Source of the DNA: Thermoanaerobaculum sp.
GTDB lineage: Bacteria > Acidobacteriota > Thermoanaerobaculia > Multivoradales > UBA5704
Assembly (NCBI GenBank): GCA_021154885.1
Contig: JAJKHS010000073.1
Coordinates: forward strand, 1-64,000
Reading direction: 5' to 3'
DNA: 64,000 nucleotides
Shown here: piece by piece, positions 1-64,000 of the stretch
How the letters are laid out: each line of letters opens with the position of its first letter
How positions within the stretch are numbered: the stretch's first letter is position 1
Made by a program: the position numbers and the translations under genes
The notes under the pieces: model-generated
The model's input: the letters and a program-made list of their open reading frames with translations, nothing else
Told to the model about the DNA's origin: nothing
Databases searched by the model: none

Positions 1-82
1 GCACTCCATCCACGGCATGCTCAAAAACCAGGAGGATTTCCAGGGACCAAAATTCTTCGCCCTCGAAACGATTACCCCTTGA
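1..82 (+). CDS. C-terminal tail of an unidentified protein (partial)
   Basis: The reading frame from base 2 stays open for 26 codons to a TGA at 80-82. It ends with residues ...QGPKFFALETITP, whose mixed composition looks like real protein rather than a GC-rich shadow. The 5' part lies outside the window, so no family can be assigned. The call rests only on composition and the missing upstream part. Confidence 0.35.
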   Translation, partial: HSIHGMLKNQEDFQGPKFFALETITP

Positions 83-99
83 CTTCCAACGGAGTATCT

Positions 100-249
100 T
101 CAGGGCTTTAGAGGTCGTTGGGTCCGGGTCCTGGGGCTACGCCCCAGGCTGAGGGAGGTCGACCCTTCGGGCCTTTTTGAAGAGGCTCCGGGTTGAGCGG
201 CGATGTGGAGGATCTCCTCCCGGCGGCTCCTCAGCTCCTCGATTCTCAT
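100..249 (-). pseudogene. Truncated nucleotidyltransferase-like N-terminus, copy 1
   Basis: The minus-strand frame starts at ATG 249 and encodes 49 residues beginning MRIEELRSRREEILHIAAQ. This resembles the first helix of MntA/HEPN-associated minimal nucleotidyltransferases, which usually continue into a G-S-x-A-R-G-E active-site motif. Here the frame instead runs through the hairpin repeat and stops, so the catalytic motif is absent. The sister copy at 925-1143 breaks at the same place. The family assignment rests on the first 19 residues only. Confidence 0.35.
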
Positions 250-268
250 TTCGCGTCCCTACGCCTTC
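127..268. repeat. Hairpin-bearing dispersed repeat, copy 1
   Basis: About 142 bases closely match 1019-1162, at roughly 85-90% identity by eye. Near the left end is a perfect inverted repeat, CCTGGGGC (130-137), loop TAC, GCCCCAGG (141-148). The right part reads on the minus strand as the start of a protein (see 100-249). The rest of 83-276 holds nothing else I recognise. Confidence 0.75.
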
Positions 269-276
269 TCGGCCCC

Positions 277-626
277 CTAAAGCGGGAGGCAAACGATCTG
301 GTTGATCCATTCCGAAGACTCCGTTGCGGACCAAAGAAGGAGGAGCTCCTCCACTGCGACTGCAACCGGCAGATTCTGCGGAATCAGGAAAACTCCCGGA
401 CTGGTCGTCGTCTGGATGAGCGCGGCGAAATGGCCCGGCATGGACCTGATGTCGTGGGTTACCAGAATCCGACCCTCTGCTGCCGCCAAGGCCAGTACAT
501 CGGAATCCTTCAGCCCCTCGAGACCGGCTTCGTTGGCGGTCTTGAAATCAATGGCGGGCTCTCGCCGAAGAAGCCCGAGGACGATGGCCTGATTGAGGTC
601 TGCGTCCGCCTGAAGCGGAGGCTCAC
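277..626 (-). pseudogene. DUF5615 PIN-like toxin, frameshifted near its start
   Basis: This is the predicted toxin of a DUF433/DUF5615 type II toxin-antitoxin pair; DUF5615 proteins carry a PIN-like RNase fold. The body reads ADADLNQ..., then LEGLKDSDVLALAAAEGRI, then LVTHDIRSMPGHF, with the acidic residues expected of the family. A GTG at 626-624 overlaps the antitoxin stop as GTGA and reads V-S-L-R-F, the family's usual opening. That frame joins the body only if one base is added near 612, which would give ...RFQADADLNQ. As given, the gene needs a -1 correction or a weak upstream start inside the antitoxin. A sequencing error is possible. Confidence 0.65.
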
Positions 627-928
627 GACTGGTGCTGCCGAGCGTCCGCCAGTCTTTTGTACAACATCGGATTGGCCGCGCGGGCCGCCTCGCGCTGGGC
701 CTCATAAGCTGCCCGGCCTTCACTCAGGTAGGCATCGATCTCTGAGCGATGGCCCAGGTAGTAGGTTATCGCGCCGTAGACCTGCTCAAGGTTGAGGACC
801 GGGAAGGAGTGGACGATGCTCTCTGCGGGCTGGCCGTTCAGGAAAGCGTAGACGATGGAGTCGAGAGAGACTCGTGAGCCGGCAACCCAGTAGCCATGTT
901 CGCGCTTCTCAACGTATTCGGTGCTCAT
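623..928 (-). CDS. DUF433 family antitoxin
   Basis: A 101-residue protein of the DUF433 family, the DNA-binding antitoxin half of DUF433/DUF5615 pairs. The sequence opens MSTEYVEKREHGYWVAGSRV. It then has SLDSIVYAFLNGQPAESIV and a segment ending LEQVYGAITYYLGHRSEID, the winged-helix-like core typical of the family. A GAGGAA ribosome binding site lies just before ATG 928. Its TGA overlaps a GTG for the downstream toxin. Such pairs normally repress their own promoter through the antitoxin. Confidence 0.85.
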   Translation of the reverse strand: MSTEYVEKREHGYWVAGSRVSLDSIVYAFLNGQPAESIVHSFPVLNLEQVYGAITYYLGHRSEIDAYLSEGRAAYEAQREAARAANPMLYKRLADARQHQS

Positions 929-1143
929 CGCGGTTCCTCTAAGATTCCAGGCTCCCGTAGGAAGCTTACACCTTTCAGGCTGCTGCCGCCCCTTTGGGGC
1001 CTGGGAGGGTTGGGGCCTGGGTTCCTGGGGCTACGCCCCAGGCTGAGGGAGGTCGACCCTTCAGGTCTTTTTGAAGAGACTCCGGGTTGAGCGGCAAGGC
1101 GGAGGATCTCCTCCCTCCGGCTCCTCAGCTCTTCGATCCCCAT
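925..1143 (-). pseudogene. Truncated nucleotidyltransferase-like N-terminus, copy 2
   Basis: The minus-strand frame begins MGIEELRSRREEILRLAAQ, nearly identical to the N-terminus at 100-249. It then runs through the same hairpin repeat to a 72-residue end that overlaps the DUF433 start by four bases. No catalytic nucleotidyltransferase motif follows. I read both copies as one mobile or duplicated fragment. Confidence 0.35.
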
Positions 1144-1162
1144 CCTGGCCCCCTACGCCTTC
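1019..1162. repeat. Hairpin-bearing dispersed repeat, copy 2
   Basis: Second copy of the 127-268 element, with the same perfect hairpin at 1024-1042 (8-bp arms, TAC loop). The two copies flank the toxin-antitoxin pair as direct repeats about 890 bases apart, an arrangement that could allow deletion of the pair by recombination. Confidence 0.75.
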
Positions 1163-1461
1163 CCCCGCAGCTCCTCGATTTTGCGCTCGCGCTGATCCTC
1201 GATGCGGCGGCGGTCGCGGAGGTACTCCTCTTCCTCCTCCTGACGCTTGGAGGGGTCGTAGAGGGTCTTCAGGCGATCCTTGTGGAGGATCTCCAGCTCG
1301 GCGAGGCTGGCTTCGGCTTTGCGGCGGGCTTCGGCGATTTTCTCCCGCGCGTCGTCGCTGAAGGTCTCTTCCCGCGGCCGCTCGATCCCCTGCTTCTCCA
1401 GCCGCTCCAGCGCTAGCTCGTAGGCGGACTTCATTCCCGTGGTCTTGTCCTTGTCGGCCAT
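1153..1461 (-). CDS. Small charged coiled-coil protein, unknown function
   Basis: 102 residues, strongly charged (many E, R and K) and almost entirely predicted helix; from about residue 30 on it looks like a continuous coiled coil (EKIAEARRKAEASLAELEIL, then EEEEEYLRDRRRIEDQRERK). No signal peptide or membrane segment. I know no functional family. The ATG lies only six bases after a TATGCT -10-like box (minus strand, 1468-1473), with no clear Shine-Dalgarno, so the transcript may be leaderless. The gap 1462-1644 also holds a 7-bp perfect hairpin at 1491-1507. Confidence 0.7.
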   Translation of the reverse strand: MADKDKTTGMKSAYELALERLEKQGIERPREETFSDDAREKIAEARRKAEASLAELEILHKDRLKTLYDPSKRQEEEEEYLRDRRRIEDQRERKIEELRGKA

Positions 1462-1644
1462 GAAAACAGCATATCATCGGGCCCACAGCCCGTGCCAAAG
1501 TGGCACGCGCCGGTCTCGCCCGGCGCCGGAACGCCGCGGATTCCCCCGGTTTTTCCCCCTGGTTCGTGGGCGTTGGCACCGCGGCATCCGTCTTGCTAAG
1601 ACCCGCGGGCCGCGTCAGAACGCAGGCTGCTTTCAGGAGGCTCC

Positions 1645-2661
1645 ATGATCGAAGCGCACGATCTCACGCGTCGCTACGGCGACTTCACGGCCGTCAGCGG
1701 CATCTCCTTCTCGGTGCAGGAGGGGGAGATCCTGGGGATGTTGGGTCCGAACGGCGCGGGCAAGACGACCACGATCCGCATGATCACCGGCTTCCTGCCG
1801 CCCACCAGCGGCCAAGTGACGGTGGATGGCAAGGACCTGTTCGAGTCGCCGCGCGAGGCCCGCCGACAGTTGGGCTATCTGCCGGAGAACGTCTCGCTCT
1901 ACCCCGAGATGCGGGTGGACGAGTACCTGGCCTACCGCGCCCGGCTGGAGGGGCTCTCCCGCGGCGAGGCCCGCTCGGCCATCCCCCTGGCCGTGGAGCG
2001 GTGCCTGCTCGGCGACGTGCGCCACCAGATCATCGGCACTCTCTCCAAGGGCTTCCGCCAGCGGGTGGGGCTCGCCACGGCCATCCTGCACAATCCCCGC
2101 GTCCTCGTGCTCGACGAGCCGACGGTGGGGCTCGATCCCAAGCAGATCATCTCCATCCGCGAGCTGATCCGGGAGCTCGGCCGCCAGCACACGCTGCTGC
2201 TCTCGACCCACATCCTCCCCGAGGTGGAGCTGCTGTGCGATCGCGTGGTAATCATCGACAAGGGACACATCGTGGCCGAGGGCACGCCCCAGAGCCTGCG
2301 CGAGCGGTGGACGGGCAATCCGGCCCTGCGGGTGATCCTCAAGGACGCGCCGGCCGGCGCCGCCGAGGCCCTCGCCGCTCTCCCCGGCGTGCTGCGGGTG
2401 AAGGACGGCGGCCCCGACGGCTCTTGGACCCTGGAGTGCGAGCCCGGCTCGGACCCCCGCGAGGAGGTGTTCCGCACCGCGGCCTCCGCCGGCTGGGTGC
2501 TGCTGGAGCTGGCCCGCCAGCGCGGCGCCACGCTGGAGGACATCTTCGTGCGGTTGACGACGGCCGATACTGCCGATACTGCCGCGGCGTCCGAGGGGGC
2601 CCATCCGCCGGGGCCGCCGGCCGCTACCCCGGCTGACGCGACGGAGGAGGTGGTTTCATGA
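1645..2661 (+). CDS. ABC transporter ATP-binding protein (GldA-like)
   Basis: 338-residue nucleotide-binding subunit of an ABC-2 exporter. Walker A GPNGAGKT is at 34-41, the signature is LSKGF at 133-137 (a variant of LSGGQ), Walker B VLVLDEP at 153-159 and the H-loop His at 189. Residues 240-338 form a C-terminal extension common in this subfamily; its end contains a short repeat (ADTADTAA). An AGGAGG sits before ATG 1645. Its TGA overlaps the permease ATG (ATGA), so subunits are probably translationally coupled. The following genes make this a GldA/GldF/GldG-type system; the substrate is unknown. Confidence 0.93.
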   Translation: MIEAHDLTRRYGDFTAVSGISFSVQEGEILGMLGPNGAGKTTTIRMITGFLPPTSGQVTVDGKDLFESPREARRQLGYLPENVSLYPEMRVDEYLAYRARLEGLSRGEARSAIPLAVERCLLGDVRHQIIGTLSKGFRQRVGLATAILHNPRVLVLDEPTVGLDPKQIISIRELIRELGRQHTLLLSTHILPEVELLCDRVVIIDKGHIVAEGTPQSLRERWTGNPALRVILKDAPAGAAEALAALPGVLRVKDGGPDGSWTLECEPGSDPREEVFRTAASAGWVLLELARQRGATLEDIFVRLTTADTADTAAASEGAHPPGPPAATPADATEEVVS

Positions 2662-3389
2662 ACGGACTGCTGGCGACCTATCGCCGCGAGCTGCGGGCGT
2701 ACTTCTTCTCGCCGCTGGCGTACGTGGTGCTCTTCTTCTTCCTGGCCGTCAACGGCTTCATTTTCGTCGCCCTGGTCGGCAACCTGAACGATCCCGGCTC
2801 GCCGGGCGGACCGCCGTTCACGTTCTTCTTCAACACCTCCTGGGTCATCCTGCTCCTGGTGACGCCGGTGCTCACCATGCGCCTGGTGAGCGAGGAGCTG
2901 CGCTCCGGGTCGATCGAGGTGCTGATGACGGCGCCGGTGACGGAGGGCCAGGTGATCGGCGGCAAGTTCCTGGCCGCGCTTACTTTCTACGCCTTCCTCT
3001 GGTTCCCCACCGTCGCCTATGCCGCCATGATCTCGCTGTACGAGAAGGTGAGCTGGGGGCCGATCGGCGCCGGCTATCTGGGGCTGCTGCTGATCGGGGC
3101 GCTCTTTCTTTCCATGGGGATCTTCTCCTCGGCGACGACCCGCAGCCAGCTCCTGGCCGCCATGATGACTCTGGCGATGGTGCTCCTGCTCTATCTCCTG
3201 GACCTCTTCGGACGGCTGGTGAACGGCGACGTCCTCAAGAAGGCCCTGGATTACGTCAACGTCTGGGGCCACATCGACGAGCTCGCGAACGGCATCGTCG
3301 ACACCCGCCGGCTGGTCTTCTACCTGTCGGGCACGCTGTTCTTCCTGTTCCTGGCCAGCCGGGCGCTCGAAGACAAGAAGTGGAGATGA
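2658..3389 (+). CDS. ABC-2 type permease (GldF-like)
   Basis: 243-residue integral membrane subunit with about six hydrophobic segments, starting with one at residues 15-37 (FSPLAYVVLFFFLAVNGF). The motif VTPVLTMRLVSEELRSGSIE matches the conserved cytoplasmic element of ABC-2 permeases (TMR.ISEE...GTIE). It overlaps the ATPase stop by four bases and the next gene likewise. It forms the channel energised by the 1645 ATPase. Confidence 0.92.
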   Translation: MNGLLATYRRELRAYFFSPLAYVVLFFFLAVNGFIFVALVGNLNDPGSPGGPPFTFFFNTSWVILLLVTPVLTMRLVSEELRSGSIEVLMTAPVTEGQVIGGKFLAALTFYAFLWFPTVAYAAMISLYEKVSWGPIGAGYLGLLLIGALFLSMGIFSSATTRSQLLAAMMTLAMVLLLYLLDLFGRLVNGDVLKKALDYVNVWGHIDELANGIVDTRRLVFYLSGTLFFLFLASRALEDKKWR

Positions 3390-4858
3390 CGCCCATGGAC
3401 CTTGCCAACCGCCGTCAGCTCGTGAGGACGGGGACCCTCTCGGCGGCCGTCCTGCTCCTGGCCGCCCTGCTCCTCATCGTCAACTATTTCGGCTGGAAGT
3501 ACTACAAGCGCTTCGACTGGACGGGCAGCCACCTCTACAGCCTGTCGGAGAAGTCGGTGAACGTGCTGAAAGGGCTCAGGCGGGACGTCGACTTCTTCGT
3601 CTTCCTGTCGCCGGACCAGCAGCACGAGCTCTATCAGCCGACGACGGAGGTGCTCGCCCGTTACGGCGCCGTCTCCCGCCACGTCCACGTGCGCGTCGTC
3701 GACGCCGCGAAAAATCCCATCGAGGCGCAGCAGCTCATCAAGAAGTACGGCGTCACCACTACCGGCGTCGTGGTGGCGAGCGGCAACGACCGCCGGGTCA
3801 TCGACAGCAACGACCTGGCCGAGCTCGATTTCCGCTCCATGCAATCGACTGGCCGGCCGCAGATGACCGGCTACAAGGGCGAGCAGCTCTTCACCAGCGC
3901 CATCCTGCAGCTCTCCGAGGGGCACAAGCCCAAGATCCTGTTCACCACCGGCCACGGCGAGCACTCGCTGGACGACCAGGGGGGGCACGGCCTCTCCGGC
4001 GCCCAGCAGCTCCTGGGACGGGACAACTTCGAGCTTTCGGAGTGGTCCTCCCTGGGTCAGACCGCGGTGCCCGCGGGCACCGACCTGCTGGTCATCGCGG
4101 GACCGACGGGGAGCTTCGTGAAGCCGGAGCTGGACGCGTTCTCGACTTACCTGAACGGCGGCGGGCGGATGCTGGTGATGCTCGATCCCACCCTCGGCCA
4201 GGCCGGCGCGGCGGGGCTGGTGCAGACCGGGCTCGAAGCCTGGCTCGCGGGCTTCGGCCTCAAGGCCGGCCAGGACATCGTGGTCGACCCCAGCAATCCG
4301 CTGCCATTCTTCGGTCCGGAGACGATCTTCAGCCGCAACTACGGCGAGCACCCGATCACCAAGGCGCTGGCCGAGGCGAATCAGCCGGTGCTGGTGACCC
4401 TCGCCCGCTCGATGGCCAAGGGGAGCGCTCCCGGCCTCAAGGTGACGGAGCTGATGCGCACCTCCACCGAGGGCTGGGGCGAGACCAACCTCGCCAATCT
4501 GGAGAAGGTCGCGCGCGATCCTCAGGACGTGCCGGGGCCGGTGCCGCTGGCGGCCGCGGCCGAGAGCGATCCGGCGCCCGCGGGCCGCAAGGGGCTGCGG
4601 CTGGTGGCCTTCGGCGACTCGGACTTCGCCACCAACCAGCTCCTGCAGGCCAACGTGGCCAACACCGTCCTGCTCTCCAACGCCTTCAACTGGCTGGTGG
4701 AGCGCGAGGCGCTGCTGGGCATTCCGCCGAAGAAGACGGAGCAGGTGAGGCTCACGCTGACCGGCGACGAGTTCCGCCGCGTCTGGCTGCTGGCGGCGGC
4801 GCTGCCGCTGCTCTCCGTGATCCTGGGCGCCATGGTGTTCTCTCGTCGCCGGAGGTAG
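3386..4858 (+). CDS. GldG-like ABC transporter auxiliary protein
   Basis: 490 residues from ATG 3386, whose ATGA overlap with the permease stop fits the operon pattern; a GTG six bases upstream is the alternative. One N-terminal membrane helix (about residues 13-34), a large extracytoplasmic domain, and a C-terminal helix (about 460-482) ending RRRR. The fold-defining region DWTGSHLYSLSEKSVNVLKG and TGHGEHSLDDQGGHGLSGAQ match the GldG/IFT52-like family seen with GldF. In Bacteroidetes GldFG supports gliding; here a general export or envelope role is more likely. Confidence 0.88.
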   Translation: MTPMDLANRRQLVRTGTLSAAVLLLAALLLIVNYFGWKYYKRFDWTGSHLYSLSEKSVNVLKGLRRDVDFFVFLSPDQQHELYQPTTEVLARYGAVSRHVHVRVVDAAKNPIEAQQLIKKYGVTTTGVVVASGNDRRVIDSNDLAELDFRSMQSTGRPQMTGYKGEQLFTSAILQLSEGHKPKILFTTGHGEHSLDDQGGHGLSGAQQLLGRDNFELSEWSSLGQTAVPAGTDLLVIAGPTGSFVKPELDAFSTYLNGGGRMLVMLDPTLGQAGAAGLVQTGLEAWLAGFGLKAGQDIVVDPSNPLPFFGPETIFSRNYGEHPITKALAEANQPVLVTLARSMAKGSAPGLKVTELMRTSTEGWGETNLANLEKVARDPQDVPGPVPLAAAAESDPAPAGRKGLRLVAFGDSDFATNQLLQANVANTVLLSNAFNWLVEREALLGIPPKKTEQVRLTLTGDEFRRVWLLAAALPLLSVILGAMVFSRRRR

Positions 4859-4862
4859 ACGC

Positions 4863-6263
4863 ATGCGCCCTCGTACGCTGCTGATCCTGCTGGCGGTCGT
4901 CCTGGTCCTGGGTGCGTTCATCTGGTTCTATGAGCGCCGGCTCCCCTCCAGCGAGGAGCGGGCGGAGCTGAGCAAGAAGGTCCTCCGGCTCAAGAAGGAG
5001 GACGTCACGGCGGTGACGATCGAGGCCGGGAAGGGCGGAGTGCGCCTCGAGCGGGTGGCCTCGGCGAAGCGGGAGAAGCCGCGGTTCGAGAAGGGGGCTC
5101 CGCCTCCCGCCTCCGCCGAGTGGCGGCTGGTGCGGCCCCTCGCGGCGCGGGCGGACGCCTTCGCCGTCGATCGTCTGCTGGAGGCGCTCTCGGCGCTGGA
5201 GAAGAGCCGCACGCTGGAGGGCGCGGACCCCAAGGCGGTCGGTCTCGACAAGCCGCGGGCCACGGTGCGGCTGGCCACGAAGGAGGGGGAGACGGTGCTC
5301 AAGCTGGGCGCCGAGGTCCCGCCCGGCGGCAACCTCGTCGCCGGCGTGGGGGGGCGGAAGGAGACCTACGTCGTCGCCGATTCCATCCTCGCGGAGGCCA
5401 ACCGCGACCCCGTGGACTGGCGGGACCGCCAGATGGTGCACGGCGACCGCGAGGACGTCCAGCGCGTCACGCTGGCGGGCGCCCCGGGCGGCCCGGTGAT
5501 CCTCGCCCGCCGGCCGCAGGGCTTCTGGATCGAGAAGCCGACCGCGGACCGGGCGGACCGCGAGCTGGCGGACGGCCTGCTCGCGGACGTGACCGGGTTG
5601 ATGGCGGAGCGTTTCGTCGCCCCCTCCCGGCCAGCCGCGGAGCTGGGCCTCAACCCCCCGCGCGAAACGGTGGAGGTGACGTTCAAGGGCGCGCCCCCAC
5701 TGCACGTCGATCTGGGAGCTCCGGTGACCGGTGCCGCGGCGCCGGAGGGGCAGACGGTGGGCGAGCTGACCTACGCCCGCATCGGCGACGCCGTCTTCGA
5801 GGCCCGCACCCGCCTGCCGGAGTCCGCCCGCCGGGCCCCGGCCGCGTGGCGGGCGGTCCAGCTCTCGGCCTTCGAGGTCTACCAGGTCGAGTCGGCCACG
5901 GTGCAGGACGGCGCGACCCCGCTGCAGCTCAGCCGCGCCAGCACCGACTGGAAGCGGGGGAACACCGTCATCTCCTATCTGCCGGTGAGCGATCTGCTCT
6001 TCGTCCTCACCGGCGCCAAGGCCTCGCGCCTCCTGACCCCCGCGGAGGCTCAGGGCCTGCAGCTCGCCAAACCGCTCCTCACCTTCACCCTCCACTCCAA
6101 GGAGGGGGACGAGACGCTGACCCTCTACCCCGAGCAGAAGGACGGGGTGCCGGCCCGGGCCAGCGGCCGCGACGCGGTCCTGCTGCTGCCGGCGGACGCC
6201 CTGCGCCAGATCCAGGCGAAGCTGCAGGAGGTGAAGACGGCGAAGGCGGTGGGGACGAAGTAG
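4863..6263 (+). CDS. DUF4340 domain-containing protein
   Basis: 466 residues with one N-terminal membrane helix (RTLLILLAVVLVLGAFIWFY) and a large periplasmic part with two similar beta-rich DUF4340-type regions (about 60-230 and 235-430). DUF4340 proteins are commonly the last gene of GldA/F/G-like operons, as here, four bases after the GldG stop. Biochemical role unknown; the context says it is the periplasmic partner of the exporter. Confidence 0.85.
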   Translation: MRPRTLLILLAVVLVLGAFIWFYERRLPSSEERAELSKKVLRLKKEDVTAVTIEAGKGGVRLERVASAKREKPRFEKGAPPPASAEWRLVRPLAARADAFAVDRLLEALSALEKSRTLEGADPKAVGLDKPRATVRLATKEGETVLKLGAEVPPGGNLVAGVGGRKETYVVADSILAEANRDPVDWRDRQMVHGDREDVQRVTLAGAPGGPVILARRPQGFWIEKPTADRADRELADGLLADVTGLMAERFVAPSRPAAELGLNPPRETVEVTFKGAPPLHVDLGAPVTGAAAPEGQTVGELTYARIGDAVFEARTRLPESARRAPAAWRAVQLSAFEVYQVESATVQDGATPLQLSRASTDWKRGNTVISYLPVSDLLFVLTGAKASRLLTPAEAQGLQLAKPLLTFTLHSKEGDETLTLYPEQKDGVPARASGRDAVLLLPADALRQIQAKLQEVKTAKAVGTK

Positions 6264-6357
6264 GGCCTTCACCCGGGCGATTTATCCACATTGGAGATGC
6301 CGCTGATTGCGGTGGCGCAAGAAATCGTCTAGTCTCATGCCAGAAGGGAGGTGTCCT

Positions 6358-7191
6358 ATGGTCTCTGAGCTCGAATGCTATCCTTCCCCTATGGGTGAGA
6401 GTTCTTCCCGGCCGACCTCGCAGGGGCCTTTCCGCGCCGATCAGCTCCGCCCGGGCGATCCTTACGAGCTGTCCCATGGCCATCCTGTCTACTGCCTGCC
6501 CACAGGCGGCCGGGGATCGAAGGCGACGAGCGTCGGCGCCGGGGTCCTCGCCAGCGATCCGGCAGTCCGGGACGTCGGCATGGACACCGGGTTCTCGCCG
6601 GCGCCGGACGTCCTCCGGGCTCCCGATCTCGCCGTGGGAGAGATCCCCGACCAGCCGGGCTGGGTGCAGGGAGCGCCGCCCCTGGCGGTGGAGTATGCGG
6701 ACACCGGCCAGGACGAGGGCGAGCTGGCGGCGAAGATCCAGGAGCTCCTCGCAGCCGGCACTCGCTTCATCTGGGTGGTGCGCATGACCGGCCGGCGCCG
6801 GGTGGAGGTCCACCAACCGGGGAGGGCCATGAGCCTCGCCCATCCGGGCGAAGAGCTTCAGGCGCCGGGGATCCTCGCCAATCCGGTGCCGGTCGAGGCT
6901 CTCTACGACCGCGAGGTGGCGCAGGAGGTGGTCTTTCGCAACCTCCTCCAGCGCCATGGTTATGCCAGCCTCGAAGCGGTCCAGGCCGAGGGGGAGACTC
7001 GGGGTCGCCAGGAGGGAGAGGCCCAGGGGCTACAGAAAGCAGTCCTCGACGTCCTGGAGATGCGGGGCGTGACCGTAGACGACGCTTTCCGGGCCGCCCT
7101 TGCGACAGAGCGTGAAGAGGAGAGCCTCAGGACCTTTCTGTGTCGTGCGATGACCGCCGCTTCGGCGGCGGAGGTCCTGACCCGCACCTGA
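6358..7191 (+). CDS. Uma2/DUF820 family protein
   Basis: 277 residues from ATG 6358, chosen because GGGAGGTG lies just upstream. The core holds the PD-(D/E)xK-like arrangement of DUF820: residues PDLAVGEIPDQPGW, then a beta strand APPLAVEYADTGQDEGELAAK, then TRFIWVVRM. A charged linker rich in G, E, Q and R (ETRGRQEGEAQG) and a C-terminal helical piece (AVLDVLEMRGVTVDDAF) follow, as in many Uma2 proteins. Family members are presumed nucleases of uncertain role, often multicopy; a second one closes the window at 63306. Normal catalytic acid spacing is not certain. Confidence 0.7.
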   Translation: MVSELECYPSPMGESSSRPTSQGPFRADQLRPGDPYELSHGHPVYCLPTGGRGSKATSVGAGVLASDPAVRDVGMDTGFSPAPDVLRAPDLAVGEIPDQPGWVQGAPPLAVEYADTGQDEGELAAKIQELLAAGTRFIWVVRMTGRRRVEVHQPGRAMSLAHPGEELQAPGILANPVPVEALYDREVAQEVVFRNLLQRHGYASLEAVQAEGETRGRQEGEAQGLQKAVLDVLEMRGVTVDDAFRAALATEREEESLRTFLCRAMTAASAAEVLTRT

Positions 7192-7204
7192 CCCGCTCTA
7201 CGCG

Positions 7205-7233
7205 TTGACACCACCCCCGGCCTTTGCTACCCT
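7205..7233 (+). promoter_or_regulatory. Sigma-70-type promoter for tRNA-Val
   Basis: A perfect TTGACA (7205-7210), a 17-base spacer and TACCCT (7228-7233) end about 38 bases before the first tRNA. This is the best housekeeping-type promoter I see in the window. Confidence 0.55.
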
Positions 7234-7271
7234 CTCCCTCCCTTGGGAACCGAGGAGTCGGCCGAGGATGC

Positions 7272-7348
7272 AGGCCCGTAGCTCAGTTGGTTAGAGCGCT
7301 ACGTTGACATCGTAGAGGTCAGCGGTTCGAATCCGCTCGGGCCTACCA
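7272..7348 (+). tRNA. tRNA-Val (GAC)
   Basis: 77 bases with acceptor AGGCCCG/CGGGCCT, D-arm GCTC...GAGC, anticodon stem CTACG/CGTAG with loop TTGACAT (anticodon GAC), T-arm AGCGG-TTCGAAT-CCGCT, discriminator A and encoded CCA. Decodes GUC/GUU. All arms pair fully. Confidence 0.96.
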
Positions 7349-7451
7349 GGGTCTTCTTCAGGAGTGGAAAATCGGCGCCAGAACGAGAGAGGATCAGAGC
7401 TGTACCAAAGTGTTCGACCTCGCTGGAGAACCGATTTTCAGCCTCATGCCC

Positions 7452-7528
7452 AGGCGCTTAGCTCAGTTGGTTAGAGCGCTACCTTCACACGGTAGAGGTC
7501 AGCGGTTCGAGTCCGCTAGCGCCTACCA
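7452..7528 (+). tRNA. tRNA-Val (CAC)
   Basis: 77 bases with acceptor AGGCGCT/AGCGCCT, anticodon stem CTACC/GGTAG with loop TTCACAC (anticodon CAC), T-arm AGCGG/CCGCT with TTCGAGT, and encoded CCA. Decodes GUG. It lies 103 bases after tRNA-Val(GAC), probably in the same transcript; body and T-arm are almost identical, suggesting duplication followed by anticodon divergence. Confidence 0.96.
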
Positions 7529-7612
7529 TCCTTTCCTCTCGTGATCTCCGTCGGCGCGGGCCGCGGCCCGAGAGTGAAATCTCGTCGGTCTTCCAAGCTG
7601 TAGAGTTTTCTT

Positions 7613-9550
7613 ATGGAGACGACCATCGAAGCCGTCCATCTGACCCTACCCGACGGATCCGTACGCACGGTCCCGCCGGGCACCACGCCGCTCGAGGTGG
7701 CCGCCTCGATCGGTCCGCGCCTGGCCAAGGATGCCGTCGGCGCGGAGCTGGATGGCCGCAAGGTCGACCTGCGCCTGCCCCTCGCCCAGGGGGGCGCGTT
7801 CCGCATCTTCACCGTCAAGAGCCCGGAGGCCGGCGAGTTCATCCGCCACAGCGCCGAGCATGTGCTGGCCGACGCCGTCAAACGGCTCTGGCCGGAGGCG
7901 GAGATCGACGCCGGACGCAAGGACCACAGCGAGAAGTTCCAGTATGACTTCCGCTTCCCGCGCGCCTTCACCCCCGACGACCTCGCGCGGATCGAGGATA
8001 AGATGCGGGAGATCCTGGCCGAGAAGAGCGGCTTCGAGCGCATCGAGGTGAGCCGCGGCGAGGCGGAGAGGGTCTTCCGCGACCTGGGCGAGACCCTGAA
8101 GGTGGAGCGCCTGAAGGAGATCCCCGAAGGGGAGACCATCACCCTCTACCGCGACGGCCGCTTCACCGATCTCTGCCGTGGGCCGCACGTGCAGAACCTG
8201 TCCCAGATCGGGGCGGTGAAGCTGCTGGAGGCCTCCGGGGTCTACTGGAAGGGCGACGAGAGCAACGAGCGGCTGCAGCGCATCTATGGCACCGCCTTCG
8301 GCTCCGAGAAGGAGCTCGCGGAGTACCTGGCGCAGGTGGAGCTGGCCCGCGCCCGCGACCACCGCCGGCTGGGCCAGGAGCTCGACCTCTTCAGCTTCAA
8401 CCCGCTGGCGCCGGCCATGCCGTTCCTCCACCCCAAGGGGGCGGCGATCTACATCGCGCTCATCGACTACGTGCGGGAGCTCAACGCCCGCTACGGCTAT
8501 GGCGAGGTGGTGACGCCGCAGATCCTCGACGTCGAGCTGTGGAAGACCTCGGGGCACTACGACAACTATCAGGAGAACATGTTCTTCACCGAGGCGGACG
8601 AGCGTGAGATGGCGGTGAAGCCCATGAACTGCCCCACCCACTGCCTGATCTTCGGGACGCGCCTGCGCTCCTACCGCGACCTGCCGATCCGTTACGCGGA
8701 TTTTGGCCGGCTGCACCGCTACGAGCGGAGCGGCGTGACCAACGGCCTGTTCCGGGTGCGCTCGTTCCAGCAGGACGACGCCCACGTCTTCTGCACCGAA
8801 GAGCAGGTCGAGTCCGCCGTGCTGGCGGCGACGGGGATGATCCTGGAGCTGTACCGGACCTTCGGCTTCGACGAGGTGCGGATCGAGCTGTCGACCCGGC
8901 CGGCGAAGCGGATCGGCTCGGACGAGCTGTGGGATCATGCCGAGGCCTCCCTGGCGCGGGCCCTGGATGGCCGGTGCATCCGGTACCAGGTCAATCCCGG
9001 GGATGGCGCGTTCTACGGGCCGAAGATCGACTTCCACGTCCAGGACGCCCTGGGCCGGAGCTGGCAGCTCGGCACGGTGCAGCTCGACTACCAGATGCCG
9101 CAGCGGTTCGGGCTGAAGTACGTGGCGGCGGACGGCGCCGAGCATCAGCCGGTGATGATCCACCGTGCCATGCTGGGGTCGGTCGAACGCTTCCTGGCCA
9201 TCCTCATCGAGCAGACCGCGGGGGCGTTCCCCCTGTGGCTGGCGCCGGTGCAGGCGGTGGTGCTGCCGGTGTCGGAGAAGTTCGCCGGGTACGGCGAGAG
9301 GGTGCGCGCGGCGCTGGCGGCGGCCGGGGTGCAGGTGGAGCTCGACGACCGCAACGAGAAGCTGGGCTATAAGATCCGGGAGGCCCAGGTGCAGAAGATC
9401 CCCTACATGCTGGTGGTGGGGGCGCGGGAGCAGGAGGAGGGTACCGTCGCGGTGCGTCGCCGCGCCGGCGAGGACCTGGGGGCGCTGACCGTGGACGCGT
9501 TCCTGGCGCGGGTGGGCGACCTGGTCGCGTCCCGCAGCCGGGAACTGTGA
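7613..9550 (+). CDS. thrS: Threonyl-tRNA synthetase
   Basis: 645 residues, full length. It charges tRNA-Thr. An N-terminal TGS domain (about 1-65) is followed by the editing domain, with the HxxxH zinc motif at H79/H83 and TDLCRGPH further on. The class II catalytic core includes MNCPTHC, whose first Cys (340) is a zinc ligand, and FYGPKIDFHVQDALGR. An anticodon-binding domain occupies the last 100 residues. There is no clear Shine-Dalgarno before ATG 7613; a TAGAGT box ends six bases before it, so a leaderless transcript is possible. First gene of the thrS-infC-rpmI-rplT-pheST cluster. Confidence 0.97.
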   Translation: METTIEAVHLTLPDGSVRTVPPGTTPLEVAASIGPRLAKDAVGAELDGRKVDLRLPLAQGGAFRIFTVKSPEAGEFIRHSAEHVLADAVKRLWPEAEIDAGRKDHSEKFQYDFRFPRAFTPDDLARIEDKMREILAEKSGFERIEVSRGEAERVFRDLGETLKVERLKEIPEGETITLYRDGRFTDLCRGPHVQNLSQIGAVKLLEASGVYWKGDESNERLQRIYGTAFGSEKELAEYLAQVELARARDHRRLGQELDLFSFNPLAPAMPFLHPKGAAIYIALIDYVRELNARYGYGEVVTPQILDVELWKTSGHYDNYQENMFFTEADEREMAVKPMNCPTHCLIFGTRLRSYRDLPIRYADFGRLHRYERSGVTNGLFRVRSFQQDDAHVFCTEEQVESAVLAATGMILELYRTFGFDEVRIELSTRPAKRIGSDELWDHAEASLARALDGRCIRYQVNPGDGAFYGPKIDFHVQDALGRSWQLGTVQLDYQMPQRFGLKYVAADGAEHQPVMIHRAMLGSVERFLAILIEQTAGAFPLWLAPVQAVVLPVSEKFAGYGERVRAALAAAGVQVELDDRNEKLGYKIREAQVQKIPYMLVVGAREQEEGTVAVRRRAGEDLGALTVDAFLARVGDLVASRSREL

Positions 9551-9592
9551 GCACCCTAGAATACAAACGGCTTCTTGACGAAAGGAGACACG

Positions 9593-9645
9593 ATCTGGAC
9601 ACTACATTCCGGGCACAGGCTCGGCGCTCTCAGGGGGTGAGCTGA
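9593..9645 (+). other. Candidate leader ORF upstream of infC
   Basis: A strong AAAGGAG (9581-9587) is followed by ATC 9593, in frame to TGA 9640 (15 codons), or by CTG 9595, in another frame to TGA 9645. Both end within nine bases of the infC ATC. Either the Shine-Dalgarno serves a short leader peptide started from a non-ATG codon, or it is a relic. No ordinary start codon supports it. Confidence 0.25.
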
Positions 9646-9646
9646 C

Positions 9647-10183
9647 ATCGACAAGGCAACGCGGATCAACGAGCGCATCCGGGTGCGGGAGGTGCGCCTG
9701 GTCGACGCCGACGGCTCGCAGGCCGGCATCGTGCCGATCGAAGAGGCCCTGCGGCGGGCTCAGGAGCAGACCCTCGACTTGGTGGAGGTGGCGCCGACGG
9801 CCAAGCCGCCGGTCTGCCGCATCATGGACTTCGGCAAGTTCCTCTACGAGCAGAAGAAGAAGGCTCACATATCGAAGAAGAAGCAGAAGATCATCCATCT
9901 CAAAGAGGTCAAGTTCCGGCCCAACATCGACGAGCACGACTACGATTTCAAGCTCAAGAACGCCATCCGGTTCCTCGGCGAAGGGGACAAGGTGAAGGCC
10001 ACCGTCCAGTTCCGGGGCCGTGAAATGGCGCGCCAGGACCTCGGCTACAAGCTCTTGAAGCGGTTCGAGGGAGACTTGGGGGAGCATGGAGTGCTAGAAT
10101 CGTCGCCCGAAATGGCGGGCAACCGGATGCACGTGATCTTCGGTCCGCCCCGTCACGGTATCAAGCCGAAGACGACCCCCTGA
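9647..10183 (+). CDS. infC: Translation initiation factor IF-3 (ATC start)
   Basis: 178 residues. IF-3 binds the 30S subunit and enforces start-codon choice. The N-terminal signature TRINERIRVREVRLVDADG is in frame only back to ATC 9647. An in-frame TGA lies at 9638-9640 and no ATG, GTG or TTG falls between it and GTG 9683, which would delete the conserved N-terminus. A run of G (9633-9637) provides the ribosome binding site. Rare AUU/AUC starts are a known IF-3 feature that lets the factor repress its own translation. The linker is Lys-rich (YEQKKKAHISKKKQK) and the C-domain is complete. Confidence 0.93.
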   Translation: MDKATRINERIRVREVRLVDADGSQAGIVPIEEALRRAQEQTLDLVEVAPTAKPPVCRIMDFGKFLYEQKKKAHISKKKQKIIHLKEVKFRPNIDEHDYDFKLKNAIRFLGEGDKVKATVQFRGREMARQDLGYKLLKRFEGDLGEHGVLESSPEMAGNRMHVIFGPPRHGIKPKTTP

Positions 10184-10282
10184 CCCCGAGCGGGGCCGGG
10201 AGTCGGGACGCCGGGGAGGGGTTCTTCCCTTCCTTGGACGTTTTTTGTCATCAGAGAGCTGTTTTTCAGAAAGGAGCCACCC

Positions 10283-10477
10283 TTGCCCAAGCAGAAGACG
10301 CACAAGGGGGCCGCGAAGCGCTTCAAGGTCACAGGCACCGGCAAGGTGACGCGTCACCAGTCGATGAAGAGCCACATCCTGACCAAGAAGACCACCAAGC
10401 GGAAGCGCCACCTGCGCAAGTCCGTGGCGGTCTCCCCCGCGTTCGCAGCCACTCTCAGCGGGATGCTGCACCAGTAG
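10283..10477 (+). CDS. rpmI: 50S ribosomal protein L35
   Basis: 64 residues, standard length, very basic: [20 protein letters not shown], then [18 protein letters not shown]. The start is TTG at 10283, preceded by GAAAGGAG. It sits between infC and rplT as in most bacteria. An 8-bp hairpin (10477-10495, CGC loop, one G-U pair) overlaps its stop and could be processing- or autoregulation-related. Confidence 0.97.
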
Positions 10478-10636
10478 GGCGGCCCGCGGCCGTCCCAAAT
10501 CAAAATTCCGGCTGCCGGCGGGACGGACCTGCCCCCGGAGCCGCGGCCCCCGGCGCTCCAATCCGGAGAGAATCGCCGTGCGGGCCCTGACCGCTCCCCC
10601 TTCCTTGAGGTGTGGAGCAGAAACGAGGTTCGGTAC

Positions 10637-11032
10637 ATGGCACGTGTCAAGCGTGGAAACAAGCGCCTGCTGAAGCGCAAGAAGATTCTCGATCGCGCCA
10701 GTGGCTTCTACGGCACCAAGTCGAAGGCCCACCGCATGGCCAAGCTGGCGGTGGACAAGGCCCTGGGCTACGCCTACCGCGACCGGCGGCAGAAGAAGCG
10801 GCACCTGCGCAGCCTGTGGATCGTGCGCATCAACGCCGCCGCCCGCCTCAGCGGCCTCTCCTACAGCCGCCTGATCGCCGGCCTCAAGGCCGCCGGCTCC
10901 GAGCTCGACCGCAAGGTGCTGGCCGACCTCGCGGTCGCCGATCCGCAGGGCTTCGCGGGCATTGCCGAGCTGGCGAAGAAGGCGCTCGAAGGCCAGGGCG
11001 GCCAGGGCGCGCCCGCGTCCGCGGAGGCCTAG
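10637..11032 (+). CDS. rplT: 50S ribosomal protein L20
   Basis: 131 residues from ATG 10637 ([18 protein letters not shown]). The conserved 23S-binding N-terminal arm and the globular part ([20 protein letters not shown]) are complete. A short Ala/Gly-rich tail makes it about a dozen residues longer than E. coli L20. L20 assembles early into the 50S subunit and, in several bacteria, represses the infC-rpmI-rplT mRNA; the 159-base rpmI-rplT spacer is unusually long and could hold such a site, but I do not recognise a known leader. Confidence 0.97.
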
Positions 11033-11033
11033 G

Positions 11034-12083
11034 GTGAGCGCCGGGGAGGGAATTGCGTCGGCTCGGCTCGGGAATTGGATCGAGGGCTTCGAGGGCGATG
11101 CCGCCGAGAGGGGACAGACCCGAGCCCAATGGGAGCTTCTGCGGATTCATTGGGCGGGCAAGAAGCAGGGCGTGGTGCGCGGCCTGCTCGAGGAGATCAA
11201 GAGGATCGAGCCGGAGCAGCGCCGCGCCTATGGCGAGGACGTCAACCGCTTCAAGGAGCACGTCGAGCGCCGGCTGTCTGCAATTGACGCGGCGCTCGCC
11301 GCCCGCGAGCGGGAGGCGGCCCGGCGCGCCGCCGCCGTGGACGTCACCCTCCCCGGCCGGCGGCCGGCTCTCGGCAGCCTCCACCCCGTGACGCTGGTCA
11401 TCGCGGAGATGGAGCAGATCTTCGCCGAAATGGGCTACAGCGTCGCCGAAGGGCCCGAGGTCGAGGACGACTACCACAACTTCGAGGCGCTCAACTTCCC
11501 CGCGGACCACCCGGCGCGCGACACGCAGGACACCTTCTTCCTGGAGGACGGCCTGCTGCTGCGCACCCACACCTCGCCGGTGCAGATCCGCACCATGCTG
11601 GCGCGCCGGCCACCGATCCGGGTCATCTGCCCCGGCCGGGTGTTCCGCAACGATAACGACCTGCGTCACTCGCCCATGTTCCACCAGGTGGAGGGGCTGG
11701 CGGTCGCGGAGGGGATCACCGTCGGCCACCTCAAGGGGACGATCCTCGCCTTCATGCGCCGCCTCTTCTCGCCGGAGACGGACATCCGCATGCGGCCCAG
11801 CTTCTTCCCCTTCACCGAGCCGTCGGCCGAGGTGGACGTCACCTGCCAGAATTGTAGGGGCCAGGGGTGCGAGGTCTGCTCCGGCACCGGCTGGATGGAG
11901 ATCCTCGGCTGCGGCATGGTGGATCCGCGGGTGCTCGCCGGCTGCGGCATCGATCCCGACGTCTACTCCGGTTTCGCCTTCGGCATGGGCGTCGACCGGG
12001 TGGCGATGAACCGCTACGGCATTCCCAACATCCGTCTGCTCTTCGACAACGACGAGCGACTGCTGCGGCAGGTGCGAGGCTGA
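11034..12083 (+). CDS. pheS: Phenylalanyl-tRNA synthetase alpha subunit
   Basis: 349 residues from GTG 11034, one base after the rplT stop, with GGAGG seven bases upstream. The N-terminal coiled coil contains the WAGKKQGVVRGLLEEIK element. The class II core includes HPVTLVIAEMEQIFAEMGY, the motif 2 region RVICPGRVFRNDNDLRHSPM and motif 3 GFAFGMGVDRVAMNRYGIPN. It forms an alpha2-beta2 enzyme with PheT. The ATG of pheT overlaps its TGA by one base. Confidence 0.96.
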   Translation: MSAGEGIASARLGNWIEGFEGDAAERGQTRAQWELLRIHWAGKKQGVVRGLLEEIKRIEPEQRRAYGEDVNRFKEHVERRLSAIDAALAAREREAARRAAAVDVTLPGRRPALGSLHPVTLVIAEMEQIFAEMGYSVAEGPEVEDDYHNFEALNFPADHPARDTQDTFFLEDGLLLRTHTSPVQIRTMLARRPPIRVICPGRVFRNDNDLRHSPMFHQVEGLAVAEGITVGHLKGTILAFMRRLFSPETDIRMRPSFFPFTEPSAEVDVTCQNCRGQGCEVCSGTGWMEILGCGMVDPRVLAGCGIDPDVYSGFAFGMGVDRVAMNRYGIPNIRLLFDNDERLLRQVRG

Positions 12084-14164
12084 TGGAATTCTCCTGCCAG
12101 TGGCTCGCCCAGTACGTCGACCTCCCGGCCGATCCCCAGGAGCTGGCCCGGCGCCTGACCGCCGCCGGCCTCGCCGTCGAGGGGGTTTCGACCCATGGCG
12201 ATGACACCGTGCTGGACGTCGACGTCACCACCAACCGGCCGGACTGCATGAACCACTTCGGCCTGGCGCGGGAGATCGCGGTGCTCTTCGACGTGCCTCT
12301 GCGCCGGCCGCCGGCCGCGCCGGCGGAGGACCTTGAGCGGACGGCGGAAGCCGCGCGGGTGACGCTCGACGACCTGGAAGGCTGCCCCCGGTTCACGGCC
12401 CGCCTGGTGCGCGGGGTGAGGATCGGCCCCAGTCCCGAGTGGCTGCGCCGGCGGCTGGAGTCGATTGGCCTGCGGCCCATCAACAACGTCGTCGACGTCA
12501 CCAACTTCATCCTCTGGGAGCTGGGCCAGCCGCTCCACGCCTACGATTTCGCCAAGCTGGCCGGCGGCCCAGGCGGGACAATCGTCGTGCGCCGGGCGCG
12601 GGCGGGCGAAACGCTGGTCACCCTGGACGGCGTGGAGCGGGAGCTCGACCCCGAGATCCTCGTCATCGCCGACGCCGAGCGCCCCGTGGGCCTGGCCGGC
12701 GTCATGGGGGGCCTCGCGAGCGAGGTCACGGCCGAGACTCGCGACGTCCTCATCGAAGGCGCGCACTTCGATCGCAAAGCCGTGCGCACCACTGCCAAAC
12801 GGCTGGGCATGCACACCGACGCCAGCCACCGCTTCGAGCGCGGCGCCGATCCGGAGATCTGTGGCGAGGCGGTGAGCCGCGCCGCGGCGCTGATCGCCGA
12901 GGTCGCCGGCGGCATCGTGCCCGCGGGCGTCCTCGACGTCCGCGATACGACGAAGACCTGGACCCGCCACGGCCGGCTGAACCTGGCCAAGCTCGATGCC
13001 TTCGCCGGCGTCCACGTCGATCCCGCGGACGCCGAGCGCTGGCTGACCGGCCTCGGCTTCGGCGTCGACCGCTCAGGCGGCCCCGGCGAAAACGTGTGGG
13101 GGATCACCGTCCCCTCCTGGCGGTACTTCGACTTCCAGCCGCGCCCCGAGCCGCCGCACGAAACCTATCCGCAGGACCTCTATGAAGAGGTGCTGCGGGT
13201 GTTCGGCCTCGACCGTATCCCGGCGGCTTTGCCCGGAATTCCGGGGGCCGACGCGCCGCGGGCGGAGAACCTGATCCGCCGCGACCGGGTGCGGCGGCAG
13301 CTCGCGGCGTCCGGCTACGCCGAGGCGATCCACTTCGCCTTCCTCGATCCGGCCCGCGACGCCGCCTTCCCCAGCCTGCGGCCGGCGGCGCAGCCGATCC
13401 GCCTCGCCAATCCGATCTCCGAGCAGCTCTCCGTGCTGCGCCGGTCGCTGGTGCCGAACCTGGTGGAGACCGCCCGCTTCAATCAGCGCCGCGGTCTGCC
13501 GGCGGTGCGCACGTTCGAGATCGCCAACGTCTTCTATGAGCGGGCGCAGGGGGGCATCCCCGACCAGCCGGAGCACGTGGGACTGGTCTGCGGCGGGCGG
13601 CTGGGGAATCCCTGGGAGCGGGAGGTGGAGCTCGACCTGTTCGACCTCAAGGGGACGGTCGACGCTCTGGCCGACGCCTTCGGTATCCGGCTGGAGGCCC
13701 GCCCGGCGGACCTTCCCGGAGTCCTGGCCGGCAACTCCGCCGAATTACTGCGGGTGCAGGGGGGCGAGGTGGTGGGGTGGTTCGGCCGCGTCGCCGAGCA
13801 GGAGGGCTATCCTCTCTACGCGGCGGAGCTGGCCACGGCCGCGCTGGCGGGCGGTGACGTGAGCCTGAAAGTGGAGCTGCCGTCCCGCTTCCCGGGAATC
13901 TCGGCCGACTTCACGTTCACCCACGCGCTGGACACGCCGTGGGCGGAGATCGAGCGGGCCATCCGCGAGTTGGCGCCGCCCGACCTCGTCGCCTGGAAGC
14001 TGAAGGACCGGTACCGCGGTCCCGGCGTGCCCGAGGGTGCGGTGAACACCACCCTCTCGTTCCACTACAACGCCCGCGAGCGCTCGCTCACCCAGGAGGA
14101 GGTCAACGCCCGGCAGGGCGCCCTCAACCAGGAGCTCGAGCGCCGCTTCGGCTGGAAGGGGTAG
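12083..14164 (+). CDS. pheT: Phenylalanyl-tRNA synthetase beta subunit, lacking the tRNA-binding EMAP-like domain
   Basis: 693 residues, about 100 shorter than the usual 790-800. The start MEFSCQWLAQYVDL passes directly from GLAVEGV (about residue 33) to DTVLDVDVTTNRPDCMNHFG. The normal insertion of an OB-fold tRNA-binding domain at that point is absent. B3/B4 editing (RFTARLVRGV, GLRPINNVVDVTNF), B5 and the C-terminal ferredoxin-like anticodon domain (LSFHYNARERSLTQEEVNAR) are present. The reading frame is continuous, so this is a domain loss, not a frameshift. Confidence 0.95.
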   Translation: MEFSCQWLAQYVDLPADPQELARRLTAAGLAVEGVSTHGDDTVLDVDVTTNRPDCMNHFGLAREIAVLFDVPLRRPPAAPAEDLERTAEAARVTLDDLEGCPRFTARLVRGVRIGPSPEWLRRRLESIGLRPINNVVDVTNFILWELGQPLHAYDFAKLAGGPGGTIVVRRARAGETLVTLDGVERELDPEILVIADAERPVGLAGVMGGLASEVTAETRDVLIEGAHFDRKAVRTTAKRLGMHTDASHRFERGADPEICGEAVSRAAALIAEVAGGIVPAGVLDVRDTTKTWTRHGRLNLAKLDAFAGVHVDPADAERWLTGLGFGVDRSGGPGENVWGITVPSWRYFDFQPRPEPPHETYPQDLYEEVLRVFGLDRIPAALPGIPGADAPRAENLIRRDRVRRQLAASGYAEAIHFAFLDPARDAAFPSLRPAAQPIRLANPISEQLSVLRRSLVPNLVETARFNQRRGLPAVRTFEIANVFYERAQGGIPDQPEHVGLVCGGRLGNPWEREVELDLFDLKGTVDALADAFGIRLEARPADLPGVLAGNSAELLRVQGGEVVGWFGRVAEQEGYPLYAAELATAALAGGDVSLKVELPSRFPGISADFTFTHALDTPWAEIERAIRELAPPDLVAWKLKDRYRGPGVPEGAVNTTLSFHYNARERSLTQEEVNARQGALNQELERRFGWKG

Positions 14165-14166
14165 CC

Positions 14167-14523
14167 GTGCAGATCGAATGGCTGGACGGTCTGGAATCCC
14201 GGGTGCACGACGCCGTCGAGCGCCTCGGGGAGCTGCGGGAGGAGAACCGCACCCTCCGCGACACGATCGAGGATCTCGAGACCCGCCTCGCCGCCGTCGC
14301 CACGCCGGCTGCCGGGCCCGCGCCCTGGGAGGAGCGGGAGGGCGGTGAGGAGATCGATGCGCTCCAGGCCCGGCTGCGGGAGCTGGAGCGACAGCTCGCC
14401 GCCGCCGAGACCGAGCGCGCCGAAGCCGCCGCGGCGGCCAGGGCCTGGGAGATCGAGCGCGAGGAGGTCCGGCGGCGGGTGGAGGGGCTCACCGCGGGGC
14501 TGGCGGGGCTGGCGGGGTCTTGA
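14167..14523 (+). CDS. ZapB-like coiled-coil protein
   Basis: 118 residues from GTG 14167, three bases after pheT. Almost all coiled coil: ESRVHDAVERLGELREENRT, then ETRLAAV..., then LRELERQLAAAETERAEAAA, ending in a short GLAGLAG repeat. The size and the coupling with zapA across pyrD suggest a ZapB-like FtsZ-ring factor, but coiled coils give weak homology signals. Its last 35 bases overlap the 3' end of pyrD, which converges on it. Confidence 0.5.
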   Translation: MQIEWLDGLESRVHDAVERLGELREENRTLRDTIEDLETRLAAVATPAAGPAPWEEREGGEEIDALQARLRELERQLAAAETERAEAAAAARAWEIEREEVRRRVEGLTAGLAGLAGS

Positions 14524-15583
14524 CACCCTCCCGGTCCGCCCCGATCACGTCCGTAATCCCCCTCGCTCCATCCCGCTTCATCAGCGCCAGCAACTCCTCG
14601 TTGATCCGGCGGGGGAGGGAGGGGCCTTCGTAGATGAGGGCGGTGTAGATCTGGACCAGCGAAGCGCCGGCCCGGAGCCGCCGGTAGGCCTCGGCGCCGG
14701 AATCGATGCCGCCAACGCTGATCAGGACGGCCCGGCCGAAGAGCGCCTTGGCCACCTCCTCGAAGACCTGGAAGCTCTTCTCCCTGAGCGCCCGTCCCGA
14801 GATCCCGCCGAAGCCCCTGGCCCCCGGCACCAGGGAGTAGTCGGTCGTCGTGTTGGTGGCGATGATGCCAGAGGCGCCTGCGGCCACGGCCGTCTCGGCG
14901 AGCGCCGCGGCCTGTCCCGGCGCGAGGTCGGGGGCGATCTTCACCAGCACGGGCGTCTTCGTGATCCCCGCCGCCAGCCCCAGAAGGTCGCGGACGAAGG
15001 ACTCGCTCTGGAGGTCGCGCAGCCCCGGCGTGTTGGGCGAGGAGAGGTTGACCACCAGGTAGTCGCAGAGGTCGTGGAGCCCGCGGATCAAGGTCTCGTA
15101 ATCCTGGAGGGCCCGCTCGGGGGGCGTCGCCTTGTTCTTGCCAAGGTTGACGCCCAGGGGGAGGACGGCCGGGTAGACCCGCGTGAGGCGCCGCCGCATC
15201 GCCTCCAGGCCGCCGTTGTTGAAACCCAGGGCGTTCTGCAGGCTGCGCTCGGCGGAGTGACGGAACAGCCGCGGTTTCGGATTCCCCGGCTGCGGCAGGG
15301 GGGTGACCGTCCCGACCTCGATGAAGCCGAAGCCGAGGGCAGGCATCGCCGGCACGACCCGGGCGTCCTTGTCGAAGCCGGCGGCGAGGCCTACGGGGTT
15401 GGGAAACTCGCGGCCGAAGAGCATCTGGCGCAGGGGTGCGGCGTCCACCAGGTTGCGCCGGGCGAGGGCTGCGGCCAGCCCGGGAACCGCCTGAACCGTC
15501 CGCAAAACCGCCATCCCGGCGCCGTGGGCGGCCTCAGGCTCGAGCCCGAAGAGCAGGCGGCGGAGAGCGGGGTAGACGGGCAC
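14489..15583 (-). CDS. pyrD: Dihydroorotate dehydrogenase (quinone), class 2
   Basis: 364 residues. Oxidises dihydroorotate to orotate in pyrimidine synthesis, using membrane quinone. The class 2 N-terminal helical extension is present (PALRRLLFGLEPEAAHGAGM). It is followed by GLAAGFDKDA, QNALGFNNGGLEA, GVNLGKNK and NLSSPNTPGLRDLQ with the catalytic Ser of class 2, then ATNTTTDYS and SVGGIDSG. GTG start at 15583; the TACAAT box on the minus strand (15598-15593) is about ten bases upstream, so the message may be leaderless or nearly so. Confidence 0.96.
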   Translation of the reverse strand: MPVYPALRRLLFGLEPEAAHGAGMAVLRTVQAVPGLAAALARRNLVDAAPLRQMLFGREFPNPVGLAAGFDKDARVVPAMPALGFGFIEVGTVTPLPQPGNPKPRLFRHSAERSLQNALGFNNGGLEAMRRRLTRVYPAVLPLGVNLGKNKATPPERALQDYETLIRGLHDLCDYLVVNLSSPNTPGLRDLQSESFVRDLLGLAAGITKTPVLVKIAPDLAPGQAAALAETAVAAGASGIIATNTTTDYSLVPGARGFGGISGRALREKSFQVFEEVAKALFGRAVLISVGGIDSGAEAYRRLRAGASLVQIYTALIYEGPSLPRRINEELLALMKRDGARGITDVIGADREGVKTPPAPPAPR

Positions 15584-15609
15584 GATCGGGGGATTGTAGA
15601 CGACTGTGC

Positions 15610-15615
15610 TATAGT
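15610..15615 (+). promoter_or_regulatory. Candidate -10 element for zapA/6S region
   Basis: TATAGT in the divergent pyrD-zapA gap, 73 bases before the zapA start. No good -35 is visible 16-18 bases upstream, so support is modest. Confidence 0.3.
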
Positions 15616-15687
15616 GTGCCTCGCCAAACCGCTGGCATCACGTAACTTGCTGGCCGGGTGGGCATACCGACACTGGACGGGGAGACC

Positions 15688-15975
15688 ATGCCTTCAACCA
15701 CCACACCGGTTGAGATTTTTGGCGCGGTGTACCACGTCCGGGGAGACGACGAGAATGGGTACCTCCAGAGTCTGGCCGACCTCGTAGACCGCAAGATGCG
15801 AGAGGTGGCATTGCACGTGAAGACGGGAGACACGGCCCGCATTGCGATCCTGGTGGCACTCAATCTGGCAGACGAACTGTTCCAGGTTCAGAGTCGGCAA
15901 GAAGGGGAACGGGTCGAGATCAGGGAGAAGGTGGCGGCGCTCACGGAGGAATTAACGCAGGCCCTCGACGGTTGA
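15688..15975 (+). CDS. zapA: Cell division protein ZapA
   Basis: 95 residues from ATG 15688, preceded by GGGGAG; a GTG ten codons upstream is the alternative. The ZapA core is clear: PVEIFGAVYHVRG, then YLQSLADLVDRKMREVA, then TARIAILVALNLADELFQVQ, followed by a C-terminal coiled coil. It bundles FtsZ protofilaments at the Z-ring. The downstream neighbour is a 6S-like RNA, as in many bacteria. Confidence 0.93.
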   Translation: MPSTTTPVEIFGAVYHVRGDDENGYLQSLADLVDRKMREVALHVKTGDTARIAILVALNLADELFQVQSRQEGERVEIREKVAALTEELTQALDG

Positions 15976-16025
15976 GAGGGTTTGCGGTGACGGCGTCAGC
16001 TCAAGATATTATGGAACAAGGGTTA

Positions 16026-16209
16026 GCATCCCCTGCGTGGTTCGTGGGTACTACGGTTGTAGGACCAACATTCATACCAAGGGAGTCTTTCACCCGTGTG
16101 GCCCGTGCCAGCCTCGCTCGTACGAGGACGCTAAAGGCTCACGGAGCGGACACCCACCTGGCGCGTCAGGTTCTAAACGCACGGCTCTCACGGCTGCGCG
16201 GGGGATGCC
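16026..16209 (+). ncRNA. ssrS: 6S-like RNA
   Basis: About 184 bases, the classic 6S length, directly after zapA, its usual site. The ends pair as a long terminal stem (GCATCCCC at 16026-16033 with GGGGATGC at 16201-16208, extended inward). A long apical hairpin lies near the middle, closed by CCGTG/CACGG, AGCC/GGCT and CCTCG/CGAGG. A TATTAT -10 box (16007-16012) is placed to start transcription just before the stem. 6S RNA mimics an open promoter and sequesters sigma-70 RNA polymerase. The exact ends are estimates. Confidence 0.68.
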
Positions 16210-16252
16210 ATTTACTTCTCGCTTCGAGAGGTCCTTCCTGATCCCACCCGGC

Positions 16253-16276
16253 CCCCTTGCCAGTAGAAGCAAGGGG
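16253..16276 (+). promoter_or_regulatory. Hairpin masking the rny ribosome binding site
   Basis: A perfect 8-bp stem, CCCCTTGC (16253-16260) with GCAAGGGG (16269-16276), loop of eight. The 3' arm carries AAGGGG, the only Shine-Dalgarno for the GTG at 16283. There is no U tract, so an intrinsic terminator is less likely than translational control. Confidence 0.55.
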
Positions 16277-16282
16277 TAACCG

Positions 16283-17857
16283 GTGAATACCGAAATCATC
16301 ATCCTGGCCGCGTCGATCTTTTTCGCCGCGGTCGCGGTCCTCGTCCTGGTCTTCGGATGGCGCTCCATCCGCCAGGAGGGGCGGCGCATCCTGGAGCAGG
16401 CGCGCGTCGACGCCGCCAAGGTCGTCGAGGACGCCCAGCGCCGGGGCGAGGCCCAGATGCGCGAGGCCGAGGTGGCCGCGCGCGAGAAGCTCCTCCAGGC
16501 CCGCAGCGAATTCGAGAAGGTCTCGCGCAAGAACCGGTCGGAGCTCGAGGCCCAGGAGCGCCGCCTCACCCAGAAGCAGGACAGCCTCGACAAGAAGGGC
16601 GAGGAGCTCGCCCGGCGCGACAAGGAGCTCACCCAGCTCGACCGCTCGCTCACCACCCGCGAGAAGAGCGCGGAGAAGCGGGAGGCCGAGCTGGAGCGGA
16701 TGTTCGATGAAGAGCGGGTGAAGCTGGAGCAGATCGCCGGCCTCACCGCCCAGCAGGCCCGCGAGGAGCTGGTGCGGATGATGGAGGACGACGCACGGAT
16801 CGAGGCCGCCCACATCGTCAAGCGCATCGAGGACGAGGCCCGCGAGCAGGCCGGCCGGCAGGCCCAGCGCATCATCGGCATGGCCATCCAGCGCTCGGCC
16901 TCGGACTACGTCTCGGAGACCACGGTCTCCGTCGTCATGCTCCCCAACGACGAGATGAAGGGGCGCATCATCGGCCGCGAGGGGCGCAACATCCGCGCCC
17001 TGGAGATGGCGACGGGCGTCGACCTCATCGTCGACGACACGCCGGAGGCGGTGATCCTCTCCGGCTTCGACCCGTTCCGCCGCGAGGTGGCCCGCGTCGC
17101 CCTGGAGCGGCTGATCGTCGACGGCCGCATCCACCCGGCCCGCATCGAGGAGATCGTCGAGAAGGTGAAGGCTGAGTTCGAGCAGAAGATCCTCCAGGAG
17201 GGGGAGGCGGCGCTCTTGGAGCTGGGCATCCCCGGCATGCACCCCGAGCTGGTGAAGCTCCTCGGCCGGCTGCGCTACCGCACCTCCTACGGCCAGAACG
17301 TCCTCCAGCACAGCAAGGAGGTCGCCTTCCTGGCCGGCACCATGGCCGCCGAGCTGCGGGCCAACGTCGCCATCGCCCGCCGCGGCGGCCTGGTGCACGA
17401 CATCGGCAAGGCCATCGACCGCGAGATGGACGGCACCCACCTGCAGATCGGCATCGACCTGCTGCGCAAGTTCGGCGAGACCGAGGAGGTGGTCCACGCC
17501 ATGGCCTGCCACCACGGCGACTACGATCCACAGACCGTGGAGGCGGTGCTGGTCACCGCCGCCGACGCCCTCTCCGCCGCCCGCCCCGGCGCCCGGCGCG
17601 AGGTGCTGGAGACCTACGTCAAGCGGCTGGAGAAGCTGGAGGAGATCGCCTCCAGCTTCAAGGGGGTGCAGAAGACCTTCGCCATCCAGGCCGGACGCGA
17701 GGTGCGCATCATCGTCGACAGCGGCAAGATCGGCGACGAGCAGGCCCTCTGGCTCTCCAAGGACATCGCCCGCCGCATCGAGCAGGAGCTGACCTACCCC
17801 GGGCAGATCAAGGTGACGGTGATCCGCGAGACCCGGTCGGTGGAATACGCCCGATGA
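16283..17857 (+). CDS. rny: Ribonuclease Y
   Basis: 524 residues. Membrane-anchored endoribonuclease that starts mRNA decay in bacteria lacking a typical RNase E. N-terminal membrane helix ([20 protein letters not shown]), a long charged coiled coil (about 30-200), a KH domain ([20 protein letters not shown]) and a metal-binding HD domain with H343 and H372-D373 ([11 protein letters not shown]). GTG start. The ymdB gene follows after seven bases, the standard pairing. The ribosome binding site lies in a stable hairpin. Confidence 0.97.
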
Positions 17858-17864
17858 GGGTCGG

Positions 17865-18653
17865 ATGAAGCTCCTCTTCGTCGGCGACGTCATCGGCAAG
17901 CCCGGCCGCCGGGCGCTCCAGAACCTCCTGCCGCGCCTGGTGGACCACCACCGGGCCGACTACGTGGTGGTCAACGTGGAGAACTCGGCCGGCGGCTTCG
18001 GCGTGACGCCGGACGTGCTGGCCGAGATCGCCGGTCTGCCCATCGACGTCTACACCACCGGCAACCACGTCTGGGACAAGAAGGAGGGGATCGCGATCCT
18101 CGACCACGAGCGCCGGCTGCTGCGCCCGCACAACTACCCGCAAGGGAACCCGGGCACGGGGCTGCACGTGGGCGAGACGGCGGCCGGCGTGCCGGTGGCG
18201 GTGATCAACCTCGAGGGGCTGGTGTTCATGCACAACCTCGACTCCCCCTTCCTCATCGCCGACCGGCTGCTCGCGCAGCTCGATCCCAAGGTCAGGACGA
18301 TCTTCGTCGACTTCCACGCCGAGGCCACGAGCGAGAAGCAGGCCCTGGCCTTCTACCTCGACGGCCGGGTGAGCGCCGTGGTGGGCACCCATACCCACGT
18401 CCCCACGGCCGACGAACGGGTGCTGCCGGGCGGGACGGCCCTGTTGACCGACGTGGGCATGACCGGCCCTTACGAGTCGGTCATCGGCATGCGGGTGGAC
18501 AAGGTTCTGAAGCGCTTCCTCCTCCAGACCCCCGCCTCCTTCGAGGTCGCCAAGCGGGACGTGCGCCTCGCCGCCGTCCTCGTCGACATCGACGAGGCGA
18601 CGGGAAAGGCCCGGGGCATCGAGCGACTGCTGGTGCCCGACGCCCAGGGATAG
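17865..18653 (+). CDS. YmdB-like metallophosphoesterase (TIGR00282 family)
   Basis: 262 residues. Metal ligands are visible in LFVGDVIGKPGRRAL, VNVENSAGGFGVT, TTGNHVWDKKE and VVGTHTHVPTADERVLPGG, which closely match the family. In Bacillus subtilis YmdB hydrolyses cyclic nucleotides and affects biofilm decisions; its frequent location after rny, as here, suggests a link to RNA turnover. Full length. Confidence 0.94.
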   Translation: MKLLFVGDVIGKPGRRALQNLLPRLVDHHRADYVVVNVENSAGGFGVTPDVLAEIAGLPIDVYTTGNHVWDKKEGIAILDHERRLLRPHNYPQGNPGTGLHVGETAAGVPVAVINLEGLVFMHNLDSPFLIADRLLAQLDPKVRTIFVDFHAEATSEKQALAFYLDGRVSAVVGTHTHVPTADERVLPGGTALLTDVGMTGPYESVIGMRVDKVLKRFLLQTPASFEVAKRDVRLAAVLVDIDEATGKARGIERLLVPDAQG

Positions 18654-18671
18654 CCCTCACCTCATGAGGAC

Positions 18672-19187
18672 CTACTTCTTCTGCGGCCAGCGGACGAAGT
18701 AGCCGTCGAGCCAGGAGATGTCCTGGTCGACGTCGTCGGGGGAGAAAGCCCCCACCTCGTAGACGTCGCCGGAGAACTTGCCGTCGCGGCCGGCGCTGCG
18801 CAGGCCCATGACGGGGAAGGCGTCGGGGTTCCTGGTATCGAGGTGGAAGTCGTACGGGTGACCCCAGCCGTCCTTCTCCGGGATCTCCGCGATGTACCTG
18901 GGGACGAGGACCTTGGCGAGCTCCTCGCGCGAGATCGCGGGGACGGCGCTGATGTCCACGGACCTCGTATTCGCCGCCTCTTCGGCTTTCTTGTGGGCCT
19001 CCTCGTGCCGCTTCGGCGCCATCTCGTCCTTGTACCAGGCGTACATGGCCGTGCCGACGCTGCGGATGTCCTGGATCGTCTGCCGCAGCGGGTCAGGGGG
19101 CGGCGGGGCATCGGCCGCGGCGAGAGGGAGCGCCAGCGCCAGCAGCGCGGCGCCGGCGAGGAGGTGGGAGCGGGCTCGAATCTTCAT
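18672..19187 (-). CDS. Secreted pseudopilin-like protein (GspG C-domain-like)
   Basis: 171 residues with a clean signal peptide (LLAGAALLALALPLAAADA). The C-terminal half, EKDGWGHPYDFHLDTRNPDA... RSAGRDGKFSGDVYE... DVDQDISWLDGYFVRWP, resembles the globular domain of type II secretion major pseudopilins, including the D-W-G-x-P-Y and G-x-D-G patterns. The prepilin methylation N-terminus is replaced by an ordinary signal peptide, so it is likely a soluble periplasmic protein of unknown role. A good promoter lies upstream. Confidence 0.6.
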   Translation of the reverse strand: MKIRARSHLLAGAALLALALPLAAADAPPPPDPLRQTIQDIRSVGTAMYAWYKDEMAPKRHEEAHKKAEEAANTRSVDISAVPAISREELAKVLVPRYIAEIPEKDGWGHPYDFHLDTRNPDAFPVMGLRSAGRDGKFSGDVYEVGAFSPDDVDQDISWLDGYFVRWPQKK

Positions 19188-19239
19188 CGTGCTTTTCCTT
19201 TCGCTTCGCTAGGTTGGCGACAGGGCTCTGCCGAAAGTC

Positions 19240-19268
19240 AGTGTACCACGGCAATAATACACTGGCAA
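19240..19268 (-). promoter_or_regulatory. Sigma-70-type promoter, minus strand
   Basis: On the minus strand TTGCCA (19268-19263), a 17-base spacer and TACACT (19245-19240) lie about 50 bases before the pseudopilin-like gene, which has AGGAAA before its ATG. Confidence 0.55.
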
Positions 19269-19559
19269 TCAGCGGGCGGCGTCCGCGTCCCCGGCGCCAG
19301 CGCGGCGAAGGAACCAGAGGTTGCGGGTGTAGATGAAGAAGCCCGTGGCCTGGCCCACGATGAAGACCGGGTCTCGCTGGTGGATGGCGTAGACCAGCAG
19401 CACGCTGCCGCCGGCCAGACTCAGGTACCAGAACGACCGCGGGACGACGCTCTGCCGGCGGCGCTCGGAGGCGATCCACTGGACGAAGAAGCGGCCGAAG
19501 AAGAGGGCCTGGCCGAGGAAACCGATGGCGATCCAGACGAGGTGGGCGTTGAGTTGCAA
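19269..19559 (-). CDS. Lipid-A-disaccharide synthase N-terminal domain (LAB_N) protein
   Basis: 96 residues from TTG 19559, with GAGGAG nine bases upstream. About three membrane helices: LVWIAIGFLGQALFFGRFFV, SFWYLSLAGGSVLLVYAIH, DPVFIVGQATGFFIYTRNLW. The motif FFGRFFVQWIASERRRQSVVP is diagnostic of LAB_N, a stand-alone membrane domain often encoded next to a polyprenyl-phosphate GT2, as here, in lipid or LPS sugar modification. Its 5' end overlaps the tail of the GT2 frame by 139 bases. Confidence 0.85.
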   Translation of the reverse strand: MQLNAHLVWIAIGFLGQALFFGRFFVQWIASERRRQSVVPRSFWYLSLAGGSVLLVYAIHQRDPVFIVGQATGFFIYTRNLWFLRRAGAGDADAAR

Positions 19560-20281
19560 GCGTCGATCTCCTCGAAGTTGCGTAGGTCGATCCAGCGCTT
19601 CTGCATCCAGCGCACGGCGAACAGGTCCGCCAGTGCCTGCCAGATGCGATTGCGGATGTTGTACTTGGGTTGGCCGTGCAGCCGTGGCCGGTGATGGACG
19701 GGTACCTCGGTGACTCGCGCCCCCGCCATTTTGAGCAGGGTGGGCAGGAAGCGATGCATGCCCGTGAACGCCGGGATGCGCCGCAGGAGCTCGGCGCGGC
19801 AGGCCCTGAGGGTGCAGCCGACGTCGGCGATCGACTCGTAGGTCAGCCGGTTGCGCACGCCGTTGGCGATACGGGAGGAGACCTTCCGCAGCCAAGGGTC
19901 CTGGCGGCGAGTGCGCACGCCGCAGACCACGTCCCAGCCGTCCTCCAAGCGAGCGAGGAGCCGGGGGACGTCCGCCGGATCGTTCTGCAGATCGGCGTCG
20001 AGGGTGACGACGATCTGGCCGTGGGCGAAGTGGAAGCCCGCGGCCAGGGCCGCCGACTGGCCCGCGTTGCGCCGCTGGCGGACGATCCGCACCGCCGGGT
20101 CCGCCTGGGCGAGGCCGACCAGGACCTCAAGGCTGCGGTCGGTGCTGCCGTCGTCGACGAAGATCACCTCGCAGGGACGGCCGAGTGAGCGCAGGACGCC
20201 CTGGAGCTCGGCCGCGAGGATGGGCAGGCTCTCCTCCTCGTTGAACACCGGGATGACGACGGAGATCTCGGGAGGGGGCAC
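19421..20281 (-). CDS. GT2 glycosyltransferase (dolichyl-phosphate mannose synthase-like) with overlapping tail
   Basis: 286 residues as read. The GT2 fold is clear: SVVIPVFNEEESLPILAAEL, IFVDDGSTDRS, TLDADLQNDPADVP (the DxD-like site), VGCTLRACRAELL and RPRLHGQPKYNIRNR. Likely transfers a sugar to polyprenyl phosphate. The natural family end is near DLRNFEEID (about residue 243); the last 40 residues are Ser/Pro-rich and overlap LAB_N in another frame. A lost stop codon is the simplest explanation. Confidence 0.88.
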   Translation of the reverse strand: MPPPEISVVIPVFNEEESLPILAAELQGVLRSLGRPCEVIFVDDGSTDRSLEVLVGLAQADPAVRIVRQRRNAGQSAALAAGFHFAHGQIVVTLDADLQNDPADVPRLLARLEDGWDVVCGVRTRRQDPWLRKVSSRIANGVRNRLTYESIADVGCTLRACRAELLRRIPAFTGMHRFLPTLLKMAGARVTEVPVHHRPRLHGQPKYNIRNRIWQALADLFAVRWMQKRWIDLRNFEEIDACNSTPTSSGSPSVSSARPSSSAASSSSGSPPSAAGRASSRGRSGT

Positions 20282-20308
20282 CCGCCTATCTTAAGTTAAG
20301 CTCGGCAG

Positions 20309-20338
20309 TTGAGCCCGGGGCGCCACCAGTGCTATACC
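20309..20338 (+). promoter_or_regulatory. Promoter for a probably leaderless pagL message
   Basis: TTGAGC (20309-20314), an 18-base spacer and TATACC (20333-20338). The start point would fall at or within a base or two of GTG 20346, and there is no Shine-Dalgarno before that GTG. Confidence 0.45.
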
Positions 20339-20345
20339 GGCGAGC

Positions 20346-20873
20346 GTGAAAACCTCCCCATCCGCGTCCCCTCTCTCTGGTGTCCTTGCTGTCCCTGTCG
20401 TCCTTGCAGTCCTTCTCTTCTGCGCCCCGCCCGCCCGGGCCGTGGACGAGGTTGCCGCCAGCGCCGGCCGCTTCCGGGTCTCGGACAACAATCACGTCAA
20501 CGAGGGGGGGCTGGAGTTGCGCCTCGCTCCTCACCGCTTCCACTGGCTCCCCCGGCAGGTGAGCTTCGTCCCGGCCTTCGGCGCCATGGTGAATTCGGAC
20601 AGCTCGTTCTACGTCTACGGCAGCTTCCGCTTCGAGGTCCCCGCCGGCCCGCACTGGCAGGTCACACCGCAGTTCGGGTACGGCCTGTACGACCGCAACG
20701 GCGGCTTCAACCTGGGGGGACAGGTGGAGTTCCGCTCCGGGCTGGAGGTGACGCGGCGGCTCGGCGAGCGTTGCCGGCTCGGGCTCCTCTACTACCACCT
20801 CTCCAACGCCGGCATCTACCGGCACAACCCCGGGAGTGAATCCCTGGTGCTGACCTTCGGCGTCCGGCGGTGA
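20346..20873 (+). CDS. PagL-like lipid A 3-O-deacylase (acyloxyacyl hydrolase)
   Basis: 175 residues. Signal peptide (about 1-32), then an eight-stranded outer-membrane barrel. The catalytic set is visible: H151, S153 (in YYHLSNAG) and E165 (NPGSESLVL). The H-x-S and H-to-E distances (2 and 14) equal those of Pseudomonas PagL (H126, S128, E140). Removes the 3-position acyl chain from lipid A in the outer leaflet. The signal peptide core is encoded by short repeats of GTCCTTGCN type. Confidence 0.87.
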   Translation: MKTSPSASPLSGVLAVPVVLAVLLFCAPPARAVDEVAASAGRFRVSDNNHVNEGGLELRLAPHRFHWLPRQVSFVPAFGAMVNSDSSFYVYGSFRFEVPAGPHWQVTPQFGYGLYDRNGGFNLGGQVEFRSGLEVTRRLGERCRLGLLYYHLSNAGIYRHNPGSESLVLTFGVRR

Positions 20874-20893
20874 GCGTGCTATCCTCCGCGTTC

Positions 20894-21145
20894 ATGGCCG
20901 TCGACCCCGAGCTGCTGGAGATCCTCATCTGCCCGAAGTCGAAGGGCGAGCTGGAGCTGATCGAGCTGCCACGGGAGGTCCGTGGCGCCCTGGTGGAGAA
21001 ATACCGGGAGCATTTCCGGGACGAGGAGCCGGTGGTGGAGCAGGGCCTCTACTGCGCCGCCTCGGGCCTGGTCTATCCCATCGTTTCGGACATCCCGATC
21101 ATGCTCATCGAGGAGGCGCTCCCCGCCTCTGCCGTCGGGCGCTGA
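20894..21145 (+). CDS. Trm112-like (UPF0434) protein with reduced cysteines
   Basis: 83 residues from ATG 20894; a GTG at 20870 is the alternative. The family layout is kept: DPELLEILICPKSKGELELI ... GLYCAASGLVYPIVSDIPIM. The zinc CxxC pairs have become CPKS and CAAS, so only one Cys of each pair remains. Trm112 proteins activate methyltransferases in eukaryotes; bacterial members have no settled role. Confidence 0.8.
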   Translation: MAVDPELLEILICPKSKGELELIELPREVRGALVEKYREHFRDEEPVVEQGLYCAASGLVYPIVSDIPIMLIEEALPASAVGR

Positions 21146-21163
21146 CGCCCGGCCCACCCGGCT

Positions 21164-22384
21164 GTGGCAAGCTCCTCCGAGGTCTCCGCGCGCCGCCGCG
21201 AGCGGGCCGGATTCTGGCTCTACGCCGCGAGCGTCGTGTCGATCTTCGGCCTGGCCCTCTCCAACTTCGTGCTGGGCCTGACGCTGCTCTCCCTCCCCTG
21301 GACCTGCCGCCGCCCCGTGCCCTGGGGGAAGCTGACGGCGCTCTGGGTGTTCCTGGGCCTCTACGTGCTCCTCTACGCCGGCGCCATCCTCGCTTCCTAC
21401 GAGCTCGAGACCAGCGCCCGCGGCGCCACCGAGGTGTTCACCCTCTCGTCGCTCTTCATCGCGCCGCTCCTGCTGCGCCGCGAGCGCCAAGTGCGGCGGG
21501 TGATGGACGCCCTGGTGGCGGTGGCCGCCCTGCTGGCGTGTCAGGGTTTGTCGCAGTACCTGTTTGGTTTTGGTGACATCGACCGCCGGATCCGCGGCCC
21601 GTTCTCCCACTACATGACGTTCTCGGGATTCCTGCTGATCTGCGACCTGCTGCTCATCGCCTCGATGGTGTACGCCCGCGGCTGGCGGAGCCTCTGGCGG
21701 TGGGGGGCTCTGCTGGCCATCAACGCCGCCCTGCTCGGCAGCTACTCCCGCAATGCCTGGGTGGGGCTCGCGGTGGCGCTGGTGGCGCTGGTGCTGCTGC
21801 GCGCGCCGCGGCTGCTGCTGGCCTTCGTGCCGGCGGCGCTGGTGTTCGTCATCCTGGCGCCGGTGCCGCTGCTGCACCGGGTGACGTCCATCTTCAACCT
21901 GCGCGACGTCTCCAACTACGACCGCCTCTGCATGCTGGAGGCGGGCATGACCATGGTCCGCGAGCGGCCCGTGTTCGGCATCGGCCCGGACGTGGTGCGC
22001 CACCGCTACGCCCTCTACCGGCCGCCCGCGGCGCCGCGCTACGACGTGCCGCATCTGCACAACAGCCTACTGCAACTCGCGGCGGAGCGGGGGCTGCCGG
22101 CCCTCTTCGCCTATCTCGGGCTCAACCTGGCGGCGATGTCCCTGGCCTGGCGCCGCTTCCGCGGCGAGGGCGACAACCGCGGAGGGCGGGCCGACCTCTA
22201 CGCCGGCGCCCTCCTCGCCCTCCTCGCCTTCAACGTGGCGGGGCTGTTCGAAAACAACTGGGGGGACGCCGAGGTGCAGCGGACGGCGCTCTTTGCGCTG
22301 GCGATCCCCTTCTGCCTCGAGGCGGCGGAGCAGGATCGCGGGGGTCGCGGAGACGAGGAACGGCCGCGAACGGGTGATATATAG
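21164..22384 (+). CDS. O-antigen ligase family (Wzy_C) membrane protein
   Basis: 406 residues with about ten to eleven hydrophobic segments. The central loop has MTMVRERPVFGIGPDVVRHR and DVPHLHNSLLQLAAERGLPA, the Wzy_C pattern (GxGP...HNxxLQxxxExG) shared by O-antigen ligases. It transfers undecaprenyl-linked glycans to an acceptor, probably lipid A-core, in the periplasm. GTG start, 18 bases after the Trm112-like gene. Full length; substrate unknown. Confidence 0.88.
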   Translation: MASSSEVSARRRERAGFWLYAASVVSIFGLALSNFVLGLTLLSLPWTCRRPVPWGKLTALWVFLGLYVLLYAGAILASYELETSARGATEVFTLSSLFIAPLLLRRERQVRRVMDALVAVAALLACQGLSQYLFGFGDIDRRIRGPFSHYMTFSGFLLICDLLLIASMVYARGWRSLWRWGALLAINAALLGSYSRNAWVGLAVALVALVLLRAPRLLLAFVPAALVFVILAPVPLLHRVTSIFNLRDVSNYDRLCMLEAGMTMVRERPVFGIGPDVVRHRYALYRPPAAPRYDVPHLHNSLLQLAAERGLPALFAYLGLNLAAMSLAWRRFRGEGDNRGGRADLYAGALLALLAFNVAGLFENNWGDAEVQRTALFALAIPFCLEAAEQDRGGRGDEERPRTGDI

Positions 22385-22499
22385 AGGGCGGCGCGGGCAC
22401 AACGGTTGCACGCCCGCCGGAGACGGTGGGATCGCCCCGGGAAACGATGCTGTTTTGACGCCGATCGACGACCGAAAAAAGGGACGGGAGACGGCCTCC

Positions 22500-23261
22500 T
22501 TGCGCCTCGATCAACTGCTGGTCCAGCGCGGCCTGTTCGCCAGCCGGGAGGCGGCGCGGCGCGCCGTGATGGCCGGCGGCGTCGCGGTGGAGGGGCGGCG
22601 GGTGGACAAGCCGGGCACCGCCGTGCGCGAGGCGGCGCGGATCGAGGTCGCGGCCCGGGAGCCCTTCGTCTCCCGGGCCGGGCGCAAGCTGGCCGCGGCC
22701 CTCGACCACTTCGCGGTCGACCCGGCCGGCCTCATCTGCCTCGACGTGGGCGCCTCGACCGGCGGCTTCACCGACTGTCTCCTGCAGCGGGGGGCCGCCC
22801 GGGTCTACGCCGTCGACGTGGGCTACGGCCAGCTCGACCAGCGCCTGCGCCACGACTCCCGGGTGGTGGTGATGGACCGCGTCAACGCCCGCCTCCTCAC
22901 CGCCGGCGCCCTGCCCGAGCCCTGCGGCCTGATCACGGTGGACGTCTCCTTCATCTCGCTGCTCAAGGTGGTGCCGGCGCTTTTACCCCACCTGGCGCCG
23001 GGCGGGCTGCTGCTGCCGATGATCAAGCCGCAGTTCGAGGCCGGGCGCGGCGCCGTGGGCAAGGGGGGGATCCTGCGCGACGAAGCGGTGCGCCGGCGGG
23101 TGATCCAGGAGTGCGCCGCCGGTATCGCCGGTATCAGCGACGGGGGGCTCGAGCCGCTGGGCGTCTTCGACTCGCCGGTGGCCGGCACCGGGGGCAACCG
23201 GGAGGCCTTCGCCGTTTTCCGGCGGGCCGGCGGAGGGCCGCATGAGCCGCAGGCGGAATAA
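22500..23261 (+). CDS. TlyA family 2'-O rRNA methyltransferase
   Basis: 253 residues from TTG 22500, chosen because the family begins (M)xLRLDQLLVQRG; TTG 22455 is the alternative start. N-terminal S4 RNA-binding domain (1-60) and an FtsJ-like Rossmann methyltransferase: SAM loop CLDVGASTGGFTDCLL, then YAVDVGYGQLDQRLR, TVDVSFISLLKVVP and MIKPQFEAGR. TlyA modifies rRNA, as in mycobacteria where it confers capreomycin sensitivity. Overlaps nadK by 20 bases. Confidence 0.93.
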   Translation: MRLDQLLVQRGLFASREAARRAVMAGGVAVEGRRVDKPGTAVREAARIEVAAREPFVSRAGRKLAAALDHFAVDPAGLICLDVGASTGGFTDCLLQRGAARVYAVDVGYGQLDQRLRHDSRVVVMDRVNARLLTAGALPEPCGLITVDVSFISLLKVVPALLPHLAPGGLLLPMIKPQFEAGRGAVGKGGILRDEAVRRRVIQECAAGIAGISDGGLEPLGVFDSPVAGTGGNREAFAVFRRAGGGPHEPQAE

Positions 23262-24174
23262 CCACCGCAGCCCCTTCCAGCGCATCGGCATCGTCGCCAA
23301 GGTGGCGAGCCGCGACGCCGTCCACACCGCCCACGAGCTGGCCGAGTGGCTGCGCCGGCGCGGCCTCACCGCGGCCCTCGACGAGGCCACCCTGCGGGCC
23401 CGCGGCATTCAGGGTGAAACCCCGTTCCTCCCCTCCGAGCCCTGGGACCTGGTGGTGGTGCTGGGGGGCGACGGCACGCTGCTGGCCGCGGCGCGGACGC
23501 TCGCCCCGGGCGTGCCCATCCTCGGGGTCAACCTCGGCAACCTGGGCTTCCTCACCGAGATCAACCGCGGCGAGCTCTACCCGGCCCTGGTCGAGGTGCT
23601 GGAGGGGCGGTTCAGCACCGAGGAGCGCTCGCTCTTCGACGTCGAGCTGCGGCGCCAGAGCGGCGCGCCCTCCCGGTTCCGGGTGCTCAACGACGCCGTG
23701 ATCACCAAGAGCGCCCTCGCCCGCATCATCGAGCTGACCCTCCAGGTGGACGGCCACCTCATCGCCCGTTTCCGCTCCGACGGCCTCATCATCTCCACCC
23801 CCACCGGCTCGACCGCCTACAACCTCTCGGCCGGCGGCCCCATCGTCAACCCGCTGCTGCCGGTGGCCGTGCTCACCCCCATCTGCCCGCACGCGCTCTC
23901 CATGCGCCCCATCGTGGTGCCCGACGACGCGCCCATCGAGGTCACCCTGGAAACCCGGCGCGAGGAGGTCTACCTCACCCTCGACGGTCAGGAGGGCGCC
24001 GCCATGAGCTTCGGCGACACGGTGAGCATCACCCGCAGCCGCGCCACCGTGCGGCTGGCCAAGGTCAGCGGCCGGCGGTTCTACGAGAGCCTGCGGGCGA
24101 AGCTGCGCTGGGGCGGCCTGGCGGGTGAGACGGAGGCGCCCTCCGGCGGCGAGAGCGGAGGAGATCCATCTTGA
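23242..24174 (+). CDS. nadK: NAD kinase
   Basis: 310 residues. Phosphorylates NAD to NADP. GGDGT at 75-79 with LGVNLGNLGFLTEI following, then the conserved NDAVI, SDGLIISTPTGSTAYNLSAGG and PHALSMRPIVVPDD. Full length with a 20-residue Gly/Ser-rich tail. The order tlyA-nadK is common. The stop overlaps TTG 24171 of tamB (TTGA). Confidence 0.96.
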   Translation: MSRRRNNHRSPFQRIGIVAKVASRDAVHTAHELAEWLRRRGLTAALDEATLRARGIQGETPFLPSEPWDLVVVLGGDGTLLAAARTLAPGVPILGVNLGNLGFLTEINRGELYPALVEVLEGRFSTEERSLFDVELRRQSGAPSRFRVLNDAVITKSALARIIELTLQVDGHLIARFRSDGLIISTPTGSTAYNLSAGGPIVNPLLPVAVLTPICPHALSMRPIVVPDDAPIEVTLETRREEVYLTLDGQEGAAMSFGDTVSITRSRATVRLAKVSGRRFYESLRAKLRWGGLAGETEAPSGGESGGDPS

Positions 24175-27100
24175 GCCAGCCGAGTGAGCCGAGCGGACCG
24201 AGCGAGCCTCAGAGCCCGCCGCCGCCCGCTCCCCGGCGCCGTCCGGGACGGGTGCGGCGCTGGGTGGTGCGCCCCTTCGTCTGGGGGCTGCTGCTCCTCG
24301 TCGCCGTGCTGGCGGCCGGGCTGCTCCTGCTCCAGAGCCGCTTCGCCCATCAGCAGGCCCTGGCCCGCATGGTGACCCTGACCTCGAAGTTCCTCGGGGG
24401 GCGGAACATCCGGATCGGCAGCGTCGACTACACCTTCTTCCCCCCGGCCCTGGAGGTCTCGAACGTGGTGGTTCCCGGCCCGCTGCCCGGCGATCCACCG
24501 GTGCTCCGCGTCCCCTTCGCCCGCGTCCAGCTCGCCGTCCGCGACCTGCAGGGCCGGGTCTTTGACCTCGAGCAGATCGAAGCCGTGCGGCCGGAGGTCT
24601 ACCTCCAGGTCAACCCCGACGGCAGCACCAACCTGCCGGCGTTCAACTTCGGCCAGGGGGGAGGCGGCAAGCGGCAGCTCGACGTGCGCATCGGCCACAT
24701 CCTGGTGCAGGACGGGGTCTTCCGGCTCAACGAGCGCCACTCGGCCCTGTCGCTCGACGCGCGGGCCGTCTGGGGACGGCTGACGGGCAGGGGCGACCGG
24801 GGCGGCGAGGGGGGGAACCGCCTCGACGCCCTGGTCACCGCCCAGGAGGTCCTGACGACCCTGCCCCACGCCCGCCCCTACCGGTTCACGGTGTCGGCCC
24901 GCGGCAGCATCCTGCCGGAGCAGGGGCGGATCGCGATCAGGACCGCCCGCATCGCCGGCCCGGACGTCGTCCTGCGCGCCGACGGCTTCGTCGACTATCG
25001 CGAGGAGAACCGCCGCATCGAGCTGCACTACACGGGCGAGGGCGCCACCCAGCTCGTCAACCGCCTGGGCTACATGACCGAGCCCATCGCCGGACCCTTC
25101 GCCCTGCGCGGCCGCTTCGACTGGCGCGGTGACCGCAGCGACGCCTGGTCCTACGCGGGGACCGTCAGCTCGCCCCGGCTCGCCACCTATGCCCGCGTCT
25201 TCCAGGACGCGGCGGTCACCTTCACCGGCGGTCTGAACCGGATCGACGCCAGGATCGACCGCGCGCGCTACGCCGGCGGCGCGGTCTCCGGGCTGGTCGG
25301 CGTCGAGTATGGGAAGGAGACGCGCGAGGGGATCCCGGTCGCCCTGGACCTCGACTACTCGGGCCTGGAGATCCAGAAGCTGATCGCCGATCAGTTCCCG
25401 GGCCAGGACCTGCCCATCGTCGGCGGCCTCGTGGGGCGCGCCGGCGGCACGCTCAAGTATCAATTCGGCCACCAGGCGGTCACCGCCGGCACCGGGCGCG
25501 CCGACGTCCACGTCCGCGGGGAGACCGGCGGCGGCCTGCCCATCGAAGGGGACCTGCCCATCGCCCTCGACCGCGGCGTGGTCTCGGGTCGCGACCTCCA
25601 CCTCACCTCGCCGGGGCAGGACATCACCTTGAGCGGCTTCAACTACGACATCCCGCACGCCTCCGGCCAGCTCGACTTCCAGTTGGTGAGCCGGGACGTG
25701 AGCCCGCTCCACCCGCTCCTCGCCGGCCACCCGGTCCCCGGCGAGCCGCCTCCTTTCTGGCTCCCCACCCAGGGCCATGGCACGGCCGCGGGGACCTACA
25801 CCTTCGCCCACAGCGACTACAACCTCCGCCTGGCGCTCGACCTCCACGACACAGTGGCGCCGGTGACCCGCGCCGACTCCGTCCACGGCTCCCTCACTCT
25901 CAACCCCCGGGCGGTGGACGACCTGCGCCTGGAGCTCACCCGTGAGGGCGGCGCCGTGATGGTCACCGGCCGCGTGCCGCTCGCGCCGCCGGGGAGGACC
26001 GCGGCCGTCGAGCCGCTGGCGCTCGCCGTCGACGCCGTGCAGTGGCCGGCCGCCGGCCTCGGCTATTTCCTGACTCCGGAGCTGACCCAGCTCTTTCAGG
26101 GCCAGCTCTCCGGCCGCGTCGACCTCTCCGGCCCCACCGACCGGCTCGACGGCCGCATCGACGCCCAAGCCCAGAACCTGATGGTCCAAGGCATCGCCCT
26201 CGGCAAGGCACGAGCCGTGGCCAGCTTCACAGCGGGACATATCGCCGTGCAAGAGATGCAGGTGGAGATGCCCGCCGGCCTCGCCGTCGTCCGCGGCAGC
26301 TACGATCAGGCCACCAAGGCCTTCGAGGCGACGCTCACCGCTCCCGGCCTGTCGCTGTCGGCGCCCCCGTTCCGCGACTCCCTCGGGGGTGCGTTGACCG
26401 GGCTGGTGTCGGTGGACGCGGCGGCCTCCGGTACCCTCGATCAGCCGCGGGCCATGGTCTCCATCCGCGGCCGCGAGCTGGCCCTCGACGGCCGTACGGT
26501 GCAGGGGAACACCCAGCAGGGGGATACCCAGGTGGTGGCCACCTGGAATGGCCAGCGCGCGGACGTGCAGGGATCGCTCCTCGGCATGGCCTCCTTCCAG
26601 GGGGGCGGCCGCCTCGACCGCCAGGGGGCGGACCTGGCGATCGACGTTCACTCGGACCACCTGGGCACCCTCGCCCGCGCCTTCTCGCCGCGCCCGCTGC
26701 CCGACTTCAACGGCTCGCTGGTAGGGACGGTGGGCTTGAGCGCGAGCTTCGGCCCCAAGGTCTACCGGGCGGCGGTCCGCCTCTCGGACCTGCGCCTCCA
26801 GTACCAGGGCCACACCATCGCCAGCCGCGAGCCGGTGGTGGCGGAGGTGACCCCGGAGCGGGTGACCCTGCGCTCGTTCTACCTCGGCGAGCCGGGCACG
26901 GATAACGAGCTGGTCCTCTCCGGCGGCCTCGGCCTGCGGCGCGACGTCCCTCTCGACCTGCACTTCCAGAGCACCATCGCCGCCACCTGGGCGGAGCTGT
27001 TCCTCCCCGGCGCCAAGGTGCAGGGGGCCCTCGACGTTCTGGGCTCCGTGCGCGGCACCGCCGGCAACCCGCTGCTCAGCGGCGAGGGAGAGGTCCGCAA

Positions 27101-28271
27101 CGCCCAGCTCATCCTGCCCAGCCTGGCGCAGGCCTTCGAGGACGTCAGCGGCAGCCTGAGCTTCAACCGCGACAGCGTCGCGCTCGACGTGCTGCGGGCC
27201 CGCTTCGGGGGCGGCACCCTCCAGGCCTCCGGCTCGCTCACCCTGCCGGGAGCGGGCCGCGAGCTGGCCTACCGCCTCGACGTCCTGGCGCAGGACGTCT
27301 CCTTCCGTTTCCCCGACTTCCTCCTCAACCGCGGCAACGCCGACCTTCACCTGGTCTCCAACGGCAAGGGCAACGGCGGCGGCCGGCAGCTCACGGGCGG
27401 GATCGGGCTTCAGCGCTCACTCTACGTCGAGGACATCACGGTCGATCCGCTCGTGCTGCTGCAACGCGCCCTCCTCCAGCGCCAGCGGCTGCAGGTGGCG
27501 GAGACGGACGACTTCCTGTCCACCACCCAGCTCGCCCTCCACGTCACCGGCCAGGACGCCTTGCGCGTCCGCAACAACCTCGCCAATCTCCAGGGAGACA
27601 TGGACCTGAGCATCCGGGGGAGCCTGGCCCGGCCGGTCGTCTTCGGCGACGTGGACGTCAATCCGGGCGGCTCCCTGGTCTTCAGCGACAACAAGTACGA
27701 AGTGCTGCGGGGCAAGCTCTCCTTCGAAAGCACCAGCAAGATCGATCCGGTGATCGACCTCGTGGCGCAGACGGAGATCCAGGGCTTCCATATCACCCTC
27801 AACGTCGGCGGCACGTTGGGCAAGCCCGACGTCCACTTCGCCTCCGACACCACGCTCGCGGACCTGGAGATCTTCTCCCTGGTGGCCACCGGGCAGCGCC
27901 CCTCGGCCGAGGCGGGGTACGCGCCCCCGCCCTCACCCGACCAGCAGGCGGCCCCGACCGACGTGGCGCGACAGTTCCTCGTCGGGCAGGCGGCCTCGGC
28001 CGTCACCCGGCGAGTGGGCACCCTCTTCGGCTTCGACCGCTTCCGCATCGATCCCCTGACCTCCGCCGGTCAGCCCATCTCGGGCGTCGGCGTCACGGTC
28101 GGCAAGCGCCTGTCGAAGGACGTCTTCGTGACCTATTCCTACGACCCCACCAACAACCGGCAGTCCATCGTCCAGGTGGAGTGGCAGGTCAGGAAGAACG
28201 TCACCCTGGTGCTGACCCAGGTGGGCAACGGCACCTACACCGTCGACGCGCAATGGGAGCGGCGGTTCTGA
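24171..28271 (+). CDS. tamB: TamB/DUF490 translocation and assembly module protein
   Basis: 1366 residues from TTG 24171, which overlaps the nadK stop. An Arg-rich N-terminus and one membrane helix (about 38-58, FVWGLLLLVAVLAAGLLLLQ) are followed by long repeating beta strands forming the groove-like periplasmic bridge. The C-terminal DUF490 domain is about the last 350 residues (GDVDVNPGGSLVFSDNKYEV, FRIDPLTS). TamB-like proteins move phospholipids or barrel proteins between membranes. The gene is fused by overlap to its TamA/BamA partner. Confidence 0.92.
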   Translation: MSQPSEPSGPSEPQSPPPPAPRRRPGRVRRWVVRPFVWGLLLLVAVLAAGLLLLQSRFAHQQALARMVTLTSKFLGGRNIRIGSVDYTFFPPALEVSNVVVPGPLPGDPPVLRVPFARVQLAVRDLQGRVFDLEQIEAVRPEVYLQVNPDGSTNLPAFNFGQGGGGKRQLDVRIGHILVQDGVFRLNERHSALSLDARAVWGRLTGRGDRGGEGGNRLDALVTAQEVLTTLPHARPYRFTVSARGSILPEQGRIAIRTARIAGPDVVLRADGFVDYREENRRIELHYTGEGATQLVNRLGYMTEPIAGPFALRGRFDWRGDRSDAWSYAGTVSSPRLATYARVFQDAAVTFTGGLNRIDARIDRARYAGGAVSGLVGVEYGKETREGIPVALDLDYSGLEIQKLIADQFPGQDLPIVGGLVGRAGGTLKYQFGHQAVTAGTGRADVHVRGETGGGLPIEGDLPIALDRGVVSGRDLHLTSPGQDITLSGFNYDIPHASGQLDFQLVSRDVSPLHPLLAGHPVPGEPPPFWLPTQGHGTAAGTYTFAHSDYNLRLALDLHDTVAPVTRADSVHGSLTLNPRAVDDLRLELTREGGAVMVTGRVPLAPPGRTAAVEPLALAVDAVQWPAAGLGYFLTPELTQLFQGQLSGRVDLSGPTDRLDGRIDAQAQNLMVQGIALGKARAVASFTAGHIAVQEMQVEMPAGLAVVRGSYDQATKAFEATLTAPGLSLSAPPFRDSLGGALTGLVSVDAAASGTLDQPRAMVSIRGRELALDGRTVQGNTQQGDTQVVATWNGQRADVQGSLLGMASFQGGGRLDRQGADLAIDVHSDHLGTLARAFSPRPLPDFNGSLVGTVGLSASFGPKVYRAAVRLSDLRLQYQGHTIASREPVVAEVTPERVTLRSFYLGEPGTDNELVLSGGLGLRRDVPLDLHFQSTIAATWAELFLPGAKVQGALDVLGSVRGTAGNPLLSGEGEVRNAQLILPSLAQAFEDVSGSLSFNRDSVALDVLRARFGGGTLQASGSLTLPGAGRELAYRLDVLAQDVSFRFPDFLLNRGNADLHLVSNGKGNGGGRQLTGGIGLQRSLYVEDITVDPLVLLQRALLQRQRLQVAETDDFLSTTQLALHVTGQDALRVRNNLANLQGDMDLSIRGSLARPVVFGDVDVNPGGSLVFSDNKYEVLRGKLSFESTSKIDPVIDLVAQTEIQGFHITLNVGGTLGKPDVHFASDTTLADLEIFSLVATGQRPSAEAGYAPPPSPDQQAAPTDVARQFLVGQAASAVTRRVGTLFGFDRFRIDPLTSAGQPISGVGVTVGKRLSKDVFVTYSYDPTNNRQSIVQVEWQVRKNVTLVLTQVGNGTYTVDAQWERRF

Positions 28272-31108
28272 GCGGGCTCGCCCTGCGGAGTGCGGCCCCG
28301 GTCCTCGCGCTGGTCCTGCTCGCCGCCGGTCCGGCCCGCGGCCAGACCGCGACGCCCGAAGCGGCGCCGGAGGAGCTCCCCGGCCCGCTCGTCACCGCCA
28401 TCGAGATGCGCAGCGACGCGCCCCTCGACGAGTCCCTCAACCTCGACGACCTGATCGAGGTCGAAGCCGGCAAGCCCCTCACCGAGCTGGCCGTCCGCCA
28501 CACCCTGCGCAACCTCCAGGCGACCGGCGACGCCGCGGAGCTCGAGCTCTACACCCGCGACGACCCGGCAGGAGGGGGCGTGGTGGCGGTGATCGTCTTC
28601 CGCGCCGTGGTGCAGGTGGAGGACGTCCGCATCGTGGGCCAGCTCGGCCTGAGCCGCGACGATCTGCGGCGGGCGGTGCCCCAGGGCGTGGCCCAGCCGC
28701 TCTCCGAGGAGCGGGTGGTGCGGGGCGTCTATGCCCTCAAGGACCTCTACGAGACCAACGGCTACTTCAAATCCCAGGTGCGCATCTCGGTCGCCACGAA
28801 TCCGGTGCGCCGCCGGGCCGTGGTCACCTACCAGGTCGACAGCGGCCCCCGCGCCATCGTGCGGACGATCGACTTCGATCACCCGGTGGCGCCGTTCGAG
28901 CCGGCGGCCCTGATCAAGCAGCTCCGGCTCAAGCCCGGCGACGGCTACAACCGCCGGGACGCCCGGGAGGACGCCGATCGCCTCCGGGACTGGCTTGTCC
29001 GCCAGCACTATGGCGCTGCCCAGGTGGATCCTCCGAAGGAGGAGTACGACGCTCAGGCCAACTCCGTCAAGCTCACCTATCCCATCGAGATCGGCCCCAG
29101 GATCACCCTCCAGGTGATCGGCGCCGACGAGAAGACGCTCCGCCGCAAGGGGCTCCTCCCCTTCCTGGGCGAGGCGGGCTACGACGAGGCCCTGGTGCTT
29201 CAGGCCGTGGGGCGGCTCAAGAGCGACTACCAGCAGCAGGGGCATTACGACGCCAAGGTCACGACCGAGGAGAAGCGCCCCGCAGGCGAGCTCCAGCTCA
29301 CCTTCCGCATCGAGCCCGGGCCCGTGTACACGCTCAAGGAGATCGACTTCGCGGGCAACGAGCAGCTCGCGAGTGCACAACTGTTGCAGCTCATGAAGAT
29401 CACCCGTCGCAACCTGCTGCGCCCGGGCAGCGGCCGGCTGGTGGATGCCGACTTGAACGACGACCTCGACAACCTGCGGCGCTACTATGCTCTCTCCGGA
29501 TTCCCCGGCGCCAAGGTGGGGCCGGCGAGGGTGGAGCGGCAGGGGACCGACCTCAAGCTCGTCATCCCCATCCAGGAGGGGCCGCGCCAGCAGGTGGTGA
29601 ACCTCCGCTTCCAGGGCCTCGAGCACCTCGACGAGAAGACCCTGCGGCGGGGCCTGCCCCTGCGGGAGGGCGGGCCGTTCCACACCGCCCTGCTCGACGG
29701 AACGCTGGACGCCATCCGGGGAGAATACGCCGCCAGGGGCTACCCCCAGGCCCAGGTCTCCGCCCGACAGGACTGGAACCCGGACCACACGCTGGTCGAC
29801 GTCACCCTCGAAGTCATCGAAGGGCTGCAACGGCTGGCGGACCGCATCATCGTGCGGGGCAACCGGCAGACCCAGGCGGACGTCATCCGCCGCACTCTCG
29901 ATTTGAAGCACGGCGACCCGATCAGCGACACCAAGCTCCTGCTGGCCGAGCGCAACCTCTACCGCCTGGGGATCTTCTCCCGGGTGGAGGTCGGGCTCGT
30001 GCCGTCCGGCCTCAACGACTCGGAGCGGGACGTCCTCGTCCGCATCGAGGAGGGGAAATCCCGCTCCGTCACCTACGGCCTCGGCTGGGACTCCGAGTCC
30101 GGCCTGCGCGGCCTCTTCGGCTACTCCGACAACAACGTCTTCGGCAGGGCCTACAGCCTGCGCACCGACGTGCGTCTGAGCCAGCGCGACAAGCGTTTCC
30201 GCTTCGTCTTCAACCAACCGTACCTGTTCGAGCAGCCGGTCTCCCTCACCTCCACCGTCTTCTATGAGGACGCAGCGCAGCTCAACCTGCCTTTCGAGGT
30301 CACACGCTACGGCGCCCGCAGCGAGGCGGTGCGCGTCTACGGCGCCCGCCGCCTGAGCCTCGGACTCGACTACCGCATCGTCAAGCTGCGGGTGAATCCG
30401 GGAATCGTCGCCAATGACATCGAACGCAACGATCAGCCCTACCAGATCACCAGCCTGGTGCCGAGCTTCTTCTGGGACCGCCGGGACGATCCCATCTCCA
30501 CCACCCGCGGCTGGAGCACGCTGGTGCAGCTCCAATACGCCTTTCCGGCCTTCAAGACGGACACCGAGTTCGTGAAGCTCTTCGTGCAGCAGGCCCAGTT
30601 CTTCAACCTCGGGCGCCCCGGCGTGGTGGCCGCCAGCCTTCGCCTGGGCGGCATCCAGCCCTACAAGGCCCTGGTCGCCAATGCCTCCGATCCGCTGCGG
30701 GACTTTCCCAGCCGCGACGTGCCCATCGCCGAGCGCTTCTTCGCCGGCGGCGACTCCACCAACCGGGCCTACGGCCGCGACGAGTTGGGCATCCCGGGTG
30801 AGACCGAGATCCTCAAGTCCAGCGGCAAGGGTTTCCTGCCGGTGGGAGGCGACGGCCTCCTGCTCTTCAACCTCGAATACCGCTTCCCGGTCTTCGGCGA
30901 TTTCGGGGGGACGCTCTTCTACGACGCCGGCAACGTCTGGGCCGACTGGCGGTCGATCCGCCCAGGAGACGTGAAGAACGGCGTCGGTCTCGGCGCCCGC
31001 TACCTCTCGCCCGTCGGTCCCATCCGCGCCGGCATCGGCTGGAAGCTCAACCGCGAGAAGGGCGAGTCGGGGTACCAGTTGTTCTTCAACATCGGGAACC
31101 CGTTCTAG
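28253..31108 (+). CDS. TamA/BamA (Omp85) outer-membrane assembly protein
   Basis: 951 residues from ATG 28253, which gives a good signal peptide (LALRSAAPVLALVLLAAGPA). About five to six POTRA repeats (45-590), with typical VTYQVDSGPRAIVRTIDF and FRIEPGPVYTLKEIDFAGNE units. A 16-strand Omp85 barrel follows, with the conserved FFAGGDSTNRAYGRDELG loop (the VRGY-like motif reads NRAYG) and a terminal aromatic (NIGNPF). Starts 19 bases inside tamB, so the two are co-translated. More POTRAs than TamA's three; either TamA-like or a BamA paralogue. Confidence 0.93.
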   Translation: MGAAVLSGLALRSAAPVLALVLLAAGPARGQTATPEAAPEELPGPLVTAIEMRSDAPLDESLNLDDLIEVEAGKPLTELAVRHTLRNLQATGDAAELELYTRDDPAGGGVVAVIVFRAVVQVEDVRIVGQLGLSRDDLRRAVPQGVAQPLSEERVVRGVYALKDLYETNGYFKSQVRISVATNPVRRRAVVTYQVDSGPRAIVRTIDFDHPVAPFEPAALIKQLRLKPGDGYNRRDAREDADRLRDWLVRQHYGAAQVDPPKEEYDAQANSVKLTYPIEIGPRITLQVIGADEKTLRRKGLLPFLGEAGYDEALVLQAVGRLKSDYQQQGHYDAKVTTEEKRPAGELQLTFRIEPGPVYTLKEIDFAGNEQLASAQLLQLMKITRRNLLRPGSGRLVDADLNDDLDNLRRYYALSGFPGAKVGPARVERQGTDLKLVIPIQEGPRQQVVNLRFQGLEHLDEKTLRRGLPLREGGPFHTALLDGTLDAIRGEYAARGYPQAQVSARQDWNPDHTLVDVTLEVIEGLQRLADRIIVRGNRQTQADVIRRTLDLKHGDPISDTKLLLAERNLYRLGIFSRVEVGLVPSGLNDSERDVLVRIEEGKSRSVTYGLGWDSESGLRGLFGYSDNNVFGRAYSLRTDVRLSQRDKRFRFVFNQPYLFEQPVSLTSTVFYEDAAQLNLPFEVTRYGARSEAVRVYGARRLSLGLDYRIVKLRVNPGIVANDIERNDQPYQITSLVPSFFWDRRDDPISTTRGWSTLVQLQYAFPAFKTDTEFVKLFVQQAQFFNLGRPGVVAASLRLGGIQPYKALVANASDPLRDFPSRDVPIAERFFAGGDSTNRAYGRDELGIPGETEILKSSGKGFLPVGGDGLLLFNLEYRFPVFGDFGGTLFYDAGNVWADWRSIRPGDVKNGVGLGARYLSPVGPIRAGIGWKLNREKGESGYQLFFNIGNPF

Positions 31109-31128
31109 GGGCCTGCCTGAAGAGAACG

Positions 31129-31181
31129 TACGACGAATTCATCGTACGATGAATTCGTCGTATAATGCGTGGACGAATTCA
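31129..31181 (+). promoter_or_regulatory. Perfect 34-bp palindromic operator overlapping a TATAAT promoter
   Basis: 31129-31162 is a perfect palindrome; its half is TACGACGAATTCATCGT. A perfect TATAAT (31161-31166) begins at its right edge, and a third copy of the half-site, GACGAATTCA, follows at 31172-31181. A -35 at 31138-31143 (TTCATC) would lie inside the palindrome, 17 bases from the -10. The layout fits a self-contained repressor operator. The gene driven is at 31192. Confidence 0.65.
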
Positions 31182-31191
31182 CGGGGTCGCC

Positions 31192-31488
31192 ATGAATGAT
31201 CCCTGGGTTATGGCGGCATCTTGTCTCGCCGGGCTGATTGTGGGCTTTGTTTCAGGAGTAACACAAGAGCGGGCAGCCGGTCATGTAACTTCTGGTGTAA
31301 CAGGATTCTTGGCGGGAGCCCTTGCGGTAGGTTTCGCGGGGGCTGGACGAACAAATTCGACTGTGACTGCCAAGCTGTTTTTATCCTACTTGTCCTGTCT
31401 CTTTCTGATGTACATTGCAGGTAATGTGATTCGCCGCCAGGGATGGGCGGATTGGTTCATTGGGCCTAAGAAGAAAAGGTCCAGGTAA
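31192..31488 (+). CDS. Small membrane protein, unknown function
   Basis: 98 residues from ATG 31192, 25 bases after the TATAAT of the palindromic promoter. Three hydrophobic stretches (VMAASCLAGLIVGFVSGV, VTGFLAGALAVGFAGAG, LFLSYLSCLFLMYIAGNVI) and a basic C-terminus (GPKKKRSR). Base composition is lower in GC than the neighbours, suggesting acquisition. No family recognised. Confidence 0.55.
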   Translation: MNDPWVMAASCLAGLIVGFVSGVTQERAAGHVTSGVTGFLAGALAVGFAGAGRTNSTVTAKLFLSYLSCLFLMYIAGNVIRRQGWADWFIGPKKKRSR

Positions 31489-31862
31489 TCGGACTGGGCT
31501 GGCGTGCATCTTGGGTACGAGCGGGTGCTCCAGCCTGTGGACCTCAGCCTAGACCTACAGGGTCAGGTGCGTCCCGCCTTACGCGAACTGCTTCTATGGC
31601 GTGGAGTCATCCTGGACCTCCATGCTGCCGCCGAGCCCGCGATGAATGAGCACCTGGCGGCTTTCAAAGTTCTCCTGCTCTTGAATCCAGTCGCGGCAAA
31701 ACAGATCCCGTACCTCCTAGCCTGAAGGCTCCGTGGGCTGATATTGTCCCAAGTTGACTTTGGGCGCGGTGTCAGCCTCAATCCCCCGTAAGCTCTGATC
31801 GATCGGGCAGATTTGTGGCGGGGCTAAGAAGAGTCTCAGGATAAGCCAATGAGGAGCGGCAA
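31489..31862. other. Gene-poor spacer with possible coding relic
   Basis: 374 bases of lower GC. On the minus strand 31590-31735 one frame reads like natural protein (EVRDLFCRDWIQEQENFES...) but carries stops soon after. I could not identify it; no intact gene. Confidence 0.3.
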
Positions 31863-32519
31863 GTGTTCAGCAAGGTCCACATTTTTGCGGACGAGTCGGG
31901 CAACTTCGACTTCAGCCGACGGCGAGGCGCCAGCCGCTATTTCATTTTGACCGCAGTGGCCTTCAAGGAATGCTCCACCATCAATGCGCAGCTTCAGCAC
32001 CTCCGGCATCAAATGGCATGGGAGGGCATAGACCATCCCGGGCCCTTTCACGCCAGCCACGACCCGGGACCGGTGCGGGATCGCGTATTTCAGATCATCG
32101 AATCCCATGATCTCTATGTTGACGCTCTCATCCTTGAGAAGGCAAAGGCCCTGCCCGGCATCCGCAGCACGGAAGAGCGCTTTTACCAGTATGCCTGGTA
32201 CTACCTGATGAAGTATGTGGCTCCGAGAACCCCGGCCAAGGAGTTGCTCGTCGTGTCGGCGTCGGTTGGGAGCAAGAAGAAGAGGCGCCTGGCCTTCTAC
32301 AGCGGCGTGCAGGACGTCATCCGGCAGGTCGGCCGGATCACTTGCAGAACTGCCTGCTGGGACGCTGGATCGGACGCCTGTCTTCAGGTGGCGGACTACT
32401 GTGGGTGGGCGATTCAGAGGAAGTGGGAATCTGACGACGCCAGCGCCAGTCACCGGATCGCCACGAAGGTCCGGTCGGAGTTCGATCTCTGGGCGAGAGG
32501 AACGACTCTGTACTATTGA
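31863..32519 (+). CDS. DUF3800 domain-containing protein
   Basis: 218 residues from GTG 31863. DUF3800 signatures: FADESGNFDF near the N-terminus (the DESG acidic motif), FHASHDPGPVRDRVFQII, and LQVADYCGWAIQRKWE near the end. The family has an RNase H-like fold, is widespread in accessory regions and is often near mobile or defence genes; activity unproven. It sits alone in the gene-poor patch. Confidence 0.8.
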   Translation: MFSKVHIFADESGNFDFSRRRGASRYFILTAVAFKECSTINAQLQHLRHQMAWEGIDHPGPFHASHDPGPVRDRVFQIIESHDLYVDALILEKAKALPGIRSTEERFYQYAWYYLMKYVAPRTPAKELLVVSASVGSKKKRRLAFYSGVQDVIRQVGRITCRTACWDAGSDACLQVADYCGWAIQRKWESDDASASHRIATKVRSEFDLWARGTTLYY

Positions 32520-32788
32520 GAGGGAAGAATGAGAGGGGAGAAACTGAAGGCTGGCTACCCCGCCGTCCGGCGAGGAGAGCGTTCTGGTGCTCGTGTCACC
32601 AGCCCATCGGAACCTGGGAGAGTCTATGCGGTCTCCAAGCGCTTTGCAAGTACCCCCTCAAGCCGTGGCCTTCCCGGGTTGACCGTCCCCCTGCGGCGAC
32701 GTAGACTTGCTTGAGGTCGCTTCGCGTCAATCCTCTCCTTGCGCTCCGGGGCGGTGCGACCTGCTCCGGGCGAGAAAGTCTGAGCGCA

Positions 32789-34003
32789 ATGTCCAAGGCA
32801 AATCCCTTCGCTGCCATCGAGGAGGCGATCGAGCGCTTCCGCCGGGGCGAGATCGTCATCATCTGCGACGACGAGGACCGCGAGAACGAGGGCGACTTCG
32901 CCATCGCGGCCGAGAAGGTCACGCCGGCGGCCATCAACTTCATGGCCAAGCACGGCCGCGGGCTCATCTGCCTCACCCTCACCGAGGAGCGCTGCCGCGA
33001 GCTCGACCTGCCCCTGATGGTGGAGGCCAACAGCTCGCCGTTCGGCACCGCCTTCACGGTCTCCATCGAGGCCCGCGGCAAGATCACCACCGGCATCTCC
33101 GCCGCCGACCGCGCCGCCACTATCCTCACCGCCATCGATCCGGCGGCCCGGCCGGAGGACCTGCTCCGCCCGGGCCACGTCTTCCCCCTGCGGGCGAAGC
33201 GAGGCGGCGTGCTGAAGCGCGCCGGGCAGACCGAGGCCTCGGTCGACCTCGCCAAGCTCGCCGGCCTCAAGCCGGCAGGCGTGATCTGCGAGATCATGAA
33301 CGACGACGGCACCATGGCCCGGGTGCCCGACCTCACGAAGGTGGCCGCGGAGCACGGGGTGCTGATGATCACCGTCTCCGACCTCATCAGCTACCGGCTG
33401 CGCCATGAGACCCTGGTGAGCAAGATCGCCTCGCCCAACCTGCCCACGGTCTACGGTGACTTCCGCATCCACGCCTACCGCTCGGACGAGACGGGCGACG
33501 AGAACGTGGCGCTGGTGATGGGGGAGGTCGACCCCGAGGAGCCGACCCTGGTGCGGGTCCACAGCCAGTGCCTGACCGGCGACATCTTCGGCTCCTGCCG
33601 CTGCGACTGCGGGCCGCAGCTCGAGCAGGCGTTGAACCACATCGCCGAGGAGGGCAAGGGGGTCCTCCTCTACCTCCTCCAGGAGGGGCGCGGCATCGGC
33701 CTGATGAACAAGCTGCGCGCCTACGAGCTCCAGGAGCAGGGGCACGACACCGTCGAGGCCAACGAGCGCCTGGGCTTCCGCCCCGACCAGCGGGACTATG
33801 GCATTGGCGCCCAGATCCTGCGCGACCTCGGCGTGCGCAAGATGCGGCTGATGACCAACAATCCCAGCAAGTACGTCGGCCTCCACGGCTACGGTCTGGA
33901 GATCGTCGAGCGTCTGCCCCTCGAAGTGCCTCCCACCGAGACGACTCGGGCCTATCTCCGGACCAAGCGTGAGAAGCTCGGTCATCTGCTGAAGCTCGTC
34001 TAG
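32789..34003 (+). CDS. ribBA: Bifunctional DHBP synthase / GTP cyclohydrolase II
   Basis: 404 residues from ATG 32789. Residues 1-205 are 3,4-dihydroxy-2-butanone-4-phosphate synthase ([40 protein letters not shown]). Residues 206-404 are GTP cyclohydrolase II with three zinc cysteines ([20 protein letters not shown]) and [20 protein letters not shown]. Supplies both riboflavin precursors. The 269 bases upstream show no FMN riboswitch and nothing else recognisable. No other rib genes are nearby. Confidence 0.97.
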
Positions 34004-34178
34004 AGTTTTTGCTGCGACCTCTCTCCGATGTGATGCAACTCGGGGCTTGCAAGAGTCCCCATCCAGGAGGTGGGTGGCGAATTGACAATTGCGAGCTGCA
34101 ACTAACAGAGAATGTGCTGCGAGACGCTGGATGCGCAGGGCCTGTCCCCAGCGGAAGCCAGCCTGTTTCAAAGGCATG

Positions 34179-34346
34179 CCGCAAACTTGAGAGGACTTGC
34201 TGCTATTCGACAAGATCTTGCGGCTTGATCCGCCTTGAGAGCTTCTCGATCTGAGGATTTGGAGGCTTGATCCGGCATATTTGCAGCTTGAATAACGGCT
34301 CATGCGGCTTGACCCGAAGGGCATGCGGCCTGGAAACTCGGGGCAA
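34179..34346 (+). repeat. Decayed 42-base tandem repeat
   Basis: Three units begin at 34221, 34263 and 34305 with CGGCTTGATCCG, AGGCTTGATCCG and CGGCTTGACCCG, a period of exactly 42 bases. In one frame they read RLDPP, RLDPAYLQLE and RLDPKGMRP with stops in between, like a decayed 14-residue repeat protein. The rest of the 490-base gap 34004-34493 has no gene I can support; composition is AT-richer than the flanks. Confidence 0.5.
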
Positions 34347-34493
34347 ACCGCCAGCTCGGAGACATTTGCGGCAGTCCAGTAGTTATTCGCGGCAAATTTC
34401 GAGGCGTGGGCTGTCGTCGAGACCCAAGCCCGAGTCTCCCGGAGGCTGGGGCACAGGAGGTAGAATAGGCGATACGCTCTCGCCCACTTCTTC

Positions 34494-35759
34494 ATGAAGA
34501 TCCTTCTCGCCACCTCCCGCTACCCCTGGCCACCGCGGCGCGGCGACCAGATGCGGGCGCTCCAGATGCTGGATTTCCTCTCCGCCGAGCACGAGTTGAC
34601 GCTGCTCACGCCGGCGCCGGGGAAGGACCAGCCGCCGCCGCCGGAGGGGCTGCCGTACCGGGTCGAGCTCTATCAGCCCGGCGGCGGCCTCGCCTTTTTC
34701 TCGGGGATAGCGCGGGCGCTCCTCAAGCGGCTCCCCCTCCAGACCGGTCTCTTCTATCAGCCGGACCTGGGGCGCCGGCTGCGGGAGCTCAGCCCCCGGC
34801 ACGACCTCGGCATCCTTCAGCTCGTGCGCCTCGCCATCCATGTCAACGACTTCGGCGAGACGCCCATCGTCGTCGACCTGATCGACAGCCTGTCGCTCAA
34901 CTTCTCGCTACGGGCGGACGTGGACCGCTGGTGGCTCGTTCCCCTGCTCAAGGTGGAAGCGCACCTGCTGGCGGTGGCCGAGCGGCGGCTGGCCGAGCGG
35001 GCGGTGCGCATGCTCGTGGTCTGCGAGCGGGACCGCCAGGCGCTGGCCAACCGCCTGCCGCCGGATCTCGCGGTCAAGGTCGCCGTGGTGCGCCTCTCGG
35101 TGCGCGAGCGCAAGGTGGACGTCCCCGAGGTGGGGGAGAAGCTCTGGCGGGAGGGGGACAAGGGGCCGGTCCTGGTGCTGACCGGCAATCTCGGCTACTT
35201 CGTGAACGCGGACGCGGTCACCTGGTGGCTGCGGGACGTCTGGCCCGAGCTGCGGCGGGTACGGCCGGACGTGCGCCTGGTGGTGGCCGGCGACCGGCCG
35301 TCGCGGTCGTTGCGGCAGGCGGTGGACAGGGCGGGGACGCGGCTCATCGAATCGCCGCGGGACCTGCGCTCGATCATCTCCCAGGCGACGATCTCGATCG
35401 CCCCCATGCGCTGCGGCTCGGGGGTGCCCATCAAGGTGCTGGAGGCCTGGGCCGTGGGCGTACCCGTCCTGGCCTCCTCCTGGGCCGTGGCCGGGACGTC
35501 CGGCCGCCAGGGCGAGGACTTCATCCTCGTCGGCCAGCACCCGGTGGAATGGGTGGCCGCCGTCAGCGACCTCCTGAACAACCCCGGCACCCGGCGCCGG
35601 CTCGTCGACAGCGGCCGCCGGCGCCTCGCCAGCGACTACTCGCGAGAGGTGGTGCGCCAGCAGGTGCTGGAGGTGATCCGGGGGCTGGCGCCGGTGGCAC
35701 CGCGGCCGGTGCTCGCGGCGAAGGCCCCCGCCGGAGCCGCAGTGTTGCCGAGCTCGTGA
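34494..35759 (+). CDS. GT4-type glycosyltransferase
   Basis: 421 residues, GT-B fold. N-terminal KILLATSRYPWPPRRGDQMR and the C-terminal donor-binding half with VLTGNLGYFVNADAVTWW and APMRCGSGVPIKVLEAWAVG (the E-x7-E-like element). The close similarity of layout to the transferase at 45316 suggests a related sugar-transfer step. First gene of the polysaccharide locus; substrate unknown. Tail Ala/Pro-rich. Confidence 0.85.
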   Translation: MKILLATSRYPWPPRRGDQMRALQMLDFLSAEHELTLLTPAPGKDQPPPPEGLPYRVELYQPGGGLAFFSGIARALLKRLPLQTGLFYQPDLGRRLRELSPRHDLGILQLVRLAIHVNDFGETPIVVDLIDSLSLNFSLRADVDRWWLVPLLKVEAHLLAVAERRLAERAVRMLVVCERDRQALANRLPPDLAVKVAVVRLSVRERKVDVPEVGEKLWREGDKGPVLVLTGNLGYFVNADAVTWWLRDVWPELRRVRPDVRLVVAGDRPSRSLRQAVDRAGTRLIESPRDLRSIISQATISIAPMRCGSGVPIKVLEAWAVGVPVLASSWAVAGTSGRQGEDFILVGQHPVEWVAAVSDLLNNPGTRRRLVDSGRRRLASDYSREVVRQQVLEVIRGLAPVAPRPVLAAKAPAGAAVLPSS

Positions 35760-35765
35760 CCACAA

Positions 35766-35892
35766 GAAGAGACAGCAGGGACGACAAGGACAGCAGGGAC
35801 ACAAAGAAAAAATCCGAGAAACCCTGGCATTTCCCCGGGTGGAGTTTTCCTGGTCCCTGAAGTCCCTGCTGTCCCTGAAGTCCCTGCTTCAC
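35766..35892. repeat. Inverted GGACAGCAGGGAC minisatellite
   Basis: Left arm (35770-35803) has two tandem copies of GGACAGCAGGGAC-like units. The right arm (35851-35890) has the reverse complement in four alternating units (TCCCTGAAG/TCCCTGCTG). They could pair across an A-rich loop. Lies between the GT and asnB, 173 bases without a gene. Confidence 0.6.
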
Positions 35893-35932
35893 TCACCTCA
35901 CAAGGCCCGCTTCTTGCTTCTCACCCACCGCT

Positions 35933-37792
35933 ATGTGCGGAATCGCGGGAATCTACAACTTCCGCTCGGGGAAGCCTGTCGCGCCGAGCGAGCTGCGCTC
36001 GATGGGCGGCTGTCTCGCCCATCGGGGGCCGGACGACGAGGGGTATTACGAGGAGGGGCCGCTCGGCCTCGCCCACAAGCGGCTCACCATCCTCGACACG
36101 TCGCGGCGCGGGCGCCAGCCCATGTTCACCGAGGACGGCCAACTCGCCATCACCTTCAACGGCGAGGTCTACAACTTCCTCGAGCTGCGCGCCGACCTGG
36201 AGGCCCAGGGGCATGTCTTCCAGACCCAGACCGACACCGAGGTCATCCTCCGTCTCTTTCAGCTCGAAGGCGAGGCCATGCTGGCGAAGCTCAACGGCAT
36301 GTTCGCCTTCGCCATCTGGGACCGCCGGTCGCGGTCGCTGTTCATCGCCCGCGACCGGCTGGGCATCAAGCCCCTCTATTACACCCTGAGCCCGGACGGC
36401 CTCGTCTTCGCCTCGGAGGTGAAGGCCCTGCTCGCCGTCTCCCCTGGGCGCCCACGGGTCAACGTCGAGATGCTCGACGCCTACATGAGCGTCGGCTACG
36501 TGCCCACCGAGCGCACCCTCTTCGCCGGCATCGAGAAGCTCCAGCCCGGCTGGTGTCTGCGCGCGGACGCCGACGGAATCCACCTGCGCCAGTATTGGGA
36601 CTTGAGACCCGAGACCGAGGAGATGGACGAGGCCGAGTGCGTGCGGCGGTCGCTCGACCTGCTGCGCGACTCGGTGCGCCTCCAGCTCAGGAGCGACGTC
36701 CCGCTGGGCGTCTTCCTCTCGGGCGGCGTCGATTCGAGCGCCGTGGTCGCCCTGATGCACGAGATGGGCATCCGCGACATCAAGACGTTCACCGTCGCCT
36801 ACGACTTCGGCCCGGAGTTCGACGAGACCCGCTGGGCGCGGCAGGTCGCCGGGAAGTTCCACACTGATCATCACGAGGTCTTCGTCACCCCCCAGGAGTT
36901 CCGGGACTTCATCCCGTCGCTCGCCTGGCACATGGACGAGCCGGTCACCGAGTCGGCGGCCATCTCCCTCTACTTCGTCTCCAGGCTGGCGCGCGAGCAC
37001 GTGGTGGTGGTGCTCTCGGGGGAGGGCTCGGACGAGGTCTTCGGCGGCTATCCCATCTACAAGTACATGCGGGAGCTGGAGCGCTACCGCTATCTCCCCG
37101 CGCCGCTGCGCCAGCGACTGGTCAATCCGATGCTCGACCGGCTGGGCGGCAAGTGGAAAAAATACACGGAGCTCTCGAACCTCCCGCTGCCGCGGCGCTA
37201 CACCGGCGTCTCCTTCTACGAGACGCCGCTCAAGGAGTCGCTCTACCGGCCCGAGATGCGCAGCCTGTTCAACGGCAGCGCCATGCCGGGCCTGGTGGGG
37301 CGCTACTACGAGGGGACGGAGGACCTCGATCCGCTATTGCGGATGATGGTGCTCGACGTCAAGAGCTGGCTGCCGGATGATCTGCTCATCAAGGCCGACA
37401 AGATGACCATGGCGACCTCGGTCGAGTTGCGCGTCCCCTTCCTCGATCACCGGGTGGTGGAGCTGGGCGGCCGTATCCCGCCGCGTTTCCGGGTCAAGGG
37501 TTGGGAGACGAAGCACATCCTGAAGAAGGCCCTGGAGGCGTACCTGCCGAAGGAGATCCTCTACCGCGGCAAGATGGGCTTCCCCACGCCGCTCGCCCGC
37601 ATGTTCCAGGGCGAGCTCAAGGGATACGTGGAGGAGGTCCTGGGGAGCGACCGCTTCCTGGACCGCGGCTATTTCCGCCCCGAGGCCGTGCGTGGCCTGG
37701 TGGCCGGGCACGCGGCGGGGGAGCGGGACCACCACCGCGTGCTATGGCAGCTCCTGGTGCTGGAGGAGTGGCACCGGGCGTTCATCGACTGA
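35933..37792 (+). CDS. AsnB-type glutamine amidotransferase, copy 1
   Basis: 619 residues. Class II glutaminase domain with nucleophile Cys2 (MCGIAGIYNF), HRGPDDEGYY and FNGEVYNFLELR, and an ATP-pyrophosphatase synthetase domain with SGGVDSS at 263-269 and SGEGSDEVFGGYPIYKYM. Resembles asparagine synthase but, in a glycan locus, more likely amidates uronic acids or other carboxyl sugars, or is one of the XrtA-associated amidotransferases. Two more paralogues are at 48041 and 56542. Confidence 0.92.
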   Translation: MCGIAGIYNFRSGKPVAPSELRSMGGCLAHRGPDDEGYYEEGPLGLAHKRLTILDTSRRGRQPMFTEDGQLAITFNGEVYNFLELRADLEAQGHVFQTQTDTEVILRLFQLEGEAMLAKLNGMFAFAIWDRRSRSLFIARDRLGIKPLYYTLSPDGLVFASEVKALLAVSPGRPRVNVEMLDAYMSVGYVPTERTLFAGIEKLQPGWCLRADADGIHLRQYWDLRPETEEMDEAECVRRSLDLLRDSVRLQLRSDVPLGVFLSGGVDSSAVVALMHEMGIRDIKTFTVAYDFGPEFDETRWARQVAGKFHTDHHEVFVTPQEFRDFIPSLAWHMDEPVTESAAISLYFVSRLAREHVVVVLSGEGSDEVFGGYPIYKYMRELERYRYLPAPLRQRLVNPMLDRLGGKWKKYTELSNLPLPRRYTGVSFYETPLKESLYRPEMRSLFNGSAMPGLVGRYYEGTEDLDPLLRMMVLDVKSWLPDDLLIKADKMTMATSVELRVPFLDHRVVELGGRIPPRFRVKGWETKHILKKALEAYLPKEILYRGKMGFPTPLARMFQGELKGYVEEVLGSDRFLDRGYFRPEAVRGLVAGHAAGERDHHRVLWQLLVLEEWHRAFID

Positions 37793-37813
37793 AGCCTCAC
37801 CCCCACCCGAGAC

Positions 37814-37957
37814 CTCACCCCCTGCCCCCTCCCGCCCCCTCCCACTCCCCTCACCGGGAGAGGGGGACCCGGTCAAACCTGTCTTGCCTTTCTCCCTCTT
37901 CTCCCGGTGAGGGGGGTGGGAGGGGGCGGGAGAAGAGGGTCGGGGTGATGAGGGTCT
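37814..37957. repeat. REP-like inverted repeat, copy A
   Basis: C-rich left half (CCCCTCACCGGGAGAGGGGG at its centre) and a G-rich right half (CTCCCGGTGAGGGGGGTGGG) that pair, flanked by TGATGAGGGTCT. Very similar to 51231-51376. It spans the asnB-methyltransferase junction and supplies the last codons of the reverse-strand methyltransferase. Confidence 0.75.
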
Positions 37958-39131
37958 CCTTCCTCCCCAGCACGGCGAGCATGTGGCGGGCCTCGTTGTC
38001 AAGGGTCACGTCCCTGAGGTCGGTGTAGCCCTCGCCGGCGAAGAGGCCCAGGATCTCGGGCACGGTGTGGCGGTACTGGAAGGGCGGGCTGTAGTTGTCG
38101 AACATCTGCACGGCCCGCTCGCGGGCGGTGGCCCTGGGCGGCGCGGGCTCGCCGCGCAGGAAGTGCATCAGCCGCGACAGGGCCGCGTGCACCGGCGTCG
38201 CCGCGTAGCACAGGCCGTAGAGCAGGCGCATGGGCAGGCGGGTGGTGACCGCCCGCAGCGAGACGTTGACGGCGTGGATCCAGGTGGGCCGGCGGCGGTA
38301 GAGCTGCACGTAGAGCTTGCCACCCGGCTTGACGGCGCGGCTGATCGAGCGGAAGGCGCGATAGGTGCTCGGGGTATGGTGGAGCACGCCCGAGGTGTGC
38401 ACCAGGTCGAAGCTCTGCGGCAGCAGGGGGAGCTCCAGGAGGTTGCCCTGGAGGTAGTGGACCCGGTGGGAGACGGGGAAGCCCTTCTCGAACAACCGCC
38501 GCCGCGCCCCCTCGACGCTGCGGCTGAAGTCCATGGCCACGATCTCGGGGCCGTACTCGGCCACGGCGCGGGTCAACTCGCCGTTGCCGCAGCCGCCGTC
38601 GAGCAGAGTGGAGTGGGCCAGCTCGTCCGGCGTGGTGCCGAGGTTGTAGAGAAACTCCTGCTTGCGCAGGCCGGCGTCGTCCTTGAACCAGGTGTGGTCC
38701 CCCTCCTGGTAGGCGGTCCACTGCAAGCCGAAGCTCTTCGAGCTGCGCGGATCGGCATTGGGCGGGTTGGGCGCTCCGGCGGGCGCCGGCGCCGCCTTGG
38801 GCACGCCCCTTAAGGCTTGGCGGGCGAAGAAATCCGGGTATTCCTCCCGGGCGTTGGTGAGCATGCGGGGAATGCCGCTGAGGATGGGATAGACGTGACC
38901 GCAGGAGCAGGCGAGGGCCCCTTCCAGGACCTCCTCGCGATGGCAGGCGTTGCAGTCCGGCGGCGGCACGATCTGCCGCGGACCGGCCACGTCGTGACGG
39001 GCGCAGAAGAAGGCGCAGGCGGGCGCGGCCACCGGCGCCGGCAGCTCGACCTTCTCTTCCTCGAACACCTGGAGCCGCGGCCGCTCGCCGCAGGCGGGGC
39101 AGACGATCCAGTCCAGCAGGCGCTTTTTCAT
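37851..39131 (-). CDS. SAM-dependent methyltransferase with N-terminal Trm112-like zinc domain
   Basis: 426 residues from ATG 39131. Residues 1-100 hold cysteine pairs (WIVCPACGERP, PDCNACHREE, ALACSCGHVYPILSGIP) like a Trm112/zinc-ribbon. Residues 180-290 form a class I methyltransferase (STLLDGGCGNGELTRAVAEY, IVAMDFSRSV, FDLVHTSGVLHHTPSTYRAF). About 34 C-terminal residues come from the REP-like repeat. The only reverse-strand gene inside the locus; likely methylates a sugar or glycolipid. Confidence 0.82.
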   Translation of the reverse strand: MKKRLLDWIVCPACGERPRLQVFEEEKVELPAPVAAPACAFFCARHDVAGPRQIVPPPDCNACHREEVLEGALACSCGHVYPILSGIPRMLTNAREEYPDFFARQALRGVPKAAPAPAGAPNPPNADPRSSKSFGLQWTAYQEGDHTWFKDDAGLRKQEFLYNLGTTPDELAHSTLLDGGCGNGELTRAVAEYGPEIVAMDFSRSVEGARRRLFEKGFPVSHRVHYLQGNLLELPLLPQSFDLVHTSGVLHHTPSTYRAFRSISRAVKPGGKLYVQLYRRRPTWIHAVNVSLRAVTTRLPMRLLYGLCYAATPVHAALSRLMHFLRGEPAPPRATARERAVQMFDNYSPPFQYRHTVPEILGLFAGEGYTDLRDVTLDNEARHMLAVLGRKETLITPTLFSRPLPPPSPGEEGERQDRFDRVPLSR

Positions 39132-39189
39132 CGCGAAGCCTCCCCGTAGTCGACGCGGCGTGGATGCAACGGCCGGGCCAGAGCGGCGC

Positions 39190-39205
39190 CGGAACGCTTC
39201 TTGCA
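39190..39205 (+). promoter_or_regulatory. Sigma-54-type promoter before the export gene
   Basis: CGGAAC-GCTTC-TTGCA keeps the invariant GG (39191-39192) and GC (39203-39204) exactly ten bases apart, with a strong TTGCA -12 element; the -24 element deviates at two positions. About 68 bases before ATG 39273. The leader has a small GGTGA/TCACC hairpin. Confidence 0.5.
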
Positions 39206-39272
39206 CACCTGTCTTTCCAGGTGATCGTTCACCGCCGGGTGGAGTCTTGGCCCGCGCTTCCTGGAGGAGACC

Positions 39273-39878
39273 ATGGGTACCCGAACCCCTGCGATAGCCC
39301 GATTCGCCGCCGTCCTGCTGCTTCTGCTGCCCCTGGTGGGAAGGCCCGCCGCCGGCCAGCCCACCGTCACCCGCGCGGAGGAGGATCCCCCCGACGCCTA
39401 CGGCATCGGCGTCGGCGACGTGCTCGAGATCTCGGTGTGGAAGAACCCGGAGCTCGCGGCCACCGTGCCGGTACGCCCGGACGGCCGCATCTCGGTGCCG
39501 CTGCTGGGCGACGTGCAGGCGGCGGGGCTGACGCCGCTGGCTCTCAAGGCGACGCTGATGCAAGGCTACAAGGAGTACGTCACGGCTCCGGCTGTGTCAG
39601 TGGTGGTCAAGGAGATCCATTCGCGCAAGATCTTCGTCACCGGCGAGGTGGCCCATCCGGGCGCCTACGACCTGCAGCCGCGCACCAAGCTGATGCAGGC
39701 CCTGTCGCTGGCGGGAGGTCTGACCCCCTACGCCCGCGGCAGGGTCGTGCTGCTGCGCGACGGCCACGACGGCAAGTCGGACAAGCGCTTCGAGTACAAG
39801 GTCGACTCGATCATCTCGGGCAAGCGTCCCGAGGACAACGTCCTGCTCCTCCCCGGCGACACCCTCGTGGTCCCCTGA
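39273..39878 (+). CDS. Polysaccharide export protein (Wza/XrtA-type)
   Basis: 201 residues from ATG 39273, preceded by GGAGGAG. Signal peptide (AVLLLLLPLVGRPAAGQ) without a lipobox Cys. Poly_export domain (YGIGVGDVLEISVWKNPELA, VPVRPDGRISVPLLGDVQAA) and one SLBB domain (IFVTGEVAHPGAYDLQPRTK). Short compared with E. coli Wza (379), matching the compact XrtA-associated class. Forms the periplasmic part of the export channel; the outer-membrane pore may be the following barrel protein. Confidence 0.92.
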   Translation: MGTRTPAIARFAAVLLLLLPLVGRPAAGQPTVTRAEEDPPDAYGIGVGDVLEISVWKNPELAATVPVRPDGRISVPLLGDVQAAGLTPLALKATLMQGYKEYVTAPAVSVVVKEIHSRKIFVTGEVAHPGAYDLQPRTKLMQALSLAGGLTPYARGRVVLLRDGHDGKSDKRFEYKVDSIISGKRPEDNVLLLPGDTLVVP

Positions 39879-39907
39879 TCGTGCTCCCCGACTTCAACCT
39901 TTCTCCA

Positions 39908-39936
39908 GGGCGGCCTCGCACGGGCCGCCCTCCTTT
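39908..39936 (+). terminator. Candidate terminator after the export gene
   Basis: Perfect 8-bp GC stem, GGGCGGCC (39908-39915) with GGCCGCCC (39923-39930), followed by TCCTTTC. The U tract is weak, so it may be an attenuator or Rho-assisted. Confidence 0.5.
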
Positions 39937-40113
39937 CGCGGCTGGACAGCGGTGACGTAAGAGCTGCTGATCGAGACATTCGACTTCATCAACTTCCCTC
40001 CGGAAAAAGCTACACGCCGCGGTCGGGAGAGTTGGCCCGCAAGGCGCGGCGGCAAGCCGGCAAAGCGCCGCCGGTCTCCAAGAGGACGCTCCACCGTGGC
40101 GATGTAACCTCCA

Positions 40114-40129
40114 TGGCACTCCTCTTGCA
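40114..40129 (+). promoter_or_regulatory. Sigma-54 promoter (-24/-12), near-perfect
   Basis: TGGCAC (40114-40119), five bases, TTGCA (40125-40129): matches the TGGCAC-N5-TTGCW consensus at every conserved base. Start site expected at about 40140-40141. Sigma-54 needs an enhancer-binding protein; in XrtA systems the PrsK/PrsR pair is the known candidate, not encoded in this window. Confidence 0.75.
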
Positions 40130-40140
40130 CTCCGACTGGA

Positions 40141-40350
40141 ACCGCACGGGAATGTCGGGATGGATCGAACAGAATCCTGAGCCGTCGGAATGATTCGGAA
40201 CAAGCGGTAGAAGCTCGTAGGACAGTTTGCGGTGGCCGAGATCCGGTCTCACGAGAGCTGCATCAGGGTAACGGTCTCGATAGCGGTAGATGGCCCTGTA
40301 GGGATCTCGTGAAACCGGCCGAACACTCAAGGGTTCGCGCCGGTTTCCGC
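40141..40350 (+). ncRNA. Candidate structured 5' leader of the barrel-wzz operon
   Basis: From the predicted sigma-54 start to the ribosome binding site, three consecutive closed domains can form. Domain I: ACCGCA (40141-40146) with TGCGGT (40228-40233). Domain II: CGAGATCC (40237-40244) with GGATCTCG (40302-40309), with an inner CGAGA/TCTCG. Domain III: GAAACCGGC (40311-40319) with GCCGGTTTC (40339-40347), extended by CGAAC/GTTCG. A GGAGAAGGAGAGG ribosome binding region follows. It resembles no riboswitch class I can name. Confidence 0.45.
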
Positions 40351-40377
40351 GTCTAGGGAGAAGGAGAGGACGAGCGC

Positions 40378-41727
40378 ATGAGGAGACTGCCGGCATCGGG
40401 TTTGAGGGGGGTGAGCCGCATGGCTGCGCTCCTCGTTCTCGTCGCCGCTCCCGCGATGGCCGGAGAGTTCCGGCTGTTCCTGGAAGGCGAGGCCGGGGTG
40501 CGCAACGACGGCGACTATTCTCAGGGGGATCGCCTGGTGCAGACGGGAGACCAGGCGGTGGGTCGGGCGGGCCTGAACCTGCAGCTCTCCTATCACCGGG
40601 AGCGGCTCGATCTCGCCATGGGGTACTCGCCCGCCTATGAGCGCGGCTTCGATCACCCGGAGCAGCTCTCGGGCCTCACCCACCGTCTCGATTTCGGACT
40701 GATGGGAGACCTGAGCCGGCAGCTCAAGCTCTCGGTGCGGGAGCTGCTCTTCTCCAGCCCGACGCGCGACCTCTATGCGCCCTCGCAGGCCGACACCAAC
40801 GTTGCGAACATCGCGCCGCGGCAGGGCGATCAGCTCGTGCACAACCTCAACGTCCAGCTCGACGACGCCGTGAGCCGCCGCGTCGCGATCCGTGCCGGAG
40901 TCTCCCAGGGTGTGCGTATGTACCGGGGCTCCGGTCTCGCCGACTCGCGGGAGCTCCTCGGCCGGCTGGGCGCCAGCTTCGAGCTCGACCGCGGCCGGCA
41001 AGCCGAGGTCACGGGCGACGTCGGGCGCTACGACTACGGCGACCTCGGCGACGCCAGCGTCCGCACCTTCGGCGTGGCCTGGGCCACCGGCTTGGGCAAG
41101 AGCAGCCGGCTGCGCCTGGAGGCCGGGGGCTACTCCGTGGACTCGCGGCGGCGCGTCCAGCCCCTGGCGGGACAACCGGGACAATCGGGACAACCGGGAC
41201 AGCCGGGCGAGCCGGTCCTGGAGAGCAGCACGGATCAGGGGTGGCGCGGCGGCTTGCAGCTCGCCCGCGATCAGCGGCTCTTCCACTGGACCCTGGGCCT
41301 CTCCCATGACGTCTCGCCGGGGGCGGGTCTGGGCCGGGCGGCGAAGGCGGACAACGCCTTCCTGGGGATCTCCACCACCTCTCTCGGCCGGCGGCTGACC
41401 CTGGCGCTGGATGTCAACGGCTCGCGCCAGCGGGACGTCTCCAGTCAGCTCGGCATGATCGGCATCAATAATCAGCCTGGCACCACCGGCGCGCTCACCG
41501 AGTACGCCGCCGGCACGGCCAGCGCGTCGTGGAGCTTCTGGCCGGGGTTGCGGGCGGTGGGCGGCTACTCCCGGATCTGGCAGCGGTCGCGGGTGGAGCC
41601 TTTTCCCAACCTGTCGTATGGCCGTTATTTCCTGAACCTGGCGTTCCGCATCTTCAGCACGGGGGAGACCCCGCGGCTTCCGGAGCGCCTCGGAGAGCCC
41701 ACGCATGAAGAACCTGACGCTCAGTGA
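40378..41727 (+). CDS. Outer-membrane beta-barrel protein of the polysaccharide locus
   Basis: 449 residues. Signal peptide (MAALLVLVAAPAMAGEF) then alternating amphipathic strands ending in a classic C-terminal strand region (GRYFLNLAFRIF). Position between the export protein and Wzz, and layout, match barrel proteins of XrtA/PEP-CTERM exopolysaccharide loci. Residues about 263-278 are a GQPGQSGQPGQPGEP repeat, encoded by 9-base units, probably in a surface loop. The stop lies inside the start of wzz (23-base overlap). Likely the secretion pore or a PelB/AlgE-like porin, by inference. Confidence 0.7.
   Translation: MRRLPASGLRGVSRMAALLVLVAAPAMAGEFRLFLEGEAGVRNDGDYSQGDRLVQTGDQAVGRAGLNLQLSYHRERLDLAMGYSPAYERGFDHPEQLSGLTHRLDFGLMGDLSRQLKLSVRELLFSSPTRDLYAPSQADTNVANIAPRQGDQLVHNLNVQLDDAVSRRVAIRAGVSQGVRMYRGSGLADSRELLGRLGASFELDRGRQAEVTGDVGRYDYGDLGDASVRTFGVAWATGLGKSSRLRLEAGGYSVDSRRRVQPLAGQPGQSGQPGQPGEPVLESSTDQGWRGGLQLARDQRLFHWTLGLSHDVSPGAGLGRAAKADNAFLGISTTSLGRRLTLALDVNGSRQRDVSSQLGMIGINNQPGTTGALTEYAAGTASASWSFWPGLRAVGGYSRIWQRSRVEPFPNLSYGRYFLNLAFRIFSTGETPRLPERLGEPTHEEPDAQ
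41160..41212 (+). repeat. 9-base tandem repeat inside the barrel gene
   Basis: Successive units GGACAACCG, GGACAATCG, GGACAACCG, GGACAGCCG keep the frame and encode G-Q-P/S triplets. Copy number can change without a frameshift. Confidence 0.8.
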
Positions 41728-43168
41728 GCTGGTCCGCTCGGTCTGGCGGCGCCGCTTCTGGTTCCTCGTCCCGCTGCTGCTCGGCCTGGCCGGGGCCGCG
41801 TATTCCTATCGCGTGCTGCCCAAGACCTATCGCGCCGCCACGCAGGTGCTGGTCGAGCCGCAGAAGGTCCCGTCCGACTACGTCAAGCCGACGGTGACCA
41901 CCTCGATCGAGGAGCGGCTGCACACCATCGAGCCGAAGATCAAGAAGCGCGACAACATGGAGCGGATCATCCGCGAGATGAACCTCTATCCCGAGTTGCG
42001 CGGCACGGTCTCCATGGACCACCTGGTCGACAAGGTGCGCGACGACCTGACGGTGCGCGTCCAGGGGGACACCTTCTTCATCTACTTCGTGGGCCGGGAG
42101 CCGGTGACGGTGGCCCGCACGGCCAACCGGGTGGCCGAGCTGTTCATCGCGAGCAGCCTCCAGCAGCGGGAGAACCGGGCCCAGGGCACCTCGACGTTCC
42201 TGGAGAAGGAGCTGGAACAGACGAAGGCGAAGCTGGAGGGTCAGGAGGCCCGCATCGCCGAGTTCAAGCGGCTGAACCTGGGTGACCTGCCCGAGCAGCG
42301 GGACACCAACCTGCATGCGGTGGAGCAGCTCCAGGGCAAGCTGGAGATCAACATGGATGCCCTGGACCGGGCGGAGACGCGCAAGCTCCTCCTCCAGCGC
42401 CAGGTGGCGGAGCTGAGCTACGCGCCGGCGGCGCGGCCGGCGATGCCGGCGGCGCCCGGCGGCCCGCCGGCGCCGACGCGGGTCGAGCAGCTCCAGGCCG
42501 AGCTCGCCGAGCTGCGCGCCCGCTACACCGACCGCCATCCCGACGTCATCCGCAAGCGGGCCGAGCTGGCCCGCCTGGAGGCGCTGGAGAGCCAGCGGCC
42601 GGTCGAGTCCCCGGCCGCCGCGGCCACGCAGGCGCCCGGCGAGCCGCCGGCGCCGAAGAAGCCGAAGATCGATCCCATGACCCAGGCGGAGCTGGCCTCG
42701 GTGGACCTGGAGATCAAGAGCCTCAAGGGCGAGCGCGAGCGCATCCTGGCCGACATCGGCGGCGTCCAGAGCCGCCTGCAGAACGTGCCGCGGGTGGAGC
42801 AGGAGCTGCTGTCGCTGACCCGCGACTACGACAACATCAAGCGCTCCTATGAATCGCTGCTGGACAAGCGGCTGAACGCCCGGCTGTACGAGAACCTGGA
42901 GAAGAGCCAGCAGGGCGAGCAGTTCACCATCCTCGAGGCGGCGCTGCCGCCGACCGGCCCGTACAGCCCCAACCTGCTGATCGTGCTGGGCCTGGGCCTC
43001 GCCATGGGCGGCCTCGCCGGTCTGCTGCTGGCGCTCCTGCGCGAGCGCACCGATCCCACCTACGCGGATGCCCTGTCGCTGCAGCAGGCGTTCCCCGGCG
43101 TGCCGCTGCTCGCCACCATCCCTGTTTTCCAAGGCGGGCGGACGGCCCCCGGTACCTGGAGGAAGTGA
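41705..43168 (+). CDS. Polysaccharide chain-length determinant (Wzz, XrtA-type)
   Basis: 487 residues. N-terminal membrane helix (about 18-36, FWFLVPLLLGLAGAAYSYRV), long periplasmic coiled coil with an unusual Ala/Pro-rich insert around 240-320, the GNVR-like region (NVPRVEQELLSLTRDYDNIK), and a C-terminal helix (LLIVLGLGLAMGGLAGLLLA). Sets polymer length with the cytoplasmic kinase encoded next. The full GNVR and Wzz domains agree with the XrtA-associated subfamily. Confidence 0.92.
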   Translation: MKNLTLSELVRSVWRRRFWFLVPLLLGLAGAAYSYRVLPKTYRAATQVLVEPQKVPSDYVKPTVTTSIEERLHTIEPKIKKRDNMERIIREMNLYPELRGTVSMDHLVDKVRDDLTVRVQGDTFFIYFVGREPVTVARTANRVAELFIASSLQQRENRAQGTSTFLEKELEQTKAKLEGQEARIAEFKRLNLGDLPEQRDTNLHAVEQLQGKLEINMDALDRAETRKLLLQRQVAELSYAPAARPAMPAAPGGPPAPTRVEQLQAELAELRARYTDRHPDVIRKRAELARLEALESQRPVESPAAAATQAPGEPPAPKKPKIDPMTQAELASVDLEIKSLKGERERILADIGGVQSRLQNVPRVEQELLSLTRDYDNIKRSYESLLDKRLNARLYENLEKSQQGEQFTILEAALPPTGPYSPNLLIVLGLGLAMGGLAGLLLALLRERTDPTYADALSLQQAFPGVPLLATIPVFQGGRTAPGTWRK

Positions 43169-43171
43169 GAC

Positions 43172-43909
43172 ATGGAGCTGCCCGTGAGGACCGAGATGCC
43201 GCATCGCCTCCGCGACCTGGGCCCGTCGCGCCGGGTGCAACTGCGCGAGGACGCGCCGGTGATCAATTACCTGGATCCACCGTCCTACGCCGCCGAGCAG
43301 TACCGCGGCCTCGCCGTGCAGGTGGAGGAGAGGATCAATCCGCTGGGCTCCCAGGGTTATGCCCTGACCGTGACCAGTCCGGAGGAGGGGGCGGGCAAGA
43401 CGCTCACCAGCCTCAACCTGGCGATGACGCTGACCCGTGGCGAGGAGCGGCGCGTGCTGCTGCTCGAGGGAGACCTCTGGCGGCCGCAGCTCCACACCTA
43501 TTTCGTCCCGGAGCGAACGGACCGTCCCGGGCTGCAGCAGGTGCTGGAGCGGCGGATCGCGCTCGGCGACGCCGTGATCTCCCTGAATGGGAGCAGCCTC
43601 GACGTGCTGCTCGCCGGCTCCGCGGGGGTCTCGGGCGACGTGATGTCGGGCCGCCGCATGTCGGAGGTGCTCAACGAGGCGCGGGCCGCCTACGAGGTGG
43701 TGATCATCGACTCGCCGCCCATGAACCTGCTGGCCAGCGCGCGGTCGCTCGCCGCCCGGTCGGATGGCGTGGTGCTGGTGGTGCGGGCGGGGCAAAGCAA
43801 GAAGTGGGCGATCGAGAAGACGCTGTCGGCCCTCGGGCCGGAGAAGCTCATCGGCGCGGTGCTCAACGGTGCGCGCATCTCAGAGCGCGGGTACCGCGGG
43901 TATTACTAG
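43172..43909 (+). CDS. CpsD/Wzc-type tyrosine autokinase
   Basis: 245 residues. BY-kinase: Walker A at 69-77 (SPEEGAGKT), Walker A' region LLLEGDLWRPQL, Walker B EVVIIDSPP and a C-terminal tyrosine cluster (YRGYY) for autophosphorylation. Walker A' has EGD where most members have DAD or DCD. Separate from Wzz, three bases downstream, as in Gram-positive and XrtA systems. Controls polymer length and export. Confidence 0.9.
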   Translation: MELPVRTEMPHRLRDLGPSRRVQLREDAPVINYLDPPSYAAEQYRGLAVQVEERINPLGSQGYALTVTSPEEGAGKTLTSLNLAMTLTRGEERRVLLLEGDLWRPQLHTYFVPERTDRPGLQQVLERRIALGDAVISLNGSSLDVLLAGSAGVSGDVMSGRRMSEVLNEARAAYEVVIIDSPPMNLLASARSLAARSDGVVLVVRAGQSKKWAIEKTLSALGPEKLIGAVLNGARISERGYRGYY

Positions 43910-43924
43910 GAAAGGGAAAGGCAG

Positions 43925-45319
43925 ATGATCAGGCTGTTCAATCGCTATTGGGCCCTGCCGGCCGCGGTGTCGCTGCTGGTCGAGGGGATGCTGCTGCTCT
44001 CCGCGGTCTACTGCGCCACCCAGCTCCGGCTCGGCCTCGTCAGCCCGGGCACGGTGCCGGCGCAGTTCGACCTGCTGCGGGAGGCGGTGGCCTTCGCGGT
44101 GGCGGGCCTGCTGTCGCTCTATGCCAACGGCCTCTACGACTTCGGCGAGCGGCTGAGCGCCCGGTTGCTGCTCATCCGTCTGCTGCGCAGCTTCTCCATC
44201 CTGGCGGTGACCTGCTGGGCGATCTACTTCCTGATCCCCACGGTGCAGACGGGGCGCGGCATCTTCGCCCTGGCCTTGGTCTTCGGCGCCTCCTTCGTCC
44301 TCGCCTGGCGGGTGCTGCTGAGCTGGATGCTGCGCGGCGAGGGCTTCGCCGAGCGGGTGCTCATCGTGGGCTCCGACGCCAAGGCGATCGACATCGCCCG
44401 CGAGACCCTCCACCGCAAGCACCTGGGCTATCGCGTCGTCGGCTTCCTCGACGACGATCCCGCCCTGCAGGGGGTGAGCCTCATCAACCCGCGGGTGATC
44501 GGCACCACGGGCCAGGCCTGCCAACTGGCGCTCCAGCACGGCGCCACCCGCGTCGTGGTGGCGGCCATCGACTACCGGGGCCGGCTCAGCATGGACGCCC
44601 TGCTGGATTGCAAGACCCGTGGCATCCGCGTGCAGGAGGGCTCGAGCTACTACGAGCAGCTCACGGGCAAGATCATGATCGAGGGGCTGCGCAAGTCGTG
44701 GCTCATCTTCTCCGACGGCTTCCGGGTCTCCCGCGGCGCCCTGTTCGCCAAGCGGCTGCTGGACCTCGTGGCGGCCACCGTGGGCCTGGTGCTGGCGGCG
44801 CCGCTGATGCTGCTGGTGGCGCTCGCCGTGCGGCTCGACTCGCCGGGGCCGGTCTTCTTCCGCCAGGACCGGGTGGGCCGCGGCGGCCGTGAGTTCACCC
44901 TCTGGAAGTTCCGCTCCATGCGCACCGACGCCGAGGCCGGCGGCGCCCAGTGGGCAATTGCGGGCGATCCGCGGGTCACCCGCGTCGGGCGCTTCATCCG
45001 CAAGACCCGGCTCGACGAGCTGCCGCAGCTCTGGAACGTGCTGGTGGGCGACATGAGCCTGGTGGGTCCCCGCCCCGAGCGCAAGCTGTTCGTCGAGCAG
45101 CTCAAAGAGGGCTGCCCCTACTACGAGCAGCGGCTGGTGGTGCGCCCGGGGCTCACCGGCTGGGCGCAGGTCAAGGCGCCCTACGCCTCCACCTTCGAGG
45201 AGTCGATCGAGAAGCTCAAGTTCGACCTCTACTACATCAAGAACCTGTCGTTGTTCCTGGACGTCTCGATCCTGCTCTCCACGGCCAGGATCGTGCTCCT
45301 TGGACGAGGTGCCCGATGA
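43925..45319 (+). CDS. Polyprenyl-phosphate sugar phosphotransferase (initiating enzyme)
   Basis: 464 residues. Four to five N-terminal membrane helices, a central CoA/NAD-binding-like domain (RVLIVGSDAKAIDIA), another helix (about 280-300) and the C-terminal bacterial sugar transferase domain: FFRQDRVGRGGREFTLWKFR, RKTRLDELPQLWNVLVGDMS, VGPRPERK and RPGLTGWAQV. Transfers the first sugar-1-phosphate to undecaprenyl phosphate. ATGA overlap with the next gene. Confidence 0.94.
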   Translation: MIRLFNRYWALPAAVSLLVEGMLLLSAVYCATQLRLGLVSPGTVPAQFDLLREAVAFAVAGLLSLYANGLYDFGERLSARLLLIRLLRSFSILAVTCWAIYFLIPTVQTGRGIFALALVFGASFVLAWRVLLSWMLRGEGFAERVLIVGSDAKAIDIARETLHRKHLGYRVVGFLDDDPALQGVSLINPRVIGTTGQACQLALQHGATRVVVAAIDYRGRLSMDALLDCKTRGIRVQEGSSYYEQLTGKIMIEGLRKSWLIFSDGFRVSRGALFAKRLLDLVAATVGLVLAAPLMLLVALAVRLDSPGPVFFRQDRVGRGGREFTLWKFRSMRTDAEAGGAQWAIAGDPRVTRVGRFIRKTRLDELPQLWNVLVGDMSLVGPRPERKLFVEQLKEGCPYYEQRLVVRPGLTGWAQVKAPYASTFEESIEKLKFDLYYIKNLSLFLDVSILLSTARIVLLGRGAR

Positions 45320-46710
45320 GCCCGACGAGCGAGCCGGCTCCGCAGAACGACGCGGCGACCTCCCCGCGGGCTCCCGTGGACCTGCTGCACCACGTCGCGC
45401 GCCCCCGGGCTGGCCTGCGCATCCTCTATCTCTGTCACCGCGTCCCCTATCCGCCGGACAAAGGGGAGAGGATCCGCGCCTTCCACCAGGTCCAGGGCCT
45501 GGCCCGCCGCCACCGCATCCACCTGCTGGCGCTCGCCGACGGCGAGCTGCCGGACCTGGGGCCCCTGAAGGCCCTCTGCGAGCGAGTGGAGGTCTTCCCC
45601 CTGAACCGCACGGCGGCCTACGCGCGGGCGGCCTTGGGAGCGCTCCGGCCGCGCCCCTTCAGCCTGTCGTTCTTCGAGTCGAAGGAGCTCGCCGGCCGGC
45701 TGCGGGAGCTGGCCCGCCGCGAGCGGTTCGACGTGGTGATGGTCTACTGCTCGGCCATGGCGCCCTGCGCCGAGCTGCTGCCGGAGGTGCCGGCGGTGCT
45801 CGACATGGTGGACGTGGACTCGGCCAAGTGGGCCCAGTACGCCCGTTTCGCCCCGCTCCCCCTGCGCCCGGTCTACGCCCTCGAGGCGCGGCGGCTGCGG
45901 CGCTACGAGGCATCGCTCGCCGGGCGCTTCCAGAAGATCTTCCTCGCCACCGGCAACGAGACCCGGCTGTACAAGGCCAACGCGCCGGGGGCGCCGGCGG
46001 CCACCGTCCTGTCCGGCGTCGACGTCGACTACTTCCAGCCTCTGGACCTGCCGAAGGCGACCGCGCCGACCCTGGTGTTCACCGGCCAGATGGACTACTT
46101 CGCGAACGTCGACGGCATCGTCCATTTCGCCCGCGAGGTCTTCCCGCGCCTGCGCCGTCGCATCCCCGACGTCGAGCTGCTGGTGGTGGGCCGCTCGCCG
46201 GTGCCGGCCGTGCGCGACCTGGGCGAGCTGCCCGGCGTGCAGGTGACTGGCGCCGTGGGGGACGTGCGGCCATTTCTCGCCCGCGCCTGGATGTTCGTGG
46301 CGCCGCTGCGCATCGCCCAGGGGGTGCAGAACAAGGTGCTGGAGGCCATGGCCTCGAACCTGCCCGTGGTGTGCAGCGAGCGGGTGCTGGCAGGGGTCGC
46401 CGACGGCGGTTTCCGCAGCGGCCGGGACCTGCTGGCCGCCGGCACCGACGACACCGACGCGGAAATGGAGAATGCCGTCGCCTCCCTGATCGGCGATGCA
46501 GAGCTGCGGGAGCGCCTCGCCGCGAGCGCCCGGCAGCGGCTCCTGGCCACCTACCGCTGGGGGTCCAGCCTGGACCGTCTGGAGGAGCTGGTGGGAGCGG
46601 CGTCCCGGCCGCCGGCGGGCTTGCCTCCCGCCGGGCATCCCGAGGACGAAGAAGGGGCCGCGAGATCCGCCATCGCCGCCACGGGCGCCGGGGAGGCGCG
46701 CCGTGCGTGA
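45316..46710 (+). CDS. GT4 glycosyltransferase (XrtA-associated type)
   Basis: 464 residues from ATG 45316 (ATGA overlap). A 35-residue N-terminal extension precedes RILYLCHRVPYPPDKGERIR, a hallmark of the exosortase A-associated sugar transferase group. C-terminal donor site FTGQMDYFANVDGIVHFARE, VGDVRPFLARAWMFVAPLRI and QGVQNKVLEAMASNLPVVCS. Adds a sugar at the cytoplasmic face. The C-terminal 40 residues are low complexity. Confidence 0.88.
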   Translation: MSPTSEPAPQNDAATSPRAPVDLLHHVARPRAGLRILYLCHRVPYPPDKGERIRAFHQVQGLARRHRIHLLALADGELPDLGPLKALCERVEVFPLNRTAAYARAALGALRPRPFSLSFFESKELAGRLRELARRERFDVVMVYCSAMAPCAELLPEVPAVLDMVDVDSAKWAQYARFAPLPLRPVYALEARRLRRYEASLAGRFQKIFLATGNETRLYKANAPGAPAATVLSGVDVDYFQPLDLPKATAPTLVFTGQMDYFANVDGIVHFAREVFPRLRRRIPDVELLVVGRSPVPAVRDLGELPGVQVTGAVGDVRPFLARAWMFVAPLRIAQGVQNKVLEAMASNLPVVCSERVLAGVADGGFRSGRDLLAAGTDDTDAEMENAVASLIGDAELRERLAASARQRLLATYRWGSSLDRLEELVGAASRPPAGLPPAGHPEDEEGAARSAIAATGAGEARRA

Positions 46711-48037
46711 CCTGGTGATCGTGGGCATCGTCTGCGCCTCGCTGCCGCTGATCGTCTACCGTCCCTTCTTCGGGCTGCTGGTCTACGGCTGGCTGGCCTA
46801 CATGCGCCCCCAGGACATGGGCTGGGGGCTCACCCAGGAGATGCCCCTCTCCCAGTGGGTGGCCGTCGCCATGGTGCTCGGCCTGGTCCTCGCCCTGGGC
46901 CGCGAGCGCTGGATGGTGATGCGGCTGCAGACGGTGCTGCTCATCCTGCTGGCGGGCTGGATCAGCCTGTCGACCGTCATGGCGGTCCTGCCCGACGTCG
47001 CCGGCACGATGTATGGCTACTACTGGAAGGCGATCCTCATCAGCATTCTCACCACCGGCCTGGTGGCCGACCGCCGGCGCTTCCGCATCCTGCTGATCCT
47101 CATCACCTTCTCCATCGGCGTGCTGGGAGCCAAGCGCGGCCTCGTCGGCCTGATGGTGGGCGGCATCCGCTACTACGACGGTCCGGGCGGCTTCATGTCG
47201 GACAACAACAGCTTCGCCCTGGTTCTCAACATGGTGATCCCTCTGCTGGTGGGCATCGCCATGGTCGAGAAGGAGAAGTGGCTGCGCGTGACGGCCCTGG
47301 TCATGGCCTCCCTCTGCGCCATCACCGTGCTCTTCACCTTCTCCCGCGGCGGCTTCCTCACCCTGGCCTGCGTGGTGCCGGCGCTGATCTGGCGCACGCG
47401 CCACCGGCTGGCGGTGTTCGCCCTGGTGGGGCTGGTCGCCGCGGGCGTCGTCTGGTTCACCTCCGCCGCCTTCACGGAGGCCTACACCGAGCGGACGTCG
47501 AGCATCTCCGACTATGAGGAGGACGGCTCCGCCCGCGGCCGGCTCAACGCCTGGACGACCTCGTGGCGGGTGTTCCTCGACTACCCCGCCTTCGGCGTCG
47601 GACCCAACAACCTGCAGATCGTGCACCCGCGCTACTCGCCCGACCCCAACCGTTTCCGGGTGTCGCACAACGCCTACCTGCAGGTGCTGGCCGAGTGCGG
47701 CCTGCCGGCGCTGGCGCTCTTCGTGGCGGTCATCGTCTCGGGCCTCGTCTCCCTGGGCCGGCTGCGGCGGTCGACGGACCTGCCGTGGGTAGAGGTCTAC
47801 GCCCGCATGATGCAGATCTCCATCCTCGCCTACGTGGTGGGCAGCATGTTCCTCAACACCGCCTACTCGGAGCTGATCTACCAGCTCGTGGCGATGAGCG
47901 TGAGCCTCGAGCTGGCGGCGCGGGCCGCGGCGGCGGCGCCGGAGTCGGAGAGCGAGCCCGCCCCGGCGATCTCCGGGACGTCCGACGAGCCGTGGTGGCG
48001 CCGGCCGGCTGCGATCTCGCCAGCGGGGAGGGCCTGA
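46703..48037 (+). CDS. O-glycosylation/O-antigen ligase, exosortase A-associated type
   Basis: 444 residues from GTG 46703, chosen for GGGGAGG just upstream. About ten membrane helices. N-terminal DUF5935-like part (YRPFFGLLVYGWLAYMRPQD) and the Wzy_C loop (VFLDYPAFGVGPNNLQIVHP, RVSHNAYLQVLAECGLPALA). In XrtA loci this protein is proposed to glycosylate sorted proteins; here no sorted substrate is visible, so it may act as a polysaccharide polymerase or ligase. Confidence 0.88.
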   Translation: MRDLVIVGIVCASLPLIVYRPFFGLLVYGWLAYMRPQDMGWGLTQEMPLSQWVAVAMVLGLVLALGRERWMVMRLQTVLLILLAGWISLSTVMAVLPDVAGTMYGYYWKAILISILTTGLVADRRRFRILLILITFSIGVLGAKRGLVGLMVGGIRYYDGPGGFMSDNNSFALVLNMVIPLLVGIAMVEKEKWLRVTALVMASLCAITVLFTFSRGGFLTLACVVPALIWRTRHRLAVFALVGLVAAGVVWFTSAAFTEAYTERTSSISDYEEDGSARGRLNAWTTSWRVFLDYPAFGVGPNNLQIVHPRYSPDPNRFRVSHNAYLQVLAECGLPALALFVAVIVSGLVSLGRLRRSTDLPWVEVYARMMQISILAYVVGSMFLNTAYSELIYQLVAMSVSLELAARAAAAAPESESEPAPAISGTSDEPWWRRPAAISPAGRA

Positions 48038-48040
48038 TCC

Positions 48041-49990
48041 ATGTGCGGCATCGCCGGCCTCTTCCTCTACGGCCAGCCGGGCCTCGTCCGCCGCGAGGAG
48101 CTGGCGCGCCTGGTTGGCCCCCTGCGCCACCGCGGGCCGGACGACCAGGGCTACCTCCTCGCCGGGCCCCTGGGTCTCGGCCACGCTCGCCTGTCGATCA
48201 TCGACCTCGGCGGCGGTCACCAGCCGATCTTCAACGAGGACCGCACCGCCGCCGTGGTCTGCAACGGTGAGATCTACAACCACCGCGAGCTGCGCGGCGA
48301 GCTCCAGGGGCGGGGGCACCGCTTCGCCACCGGCTCGGACAGCGAGGTGATCGTCCATCTCTGGGAGGAGATGGGGCCGCGCTGCGTCGGGCGGCTCGCC
48401 GGCATGTTCGCCCTCGCGGTCGCCGACCTGCGCCAGCGCACCCTGCTGCTGGCCCGCGACCGGGTGGGCAAGAAGCCCCTCTACGTGGCCGACGATGGCC
48501 GGCGCGTGGGCTTCGCCTCGGAGCTCAAGTCGCTCCTCGCCGGCGGCCTCGTGCAACCCGAGGTCGACCCCGAGGCGCTGGACCTCTACCTCGCCTACGG
48601 CTACGTGCCGTCGCCGTGGACGATCTTCCGCGGCGCGGCCAAGCTGCCGGCGGGCCATCTGGCCGTGTGGAGCGAGACCGGCGCCCGCATCGAGCGCTAC
48701 TGGGACCTCGCCGCCGAGCCCGCGGCCGATGCCGGTCCGGAAACCGACGAACGCCTGACGTCCGAGCTCGAGCGGCTCCTCGGCCGCGCCGTGGCGGACC
48801 GGCTGGAGAGCGACGTGCCGCTGGGGGCCTTCCTCTCCGGCGGCATCGACTCAGGGGTCGTGGTGTCGCTGATGAGCGACGCCCTGGCCGCGCCGGTGCG
48901 CACCCACACCGTGGGCTTCGCCGACCGCGCCACCGACGAGCGGGAGGACGCCGCCGCCGTGGCCCGCGCCCTGGGCACGGATCACGTGGAGACGGAGGTC
49001 CGGCCCGACCTCGCCGGCGTGCTGCCGAAGATCGCCTGGCACCTCGACGAGCCCTTCGCGGACCCGTCGGCCGTGCCCACCTGGTACGTCTCGCAGGAGA
49101 CCCGCCGGCGGGTGACCGTGGCGCTCTCGGGCGACGGCGGCGACGAGCTGTTCGCCGGCTATCGCGACAAGTACGCCCTGCACCTGCTGGAAGCCCGGCT
49201 GCGCGGCCTGCTGCCGGCGGCGGTGCGCGAGGGGGTGTTCCCCGTCCTCGCCCGGCACTGGCCCCGCTCGCCGCGCCTGCCCCGGCCCCTGCGGCTCGCG
49301 ACGATGCTGGGCAACCTCTCGATGACGCCTGAGCGCTCCTACTTCGCCGACCGCTGCCTGATCCCGGCCCACCTGGAGGAGCGGCTGTTCGGCGAGGGGC
49401 TGCGGGCGCGCCGGCGGCGGTTCGACCCGTTCTCCGCTCTCGAGCCCCACCTCGCCCGCGCGCCGCGCGAGCCGCTGGCCCGCGCCCTCTACCTCGACTT
49501 CAAGACCTGGCTGGCCGACGACGGACTGGTGAAGGTGGACCGCATGAGCATGGCCCACGCCCTGGAGGTGCGCTGCCCGTTGCTCGACCACCGGGTGGTG
49601 GAGCTCGCGGCGCGGGTGCCCGCCCGGCTCAAGCTGGACGGCACCCGCAGCAAGGTGCTGCTGCGCCGGGTGGCCGCGCGCCGGCTGCCGGCCGAGATCC
49701 TCAATCGACCCAAGCGCGGCTTCGCGCCACCGGTCTCCCGCTGGTTGCGCGAGGACCTGCGGGACTTCGCCCGCGACCTGCTGCTCGCCTCCGACGCCTT
49801 CGGCCGCGACCTCTTCGACCGCCGCGAGCTGGCGCGCCTCTTCGACGACCACGAGGCGCGCCGGCTGGAGGCGGGGTGGGCCCTGTGGACGCTGCTGATG
49901 CTGGAGCTGTGGGGGCGGGAGGTGGCGCGCCAAGCGCCCTCCGCCGCGATCGGAGAGGATGAGGAGGTGGCCCGTGCGGTCAGCGCGTGA
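48041..49990 (+). CDS. AsnB-type amidotransferase, copy 2 (XrtA amidotransferase 1-like)
   Basis: 649 residues. Cys2 nucleophile (MCGIAGLFLYGQ), RHRGPDDQGYLL, CNGEIYNHRELRGEL, and synthetase loop SGGIDSG starting at 266 (the usual second Ser is Gly), followed by SGDGGDELFAGYRDKYAL. Long form with the C-terminal extension seen in the exosortase A-associated amidotransferase group. Four bases after the ligase gene; overlaps the next gene by 17 bases. Confidence 0.92.
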   Translation: MCGIAGLFLYGQPGLVRREELARLVGPLRHRGPDDQGYLLAGPLGLGHARLSIIDLGGGHQPIFNEDRTAAVVCNGEIYNHRELRGELQGRGHRFATGSDSEVIVHLWEEMGPRCVGRLAGMFALAVADLRQRTLLLARDRVGKKPLYVADDGRRVGFASELKSLLAGGLVQPEVDPEALDLYLAYGYVPSPWTIFRGAAKLPAGHLAVWSETGARIERYWDLAAEPAADAGPETDERLTSELERLLGRAVADRLESDVPLGAFLSGGIDSGVVVSLMSDALAAPVRTHTVGFADRATDEREDAAAVARALGTDHVETEVRPDLAGVLPKIAWHLDEPFADPSAVPTWYVSQETRRRVTVALSGDGGDELFAGYRDKYALHLLEARLRGLLPAAVREGVFPVLARHWPRSPRLPRPLRLATMLGNLSMTPERSYFADRCLIPAHLEERLFGEGLRARRRRFDPFSALEPHLARAPREPLARALYLDFKTWLADDGLVKVDRMSMAHALEVRCPLLDHRVVELAARVPARLKLDGTRSKVLLRRVAARRLPAEILNRPKRGFAPPVSRWLREDLRDFARDLLLASDAFGRDLFDRRELARLFDDHEARRLEAGWALWTLLMLELWGREVARQAPSAAIGEDEEVARAVSA

Positions 49991-51425
49991 GACCCGGACC
50001 CGGGTGACCCATGTCACCCGGATACTGCTCTTCAGCACCGTCTTTCCCAACGCCGCCCAGCCGACCCACGGCCTCTTCGTGCGCGAGCGGATGCGGGGCC
50101 TGCCGGTGGACGACGTGGAGGTGCGGGTGGTGGCCCCGACGCCCTGGTTCCCCTTCGTCTCCGGCCTGCGTCCCGGGCTGCGGCCGCAGGTGCCGCGCGC
50201 GGAGACGCAGGACGGCGCGCCCGTGCTCCACCCCCGGTTCCTCTCCTTCCCGGGCATCCTCAAGTGCCTGGACGGCCTCCTCCTGTTCCTCTCGACGCTG
50301 CCCACCCTGGTGCGGCTGCGGCGGGAGTTCCGCTTCGACGTGATCGACGCCCACTTCATCTATCCCGAGGGGCTGGCCGCGGCGCTGGCGGGCCTCGTCT
50401 TCCGGGTGCCGGTGGTGATCACCCTGCGCGGCATGCTCCCCCTGCTCGCGCCCTACCGGCTGCGCCGGCCGCAGCTCCGCTTCGCCCTGCGGCGGGCGGC
50501 GCGCATCATCGCCGTCTCCGAGTCGCTGCGCCGCGACGCCGTGGCCCTCGGGGTGCCGGCGGAGCGGGTGCGGGTGATCGGCAATGGCGTCGATCCTGAG
50601 CTCTTTCACCCCCTGGACCGCACCGAGTCGCGGCGGGCTTTGGGACTGGCCAAGTATGGCCCGCTCCTCGTCTCGGTGGGGACGCTGGCGCCGCGCAAGG
50701 GCTTCCATCTCGTGATGGAGGCGATGGCGAAAATGAAACATCGCGGACATCGCTGGCCGACCCTGCGCTTCGCCGTGATCGGGGGCAACGGCACCGAGGG
50801 AGCCATGGAATCCGAGCTGCGGGCTCTGGCCGATCGGCTGGGGATCGCCGACCGGGTGATCTTCGCCGGCCCGCGGCGCGGCGAGGAGCTGGCTCGCTGG
50901 TACTCCGCCGCCGACCTCTTCGTGCTGGCGAGCGGCCATGAAGGGTGCCCCAACGTCGTCCTGGAAGCCCTGGCCTGCGGCACGCCGGTGGTGGCGACGC
51001 CGGTGGGCGACGTCCCCGAGCTGATCTCGCCCGCCAGCGGCCTGCTGGTGGAGCGGGACATCAAGTCGATCGTGGCTGGTCTCGACGCGGCGCTACGACG
51101 GGCCTGGGACCGTGATGCGATCGCCGCCCGGGTGTCCGGCCGGAGCTGGCGGGTGGTGGGGAGAGAGGTCGGGGAGGAGCTGCTGGCGGCGGTCGCGACC
51201 TTCGCCTCAGAGCGCCCCCGCCCGAGGGCCCTCACCCCTGTCCCCTCTCCCGCCCCCACCCACCCCCCTCTCCGGGAGAGGGGAACCCGGTTGGAGCGCT
51301 CTTGCTGGTCTCCCTCTTCTCCCGGGGAGGGGGGTTGGGAGGGGGCGGGAGAAGAGGGCCGGGGTGATGAGGGTCTTGGGCGGATCGCGGGGATCGGCGC
51401 CGGTCTGAGAGAGACGACCCCATGA
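49974..51425 (+). CDS. GT4 glycosyltransferase with a repeat-derived tail
   Basis: 483 residues from GTG 49974, five bases after a near-perfect GAGGAGGTGG; ATG 49959 is the alternative. GT-B fold: FSTVFPNAAQPTHGLFVRER, DVIDAHFIYPEGLAAAL, VGTLAPRKGFHLVMEA, ASGHEGCPNVVLEALACGTP (E-x7-E). The natural end is near residue 415; the last 65 residues are encoded by the REP-like element at 51231-51376 and are Pro/Gly/Glu-rich. ATGA overlap with the next gene. Confidence 0.88.
   Translation: MRSARETRTRVTHVTRILLFSTVFPNAAQPTHGLFVRERMRGLPVDDVEVRVVAPTPWFPFVSGLRPGLRPQVPRAETQDGAPVLHPRFLSFPGILKCLDGLLLFLSTLPTLVRLRREFRFDVIDAHFIYPEGLAAALAGLVFRVPVVITLRGMLPLLAPYRLRRPQLRFALRRAARIIAVSESLRRDAVALGVPAERVRVIGNGVDPELFHPLDRTESRRALGLAKYGPLLVSVGTLAPRKGFHLVMEAMAKMKHRGHRWPTLRFAVIGGNGTEGAMESELRALADRLGIADRVIFAGPRRGEELARWYSAADLFVLASGHEGCPNVVLEALACGTPVVATPVGDVPELISPASGLLVERDIKSIVAGLDAALRRAWDRDAIAARVSGRSWRVVGREVGEELLAAVATFASERPRPRALTPVPSPAPTHPPLRERGTRLERSCWSPSSPGEGGWEGAGEEGRGDEGLGRIAGIGAGLRETTP
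51231..51376. repeat. REP-like inverted repeat, copy B
   Basis: Same architecture as 37814-37957, with the central CCCCTCTCCGGGAGAGGGG and the right half CTCCCGGGGAGGGGGGTTGG, flanked by GGTGATGAGGGTCTT. Lies entirely inside the 3' end of the GT4 frame without breaking it. Confidence 0.75.
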
Positions 51426-52660
51426 AGATCCTCTACCACCACCGCACCCGGGCCGGCGACGCCCAGGGGATCCACATCGCCGAGATCCAGCGCGCCTTCC
51501 GCCTGCGCGGCCACGACGTGCGCGAGGTGGCGCTGGTCGAGGCCGGGGCCGAGGCGAAGGCGGCGAGCGACGGCGGCGAGGCCCGGGGGCTCGCGGGGCT
51601 CGCCTCCCGCGCCGCCGGCCACCTGCCGCTCCCTCTGCGCGAGGGGCTGGAGCTCGGCTACAACGCCGTGGCCTACCGCCGGCTCTCGAAGGCCATCCGC
51701 GACTTCCGCCCCGACTTCGTCTACGAGCGCTACGCCGCCAACACCTTCGCGGGCCTCGCGGCGGCGCGGCGGCACGGCGTCCCCTTCGTGCTGGAGGTCA
51801 ACTCCCCCTTGGCCCTGGAGAAGGCGCGCCACGACGGCCTGTTCTTCCGCGGCCTCACCCGCCGGGTCGAGCGCCGGCTCTGCGCCGGGGCGGACGTGAC
51901 GATCGCCGTCACCCGCGTGCTGGCCGGCATCCTGGAACAAGAAGGAGTTCCGATGGGCAAAGTCGTGGTGATGCCCAACGGCGTGCGTAGCGGCTTCGGT
52001 CAAGGAGGCGACGGCGCCGCGTTCCGCCGTTCCCGCGGCATCCCCTTGGACGTGCCGGTGGCTGGCGTCGTCGGCTGGTTCCGCCCCTGGCACGACCTGG
52101 AGCGGCTGGTGGCGGCGGTGGCCTCGCCCGCCTGGCGCGAGGCGCGCATCCATCTCATCCTGGTCGGCGACGGCCCGGCGCTGCCCGGCCTGCGCGAGCT
52201 GCGGGCCGCCTCGCCGGACCTCGCCGAGCGGCTGGTGCTCTGCGGTGCCGTGCCGCGGCAGGAGATCGAGTCGGCGTTGGCGGCCTTCGACGTCGCCGTG
52301 CAGCCGGCGGTGACCCCCTACGCCTGCCCGATGAAGATCCTGGAGTACATGGCCGCCGGCCGCGCCATCGTCGCGCCCGGCGCGGCCAACGTGCGAGAGC
52401 TGTTGACCGACGGCGAGACCGCGCTGCTCTGCCCAGGGGACGAGAACCCAGCGGCGGCGGACCTGGGGGCCGCCGTCCTCGCCCTGGTGCGCGACCCGGC
52501 GTTGCGCGTGCGCCTGGGCGAGGCCGTTCGGCGACGCCTCCACGAGCGGGGCTGGCTCTGGGAGGAGAACGCGCGGCGGGTCGAGGAACTGGTCTTGCAA
52601 GTACGTCAGCGCCCGGCGGCTGCCGTCGCCGTGCCGGGCCGGGAGGTGAGATCGTGCTGA
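51422..52660 (+). CDS. GT4 glycosyltransferase
   Basis: 412 residues. KILYHHRTRAGDAQGIHIAE at the N-terminus matches the exosortase A-associated GT4 group that starts this way. Donor half has VGWFRPWHDLERLVAAVA, LCGAVPRQEIESALAAFDVA and ACPMKILEYMAAGRAIVAPG. Starts on the previous stop (ATGA) and ends overlapping the deacetylase by seven bases. Confidence 0.88.
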   Translation: MKILYHHRTRAGDAQGIHIAEIQRAFRLRGHDVREVALVEAGAEAKAASDGGEARGLAGLASRAAGHLPLPLREGLELGYNAVAYRRLSKAIRDFRPDFVYERYAANTFAGLAAARRHGVPFVLEVNSPLALEKARHDGLFFRGLTRRVERRLCAGADVTIAVTRVLAGILEQEGVPMGKVVVMPNGVRSGFGQGGDGAAFRRSRGIPLDVPVAGVVGWFRPWHDLERLVAAVASPAWREARIHLILVGDGPALPGLRELRAASPDLAERLVLCGAVPRQEIESALAAFDVAVQPAVTPYACPMKILEYMAAGRAIVAPGAANVRELLTDGETALLCPGDENPAAADLGAAVLALVRDPALRVRLGEAVRRRLHERGWLWEENARRVEELVLQVRQRPAAAVAVPGREVRSC

Positions 52661-53484
52661 ACGCTTTTTCCGTCGACGTCGAGGACTACTTCCAGGTGGG
52701 AGCTTTCGAGCGGGCCATCCCCCGCGACACGTGGGGAGGGTTCCAGCCGCGGGTGGAGCGCAACACGCAGCGCCTGCTGGCCCTGTGCGAGAAGCACCAG
52801 GTGCGCGGCACCTTCTTCGTCCTCGGCTGGGTGGCCGAACGCTGGCCGGAGATGGTGCGCGCCATCCGCGACGCCGGCCACGAGCTGGGCACCCACGGCC
52901 AGGACCACCGCCGGGTGACCACCCTGAACCCGCGCGAGTTCCGGGAGGACGTCCGCCGCTCCAAGCGGACCATCGAGGACGTGGCCGGGGTCGAGGTCAT
53001 CGGCTACCGCGCCCCCAACTACTCGATCGTGCGGGAGACCCTGTGGGCCGTGGACGTCCTGAGCGAGGAGGGGTTCCAGTACGACTCCAGCATCTTCCCC
53101 ATCCGGCACGACCACTACGGCATCCCCGACTTCCCCCGCTTCCCGCAGCCGGTGAAGACTGGGAACGGCTCGGCGCTGCAGGAGTTCCCCATCTCCACCC
53201 TCCGCTTCGCCGGCATGAACCTGCCGTTCGTGGGCGGCGGCTACCTGCGCCAGTTCCCCATGCAGTTCATCCGCTGGGGAATGCGCCACCTGAACCAGCG
53301 CGAGCGGCGGCCGGCCATCGTCTACATCCACCCCTGGGAGCTGGACCCGGAGCAGCCGGTGCAGCCCGTGGGTGTCCTCACCCGGCTGCGCCACTACCGC
53401 AACCTGGACCGCACCGAGGACCGGCTGGCGACGCTCTTCTCCGAATACGCCTTCACCTCGTGCCGGGAGATCCTGGGCCTATGA
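52654..53484 (+). CDS. Polysaccharide deacetylase with DUF3473 (XrtA-type)
   Basis: 276 residues from GTG 52654. NodB-like fold: FSVDVEDYFQVGAFERAIP carries the catalytic Asp, HELGTHGQDHRRVT the metal His pair, IGYRAPNYSI the third motif, and IHPWELDPEQPVQP the DUF3473 C-terminus. No signal peptide, as in this subfamily. Presumably de-N-acetylates the glycan or its lipid-linked precursor in the cytoplasm. Stop overlaps the FemAB ATG. Confidence 0.94.
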   Translation: MLNAFSVDVEDYFQVGAFERAIPRDTWGGFQPRVERNTQRLLALCEKHQVRGTFFVLGWVAERWPEMVRAIRDAGHELGTHGQDHRRVTTLNPREFREDVRRSKRTIEDVAGVEVIGYRAPNYSIVRETLWAVDVLSEEGFQYDSSIFPIRHDHYGIPDFPRFPQPVKTGNGSALQEFPISTLRFAGMNLPFVGGGYLRQFPMQFIRWGMRHLNQRERRPAIVYIHPWELDPEQPVQPVGVLTRLRHYRNLDRTEDRLATLFSEYAFTSCREILGL

Positions 53485-54557
53485 GCGCCGAGCCCCTCGT
53501 CTACGTCGAGCCGTCGCCGGTGACCGTGGAGACGTTGCGTCCGTTGCGAGAGGCCGAGTGGGACCGTTATGTGCGCCAGAATCCCGACGGCACCTTCTTT
53601 CACCAACTCGGCTGGCGCTGGCTGGTGGAGCGGGTCTTCGGCCACCGTGCCCACTACCTGACCGCCCTGCGCGACGGCCGCATCGCGGGCGTGCTCCCCC
53701 TCTTCGAGCTCCAGAGCCTGCTCTTCGGCCACTCCCTGGTCTCCATCCCCTTCGCCATCGGCGGCGGCATTGCAGCCAATGACGGCGATGGGGAGGCCGC
53801 CTCGGCCCTGCTGGAGGCGGCCCGCAACCTGGCCGAAGAGCGGGAGGTGGACTACCTGGAGCTGCGCTCCGAGCGCCCCCTGCCGGACTCCGGCCTGCTC
53901 GCCAAGGACCTCTACGTCACCTTCCGCGCCGACCTGGCGGAGGGCGAGGAGGCGCTGCTCAAACGGATGGAGCGCAAGCGGCGGCAGATGATGAATTACG
54001 TCTCCCGAGCGGGGTTCACCCACCGGGTGGCGGGCCTGGAGGAGCTCCCTCTCTTCTACGACCTCTTCTGCCAGAACATGCGGCACCACGGCACGCCCGT
54101 CTACCCGCGCCTCTTCCTCCAGGAGATCCTGGACCGCCATCCGGGGACGACCCATCTCTTCTTCGTCGAGCACGAGGGGAGGACGGTCGCAGGAGTGCTC
54201 AACCTCCTCTTCCGCGACGTGATCATGCCCTTCTACGCCGGAGCCGCCCGCGCGCAGCGCCCGCGCGGGGTGGACGATTACACCTACCTCGCCATCCTGC
54301 GCTGGGGGCGGGATCACGGTTTCCGCCTCTTCGACTTCGGCCGCAGCAAGCGGGGCACCGGCGCCTGGGACTTCAAGCGCCGATGGGGGATGGAGGAGGT
54401 GCCGCTGGGCTACCAGTACCACCTGGTGAAGGCCCGCGAGCTGCCCAACGTCAGCCCCGCCAACCCCAAGTACCAGGCGGCCATCCGCGTCTGGCAGAAG
54501 CTCCCCCTGCCCCTCACCCGCCTGCTGGGACCCATGATCGTCAAACGGGTACCCTGA
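53481..54557 (+). CDS. FemAB-like GNAT protein (XrtA-type)
   Basis: 358 residues from ATG 53481. Two tandem GNAT-like halves as in FemAB/FemX: ADLAEGEEALLKRMERKRRQ, FYDLFCQNMRHHGTPVYPRL, HLFFVEHEGRTVAGVLNLLF and FDFGRSKRGTGAWDFKRRWG. The family moves aminoacyl groups in cell-wall synthesis; the PEP-CTERM-associated subgroup always lies next to the DUF3473 deacetylase, as here, so it may acylate the freed amino group. Inference. Confidence 0.9.
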   Translation: MSAEPLVYVEPSPVTVETLRPLREAEWDRYVRQNPDGTFFHQLGWRWLVERVFGHRAHYLTALRDGRIAGVLPLFELQSLLFGHSLVSIPFAIGGGIAANDGDGEAASALLEAARNLAEEREVDYLELRSERPLPDSGLLAKDLYVTFRADLAEGEEALLKRMERKRRQMMNYVSRAGFTHRVAGLEELPLFYDLFCQNMRHHGTPVYPRLFLQEILDRHPGTTHLFFVEHEGRTVAGVLNLLFRDVIMPFYAGAARAQRPRGVDDYTYLAILRWGRDHGFRLFDFGRSKRGTGAWDFKRRWGMEEVPLGYQYHLVKARELPNVSPANPKYQAAIRVWQKLPLPLTRLLGPMIVKRVP

Positions 54558-54558
54558 C

Positions 54559-55539
54559 GTGGACCTCTCCATCATCGTCCCCCTCTACAACGAGGAGGAG
54601 AGCGTGGACACCCTCTACGAGGAGGTCCGCGCCGCGGCGGACGGGCTGGGCAGGGAGTGGGAGCTGCTGCTGGTCGACGACGGCAGCAGCGACGCGACGC
54701 CGGCGAAGCTGCGGCAGCTCTGCGCCCGCGACCGCCGGGTGACGGCGGTGCGCTTCCGCCGCAACTATGGCCAGACCGCCGCCCTCCAGGCCGGCTTCGA
54801 TCACGCCCGCGGCCGGGTGGTCGTCACCCTGGACGGCGACCTGCAGAACGACCCGCGGGACTTCGGCCTCCTGCTGGCGGCCCTCGACGAGGGAGAGGGG
54901 TACGACGTGGTGTGCGGCTGGCGGCGGGACCGCAAGGACCGCATGCTGTCGCGCAAGGTGCCGTCCTGGGCGGCCAACTGGCTCATCGGCACCTTGACCG
55001 GCACCAGCATCCACGACAACGGCTGCACCTTGAAGGCCTACCGCGCCGAGGTGGTCAAGCGCGCCCGCCTCTACGCCGAGATGCACCGCTTCCTGGCCCC
55101 CATGATGAGCCTCTCCGGCTGTCGCTGGAAGGAGGTCGTGGTCAACCATCGGGCGCGGCGCTTCGGCCGCAGCAAGTACGGCATCTCCCGCATCTGGAAG
55201 GTGTTCCTCGACCTGCTGACGGTGAAGATGCTGCTCGGCTTCACCACCCGGCCGGCGAAGTGGTTCGCCGTCCTCGGGGTGCCCTTCCTCGCAGGCACGC
55301 TGCTGGCCCTGGCGGCGAGCGCCTGGGTCCACCTCAAAGGGTGGCCCGGCTCCCGCTACCCCCTGGTCTTTCCCGCCATCACCATCCTCTGTGCCCTCGC
55401 CTGGGTGCACCTGACGCTGGTGGGGCTGTTCTCCGAGCTGGTCGTCAAGGTGGGCGACTTCAAGGCGGCCGAGGCCCTCCTCGCGTCGCCCGTTTCCGGA
55501 GGTGGACATGAGAGCCCCGCGGCTGCGCGACCAGCCTGA
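54559..55539 (+). CDS. GT2 glycosyltransferase (polyprenyl-phosphate type) with two membrane helices
   Basis: 326 residues from GTG 54559. GT2: SIIVPLYNEEESVDTLYEEV, LLVDDGSSDATP, TLDGDLQNDPRDFGLL, DNGCTLKAYRAEVVKR and RARRFGRSKYGISRIWKVFL. Two C-terminal helices (AVLGVPFLAGTLLALAASAW, VFPAITILCALAWVHLTLV). Likely makes a polyprenyl-phosphate sugar donor. Similar to the GT2 at 19421. Confidence 0.9.
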   Translation: MDLSIIVPLYNEEESVDTLYEEVRAAADGLGREWELLLVDDGSSDATPAKLRQLCARDRRVTAVRFRRNYGQTAALQAGFDHARGRVVVTLDGDLQNDPRDFGLLLAALDEGEGYDVVCGWRRDRKDRMLSRKVPSWAANWLIGTLTGTSIHDNGCTLKAYRAEVVKRARLYAEMHRFLAPMMSLSGCRWKEVVVNHRARRFGRSKYGISRIWKVFLDLLTVKMLLGFTTRPAKWFAVLGVPFLAGTLLALAASAWVHLKGWPGSRYPLVFPAITILCALAWVHLTLVGLFSELVVKVGDFKAAEALLASPVSGGGHESPAAARPA

Positions 55540-56521
55540 GGTGTCCGTCGTGGTGCCGGTGGTGGAGCGGCACGGCGACCTGAAGCAGCTCTACGCCGAG
55601 TTCGCCGCCGAGCTGGCGCGGCTGGGCCGGCGCGCGGAGTTCATCTTCGTGGTCGACGAGCACCTGAAGAGCGCCCTGCCGGTGCTGCGCGAGCTGCAGC
55701 AGCGGGCCGAGCAGGAGGTGGTCATCGTGCTGCTGGGCGGCCCGTTCGGCGAGTCGGCGGCGCTGACCGTCGGCCTCGATCGGGCCCGCGGCACGCGCCT
55801 CGTCACCCTGGCCTCCTACTTCCAGGTCGAGCCCTTAGGCCTGGGGCCCGCCCTTGCGGCCCTGGACGCCGGGGCGGACCTGGTGGCCGGGCGGCGCTAC
55901 CCGCGCACCGACTCTCCGTTCAACCGCCTGCAGTCGCGGCTCTTCCACTCCCTGGTCCGCCGCGTCACCGGCACCGGCTTCCACGACCTGAGCTGCGGCT
56001 TCAAGGTGATGACCCCGCAGGTGGCCGACGAGCTGAACCTCTACGGCAGCATGCACCGATTCATCCCCCTGCTGGCCCACACCCAGGGCTTCGCCGTTCG
56101 CGAGATCGAGGTTCCCCAGCGCCGCGAGGACCGGGGGACGCGCTACCACGGGGCGGGCGCCTACCTCGGGCGGCTGCTGGACGTCCTCACCGTCTTCTTC
56201 CTCACCCGGTTCACCCGCCGCCCCCTGCGCTTCTTCGGCCTGCTGGGGACGGGGATGCTCGCCCTCGGCTTCCTCCTGGCCCTGATGGTGGCCGCCGAGA
56301 AGATCCTCTTCGCCACCAGCCTGTCGGACCGGGCCCTGCTCCTCCTCGCCGTGCTCCTCATGGTGCTGGGCGTGCAGACGCTGTCGCTCGGTCTGGTGGG
56401 GGAGATCCTCATCTTTACCCATGCCAGGAACGTCCGCGAGTACCACGTCGCCGAGGTGATCCGCTCGCCCATGGAGCTCGCCGCCAATGTCGCGGATACC
56501 GACGCCCTGCGGGCGTCCTGA
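55508..56521 (+). CDS. GT2-like glycosyltransferase with membrane anchor
   Basis: 337 residues from ATG 55508, with GGAGGTGG just upstream, 32 bases inside the previous gene. GT2 layout is present (VSVVVPVVERHGDLKQLYAE, LGGPFGESAALTVGLDRARG, LSCGFKVMTPQVADELNLYG). The usual DDGS is replaced by VVDEHLK and the DxD by ASYFQVE. It may therefore be a catalytically altered partner of the upstream GT2. Two C-terminal helices. Confidence 0.82.
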   Translation: MRAPRLRDQPEVSVVVPVVERHGDLKQLYAEFAAELARLGRRAEFIFVVDEHLKSALPVLRELQQRAEQEVVIVLLGGPFGESAALTVGLDRARGTRLVTLASYFQVEPLGLGPALAALDAGADLVAGRRYPRTDSPFNRLQSRLFHSLVRRVTGTGFHDLSCGFKVMTPQVADELNLYGSMHRFIPLLAHTQGFAVREIEVPQRREDRGTRYHGAGAYLGRLLDVLTVFFLTRFTRRPLRFFGLLGTGMLALGFLLALMVAAEKILFATSLSDRALLLLAVLLMVLGVQTLSLGLVGEILIFTHARNVREYHVAEVIRSPMELAANVADTDALRAS

Positions 56522-56541
56522 CGCGGAGGGGGATAAGCCCG

Positions 56542-58533
56542 ATGTGTGGAATCTGCGGTGAATGGAACCTGCTCGGGGCCGATGCGGCGGTCCTGGAGCG
56601 GATGAATGCCGCCCTCGTCCACCGTGGTCCGGACGATCACGGCGCCGTGGTGCTGGGCGAGACCGGCCTCGCCATGCGGCGCCTCTCCATCATCGACCTC
56701 GCCCGCGGCCATCAGCCCATCGCCAACGAAGAGCGCAGCGCCTGGGTCGTCTTCAACGGCGAGATCTACAACCACCGCGAGCTGCGCCGCGACCTCCTGC
56801 GCCGGGGCCACGCCTTCCGCACCGACAGCGACACCGAGGTCATCCTCCACCTCTATGAGGAGCGGGGCGAGCGTTGCGTCGAGGAGCTGCGAGGGATGTT
56901 CGCCTTCGCCCTCTGGGACGCCCGCCGCCGGCGCCTGCTGCTGGCCCGCGACCGCTTCGGCCAGAAGCCGCTGTTCTACCGCTTCGACGGCCGGCGCCTG
57001 CTCTTCGCTTCGGAAATCAAGGCGATACTCGCCGGAGGGACGGCGAGTGGAGCCGGCGCGCCGCGGCCGGAGCTCGACCTGCGGTCGCTCGACGAGTACC
57101 TGACCCTGCGCTTCATCCCCAGCCCGCGCACCCTCTTTCGGGGGATCCGCAAGCTGCCGCCGGCCCACCTGCTGATACTGGATGCCTCCGACGTCGATCC
57201 CCCGACGGGCGCGCTGGCGGCGGCCCCCACCATCGAGGTGCGGCGCTACTGGCAGCTCCGGTACTTCCCCAAGCGGGGGTATCGGGAGCCGGAGCTGGTG
57301 GAGGAGACCCGGGAGCGGGTGCGGGAGGCGGTGGAGTCGCATCTCCTCTCCGACGTGCCGGTGGGGGCCTACCTCTCCGGCGGCATGGACTCGAGCCTGG
57401 TGGTGGCCCTCATGTCCGAGCTGCGGGAGGAGCCCGTCTCCACTTTCGCCGTGGGGGTGGCCGACGCCGGTTTCAACGAGCTCCCGTGGGCGGCCCAGGT
57501 GGCCCGCCACTGCCACACCGACCATCACGAGGAGGTCGTCTGGCCCGACATGGTGGAGCTCCTGCCTTCCATGGTCCACCACCTGGACGAGCCGTCTGAC
57601 CCCATCGCCGCCTGCATGTACCACGCGGCGGCTCTGGCCTCCCGGCACGTCAAGGTGGTGCTCACCGGCGACGGCGGCGACGAGGTCTTCGCCGGCTACG
57701 ACCGCTACTTCGGCTTCCGCTGGGTGGGGCTCTACGCCGCCCTGCCCGAGGTGGTGCGGCGCTGGCTGTTGGGCCCGGCCCTCCACTCCCTGCGCGACTC
57801 CGCGGCCTACAAGAACCTCACCCAGAAGGCCCGCTGGATGCACGACCTCTCGTTCCACGAGGGCGGACGGCGCTACGCCCAGGCCACCGCCTTCTTCCGC
57901 TTCGGCCACGAGGGCAAGGGGGGCCTCTACGCTCCCGACGTGGCCGCCGAGCTCGCCGAGATGGACCCCATGGACTGCGTGGTGCGCGGGTTCGAGGAGG
58001 CCGAGGCGCGGGACGACCTCGACCGCATGCTCCAGGCCGACGTCGCCACCCGCCTGCCCGAGCACTCGCTGATGCTCTCCGACCGCATGACCATGGCCCA
58101 CGGCCTGGAGGCCCGCTCGCCGTTCCTCGACCACCGCCTGGCGGAGTTCGTGGCCACCCTGCCGGCCCACCTCAAGATGCGCGGCCGGCGCCTGAAATAT
58201 CTCCTGCGCCGGGTGGCCGCGCCCTACCTGCCGCCGTCCATCCTGGAGCGGCCCAAGCAGGGGTTCATGTTCCCCCTCGGCTACTGGATGAAGGGACCGC
58301 TCCTGCCCGTGCTGCGCCACCTGCTCTCCACCTCGGCCCTCATCGAGGAGGGGATCTTCCGCCGCGAGCCGGTGGAGCGGCTGGTGGCCGAGCACGTCGC
58401 CGGCCGCGCCGACCACCACGTGCGGCTGTGGATGATCCTCAACGTCGAGGTCTGGTATCGCATGTACGTGCGGGGCGAGCCGCGGGAGAACCTGGCGGGG
58501 CTGCTGCGGGAGCGCCTGGGATCGGCGGCCTGA
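56542..58533 (+). CDS. AsnB-type amidotransferase, copy 3
   Basis: 663 residues. Cys2 (MCGICGEWNLLG), HRGPDDHGAVVL, FNGEIYNHRELRRDL; synthetase loop SGGMDSS at 279-285 and TGDGGDEVFAGYDRYFGF. The N-terminal segment CGICGEWN differs from copies 1 and 2, so it is an older paralogue, not a recent duplicate. Probable substrate is a carboxyl sugar of the glycan. Confidence 0.92.
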   Translation: MCGICGEWNLLGADAAVLERMNAALVHRGPDDHGAVVLGETGLAMRRLSIIDLARGHQPIANEERSAWVVFNGEIYNHRELRRDLLRRGHAFRTDSDTEVILHLYEERGERCVEELRGMFAFALWDARRRRLLLARDRFGQKPLFYRFDGRRLLFASEIKAILAGGTASGAGAPRPELDLRSLDEYLTLRFIPSPRTLFRGIRKLPPAHLLILDASDVDPPTGALAAAPTIEVRRYWQLRYFPKRGYREPELVEETRERVREAVESHLLSDVPVGAYLSGGMDSSLVVALMSELREEPVSTFAVGVADAGFNELPWAAQVARHCHTDHHEEVVWPDMVELLPSMVHHLDEPSDPIAACMYHAAALASRHVKVVLTGDGGDEVFAGYDRYFGFRWVGLYAALPEVVRRWLLGPALHSLRDSAAYKNLTQKARWMHDLSFHEGGRRYAQATAFFRFGHEGKGGLYAPDVAAELAEMDPMDCVVRGFEEAEARDDLDRMLQADVATRLPEHSLMLSDRMTMAHGLEARSPFLDHRLAEFVATLPAHLKMRGRRLKYLLRRVAAPYLPPSILERPKQGFMFPLGYWMKGPLLPVLRHLLSTSALIEEGIFRREPVERLVAEHVAGRADHHVRLWMILNVEVWYRMYVRGEPRENLAGLLRERLGSAA

Positions 58534-58535
58534 CC

Positions 58536-59456
58536 ATGGCGGCGGCATCCCGTGCCCGGCTCGGTCTCGTCCTCCGCGTCGCCGTGTCGGCGGCGCTGGT
58601 GGCCTGGATCCTGGCCCGCACGCCGTTGCGCGAGGTGGCAGCGGCCTGCCGCTCGGCGGACCTGCGCTTCGTGCTGCTCGCCATCGCGATCAATCCCCTG
58701 GGTTATCTGACCAGCGTCCGCCGCTGGCGGCTGCTGATCCGCGCCCAGGGGGGCGACGCGTCCCTGTCCTGCCTGGTGCGCTCGTTCCTGGTGGGGGTGT
58801 TCTTCAACAACTTCCTGCCGTCGACGATCGGCGGCGACACGGTGCGGGTGGTCGCCACGGCCCGTACCGGCATGGGGCGGGCCCGGGCGGTGGCGGTCGT
58901 CGTCGTCGACCGCTTCGTGGGCCTGCTCGCCCTGATGCTCTTCGCCGCCCTGGGGCTCGCCGTTTCCGGGCGGCTCCACGACCGCGTGCCGGACCTCTAC
59001 GCCTGGGTACTGGGCGGCGCGGCGCTCCTCGTCGTTGCCGCGGCCCTCCTGTTTCTCCCCACCGGCCGCCTGTCGCGCTTCCTGGTCTTCCAGGGGAAGG
59101 GGCGCGTCCTCGCCGGCGCCTTCGCGTGGTCTCTGGCGCTGCAGGCGCTGGTGGTGCTCAACCTCTATCTCCTGGCCCGGGCGCTCCACGTGGCGATCCC
59201 TCTGCCCGTCTTTTTCCTCATCGTTCCCCTCGCCCTGTTCGTGATGATGCTGCCAGTCTCCATCAACGCCATCGGCGTGCGGGAGAACGTCTGGGCCTTC
59301 TTTCTCGTCGCCTTCGGGGCCTCCGCGTCCGTGGGGGTGGCCCTGGCGTGGCTCGACTACGGGCTGGTGCTCCTCCAGGCGTTGGTGGGTGGGGTGGTGT
59401 ATGCGCTGGGGAGGAGGAGCGAAACCGTTGCCGCCATCGCAGGGGTGGTGCCGTGA
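58536..59456 (+). CDS. Lysylphosphatidylglycerol synthase-type flippase-like membrane protein
   Basis: 306 residues from ATG 58536. About eight membrane helices, and the conserved SFLVGVFFNNFLPSTIGGD motif followed by VVVVDRFVGLLALMLFAAL, typical of the UPF0104/LPG_synthase_TM family. Such proteins often accompany glycosyltransferases and may move lipid-linked intermediates. GTGA overlap with the next gene. Confidence 0.86.
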   Translation: MAAASRARLGLVLRVAVSAALVAWILARTPLREVAAACRSADLRFVLLAIAINPLGYLTSVRRWRLLIRAQGGDASLSCLVRSFLVGVFFNNFLPSTIGGDTVRVVATARTGMGRARAVAVVVVDRFVGLLALMLFAALGLAVSGRLHDRVPDLYAWVLGGAALLVVAAALLFLPTGRLSRFLVFQGKGRVLAGAFAWSLALQALVVLNLYLLARALHVAIPLPVFFLIVPLALFVMMLPVSINAIGVRENVWAFFLVAFGASASVGVALAWLDYGLVLLQALVGGVVYALGRRSETVAAIAGVVP

Positions 59457-60661
59457 AGATCCTCCTCCTCGCTCCCCACCCCTTCTTCAGCCAGCGGGGC
59501 ACGCCCATCGCCGAGCGCATGCTCCTGGAGGTGCTCTGCGCCGAGGGGCACGAGGTGGAGGTGCTCACCTTTCCCGAGGGCGAGGACCCGGGGATCCCCG
59601 GCTGTCGCGTCCACCGCGTGGCTTTCCTCCCGGGTACCCGCGGCGTTCGTCCCGGCTTCTCGCTCAAGAAGCTGGCTCTGGACGCCGTGATGCTCGGCCG
59701 TTTCCTCGCCCTTCTCCGCCGCGGCCGTTTTGACGTCGTCCACGCGGTGGAGGAGTCGGTCTTCATGGCCCTGCTGGGGAAGCAGTGGTTCGGCGTCCCC
59801 TATGTCTACGACATGGACTCGGGGCTGGCGCAGCAGATGGTAGATCGCTTTCCGGCCCTGAGACCGGTCCGGCGCCTCCTCGACGCCTGCGAGCGTGCGG
59901 CCGTGCGGGAGAGCCGCGGCACGCTCGCCGTCTGCGGCTCTCTGGAGGAGCAGGCCCGGGCGCACCACCCCGGAGGCCTGGTGGCCCGCCTGGAGGACCC
60001 AAGCCTCCTGGGGACCGCTGACGAAGACAGCACGGTCGCGGACCTGGTGCCAGAGGACTGGCGGGGCCTCCCCCTGGTCCTCTACGTTGGCAATCTCCAG
60101 CCCTACCAGGGGATCGACCTCCTCCTCGCCGCCTTCGCCCACACCGTGAAGGAGGTTCCCGACGCGCGCCTGGCCGTCGTCGGAGGCGACTCTGACTCGA
60201 TCGAGCGCTACAGGCGGGAGGTCAGGGATGGCCGGGTCTGGTTCGCCGGCCCCCGCCCGGTGTCCGCACTGGGTGCATGCCTGCGCCAGGCCACTGTCCT
60301 GGTCTCGCCGCGCACCCAGGGCACCAACACCCCCATGAAGCTTTACTCCTACCTGGACTCGGGCCGCCCCGTGCTCGCCACCCGCCTGCCCACCCACACC
60401 CAGGTGCTGGACGACGAGGTGGCACTGCTGGTCGAGCCCGCGCCCGAGGTCATGGGCCGGGGACTGGCACGGCTCCTGCGAGACGAGGTCCTGCGCGAGC
60501 GCCTGGCCGCCGGCGCCCGGCGGCTCGTCCAGCGGGAGCTCACCCGCGAGGCGTTCCGGCGCAAGCTGCTGGGTTTCTACCATACCGTGGCGGAAACGAT
60601 CGGAGACCTGAGCGATGGACAGACCGCGGGACTCGAAGCTCGACCTTCGGGCGGTCGCTGA
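59453..60661 (+). CDS. GT4 glycosyltransferase
   Basis: 402 residues from GTG 59453. KILLLAPHPFFSQRGTPIAE is a strong N-terminal signature. YVYDMDSGLAQQMVDRFPAL, YVGNLQPYQGIDLLLAAFAH and SPRTQGTNTPMKLYSYLDSG complete the GT-B halves. The 3' end overlaps the FkbH-like gene by 47 bases in a different frame, tight coupling for this locus. Confidence 0.88.
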   Translation: MKILLLAPHPFFSQRGTPIAERMLLEVLCAEGHEVEVLTFPEGEDPGIPGCRVHRVAFLPGTRGVRPGFSLKKLALDAVMLGRFLALLRRGRFDVVHAVEESVFMALLGKQWFGVPYVYDMDSGLAQQMVDRFPALRPVRRLLDACERAAVRESRGTLAVCGSLEEQARAHHPGGLVARLEDPSLLGTADEDSTVADLVPEDWRGLPLVLYVGNLQPYQGIDLLLAAFAHTVKEVPDARLAVVGGDSDSIERYRREVRDGRVWFAGPRPVSALGACLRQATVLVSPRTQGTNTPMKLYSYLDSGRPVLATRLPTHTQVLDDEVALLVEPAPEVMGRGLARLLRDEVLRERLAAGARRLVQRELTREAFRRKLLGFYHTVAETIGDLSDGQTAGLEARPSGGR

Positions 60662-62531
60662 AGCCGCCGCGGCCGCTGCCGATGCCGCCGCCCTGCGGCG
60701 GACCCTGGCGTCCGTGGACCTGGAGAAGCTCTCGACCAGCGACCTGAGCCTCCTCTCCCGGGCCCTGGAACGCCGCGGCGGGACGCCGGACGTCAAGCTC
60801 GCCTGCCTCGCCAACTTCACTCTCGACCTGCTGCCGCGCTGGGTGGACGTCCACTTCGCCCGTGAGGGGCTGCGCGCGGCCCACTACCTGGGAGGTTTCG
60901 ACCAGCACGTGCAGGAGGTGCTCGGTGTCAGCGATGGCTCGGGCCTCGCGGCCTTCGCGCCGGACCTGGTGCTCCTCGCCCTGTCGTTGCGGCGCCTGCG
61001 TCCCGAAGCCATGGCCGGGTTCGCGTCGCTCTCCCCGGCGCGGCGCCGGGAGCTGCGGGACGACGTCCTCTCCCACCTCGAGTCCTGGGCCGAAGCGGCC
61101 CTGGTACGGCTCTCCTCGACGCTGCTCATCGCCAACTTCCCATCCCCTGTGCGGCCGGCCTTCGGCATCGCCGACCTCAACGAGGAGTACGGCGAAACGG
61201 AATTCCACCTCGAGCTCAACCTCGAGCTCCTGCGCCGCTTCAAGGGTCATCCCCGGGTGCAGGTCCTCGACGCCGACCGTCTCGCCTCCGCCTACGGCAA
61301 GGAGCGGGTGACCGACGGCAAGCTGCTCTACCTGGCGAAGATGGACTGGAGCCCGGGGTTCCTCGGCTGCGTCGCCGCCGAGTTGGTGCGCCATGCCCGG
61401 GCGGCCCAGGGGCGGGCCCGCAAGTGCCTGGTCCTCGACCTTGACAACACCCTCTGGGGCGGCGTGGTGGGGGAGGACGGACCGGCCGGCGTCCGCATCG
61501 GCACCGGCGACCCCGAGGGGGAGGCCTTCCTCGATTTCCACCACAGCCTCAAGGCTCTCCAGGCCCAGGGCGTCCTGCTGGCCGTGTGCAGCAAGAACAA
61601 CCCGGCGGATGTGGCCGAGCTGTTCGACCGCCGGCCCGAGATCCCCCTGCGGCTCTCCGACTTCGCCGCCCTGGAGATCGGCTGGGGCCCCAAGCACGAA
61701 GGGTTGCGCCGCATCGCCGCCAGCCTCAACCTCGGCCTCGACAGCCTGGTCTTCGCCGACGACAACCCGGCCGAGACGAGCCTGGTGGCCCAGATGCTGC
61801 CCGAGGTCCGGACCGTGCTGCTGCCCCCGGACCCGGCCGACTTCGCCGCGGTTCTCCATCGCCTCGCCGACTTCGAGCGCACGGCGGTCCTCCCCGGCGA
61901 CGCGGGCAAGACCCGGCAGTACGCCGAAGAGCGCCAGCGCCAGGATCTGCGCGCCGTCCTCGCCGTCACTGGCGACCTCTCCGGCTATCTCGCCAGCCTG
62001 CGCACCGAGCTGGCCATCGGCCGCGCCCGGCGGGACGACCTGCCCCGCCTGCATCAGCTTTTCACCAAGACCAACCAGTTCAACCTGACCACGGCGCGCT
62101 ACACTCCCGCCGCCCTCGAACGCCTGCTGGGCCTGCCCGTGTGCGAGGTCTGGATCGCCCGCGCCCGCGACCGCTTCGGCGACATGGGGACGATCGGCGC
62201 CGTCGTCCTGCGGCGGGAGGGTCATCTCCTGCTCGTCGACAGCTTCCTGATGAGCTGCCGCGCCATGGGCCGGGGGATCGAGACGGCGATGATGAATCAC
62301 GTCAAGCAGCGCCTCCTCGACGAGCCCGGGCATCTGGAGCTGGGCGGCCGCTTCGTACCCACGGCGCGCAACAAGCCGGTCGAGACCTTCTATGAGGACC
62401 AGGGTTTCCAGGTGCTGGACCGCCGTGCCAGCGGCGAGACCCTCTACCTCCTGCGCCGCGGCCAGGCCCGCAGGCAGGATTGCGGGTGGATCGAGGTCGT
62501 GCAGGACGAGATGGCGCTGGGCATCCGATAA
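60615..62531 (+). CDS. FkbH-like HAD-IIIC protein (acyl-ACP loading)
   Basis: 638 residues. N-terminal FkbH-like region (1-260), HAD-IIIC domain with DLDNTLWGGVVGEDG (D275 and D277), then VCSKNNP and FADDNPAE, and a C-terminal GNAT-like domain (about 450-610, ARDRFGDMGTIGAVVL). FkbH proteins in polyketide pathways take 1,3-bisphosphoglycerate and load a glyceryl unit onto an acyl carrier protein. An ACP follows nine bases downstream, so a glyceroyl- or related acyl-ACP is the likely product here. Confidence 0.9.
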   Translation: MDRPRDSKLDLRAVAEAAAAAADAAALRRTLASVDLEKLSTSDLSLLSRALERRGGTPDVKLACLANFTLDLLPRWVDVHFAREGLRAAHYLGGFDQHVQEVLGVSDGSGLAAFAPDLVLLALSLRRLRPEAMAGFASLSPARRRELRDDVLSHLESWAEAALVRLSSTLLIANFPSPVRPAFGIADLNEEYGETEFHLELNLELLRRFKGHPRVQVLDADRLASAYGKERVTDGKLLYLAKMDWSPGFLGCVAAELVRHARAAQGRARKCLVLDLDNTLWGGVVGEDGPAGVRIGTGDPEGEAFLDFHHSLKALQAQGVLLAVCSKNNPADVAELFDRRPEIPLRLSDFAALEIGWGPKHEGLRRIAASLNLGLDSLVFADDNPAETSLVAQMLPEVRTVLLPPDPADFAAVLHRLADFERTAVLPGDAGKTRQYAEERQRQDLRAVLAVTGDLSGYLASLRTELAIGRARRDDLPRLHQLFTKTNQFNLTTARYTPAALERLLGLPVCEVWIARARDRFGDMGTIGAVVLRREGHLLLVDSFLMSCRAMGRGIETAMMNHVKQRLLDEPGHLELGGRFVPTARNKPVETFYEDQGFQVLDRRASGETLYLLRRGQARRQDCGWIEVVQDEMALGIR

Positions 62532-62540
62532 GGGAAGGAG

Positions 62541-62789
62541 ATGAGCTTGCCGCCGGCAGCCGAGCACCGCATCCGGGAGGTGATGGCCCAGGTCTTCGAG
62601 CTCGACCCCGGGGCTATTCACGACGGGTTCAGCCGCGCCGACGCGCCGCTCTGGAGTTCGCTCGCCCACCTCCAGATGGTCTCCGCCCTGGAGGAGGCGT
62701 TCGGGATCCGGTTCACGATGAAAGAAGTGGGCGAGATGGAGCGCTTCGACTCCATCCGGCGGCTGGTTGCGGCGAGACTCCACGGGTGA
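62541..62789 (+). CDS. Acyl carrier protein
   Basis: 82 residues, preceded by AAGGAG. Helical ACP fold with LWSSLAHLQMVSALEEAFGI; the Ser before Leu is the predicted phosphopantetheine site, though the usual D-S-L reads S-S-L. Dedicated partner of the FkbH-like enzyme upstream. The stop overlaps the acyltransferase ATG by one base (TGATG). Confidence 0.82.
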   Translation: MSLPPAAEHRIREVMAQVFELDPGAIHDGFSRADAPLWSSLAHLQMVSALEEAFGIRFTMKEVGEMERFDSIRRLVAARLHG

Positions 62790-63319
62790 TGCGGCCCGGC
62801 GCGCTCCTGCGGCGGTTCTTCGTCCCCCGTTTCGTGGTGACCCTCCGCGCCTGGTTCGCGTACGGCTGCTTCGTCAGCCCCCGGGCCGAGGTGGAGGTCA
62901 CGCCGAACCTGCGAATCGGCCGGCAGTCGGTCGTCAGCTCCTTTACCAAGCTGAAGTCGAGCGACGGCCCGTTGCATATCGGCAGCCGGGTCGAGATCTC
63001 CACCGGCTGCTTTCTCAGCTCCCACACCGCGGGGGTGGAGATCGGCGACGACTGCCTCGTCGGCCCCAACGTCTCGATCATCGGCAACAATTACCGTTAC
63101 GACCGGCTCGATGTCCCCATCCGTCTCCAGGACAAAGTCTCCACCCGCGGCGTCCGCATCGGCAACGATGTCTGGATCGGCGCCGGCTGCGTGATCCTGG
63201 ACGGAGCCGACGTCGGCAGCGGCTGCATCCTCGCGCCCGGCTCCGTGGTCGCCGGTCCCCTGCCGCCGAACTCGATCGCCAGCGGCAATCCGGCGAAGGT
63301 GATCTTTACGCGGAGGTGA
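62789..63319 (+). CDS. Left-handed beta-helix (hexapeptide) acyltransferase
   Basis: 176 residues from ATG 62789. Hexapeptide repeats run from about residue 45 to 165 (VEIGDDCLVGPNVSIIGNN, VRIGNDVWIGAGCVILDGAD, IASGNPAKVI), typical of the maltose/chloramphenicol acetyltransferase-like family. A missing catalytic His in the first loop is not excluded. As the last gene of the FkbH-ACP module it would move the carrier-bound acyl group to a sugar hydroxyl or amine. Convergent 14-base overlap with the next gene. Confidence 0.86.
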   Translation: MRPGALLRRFFVPRFVVTLRAWFAYGCFVSPRAEVEVTPNLRIGRQSVVSSFTKLKSSDGPLHIGSRVEISTGCFLSSHTAGVEIGDDCLVGPNVSIIGNNYRYDRLDVPIRLQDKVSTRGVRIGNDVWIGAGCVILDGADVGSGCILAPGSVVAGPLPPNSIASGNPAKVIFTRR

Positions 63320-64000
63320 CCTCGTCCGCGGAGGAAGCCAGGACGGCCTGCCGCAGCCAACGGTCCAGGCGATCGAGATCCTGACAGCCCAGGATCTCCT
63401 GTCGCTGCGCCTCGCTCACGGCGATACCGCGCGCTGCCAAGACCTTGAGAACGGCCTCGGCACTCGCCTCAGCCCGGCCTTCCGCCAAGCCCGCCGCTTC
63501 CCCCTCGCTTCTAGCCGCATCCTCCCGCCTCTTGAGCTCCGGGTTCCCCTGGGCAGCCAAGCCCTTCACCACGGCGATGTCCGCCGCACTGGCATCGAGC
63601 AGAGCCGCCACGTGCAGCGGCGTTACCAGGCAGCGATCCTCGATCTGCGAGCCCCGATCCAAGGGGAGCCAGCTCTGGCACTCGGCAGACCACTCGCAGA
63701 CCTGGTCACTCTTGAGAAAGACGCCGAAGATCCGCCGCACACCTCGCCGATACATCCGAGACGCCTTCTCCGTTACGCTCCACGCCTTCTGCTCGGAGAC
63801 CACCTCGAACGCGAGCTCCTCCAGGTAGCGGGTGCCGGTCGCGGGATCGGTGCCCTCTTTCCGGATACAGGCGTCGGTGGCGAAGTCCGAATCCTGGTCC
63901 ACGCGGGTCAGCAACTCCGTTGACCCTCTGTAGCCGGGCGCCACACAGGACCGGAGGACTTGAACGACAGCGCTCTGCTGGTCGGCGTGAGGCGGATTGG
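63306..64000 (-). CDS. Uma2/DUF820 family protein (5' end beyond the window)
   Basis: The minus-strand frame is open to the edge (NPPHADQQSAVVQVLRSCVA... at 64000), so the gene starts outside. Core: RVDQDSDFATDACIRKEGTD, YLEELAFEVVSEQKAWSVTE and RGVRRIFGVFLKSDQVCEWS, the DUF820 nuclease-like fold with D...E-x-K-type acids. A charged linker (EGEAAGLAEGRAEASAEA) and a helical tail resemble those of the protein at 6358. It converges on the acyltransferase. Confidence 0.78.
   Translation of the reverse strand, partial: NPPHADQQSAVVQVLRSCVAPGYRGSTELLTRVDQDSDFATDACIRKEGTDPATGTRYLEELAFEVVSEQKAWSVTEKASRMYRRGVRRIFGVFLKSDQVCEWSAECQSWLPLDRGSQIEDRCLVTPLHVAALLDASAADIAVVKGLAAQGNPELKRREDAARSEGEAAGLAEGRAEASAEAVLKVLAARGIAVSEAQRQEILGCQDLDRLDRWLRQAVLASSADEVTSA

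Follow-up and report, generated by a model that had tools for sequence, protein, structure and literature searches.

An unclassified leader with predicted competing helices between a sigma-54 promoter and an exopolysaccharide operon in Thermoanaerobaculum

The window analysed here, a 64,000-nucleotide stretch of Thermoanaerobaculum DNA, belongs to a genome (G000) of 8.2 Mb that is 96.6% complete. The gene order at the locus is an export protein (39273-39878), the leader, a 449-amino-acid protein (40378-41727, plus strand), a Wzz-type chain-length determinant, a tyrosine autokinase, a sugar transferase and glycosyltransferases. The exopolysaccharide genes that follow the 449-amino-acid protein (41705-54557, plus strand) comprise Wzz, the tyrosine autokinase, an EpsB_2 sugar transferase, stp1, an O-ligase, an amidotransferase and a FemAB protein. 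In this cluster TIGR03013, TIGR03087, TIGR03097 and TIGR03019 were matched above the NCBIfam cut-off, and the export, chain-length, kinase and amidotransferase proteins matched NCBIfam models of the XrtA/PEP-CTERM type at scores under the cut-off. Judged by these family matches, the downstream cluster is of the XrtA/PEP-CTERM exopolysaccharide type. The 449-amino-acid product of the first gene of the operon has homologs in 3 of 59 genomes, its own included, all of this genus; it had been called a barrel protein in the initial annotation, a name that found no backing, as no Pfam or NCBIfam family was matched at an E-value of 0.001. Upstream of its start codon is a purine-rich sequence, AGGGAGAAGGAG (40355-40366, plus strand), taken from its composition as the putative ribosome-binding region. 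Just 3' of the export gene, at 39908-39930, an inverted repeat (GGGCGGCC/GGCCGCCC) is followed by TCCTTTC; by eye this resembles a terminator with an imperfect T-run, and the terminator scan made no call there.

A sigma-54 (RpoN) promoter of the form TGGCAC-N5-TTGCA is located at 40114-40129 on the plus strand. The sequence TGGCACTCCTCTTGCA starts at 40114 in the window, its counterpart in both relatives (G001 and G002) is TGGCACCCCTCTTGCA, and transcription is predicted to start near 40141. RpoN is encoded in the genome of the window, where the exact pattern TGGCACN5TTGCW occurs at 23 sites, compared with 3 for a reversed control pattern. By these comparisons the site at 40114-40129, which had already been proposed as a sigma-54 promoter, is real and conserved. 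With a looser score, in which at least 10 of 12 positions match, 6 sigma-54 sites were found in the window, one of which, on the minus strand at 39180, equals the promoter with a score of 11. This divergent site (TGGCCCGGCCGTTGCA, 39165-39180, score 11/12) faces a methyltransferase-like ORF on the minus strand, and inspection by eye shows TGGCC and GTTGCA retained at this place in the relatives. A poorer, non-canonical site, CGGAACGCTTCTTGCA (39190-39205, plus strand; CGGCGCGCTTCTTGCA in the relatives), precedes the export gene in all three genomes with its GG and GC conserved, which suggests a second sigma-54 promoter in the locus.

The leader, the gene order and the sigma-54 site are common to three genomes of one genus of uncultured soil Acidobacteriota: that of the window, G001 and G002. 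These three genomes represent effectively two lineages, and the support that they lend to the leader structure is good but shallow. Identity between the window and the relatives is 88-94% over the promoter, 69-71% over the core (40166-40272) and 79-81% over the 3' hairpin, compared with 39-51% in the noncoding DNA just upstream and 65-66% at third codon positions of the export gene. On these figures the leader is constrained relative to its noncoding neighbour, and its core lies just slightly above third codon positions. The long structured leader that had been proposed downstream of the export gene was borne out, as was its conservation in relatives.

Model R1 matched the leader in 3 of 148 genomes of the class, its own included, all of this genus. 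Among 396 genomes of the phylum, an even draw in which G001 and G002 are not among the matches, R1 returned its own genome plus two matches of marginal score, at E 0.033 and 0.039; these were put down to chance, since each falls within a long ORF of an unrelated locus. A pattern scan of genome contigs gave 10 stretches, 2 of which are the known relatives; the other 8, along with 2 stretches from viral contigs, had no R1 match at an E-value of 1, and a single-protein scan of genome contigs confirmed no homolog. The export protein was matched in 19 of 21 genomes, its own included, and at the one locus outside the genus that was inspected (G020) no such sigma-54 site or leader was seen by eye between the export gene and Wzz. 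When the whole window was compared with Rfam, the leader had no match at gathering score, in agreement with the earlier statement that it fits no known RNA family, and relaxing the E-value limit to 10 added nothing but weak matches that fall far short of gathering scores. No description of this leader was found in open PMC papers. Elsewhere in the window, Acido-Lenti-1 RNA and 6S RNA (1024-1068 and 16027-16208) matched Rfam above their gathering scores.

Three consecutive, independent domains had been drawn in the leader by the initial annotation: a 6-bp pair (40141-40146/40228-40233), an 8-bp pair (40237-40244/40302-40309) and a 9+5-bp hairpin (40311-40324/40333-40347). Each of these complementary segments is present in the sequence, with one unpaired C at 40338 breaking the 9+5 helix. 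The hairpin is conserved and probable, with mean ensemble probabilities of 0.82 for the 9 bp and 0.99 for the 5 bp, whereas the 6-bp and 8-bp pairs are neither conserved nor predicted and were rejected as domains, since their partners are non-complementary in the relatives by eye and their mean probabilities are 0.003 and 0.001. Watson-Crick stems of at least 6 bp are no commoner between 40141 and 40377 than in shuffled sequences (5 seen, 5.7 expected, counting maximal stems), which makes the 6-bp pair trivial. At 8 bp or more there are 3 stems, compared with 0.36 expected in shuffles. The third of these, UCACGAGA/UCUCGUGA (40249-40256/40305-40312), was absent from the earlier drawing and by inspection is the inner part of a helix designated 2:3; the 8-bp pair takes pieces of segments 2 and 3 in a different register. 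A folding energy no better than that of shuffled sequence had been named as grounds for refuting the three-domain leader. The whole window leader indeed did no better than its shuffles (z -0.06; 93 of 200 fold as well), but its elements 2:3 and 3:4 proved unusually stable, while the whole leaders of the relatives fold better relative to shuffles (z -1.94 and -2.94). Instead of three independent domains, it is the overlapping helices 1:2, 2:3 and 3:4 that are conserved.

Helix 2:3 (40243-40318, plus strand) joins CCGGTcTCACGAGA (40243-40256) to TCTCGTGAaACCGG (40305-40318) through 13 of 14 pairs, and in the window it carries P3 (CAGGG 40264-40268/CCCTG 40294-40298). The same region in the relatives pairs CCGGTTC/GAACCGG, CAC/GTG, GGCAT/ATGCC and CCAGGG/CCCTGG, and the outer complementarity (CCGGT/ACCGG or CCGGTTC/GAACCGG) is kept in all three genomes. 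Compared with 1000 shuffles, the energy of 2:3 gave z-scores of -3.75 in the window, -2.93 in G001 and -2.91 in G002; other cuts gave -2.10 (window, inner part), -3.45 (G001) and -0.26 (G002 minus the outer pairs, not significant). An additional, variable domain, which the window lacks, sits between the strands of P3 in the relatives (L003 and L004); the tip of the 2:3 stem can thus accommodate an insert. Helix 3:4 (40311-40347, plus strand) is the 9+5 hairpin, GAAACCGGCCGAAC/GTTCGcGCCGGTTTC; all 14 of its 14 pairs are kept, one of them through a compensatory change of C-G to U-A. With its flanks, 3:4 scored z -3.60, -5.40 and -6.94 against 1000 shuffles in the window, G001 and G002 respectively, and z -2.39, -3.58 and -5.33 in other cuts. 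When 2:3 and 3:4 were considered jointly, with test coordinates picked after the folds were seen, none of 2000 shuffles reached the stability of both in any of the genomes. A possible lower stem of 3:4, CCCT 40294-40297/AGGG 40355-40358 (plus strand), appeared in the local fold of the window, but its probability over the full leader is 0.00. The lower stem of the relatives is another one, ATGCC/GGCGT, and is strong, with probabilities of 0.99 and 1.00.

The 5' part of the leader folds less firmly. Helix 1:2 (40214-40255, plus strand) consists of CTCGT 40214-40218/ACGAG 40251-40255 with inner GGAC and TTTG pairs, and as modelled it would sequester segment 2. Its local z-scores are -0.13 in the window, -2.45 in G001 and -2.11 in G002, significant in the relatives only, and its probabilities in the full leader are 0.00, 0.91 and 0.03; in a longer cut of the window another fold wins. 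Hairpin P1 (40170-40198, plus strand) is formed by GAAT/ATTC in the window and CGAT/ATCG in the relatives, with two compensatory pairs in the fitted alignment described below. Its local fold is weak (z -0.66 in the window, -0.10 and -2.04 in the relatives) and its mean pair probability in the whole window leader is 0.004. Two base differences between G001 and G002 fall in P1; they change a candidate peptide and leave the RNA pairs intact.

Pair probabilities, as computed at equilibrium, were followed along the length of the transcript in the three genomes. In a transcript ending just before segment 4, outer 2:3 has a probability of 0.97 in the window, 1.00 in G001 and 0.99 in G002; in one ending just after the 3:4 core, these values are 0.00, 0.01 and 0.00, and 3:4 stands at 0.95, 0.94 and 0.95. 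Outer 2:3 and 3:4 therefore exclude each other in all three genomes, while exclusion of the entire 2:3 is complete in the relatives only. In the window, inner 2:3 coexists with 3:4 at 0.94-0.97 in transcripts 0-10 bases past the 3:4 core; ten bases past it, inner 2:3 is at 0.94 and P3 at 0.96, falling to 0.60 and 0.64 in the complete leader. In the relatives P3 and P4, or inner 2:3, are down to 0.00-0.01 at full length. The full-length leaders have 3:4 at 0.96, 0.99 and 1.00 (window, G001 and G002) and outer 2:3 at no more than 0.01. With each state enforced in the window, 40 coding bases included, the ensemble energies are -98.4 and -100.2 kcal/mol, 1.8 kcal/mol apart; G001 and G002 favour 3:4 by 5.9 and 8.8 kcal/mol. 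As a product of modelling, the evidence for overlapping stable stems and for their computed exchange is strong.

The evidence for covariation is moderate as judged from the alignments. A structure (A11) was drawn from G001 and G002 alone, with the window left out, and converted into covariance model R2, which matches the window at 40167-40347 with 74.5 bits; a sequence-only model from the same alignment (R3) matches it in two pieces of 36.4 and 13.9 bits, a comparison qualified by the unequal effective sequence numbers of the two models. In the fitted three-row alignment, which is biased towards the structure, 97.3% of cells pair and there are 5 compensatory pairs in three helices (two in P1, two in P4 and one in P5, which is 3:4); slid versions of the alignment gave 0-1 such pairs, and 5 of 500 shuffles reached the observed value. 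A plain MAFFT alignment, made without structural realignment, kept 44 pairs where 37.7 were expected (P 0.026) and had no excess of doubly changed pairs that remain paired (3 kept, 2.5 expected, P 0.47). For the 5' part, a plain alignment of three rows gave counts no higher than those of shuffles, 157 of 500 of which reach the covariation score. Both compensatory pairs of P4 are two bases off the register of the window's own best stem: in the model register the pair probability of P4 in the window is 0.001, and the inner stem in its own register has 0.60.

What lies between the promoter and the operon is an unclassified leader of a small lineage, with competing helices. Our main reading, which is drawn from modelling and to which we assign a probability of roughly one half, is that it acts in cis as a lineage-specific, attenuator-like switching leader. 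Its sequence and conservation suggest that the sigma-54 promoter would start transcription of a 237-base leader. As the RNA emerges, segment 2 (40243-40259) would pair forward with segment 3 into the long stem 2:3 carrying P3, and once segment 4 has been made, the 3:4 hairpin, placed just before the ribosome-binding region, would displace outer 2:3. In the relatives, not in the window, the lower stem of 3:4 would then displace the remainder of 2:3. Its position immediately ahead of the ribosome-binding region is why we take 3:4 to be the probable low-expression state. As 3:4 wins at equilibrium, 2:3 would have to be held by a signal or through slow exchange; some signal that holds 2:3 or drives 1:2 would presumably set the outcome, and the output would be premature termination or reduced translation. 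Sensing might be done by a ligand or protein that acts on P1/1:2, or by a ribosome positioned on either of two short ORFs.

With respect to the output, no intrinsic terminator with a U-tract was called in any of the three leaders (tails GTCTAGGG, GTTTTTGG and GTCTTAGG), and a classical terminator at 3:4 is not supported. Accessibility of the ribosome site in the window does not favour 2:3 (0.68 versus 0.68, and 0.43 in 2:3 versus 0.57 in 3:4); it favours 2:3 in G001 (0.55 versus 0.41) and in G002 (0.75 versus 0.49). These computations support a hidden ribosome site for the relatives and not for the window.

The leader could instead be a static structure, with P3/P4 and 3:4 side by side protecting the mRNA, holding a standby site or binding a protein, and with the outer 2:3 overlap as a mere folding intermediate. 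The coexistence of inner 2:3, P3 and 3:4 in the window, the fit to the window of R2, in which P4 and 3:4 occur together, and the dominance of 3:4 at full length in all three genomes would all be expected of such a leader. However, outer 2:3 complementarity would not be needed there and is kept in all three genomes, and the full-length fold of the relatives abolishes P3 and P4 (0.00-0.01); we regard a static leader as unlikely, if still credible.

Ribosome-coupled attenuation, in which the position of a ribosome on a short leader peptide chooses the helix as in trp or erm leaders, also appears unlikely. All three leaders have a 13-codon ORF near P1 (at +12, +20 and +17), and a doubtful candidate ORF runs over segment 2 from TTG to TAA (40227-40271, plus strand; 14 codons, 15 in both relatives). 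The latter has an SD-like AGGA, a TTG start and a TAA stop in all three genomes, its frame is restored after a 2-base plus a 1-base deletion, and coupling would account for the conserved CAGGGTAA. Nevertheless, the starts are TTG, an SD is missing from the first ORF of the window leader, there is no run of control codons, and a restored stop-free frame has sizeable odds of arising by chance. Substitutions in the segment-2 ORF fall mostly at first positions and change the peptide; by eye, the eight codons past the frame restoration differ between the window and G002 by 3 first-, 1 second- and 1 third-position changes, which is not a coding pattern.

It is doubtful that the leader is a processive-antitermination or elongation signal for a long operon and no switch at all, in the manner of the B. 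subtilis EAR/epsC RNA, LoaP leaders or RfaH/JUMPstart. Its position ahead of a long exopolysaccharide operon would suit this role, the genome encodes elsewhere a NusG-domain protein of specialised appearance, and GCGGTAG, which we take to be the core of the ops element, was seen by eye twice in the window leader (40204-40210 and 40283-40289). Against it, there is no Rfam match to epsC, the NusG-like gene is outside the cluster, and GCGGTAG is missing by eye from the leaders of the relatives, so that no conserved ops element was found among the three.

We consider it improbable that the conservation reflects a DNA function, such as a sigma-54 initial transcribed region or activator or repressor sites, with the folds as by-products of inverted repeats. 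Only two lineages are compared, the whole-leader fold is no better than shuffles and the blind covariation test is marginal, all of which would fit; the five compensatory pairs across three helices, the reach of conservation more than 200 bases downstream of the promoter beside less conserved upstream noncoding DNA, and the stability reached jointly by two overlapping stems in each of the three genomes do not. It is very improbable that the sigma-54 promoter drives a small RNA some 210 bases long with its end at 3:4, the operon being expressed by read-through or from another promoter. Such an RNA would make sense of the leader having its own promoter, of a strong 3' hairpin and of the five T that follow the hairpin in G001, but the T-run is broken in G002 and absent in the window, and scans of 701 bases per genome called neither a terminator nor a sigma-70-like promoter in any of the three.

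Read as an attenuator-like switch, the leader appears by analogy nearest in logic to the trp-type attenuators and nearest in set-up to the nas leaders with ANTAR antiterminators. The attenuators of trp-type amino-acid operons are 1:2/2:3/3:4 leaders, and the present leader resembles them in that its segments have more than one predicted partner, so that 2:3 competes with 3:4, and 1:2 with 2:3. Unlike them, it lacks a canonical terminator tail and a convincing control-codon peptide, exclusion in the window is partial, and it belongs to a sigma-54 promoter and an exopolysaccharide operon. The Klebsiella nasF and Paracoccus nasA leaders are described, in the available text of PMC7496416 and PMC5424462, as served by ANTAR antiterminators; according to the same text they share with this leader the pairing of Ntr-linked expression with a leader that controls read-through, about 200 bp long in Paracoccus nasA. 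The ANTAR target is given, in the corresponding part of PMC7496416, as two hairpins whose hexaloops prefer A1 and G4 with a terminal C:G pair. This signature (two hexaloop hairpins, A1, G4 and a C:G closing pair) was not seen by eye in the leader folds. A search of the genome for ANTAR domains carries no weight either way, as all 14 of its controls came out negative. The epsC/EAR RNA (RF01735) is likewise a structured RNA in an exopolysaccharide operon, as far as the available portions of PMC2864571 and PMC7858274 describe it, and has no sequence or structure match to the leader. Nor did c-di-GMP riboswitches match the leader at the Rfam gathering score. Leaders of the pgaA type are controlled by CsrA; no CsrA match was found in the 96.6%-complete genome, by a search whose control was positive in only 3 of 14 known genomes.

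In Proteobacteria, a sigma-54 motif precedes PEP-CTERM protein genes at a mean of 71 nt from the start codon, as reported in the available text of Haft and colleagues for the PEP-CTERM/PrsR system (PMC1569441). The PrsR regulon thus resembles the present locus in having a sigma-54 (-24/-12) promoter in an exosortase-associated system, going by the available parts of PMC1569441 and PMC9850573, which mention no RNA switch or RNA element. Here, unlike in that regulon, the operon is one for exopolysaccharide and its first gene begins about 250 bases after the promoter. The best match to PrsR (TIGR02915) in the genome scored 416.3 bits, compared with a cut-off of 502.6, among 23 matches above 200 bits.

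Exopolysaccharide helps soil bacteria to stick and to survive drying. A more ambitious version of the switching-leader reading, which we put forward as a tentative possibility, is that the leader represents a new class of sensor RNA (a riboswitch or a protein-responsive element) in Acidobacteriota and acts after initiation as a gate on an XrtA-type exopolysaccharide operon driven by sigma-54, P1 and 1:2 sensing and the 2:3/3:4 exchange being the output. If so, the operon would answer to two signals in series, and the leader, as a second gate acting at the RNA level, would constitute a new point of control. For exosortase-linked systems, the available text of PMC1569441 and PMC9850573 describes sigma-54 control at the promoter level, and a genome survey predicted attenuators in phyla such as Acidobacteria, almost none of which has an associated function in the part of that report available (PMC2965389).

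The NusG-domain protein mentioned above is 199 amino acids long, is RfaH/UpxY-like by eye, and is encoded at 1138-1737 of L078 (G000:C82) beside a metalloprotease-like ORF. No further NusG was reported by the genome search, so the housekeeping copy was either missed or lies in a gap. All 23 sigma-54 sites of the genome were scanned for downstream ORFs, and three leaders were folded. By eye, two of these sites (L061 and L071) lie ahead of pilin-like ORFs, and at another (L076) an NAD-epimerase-like ORF is found 258 bases downstream.
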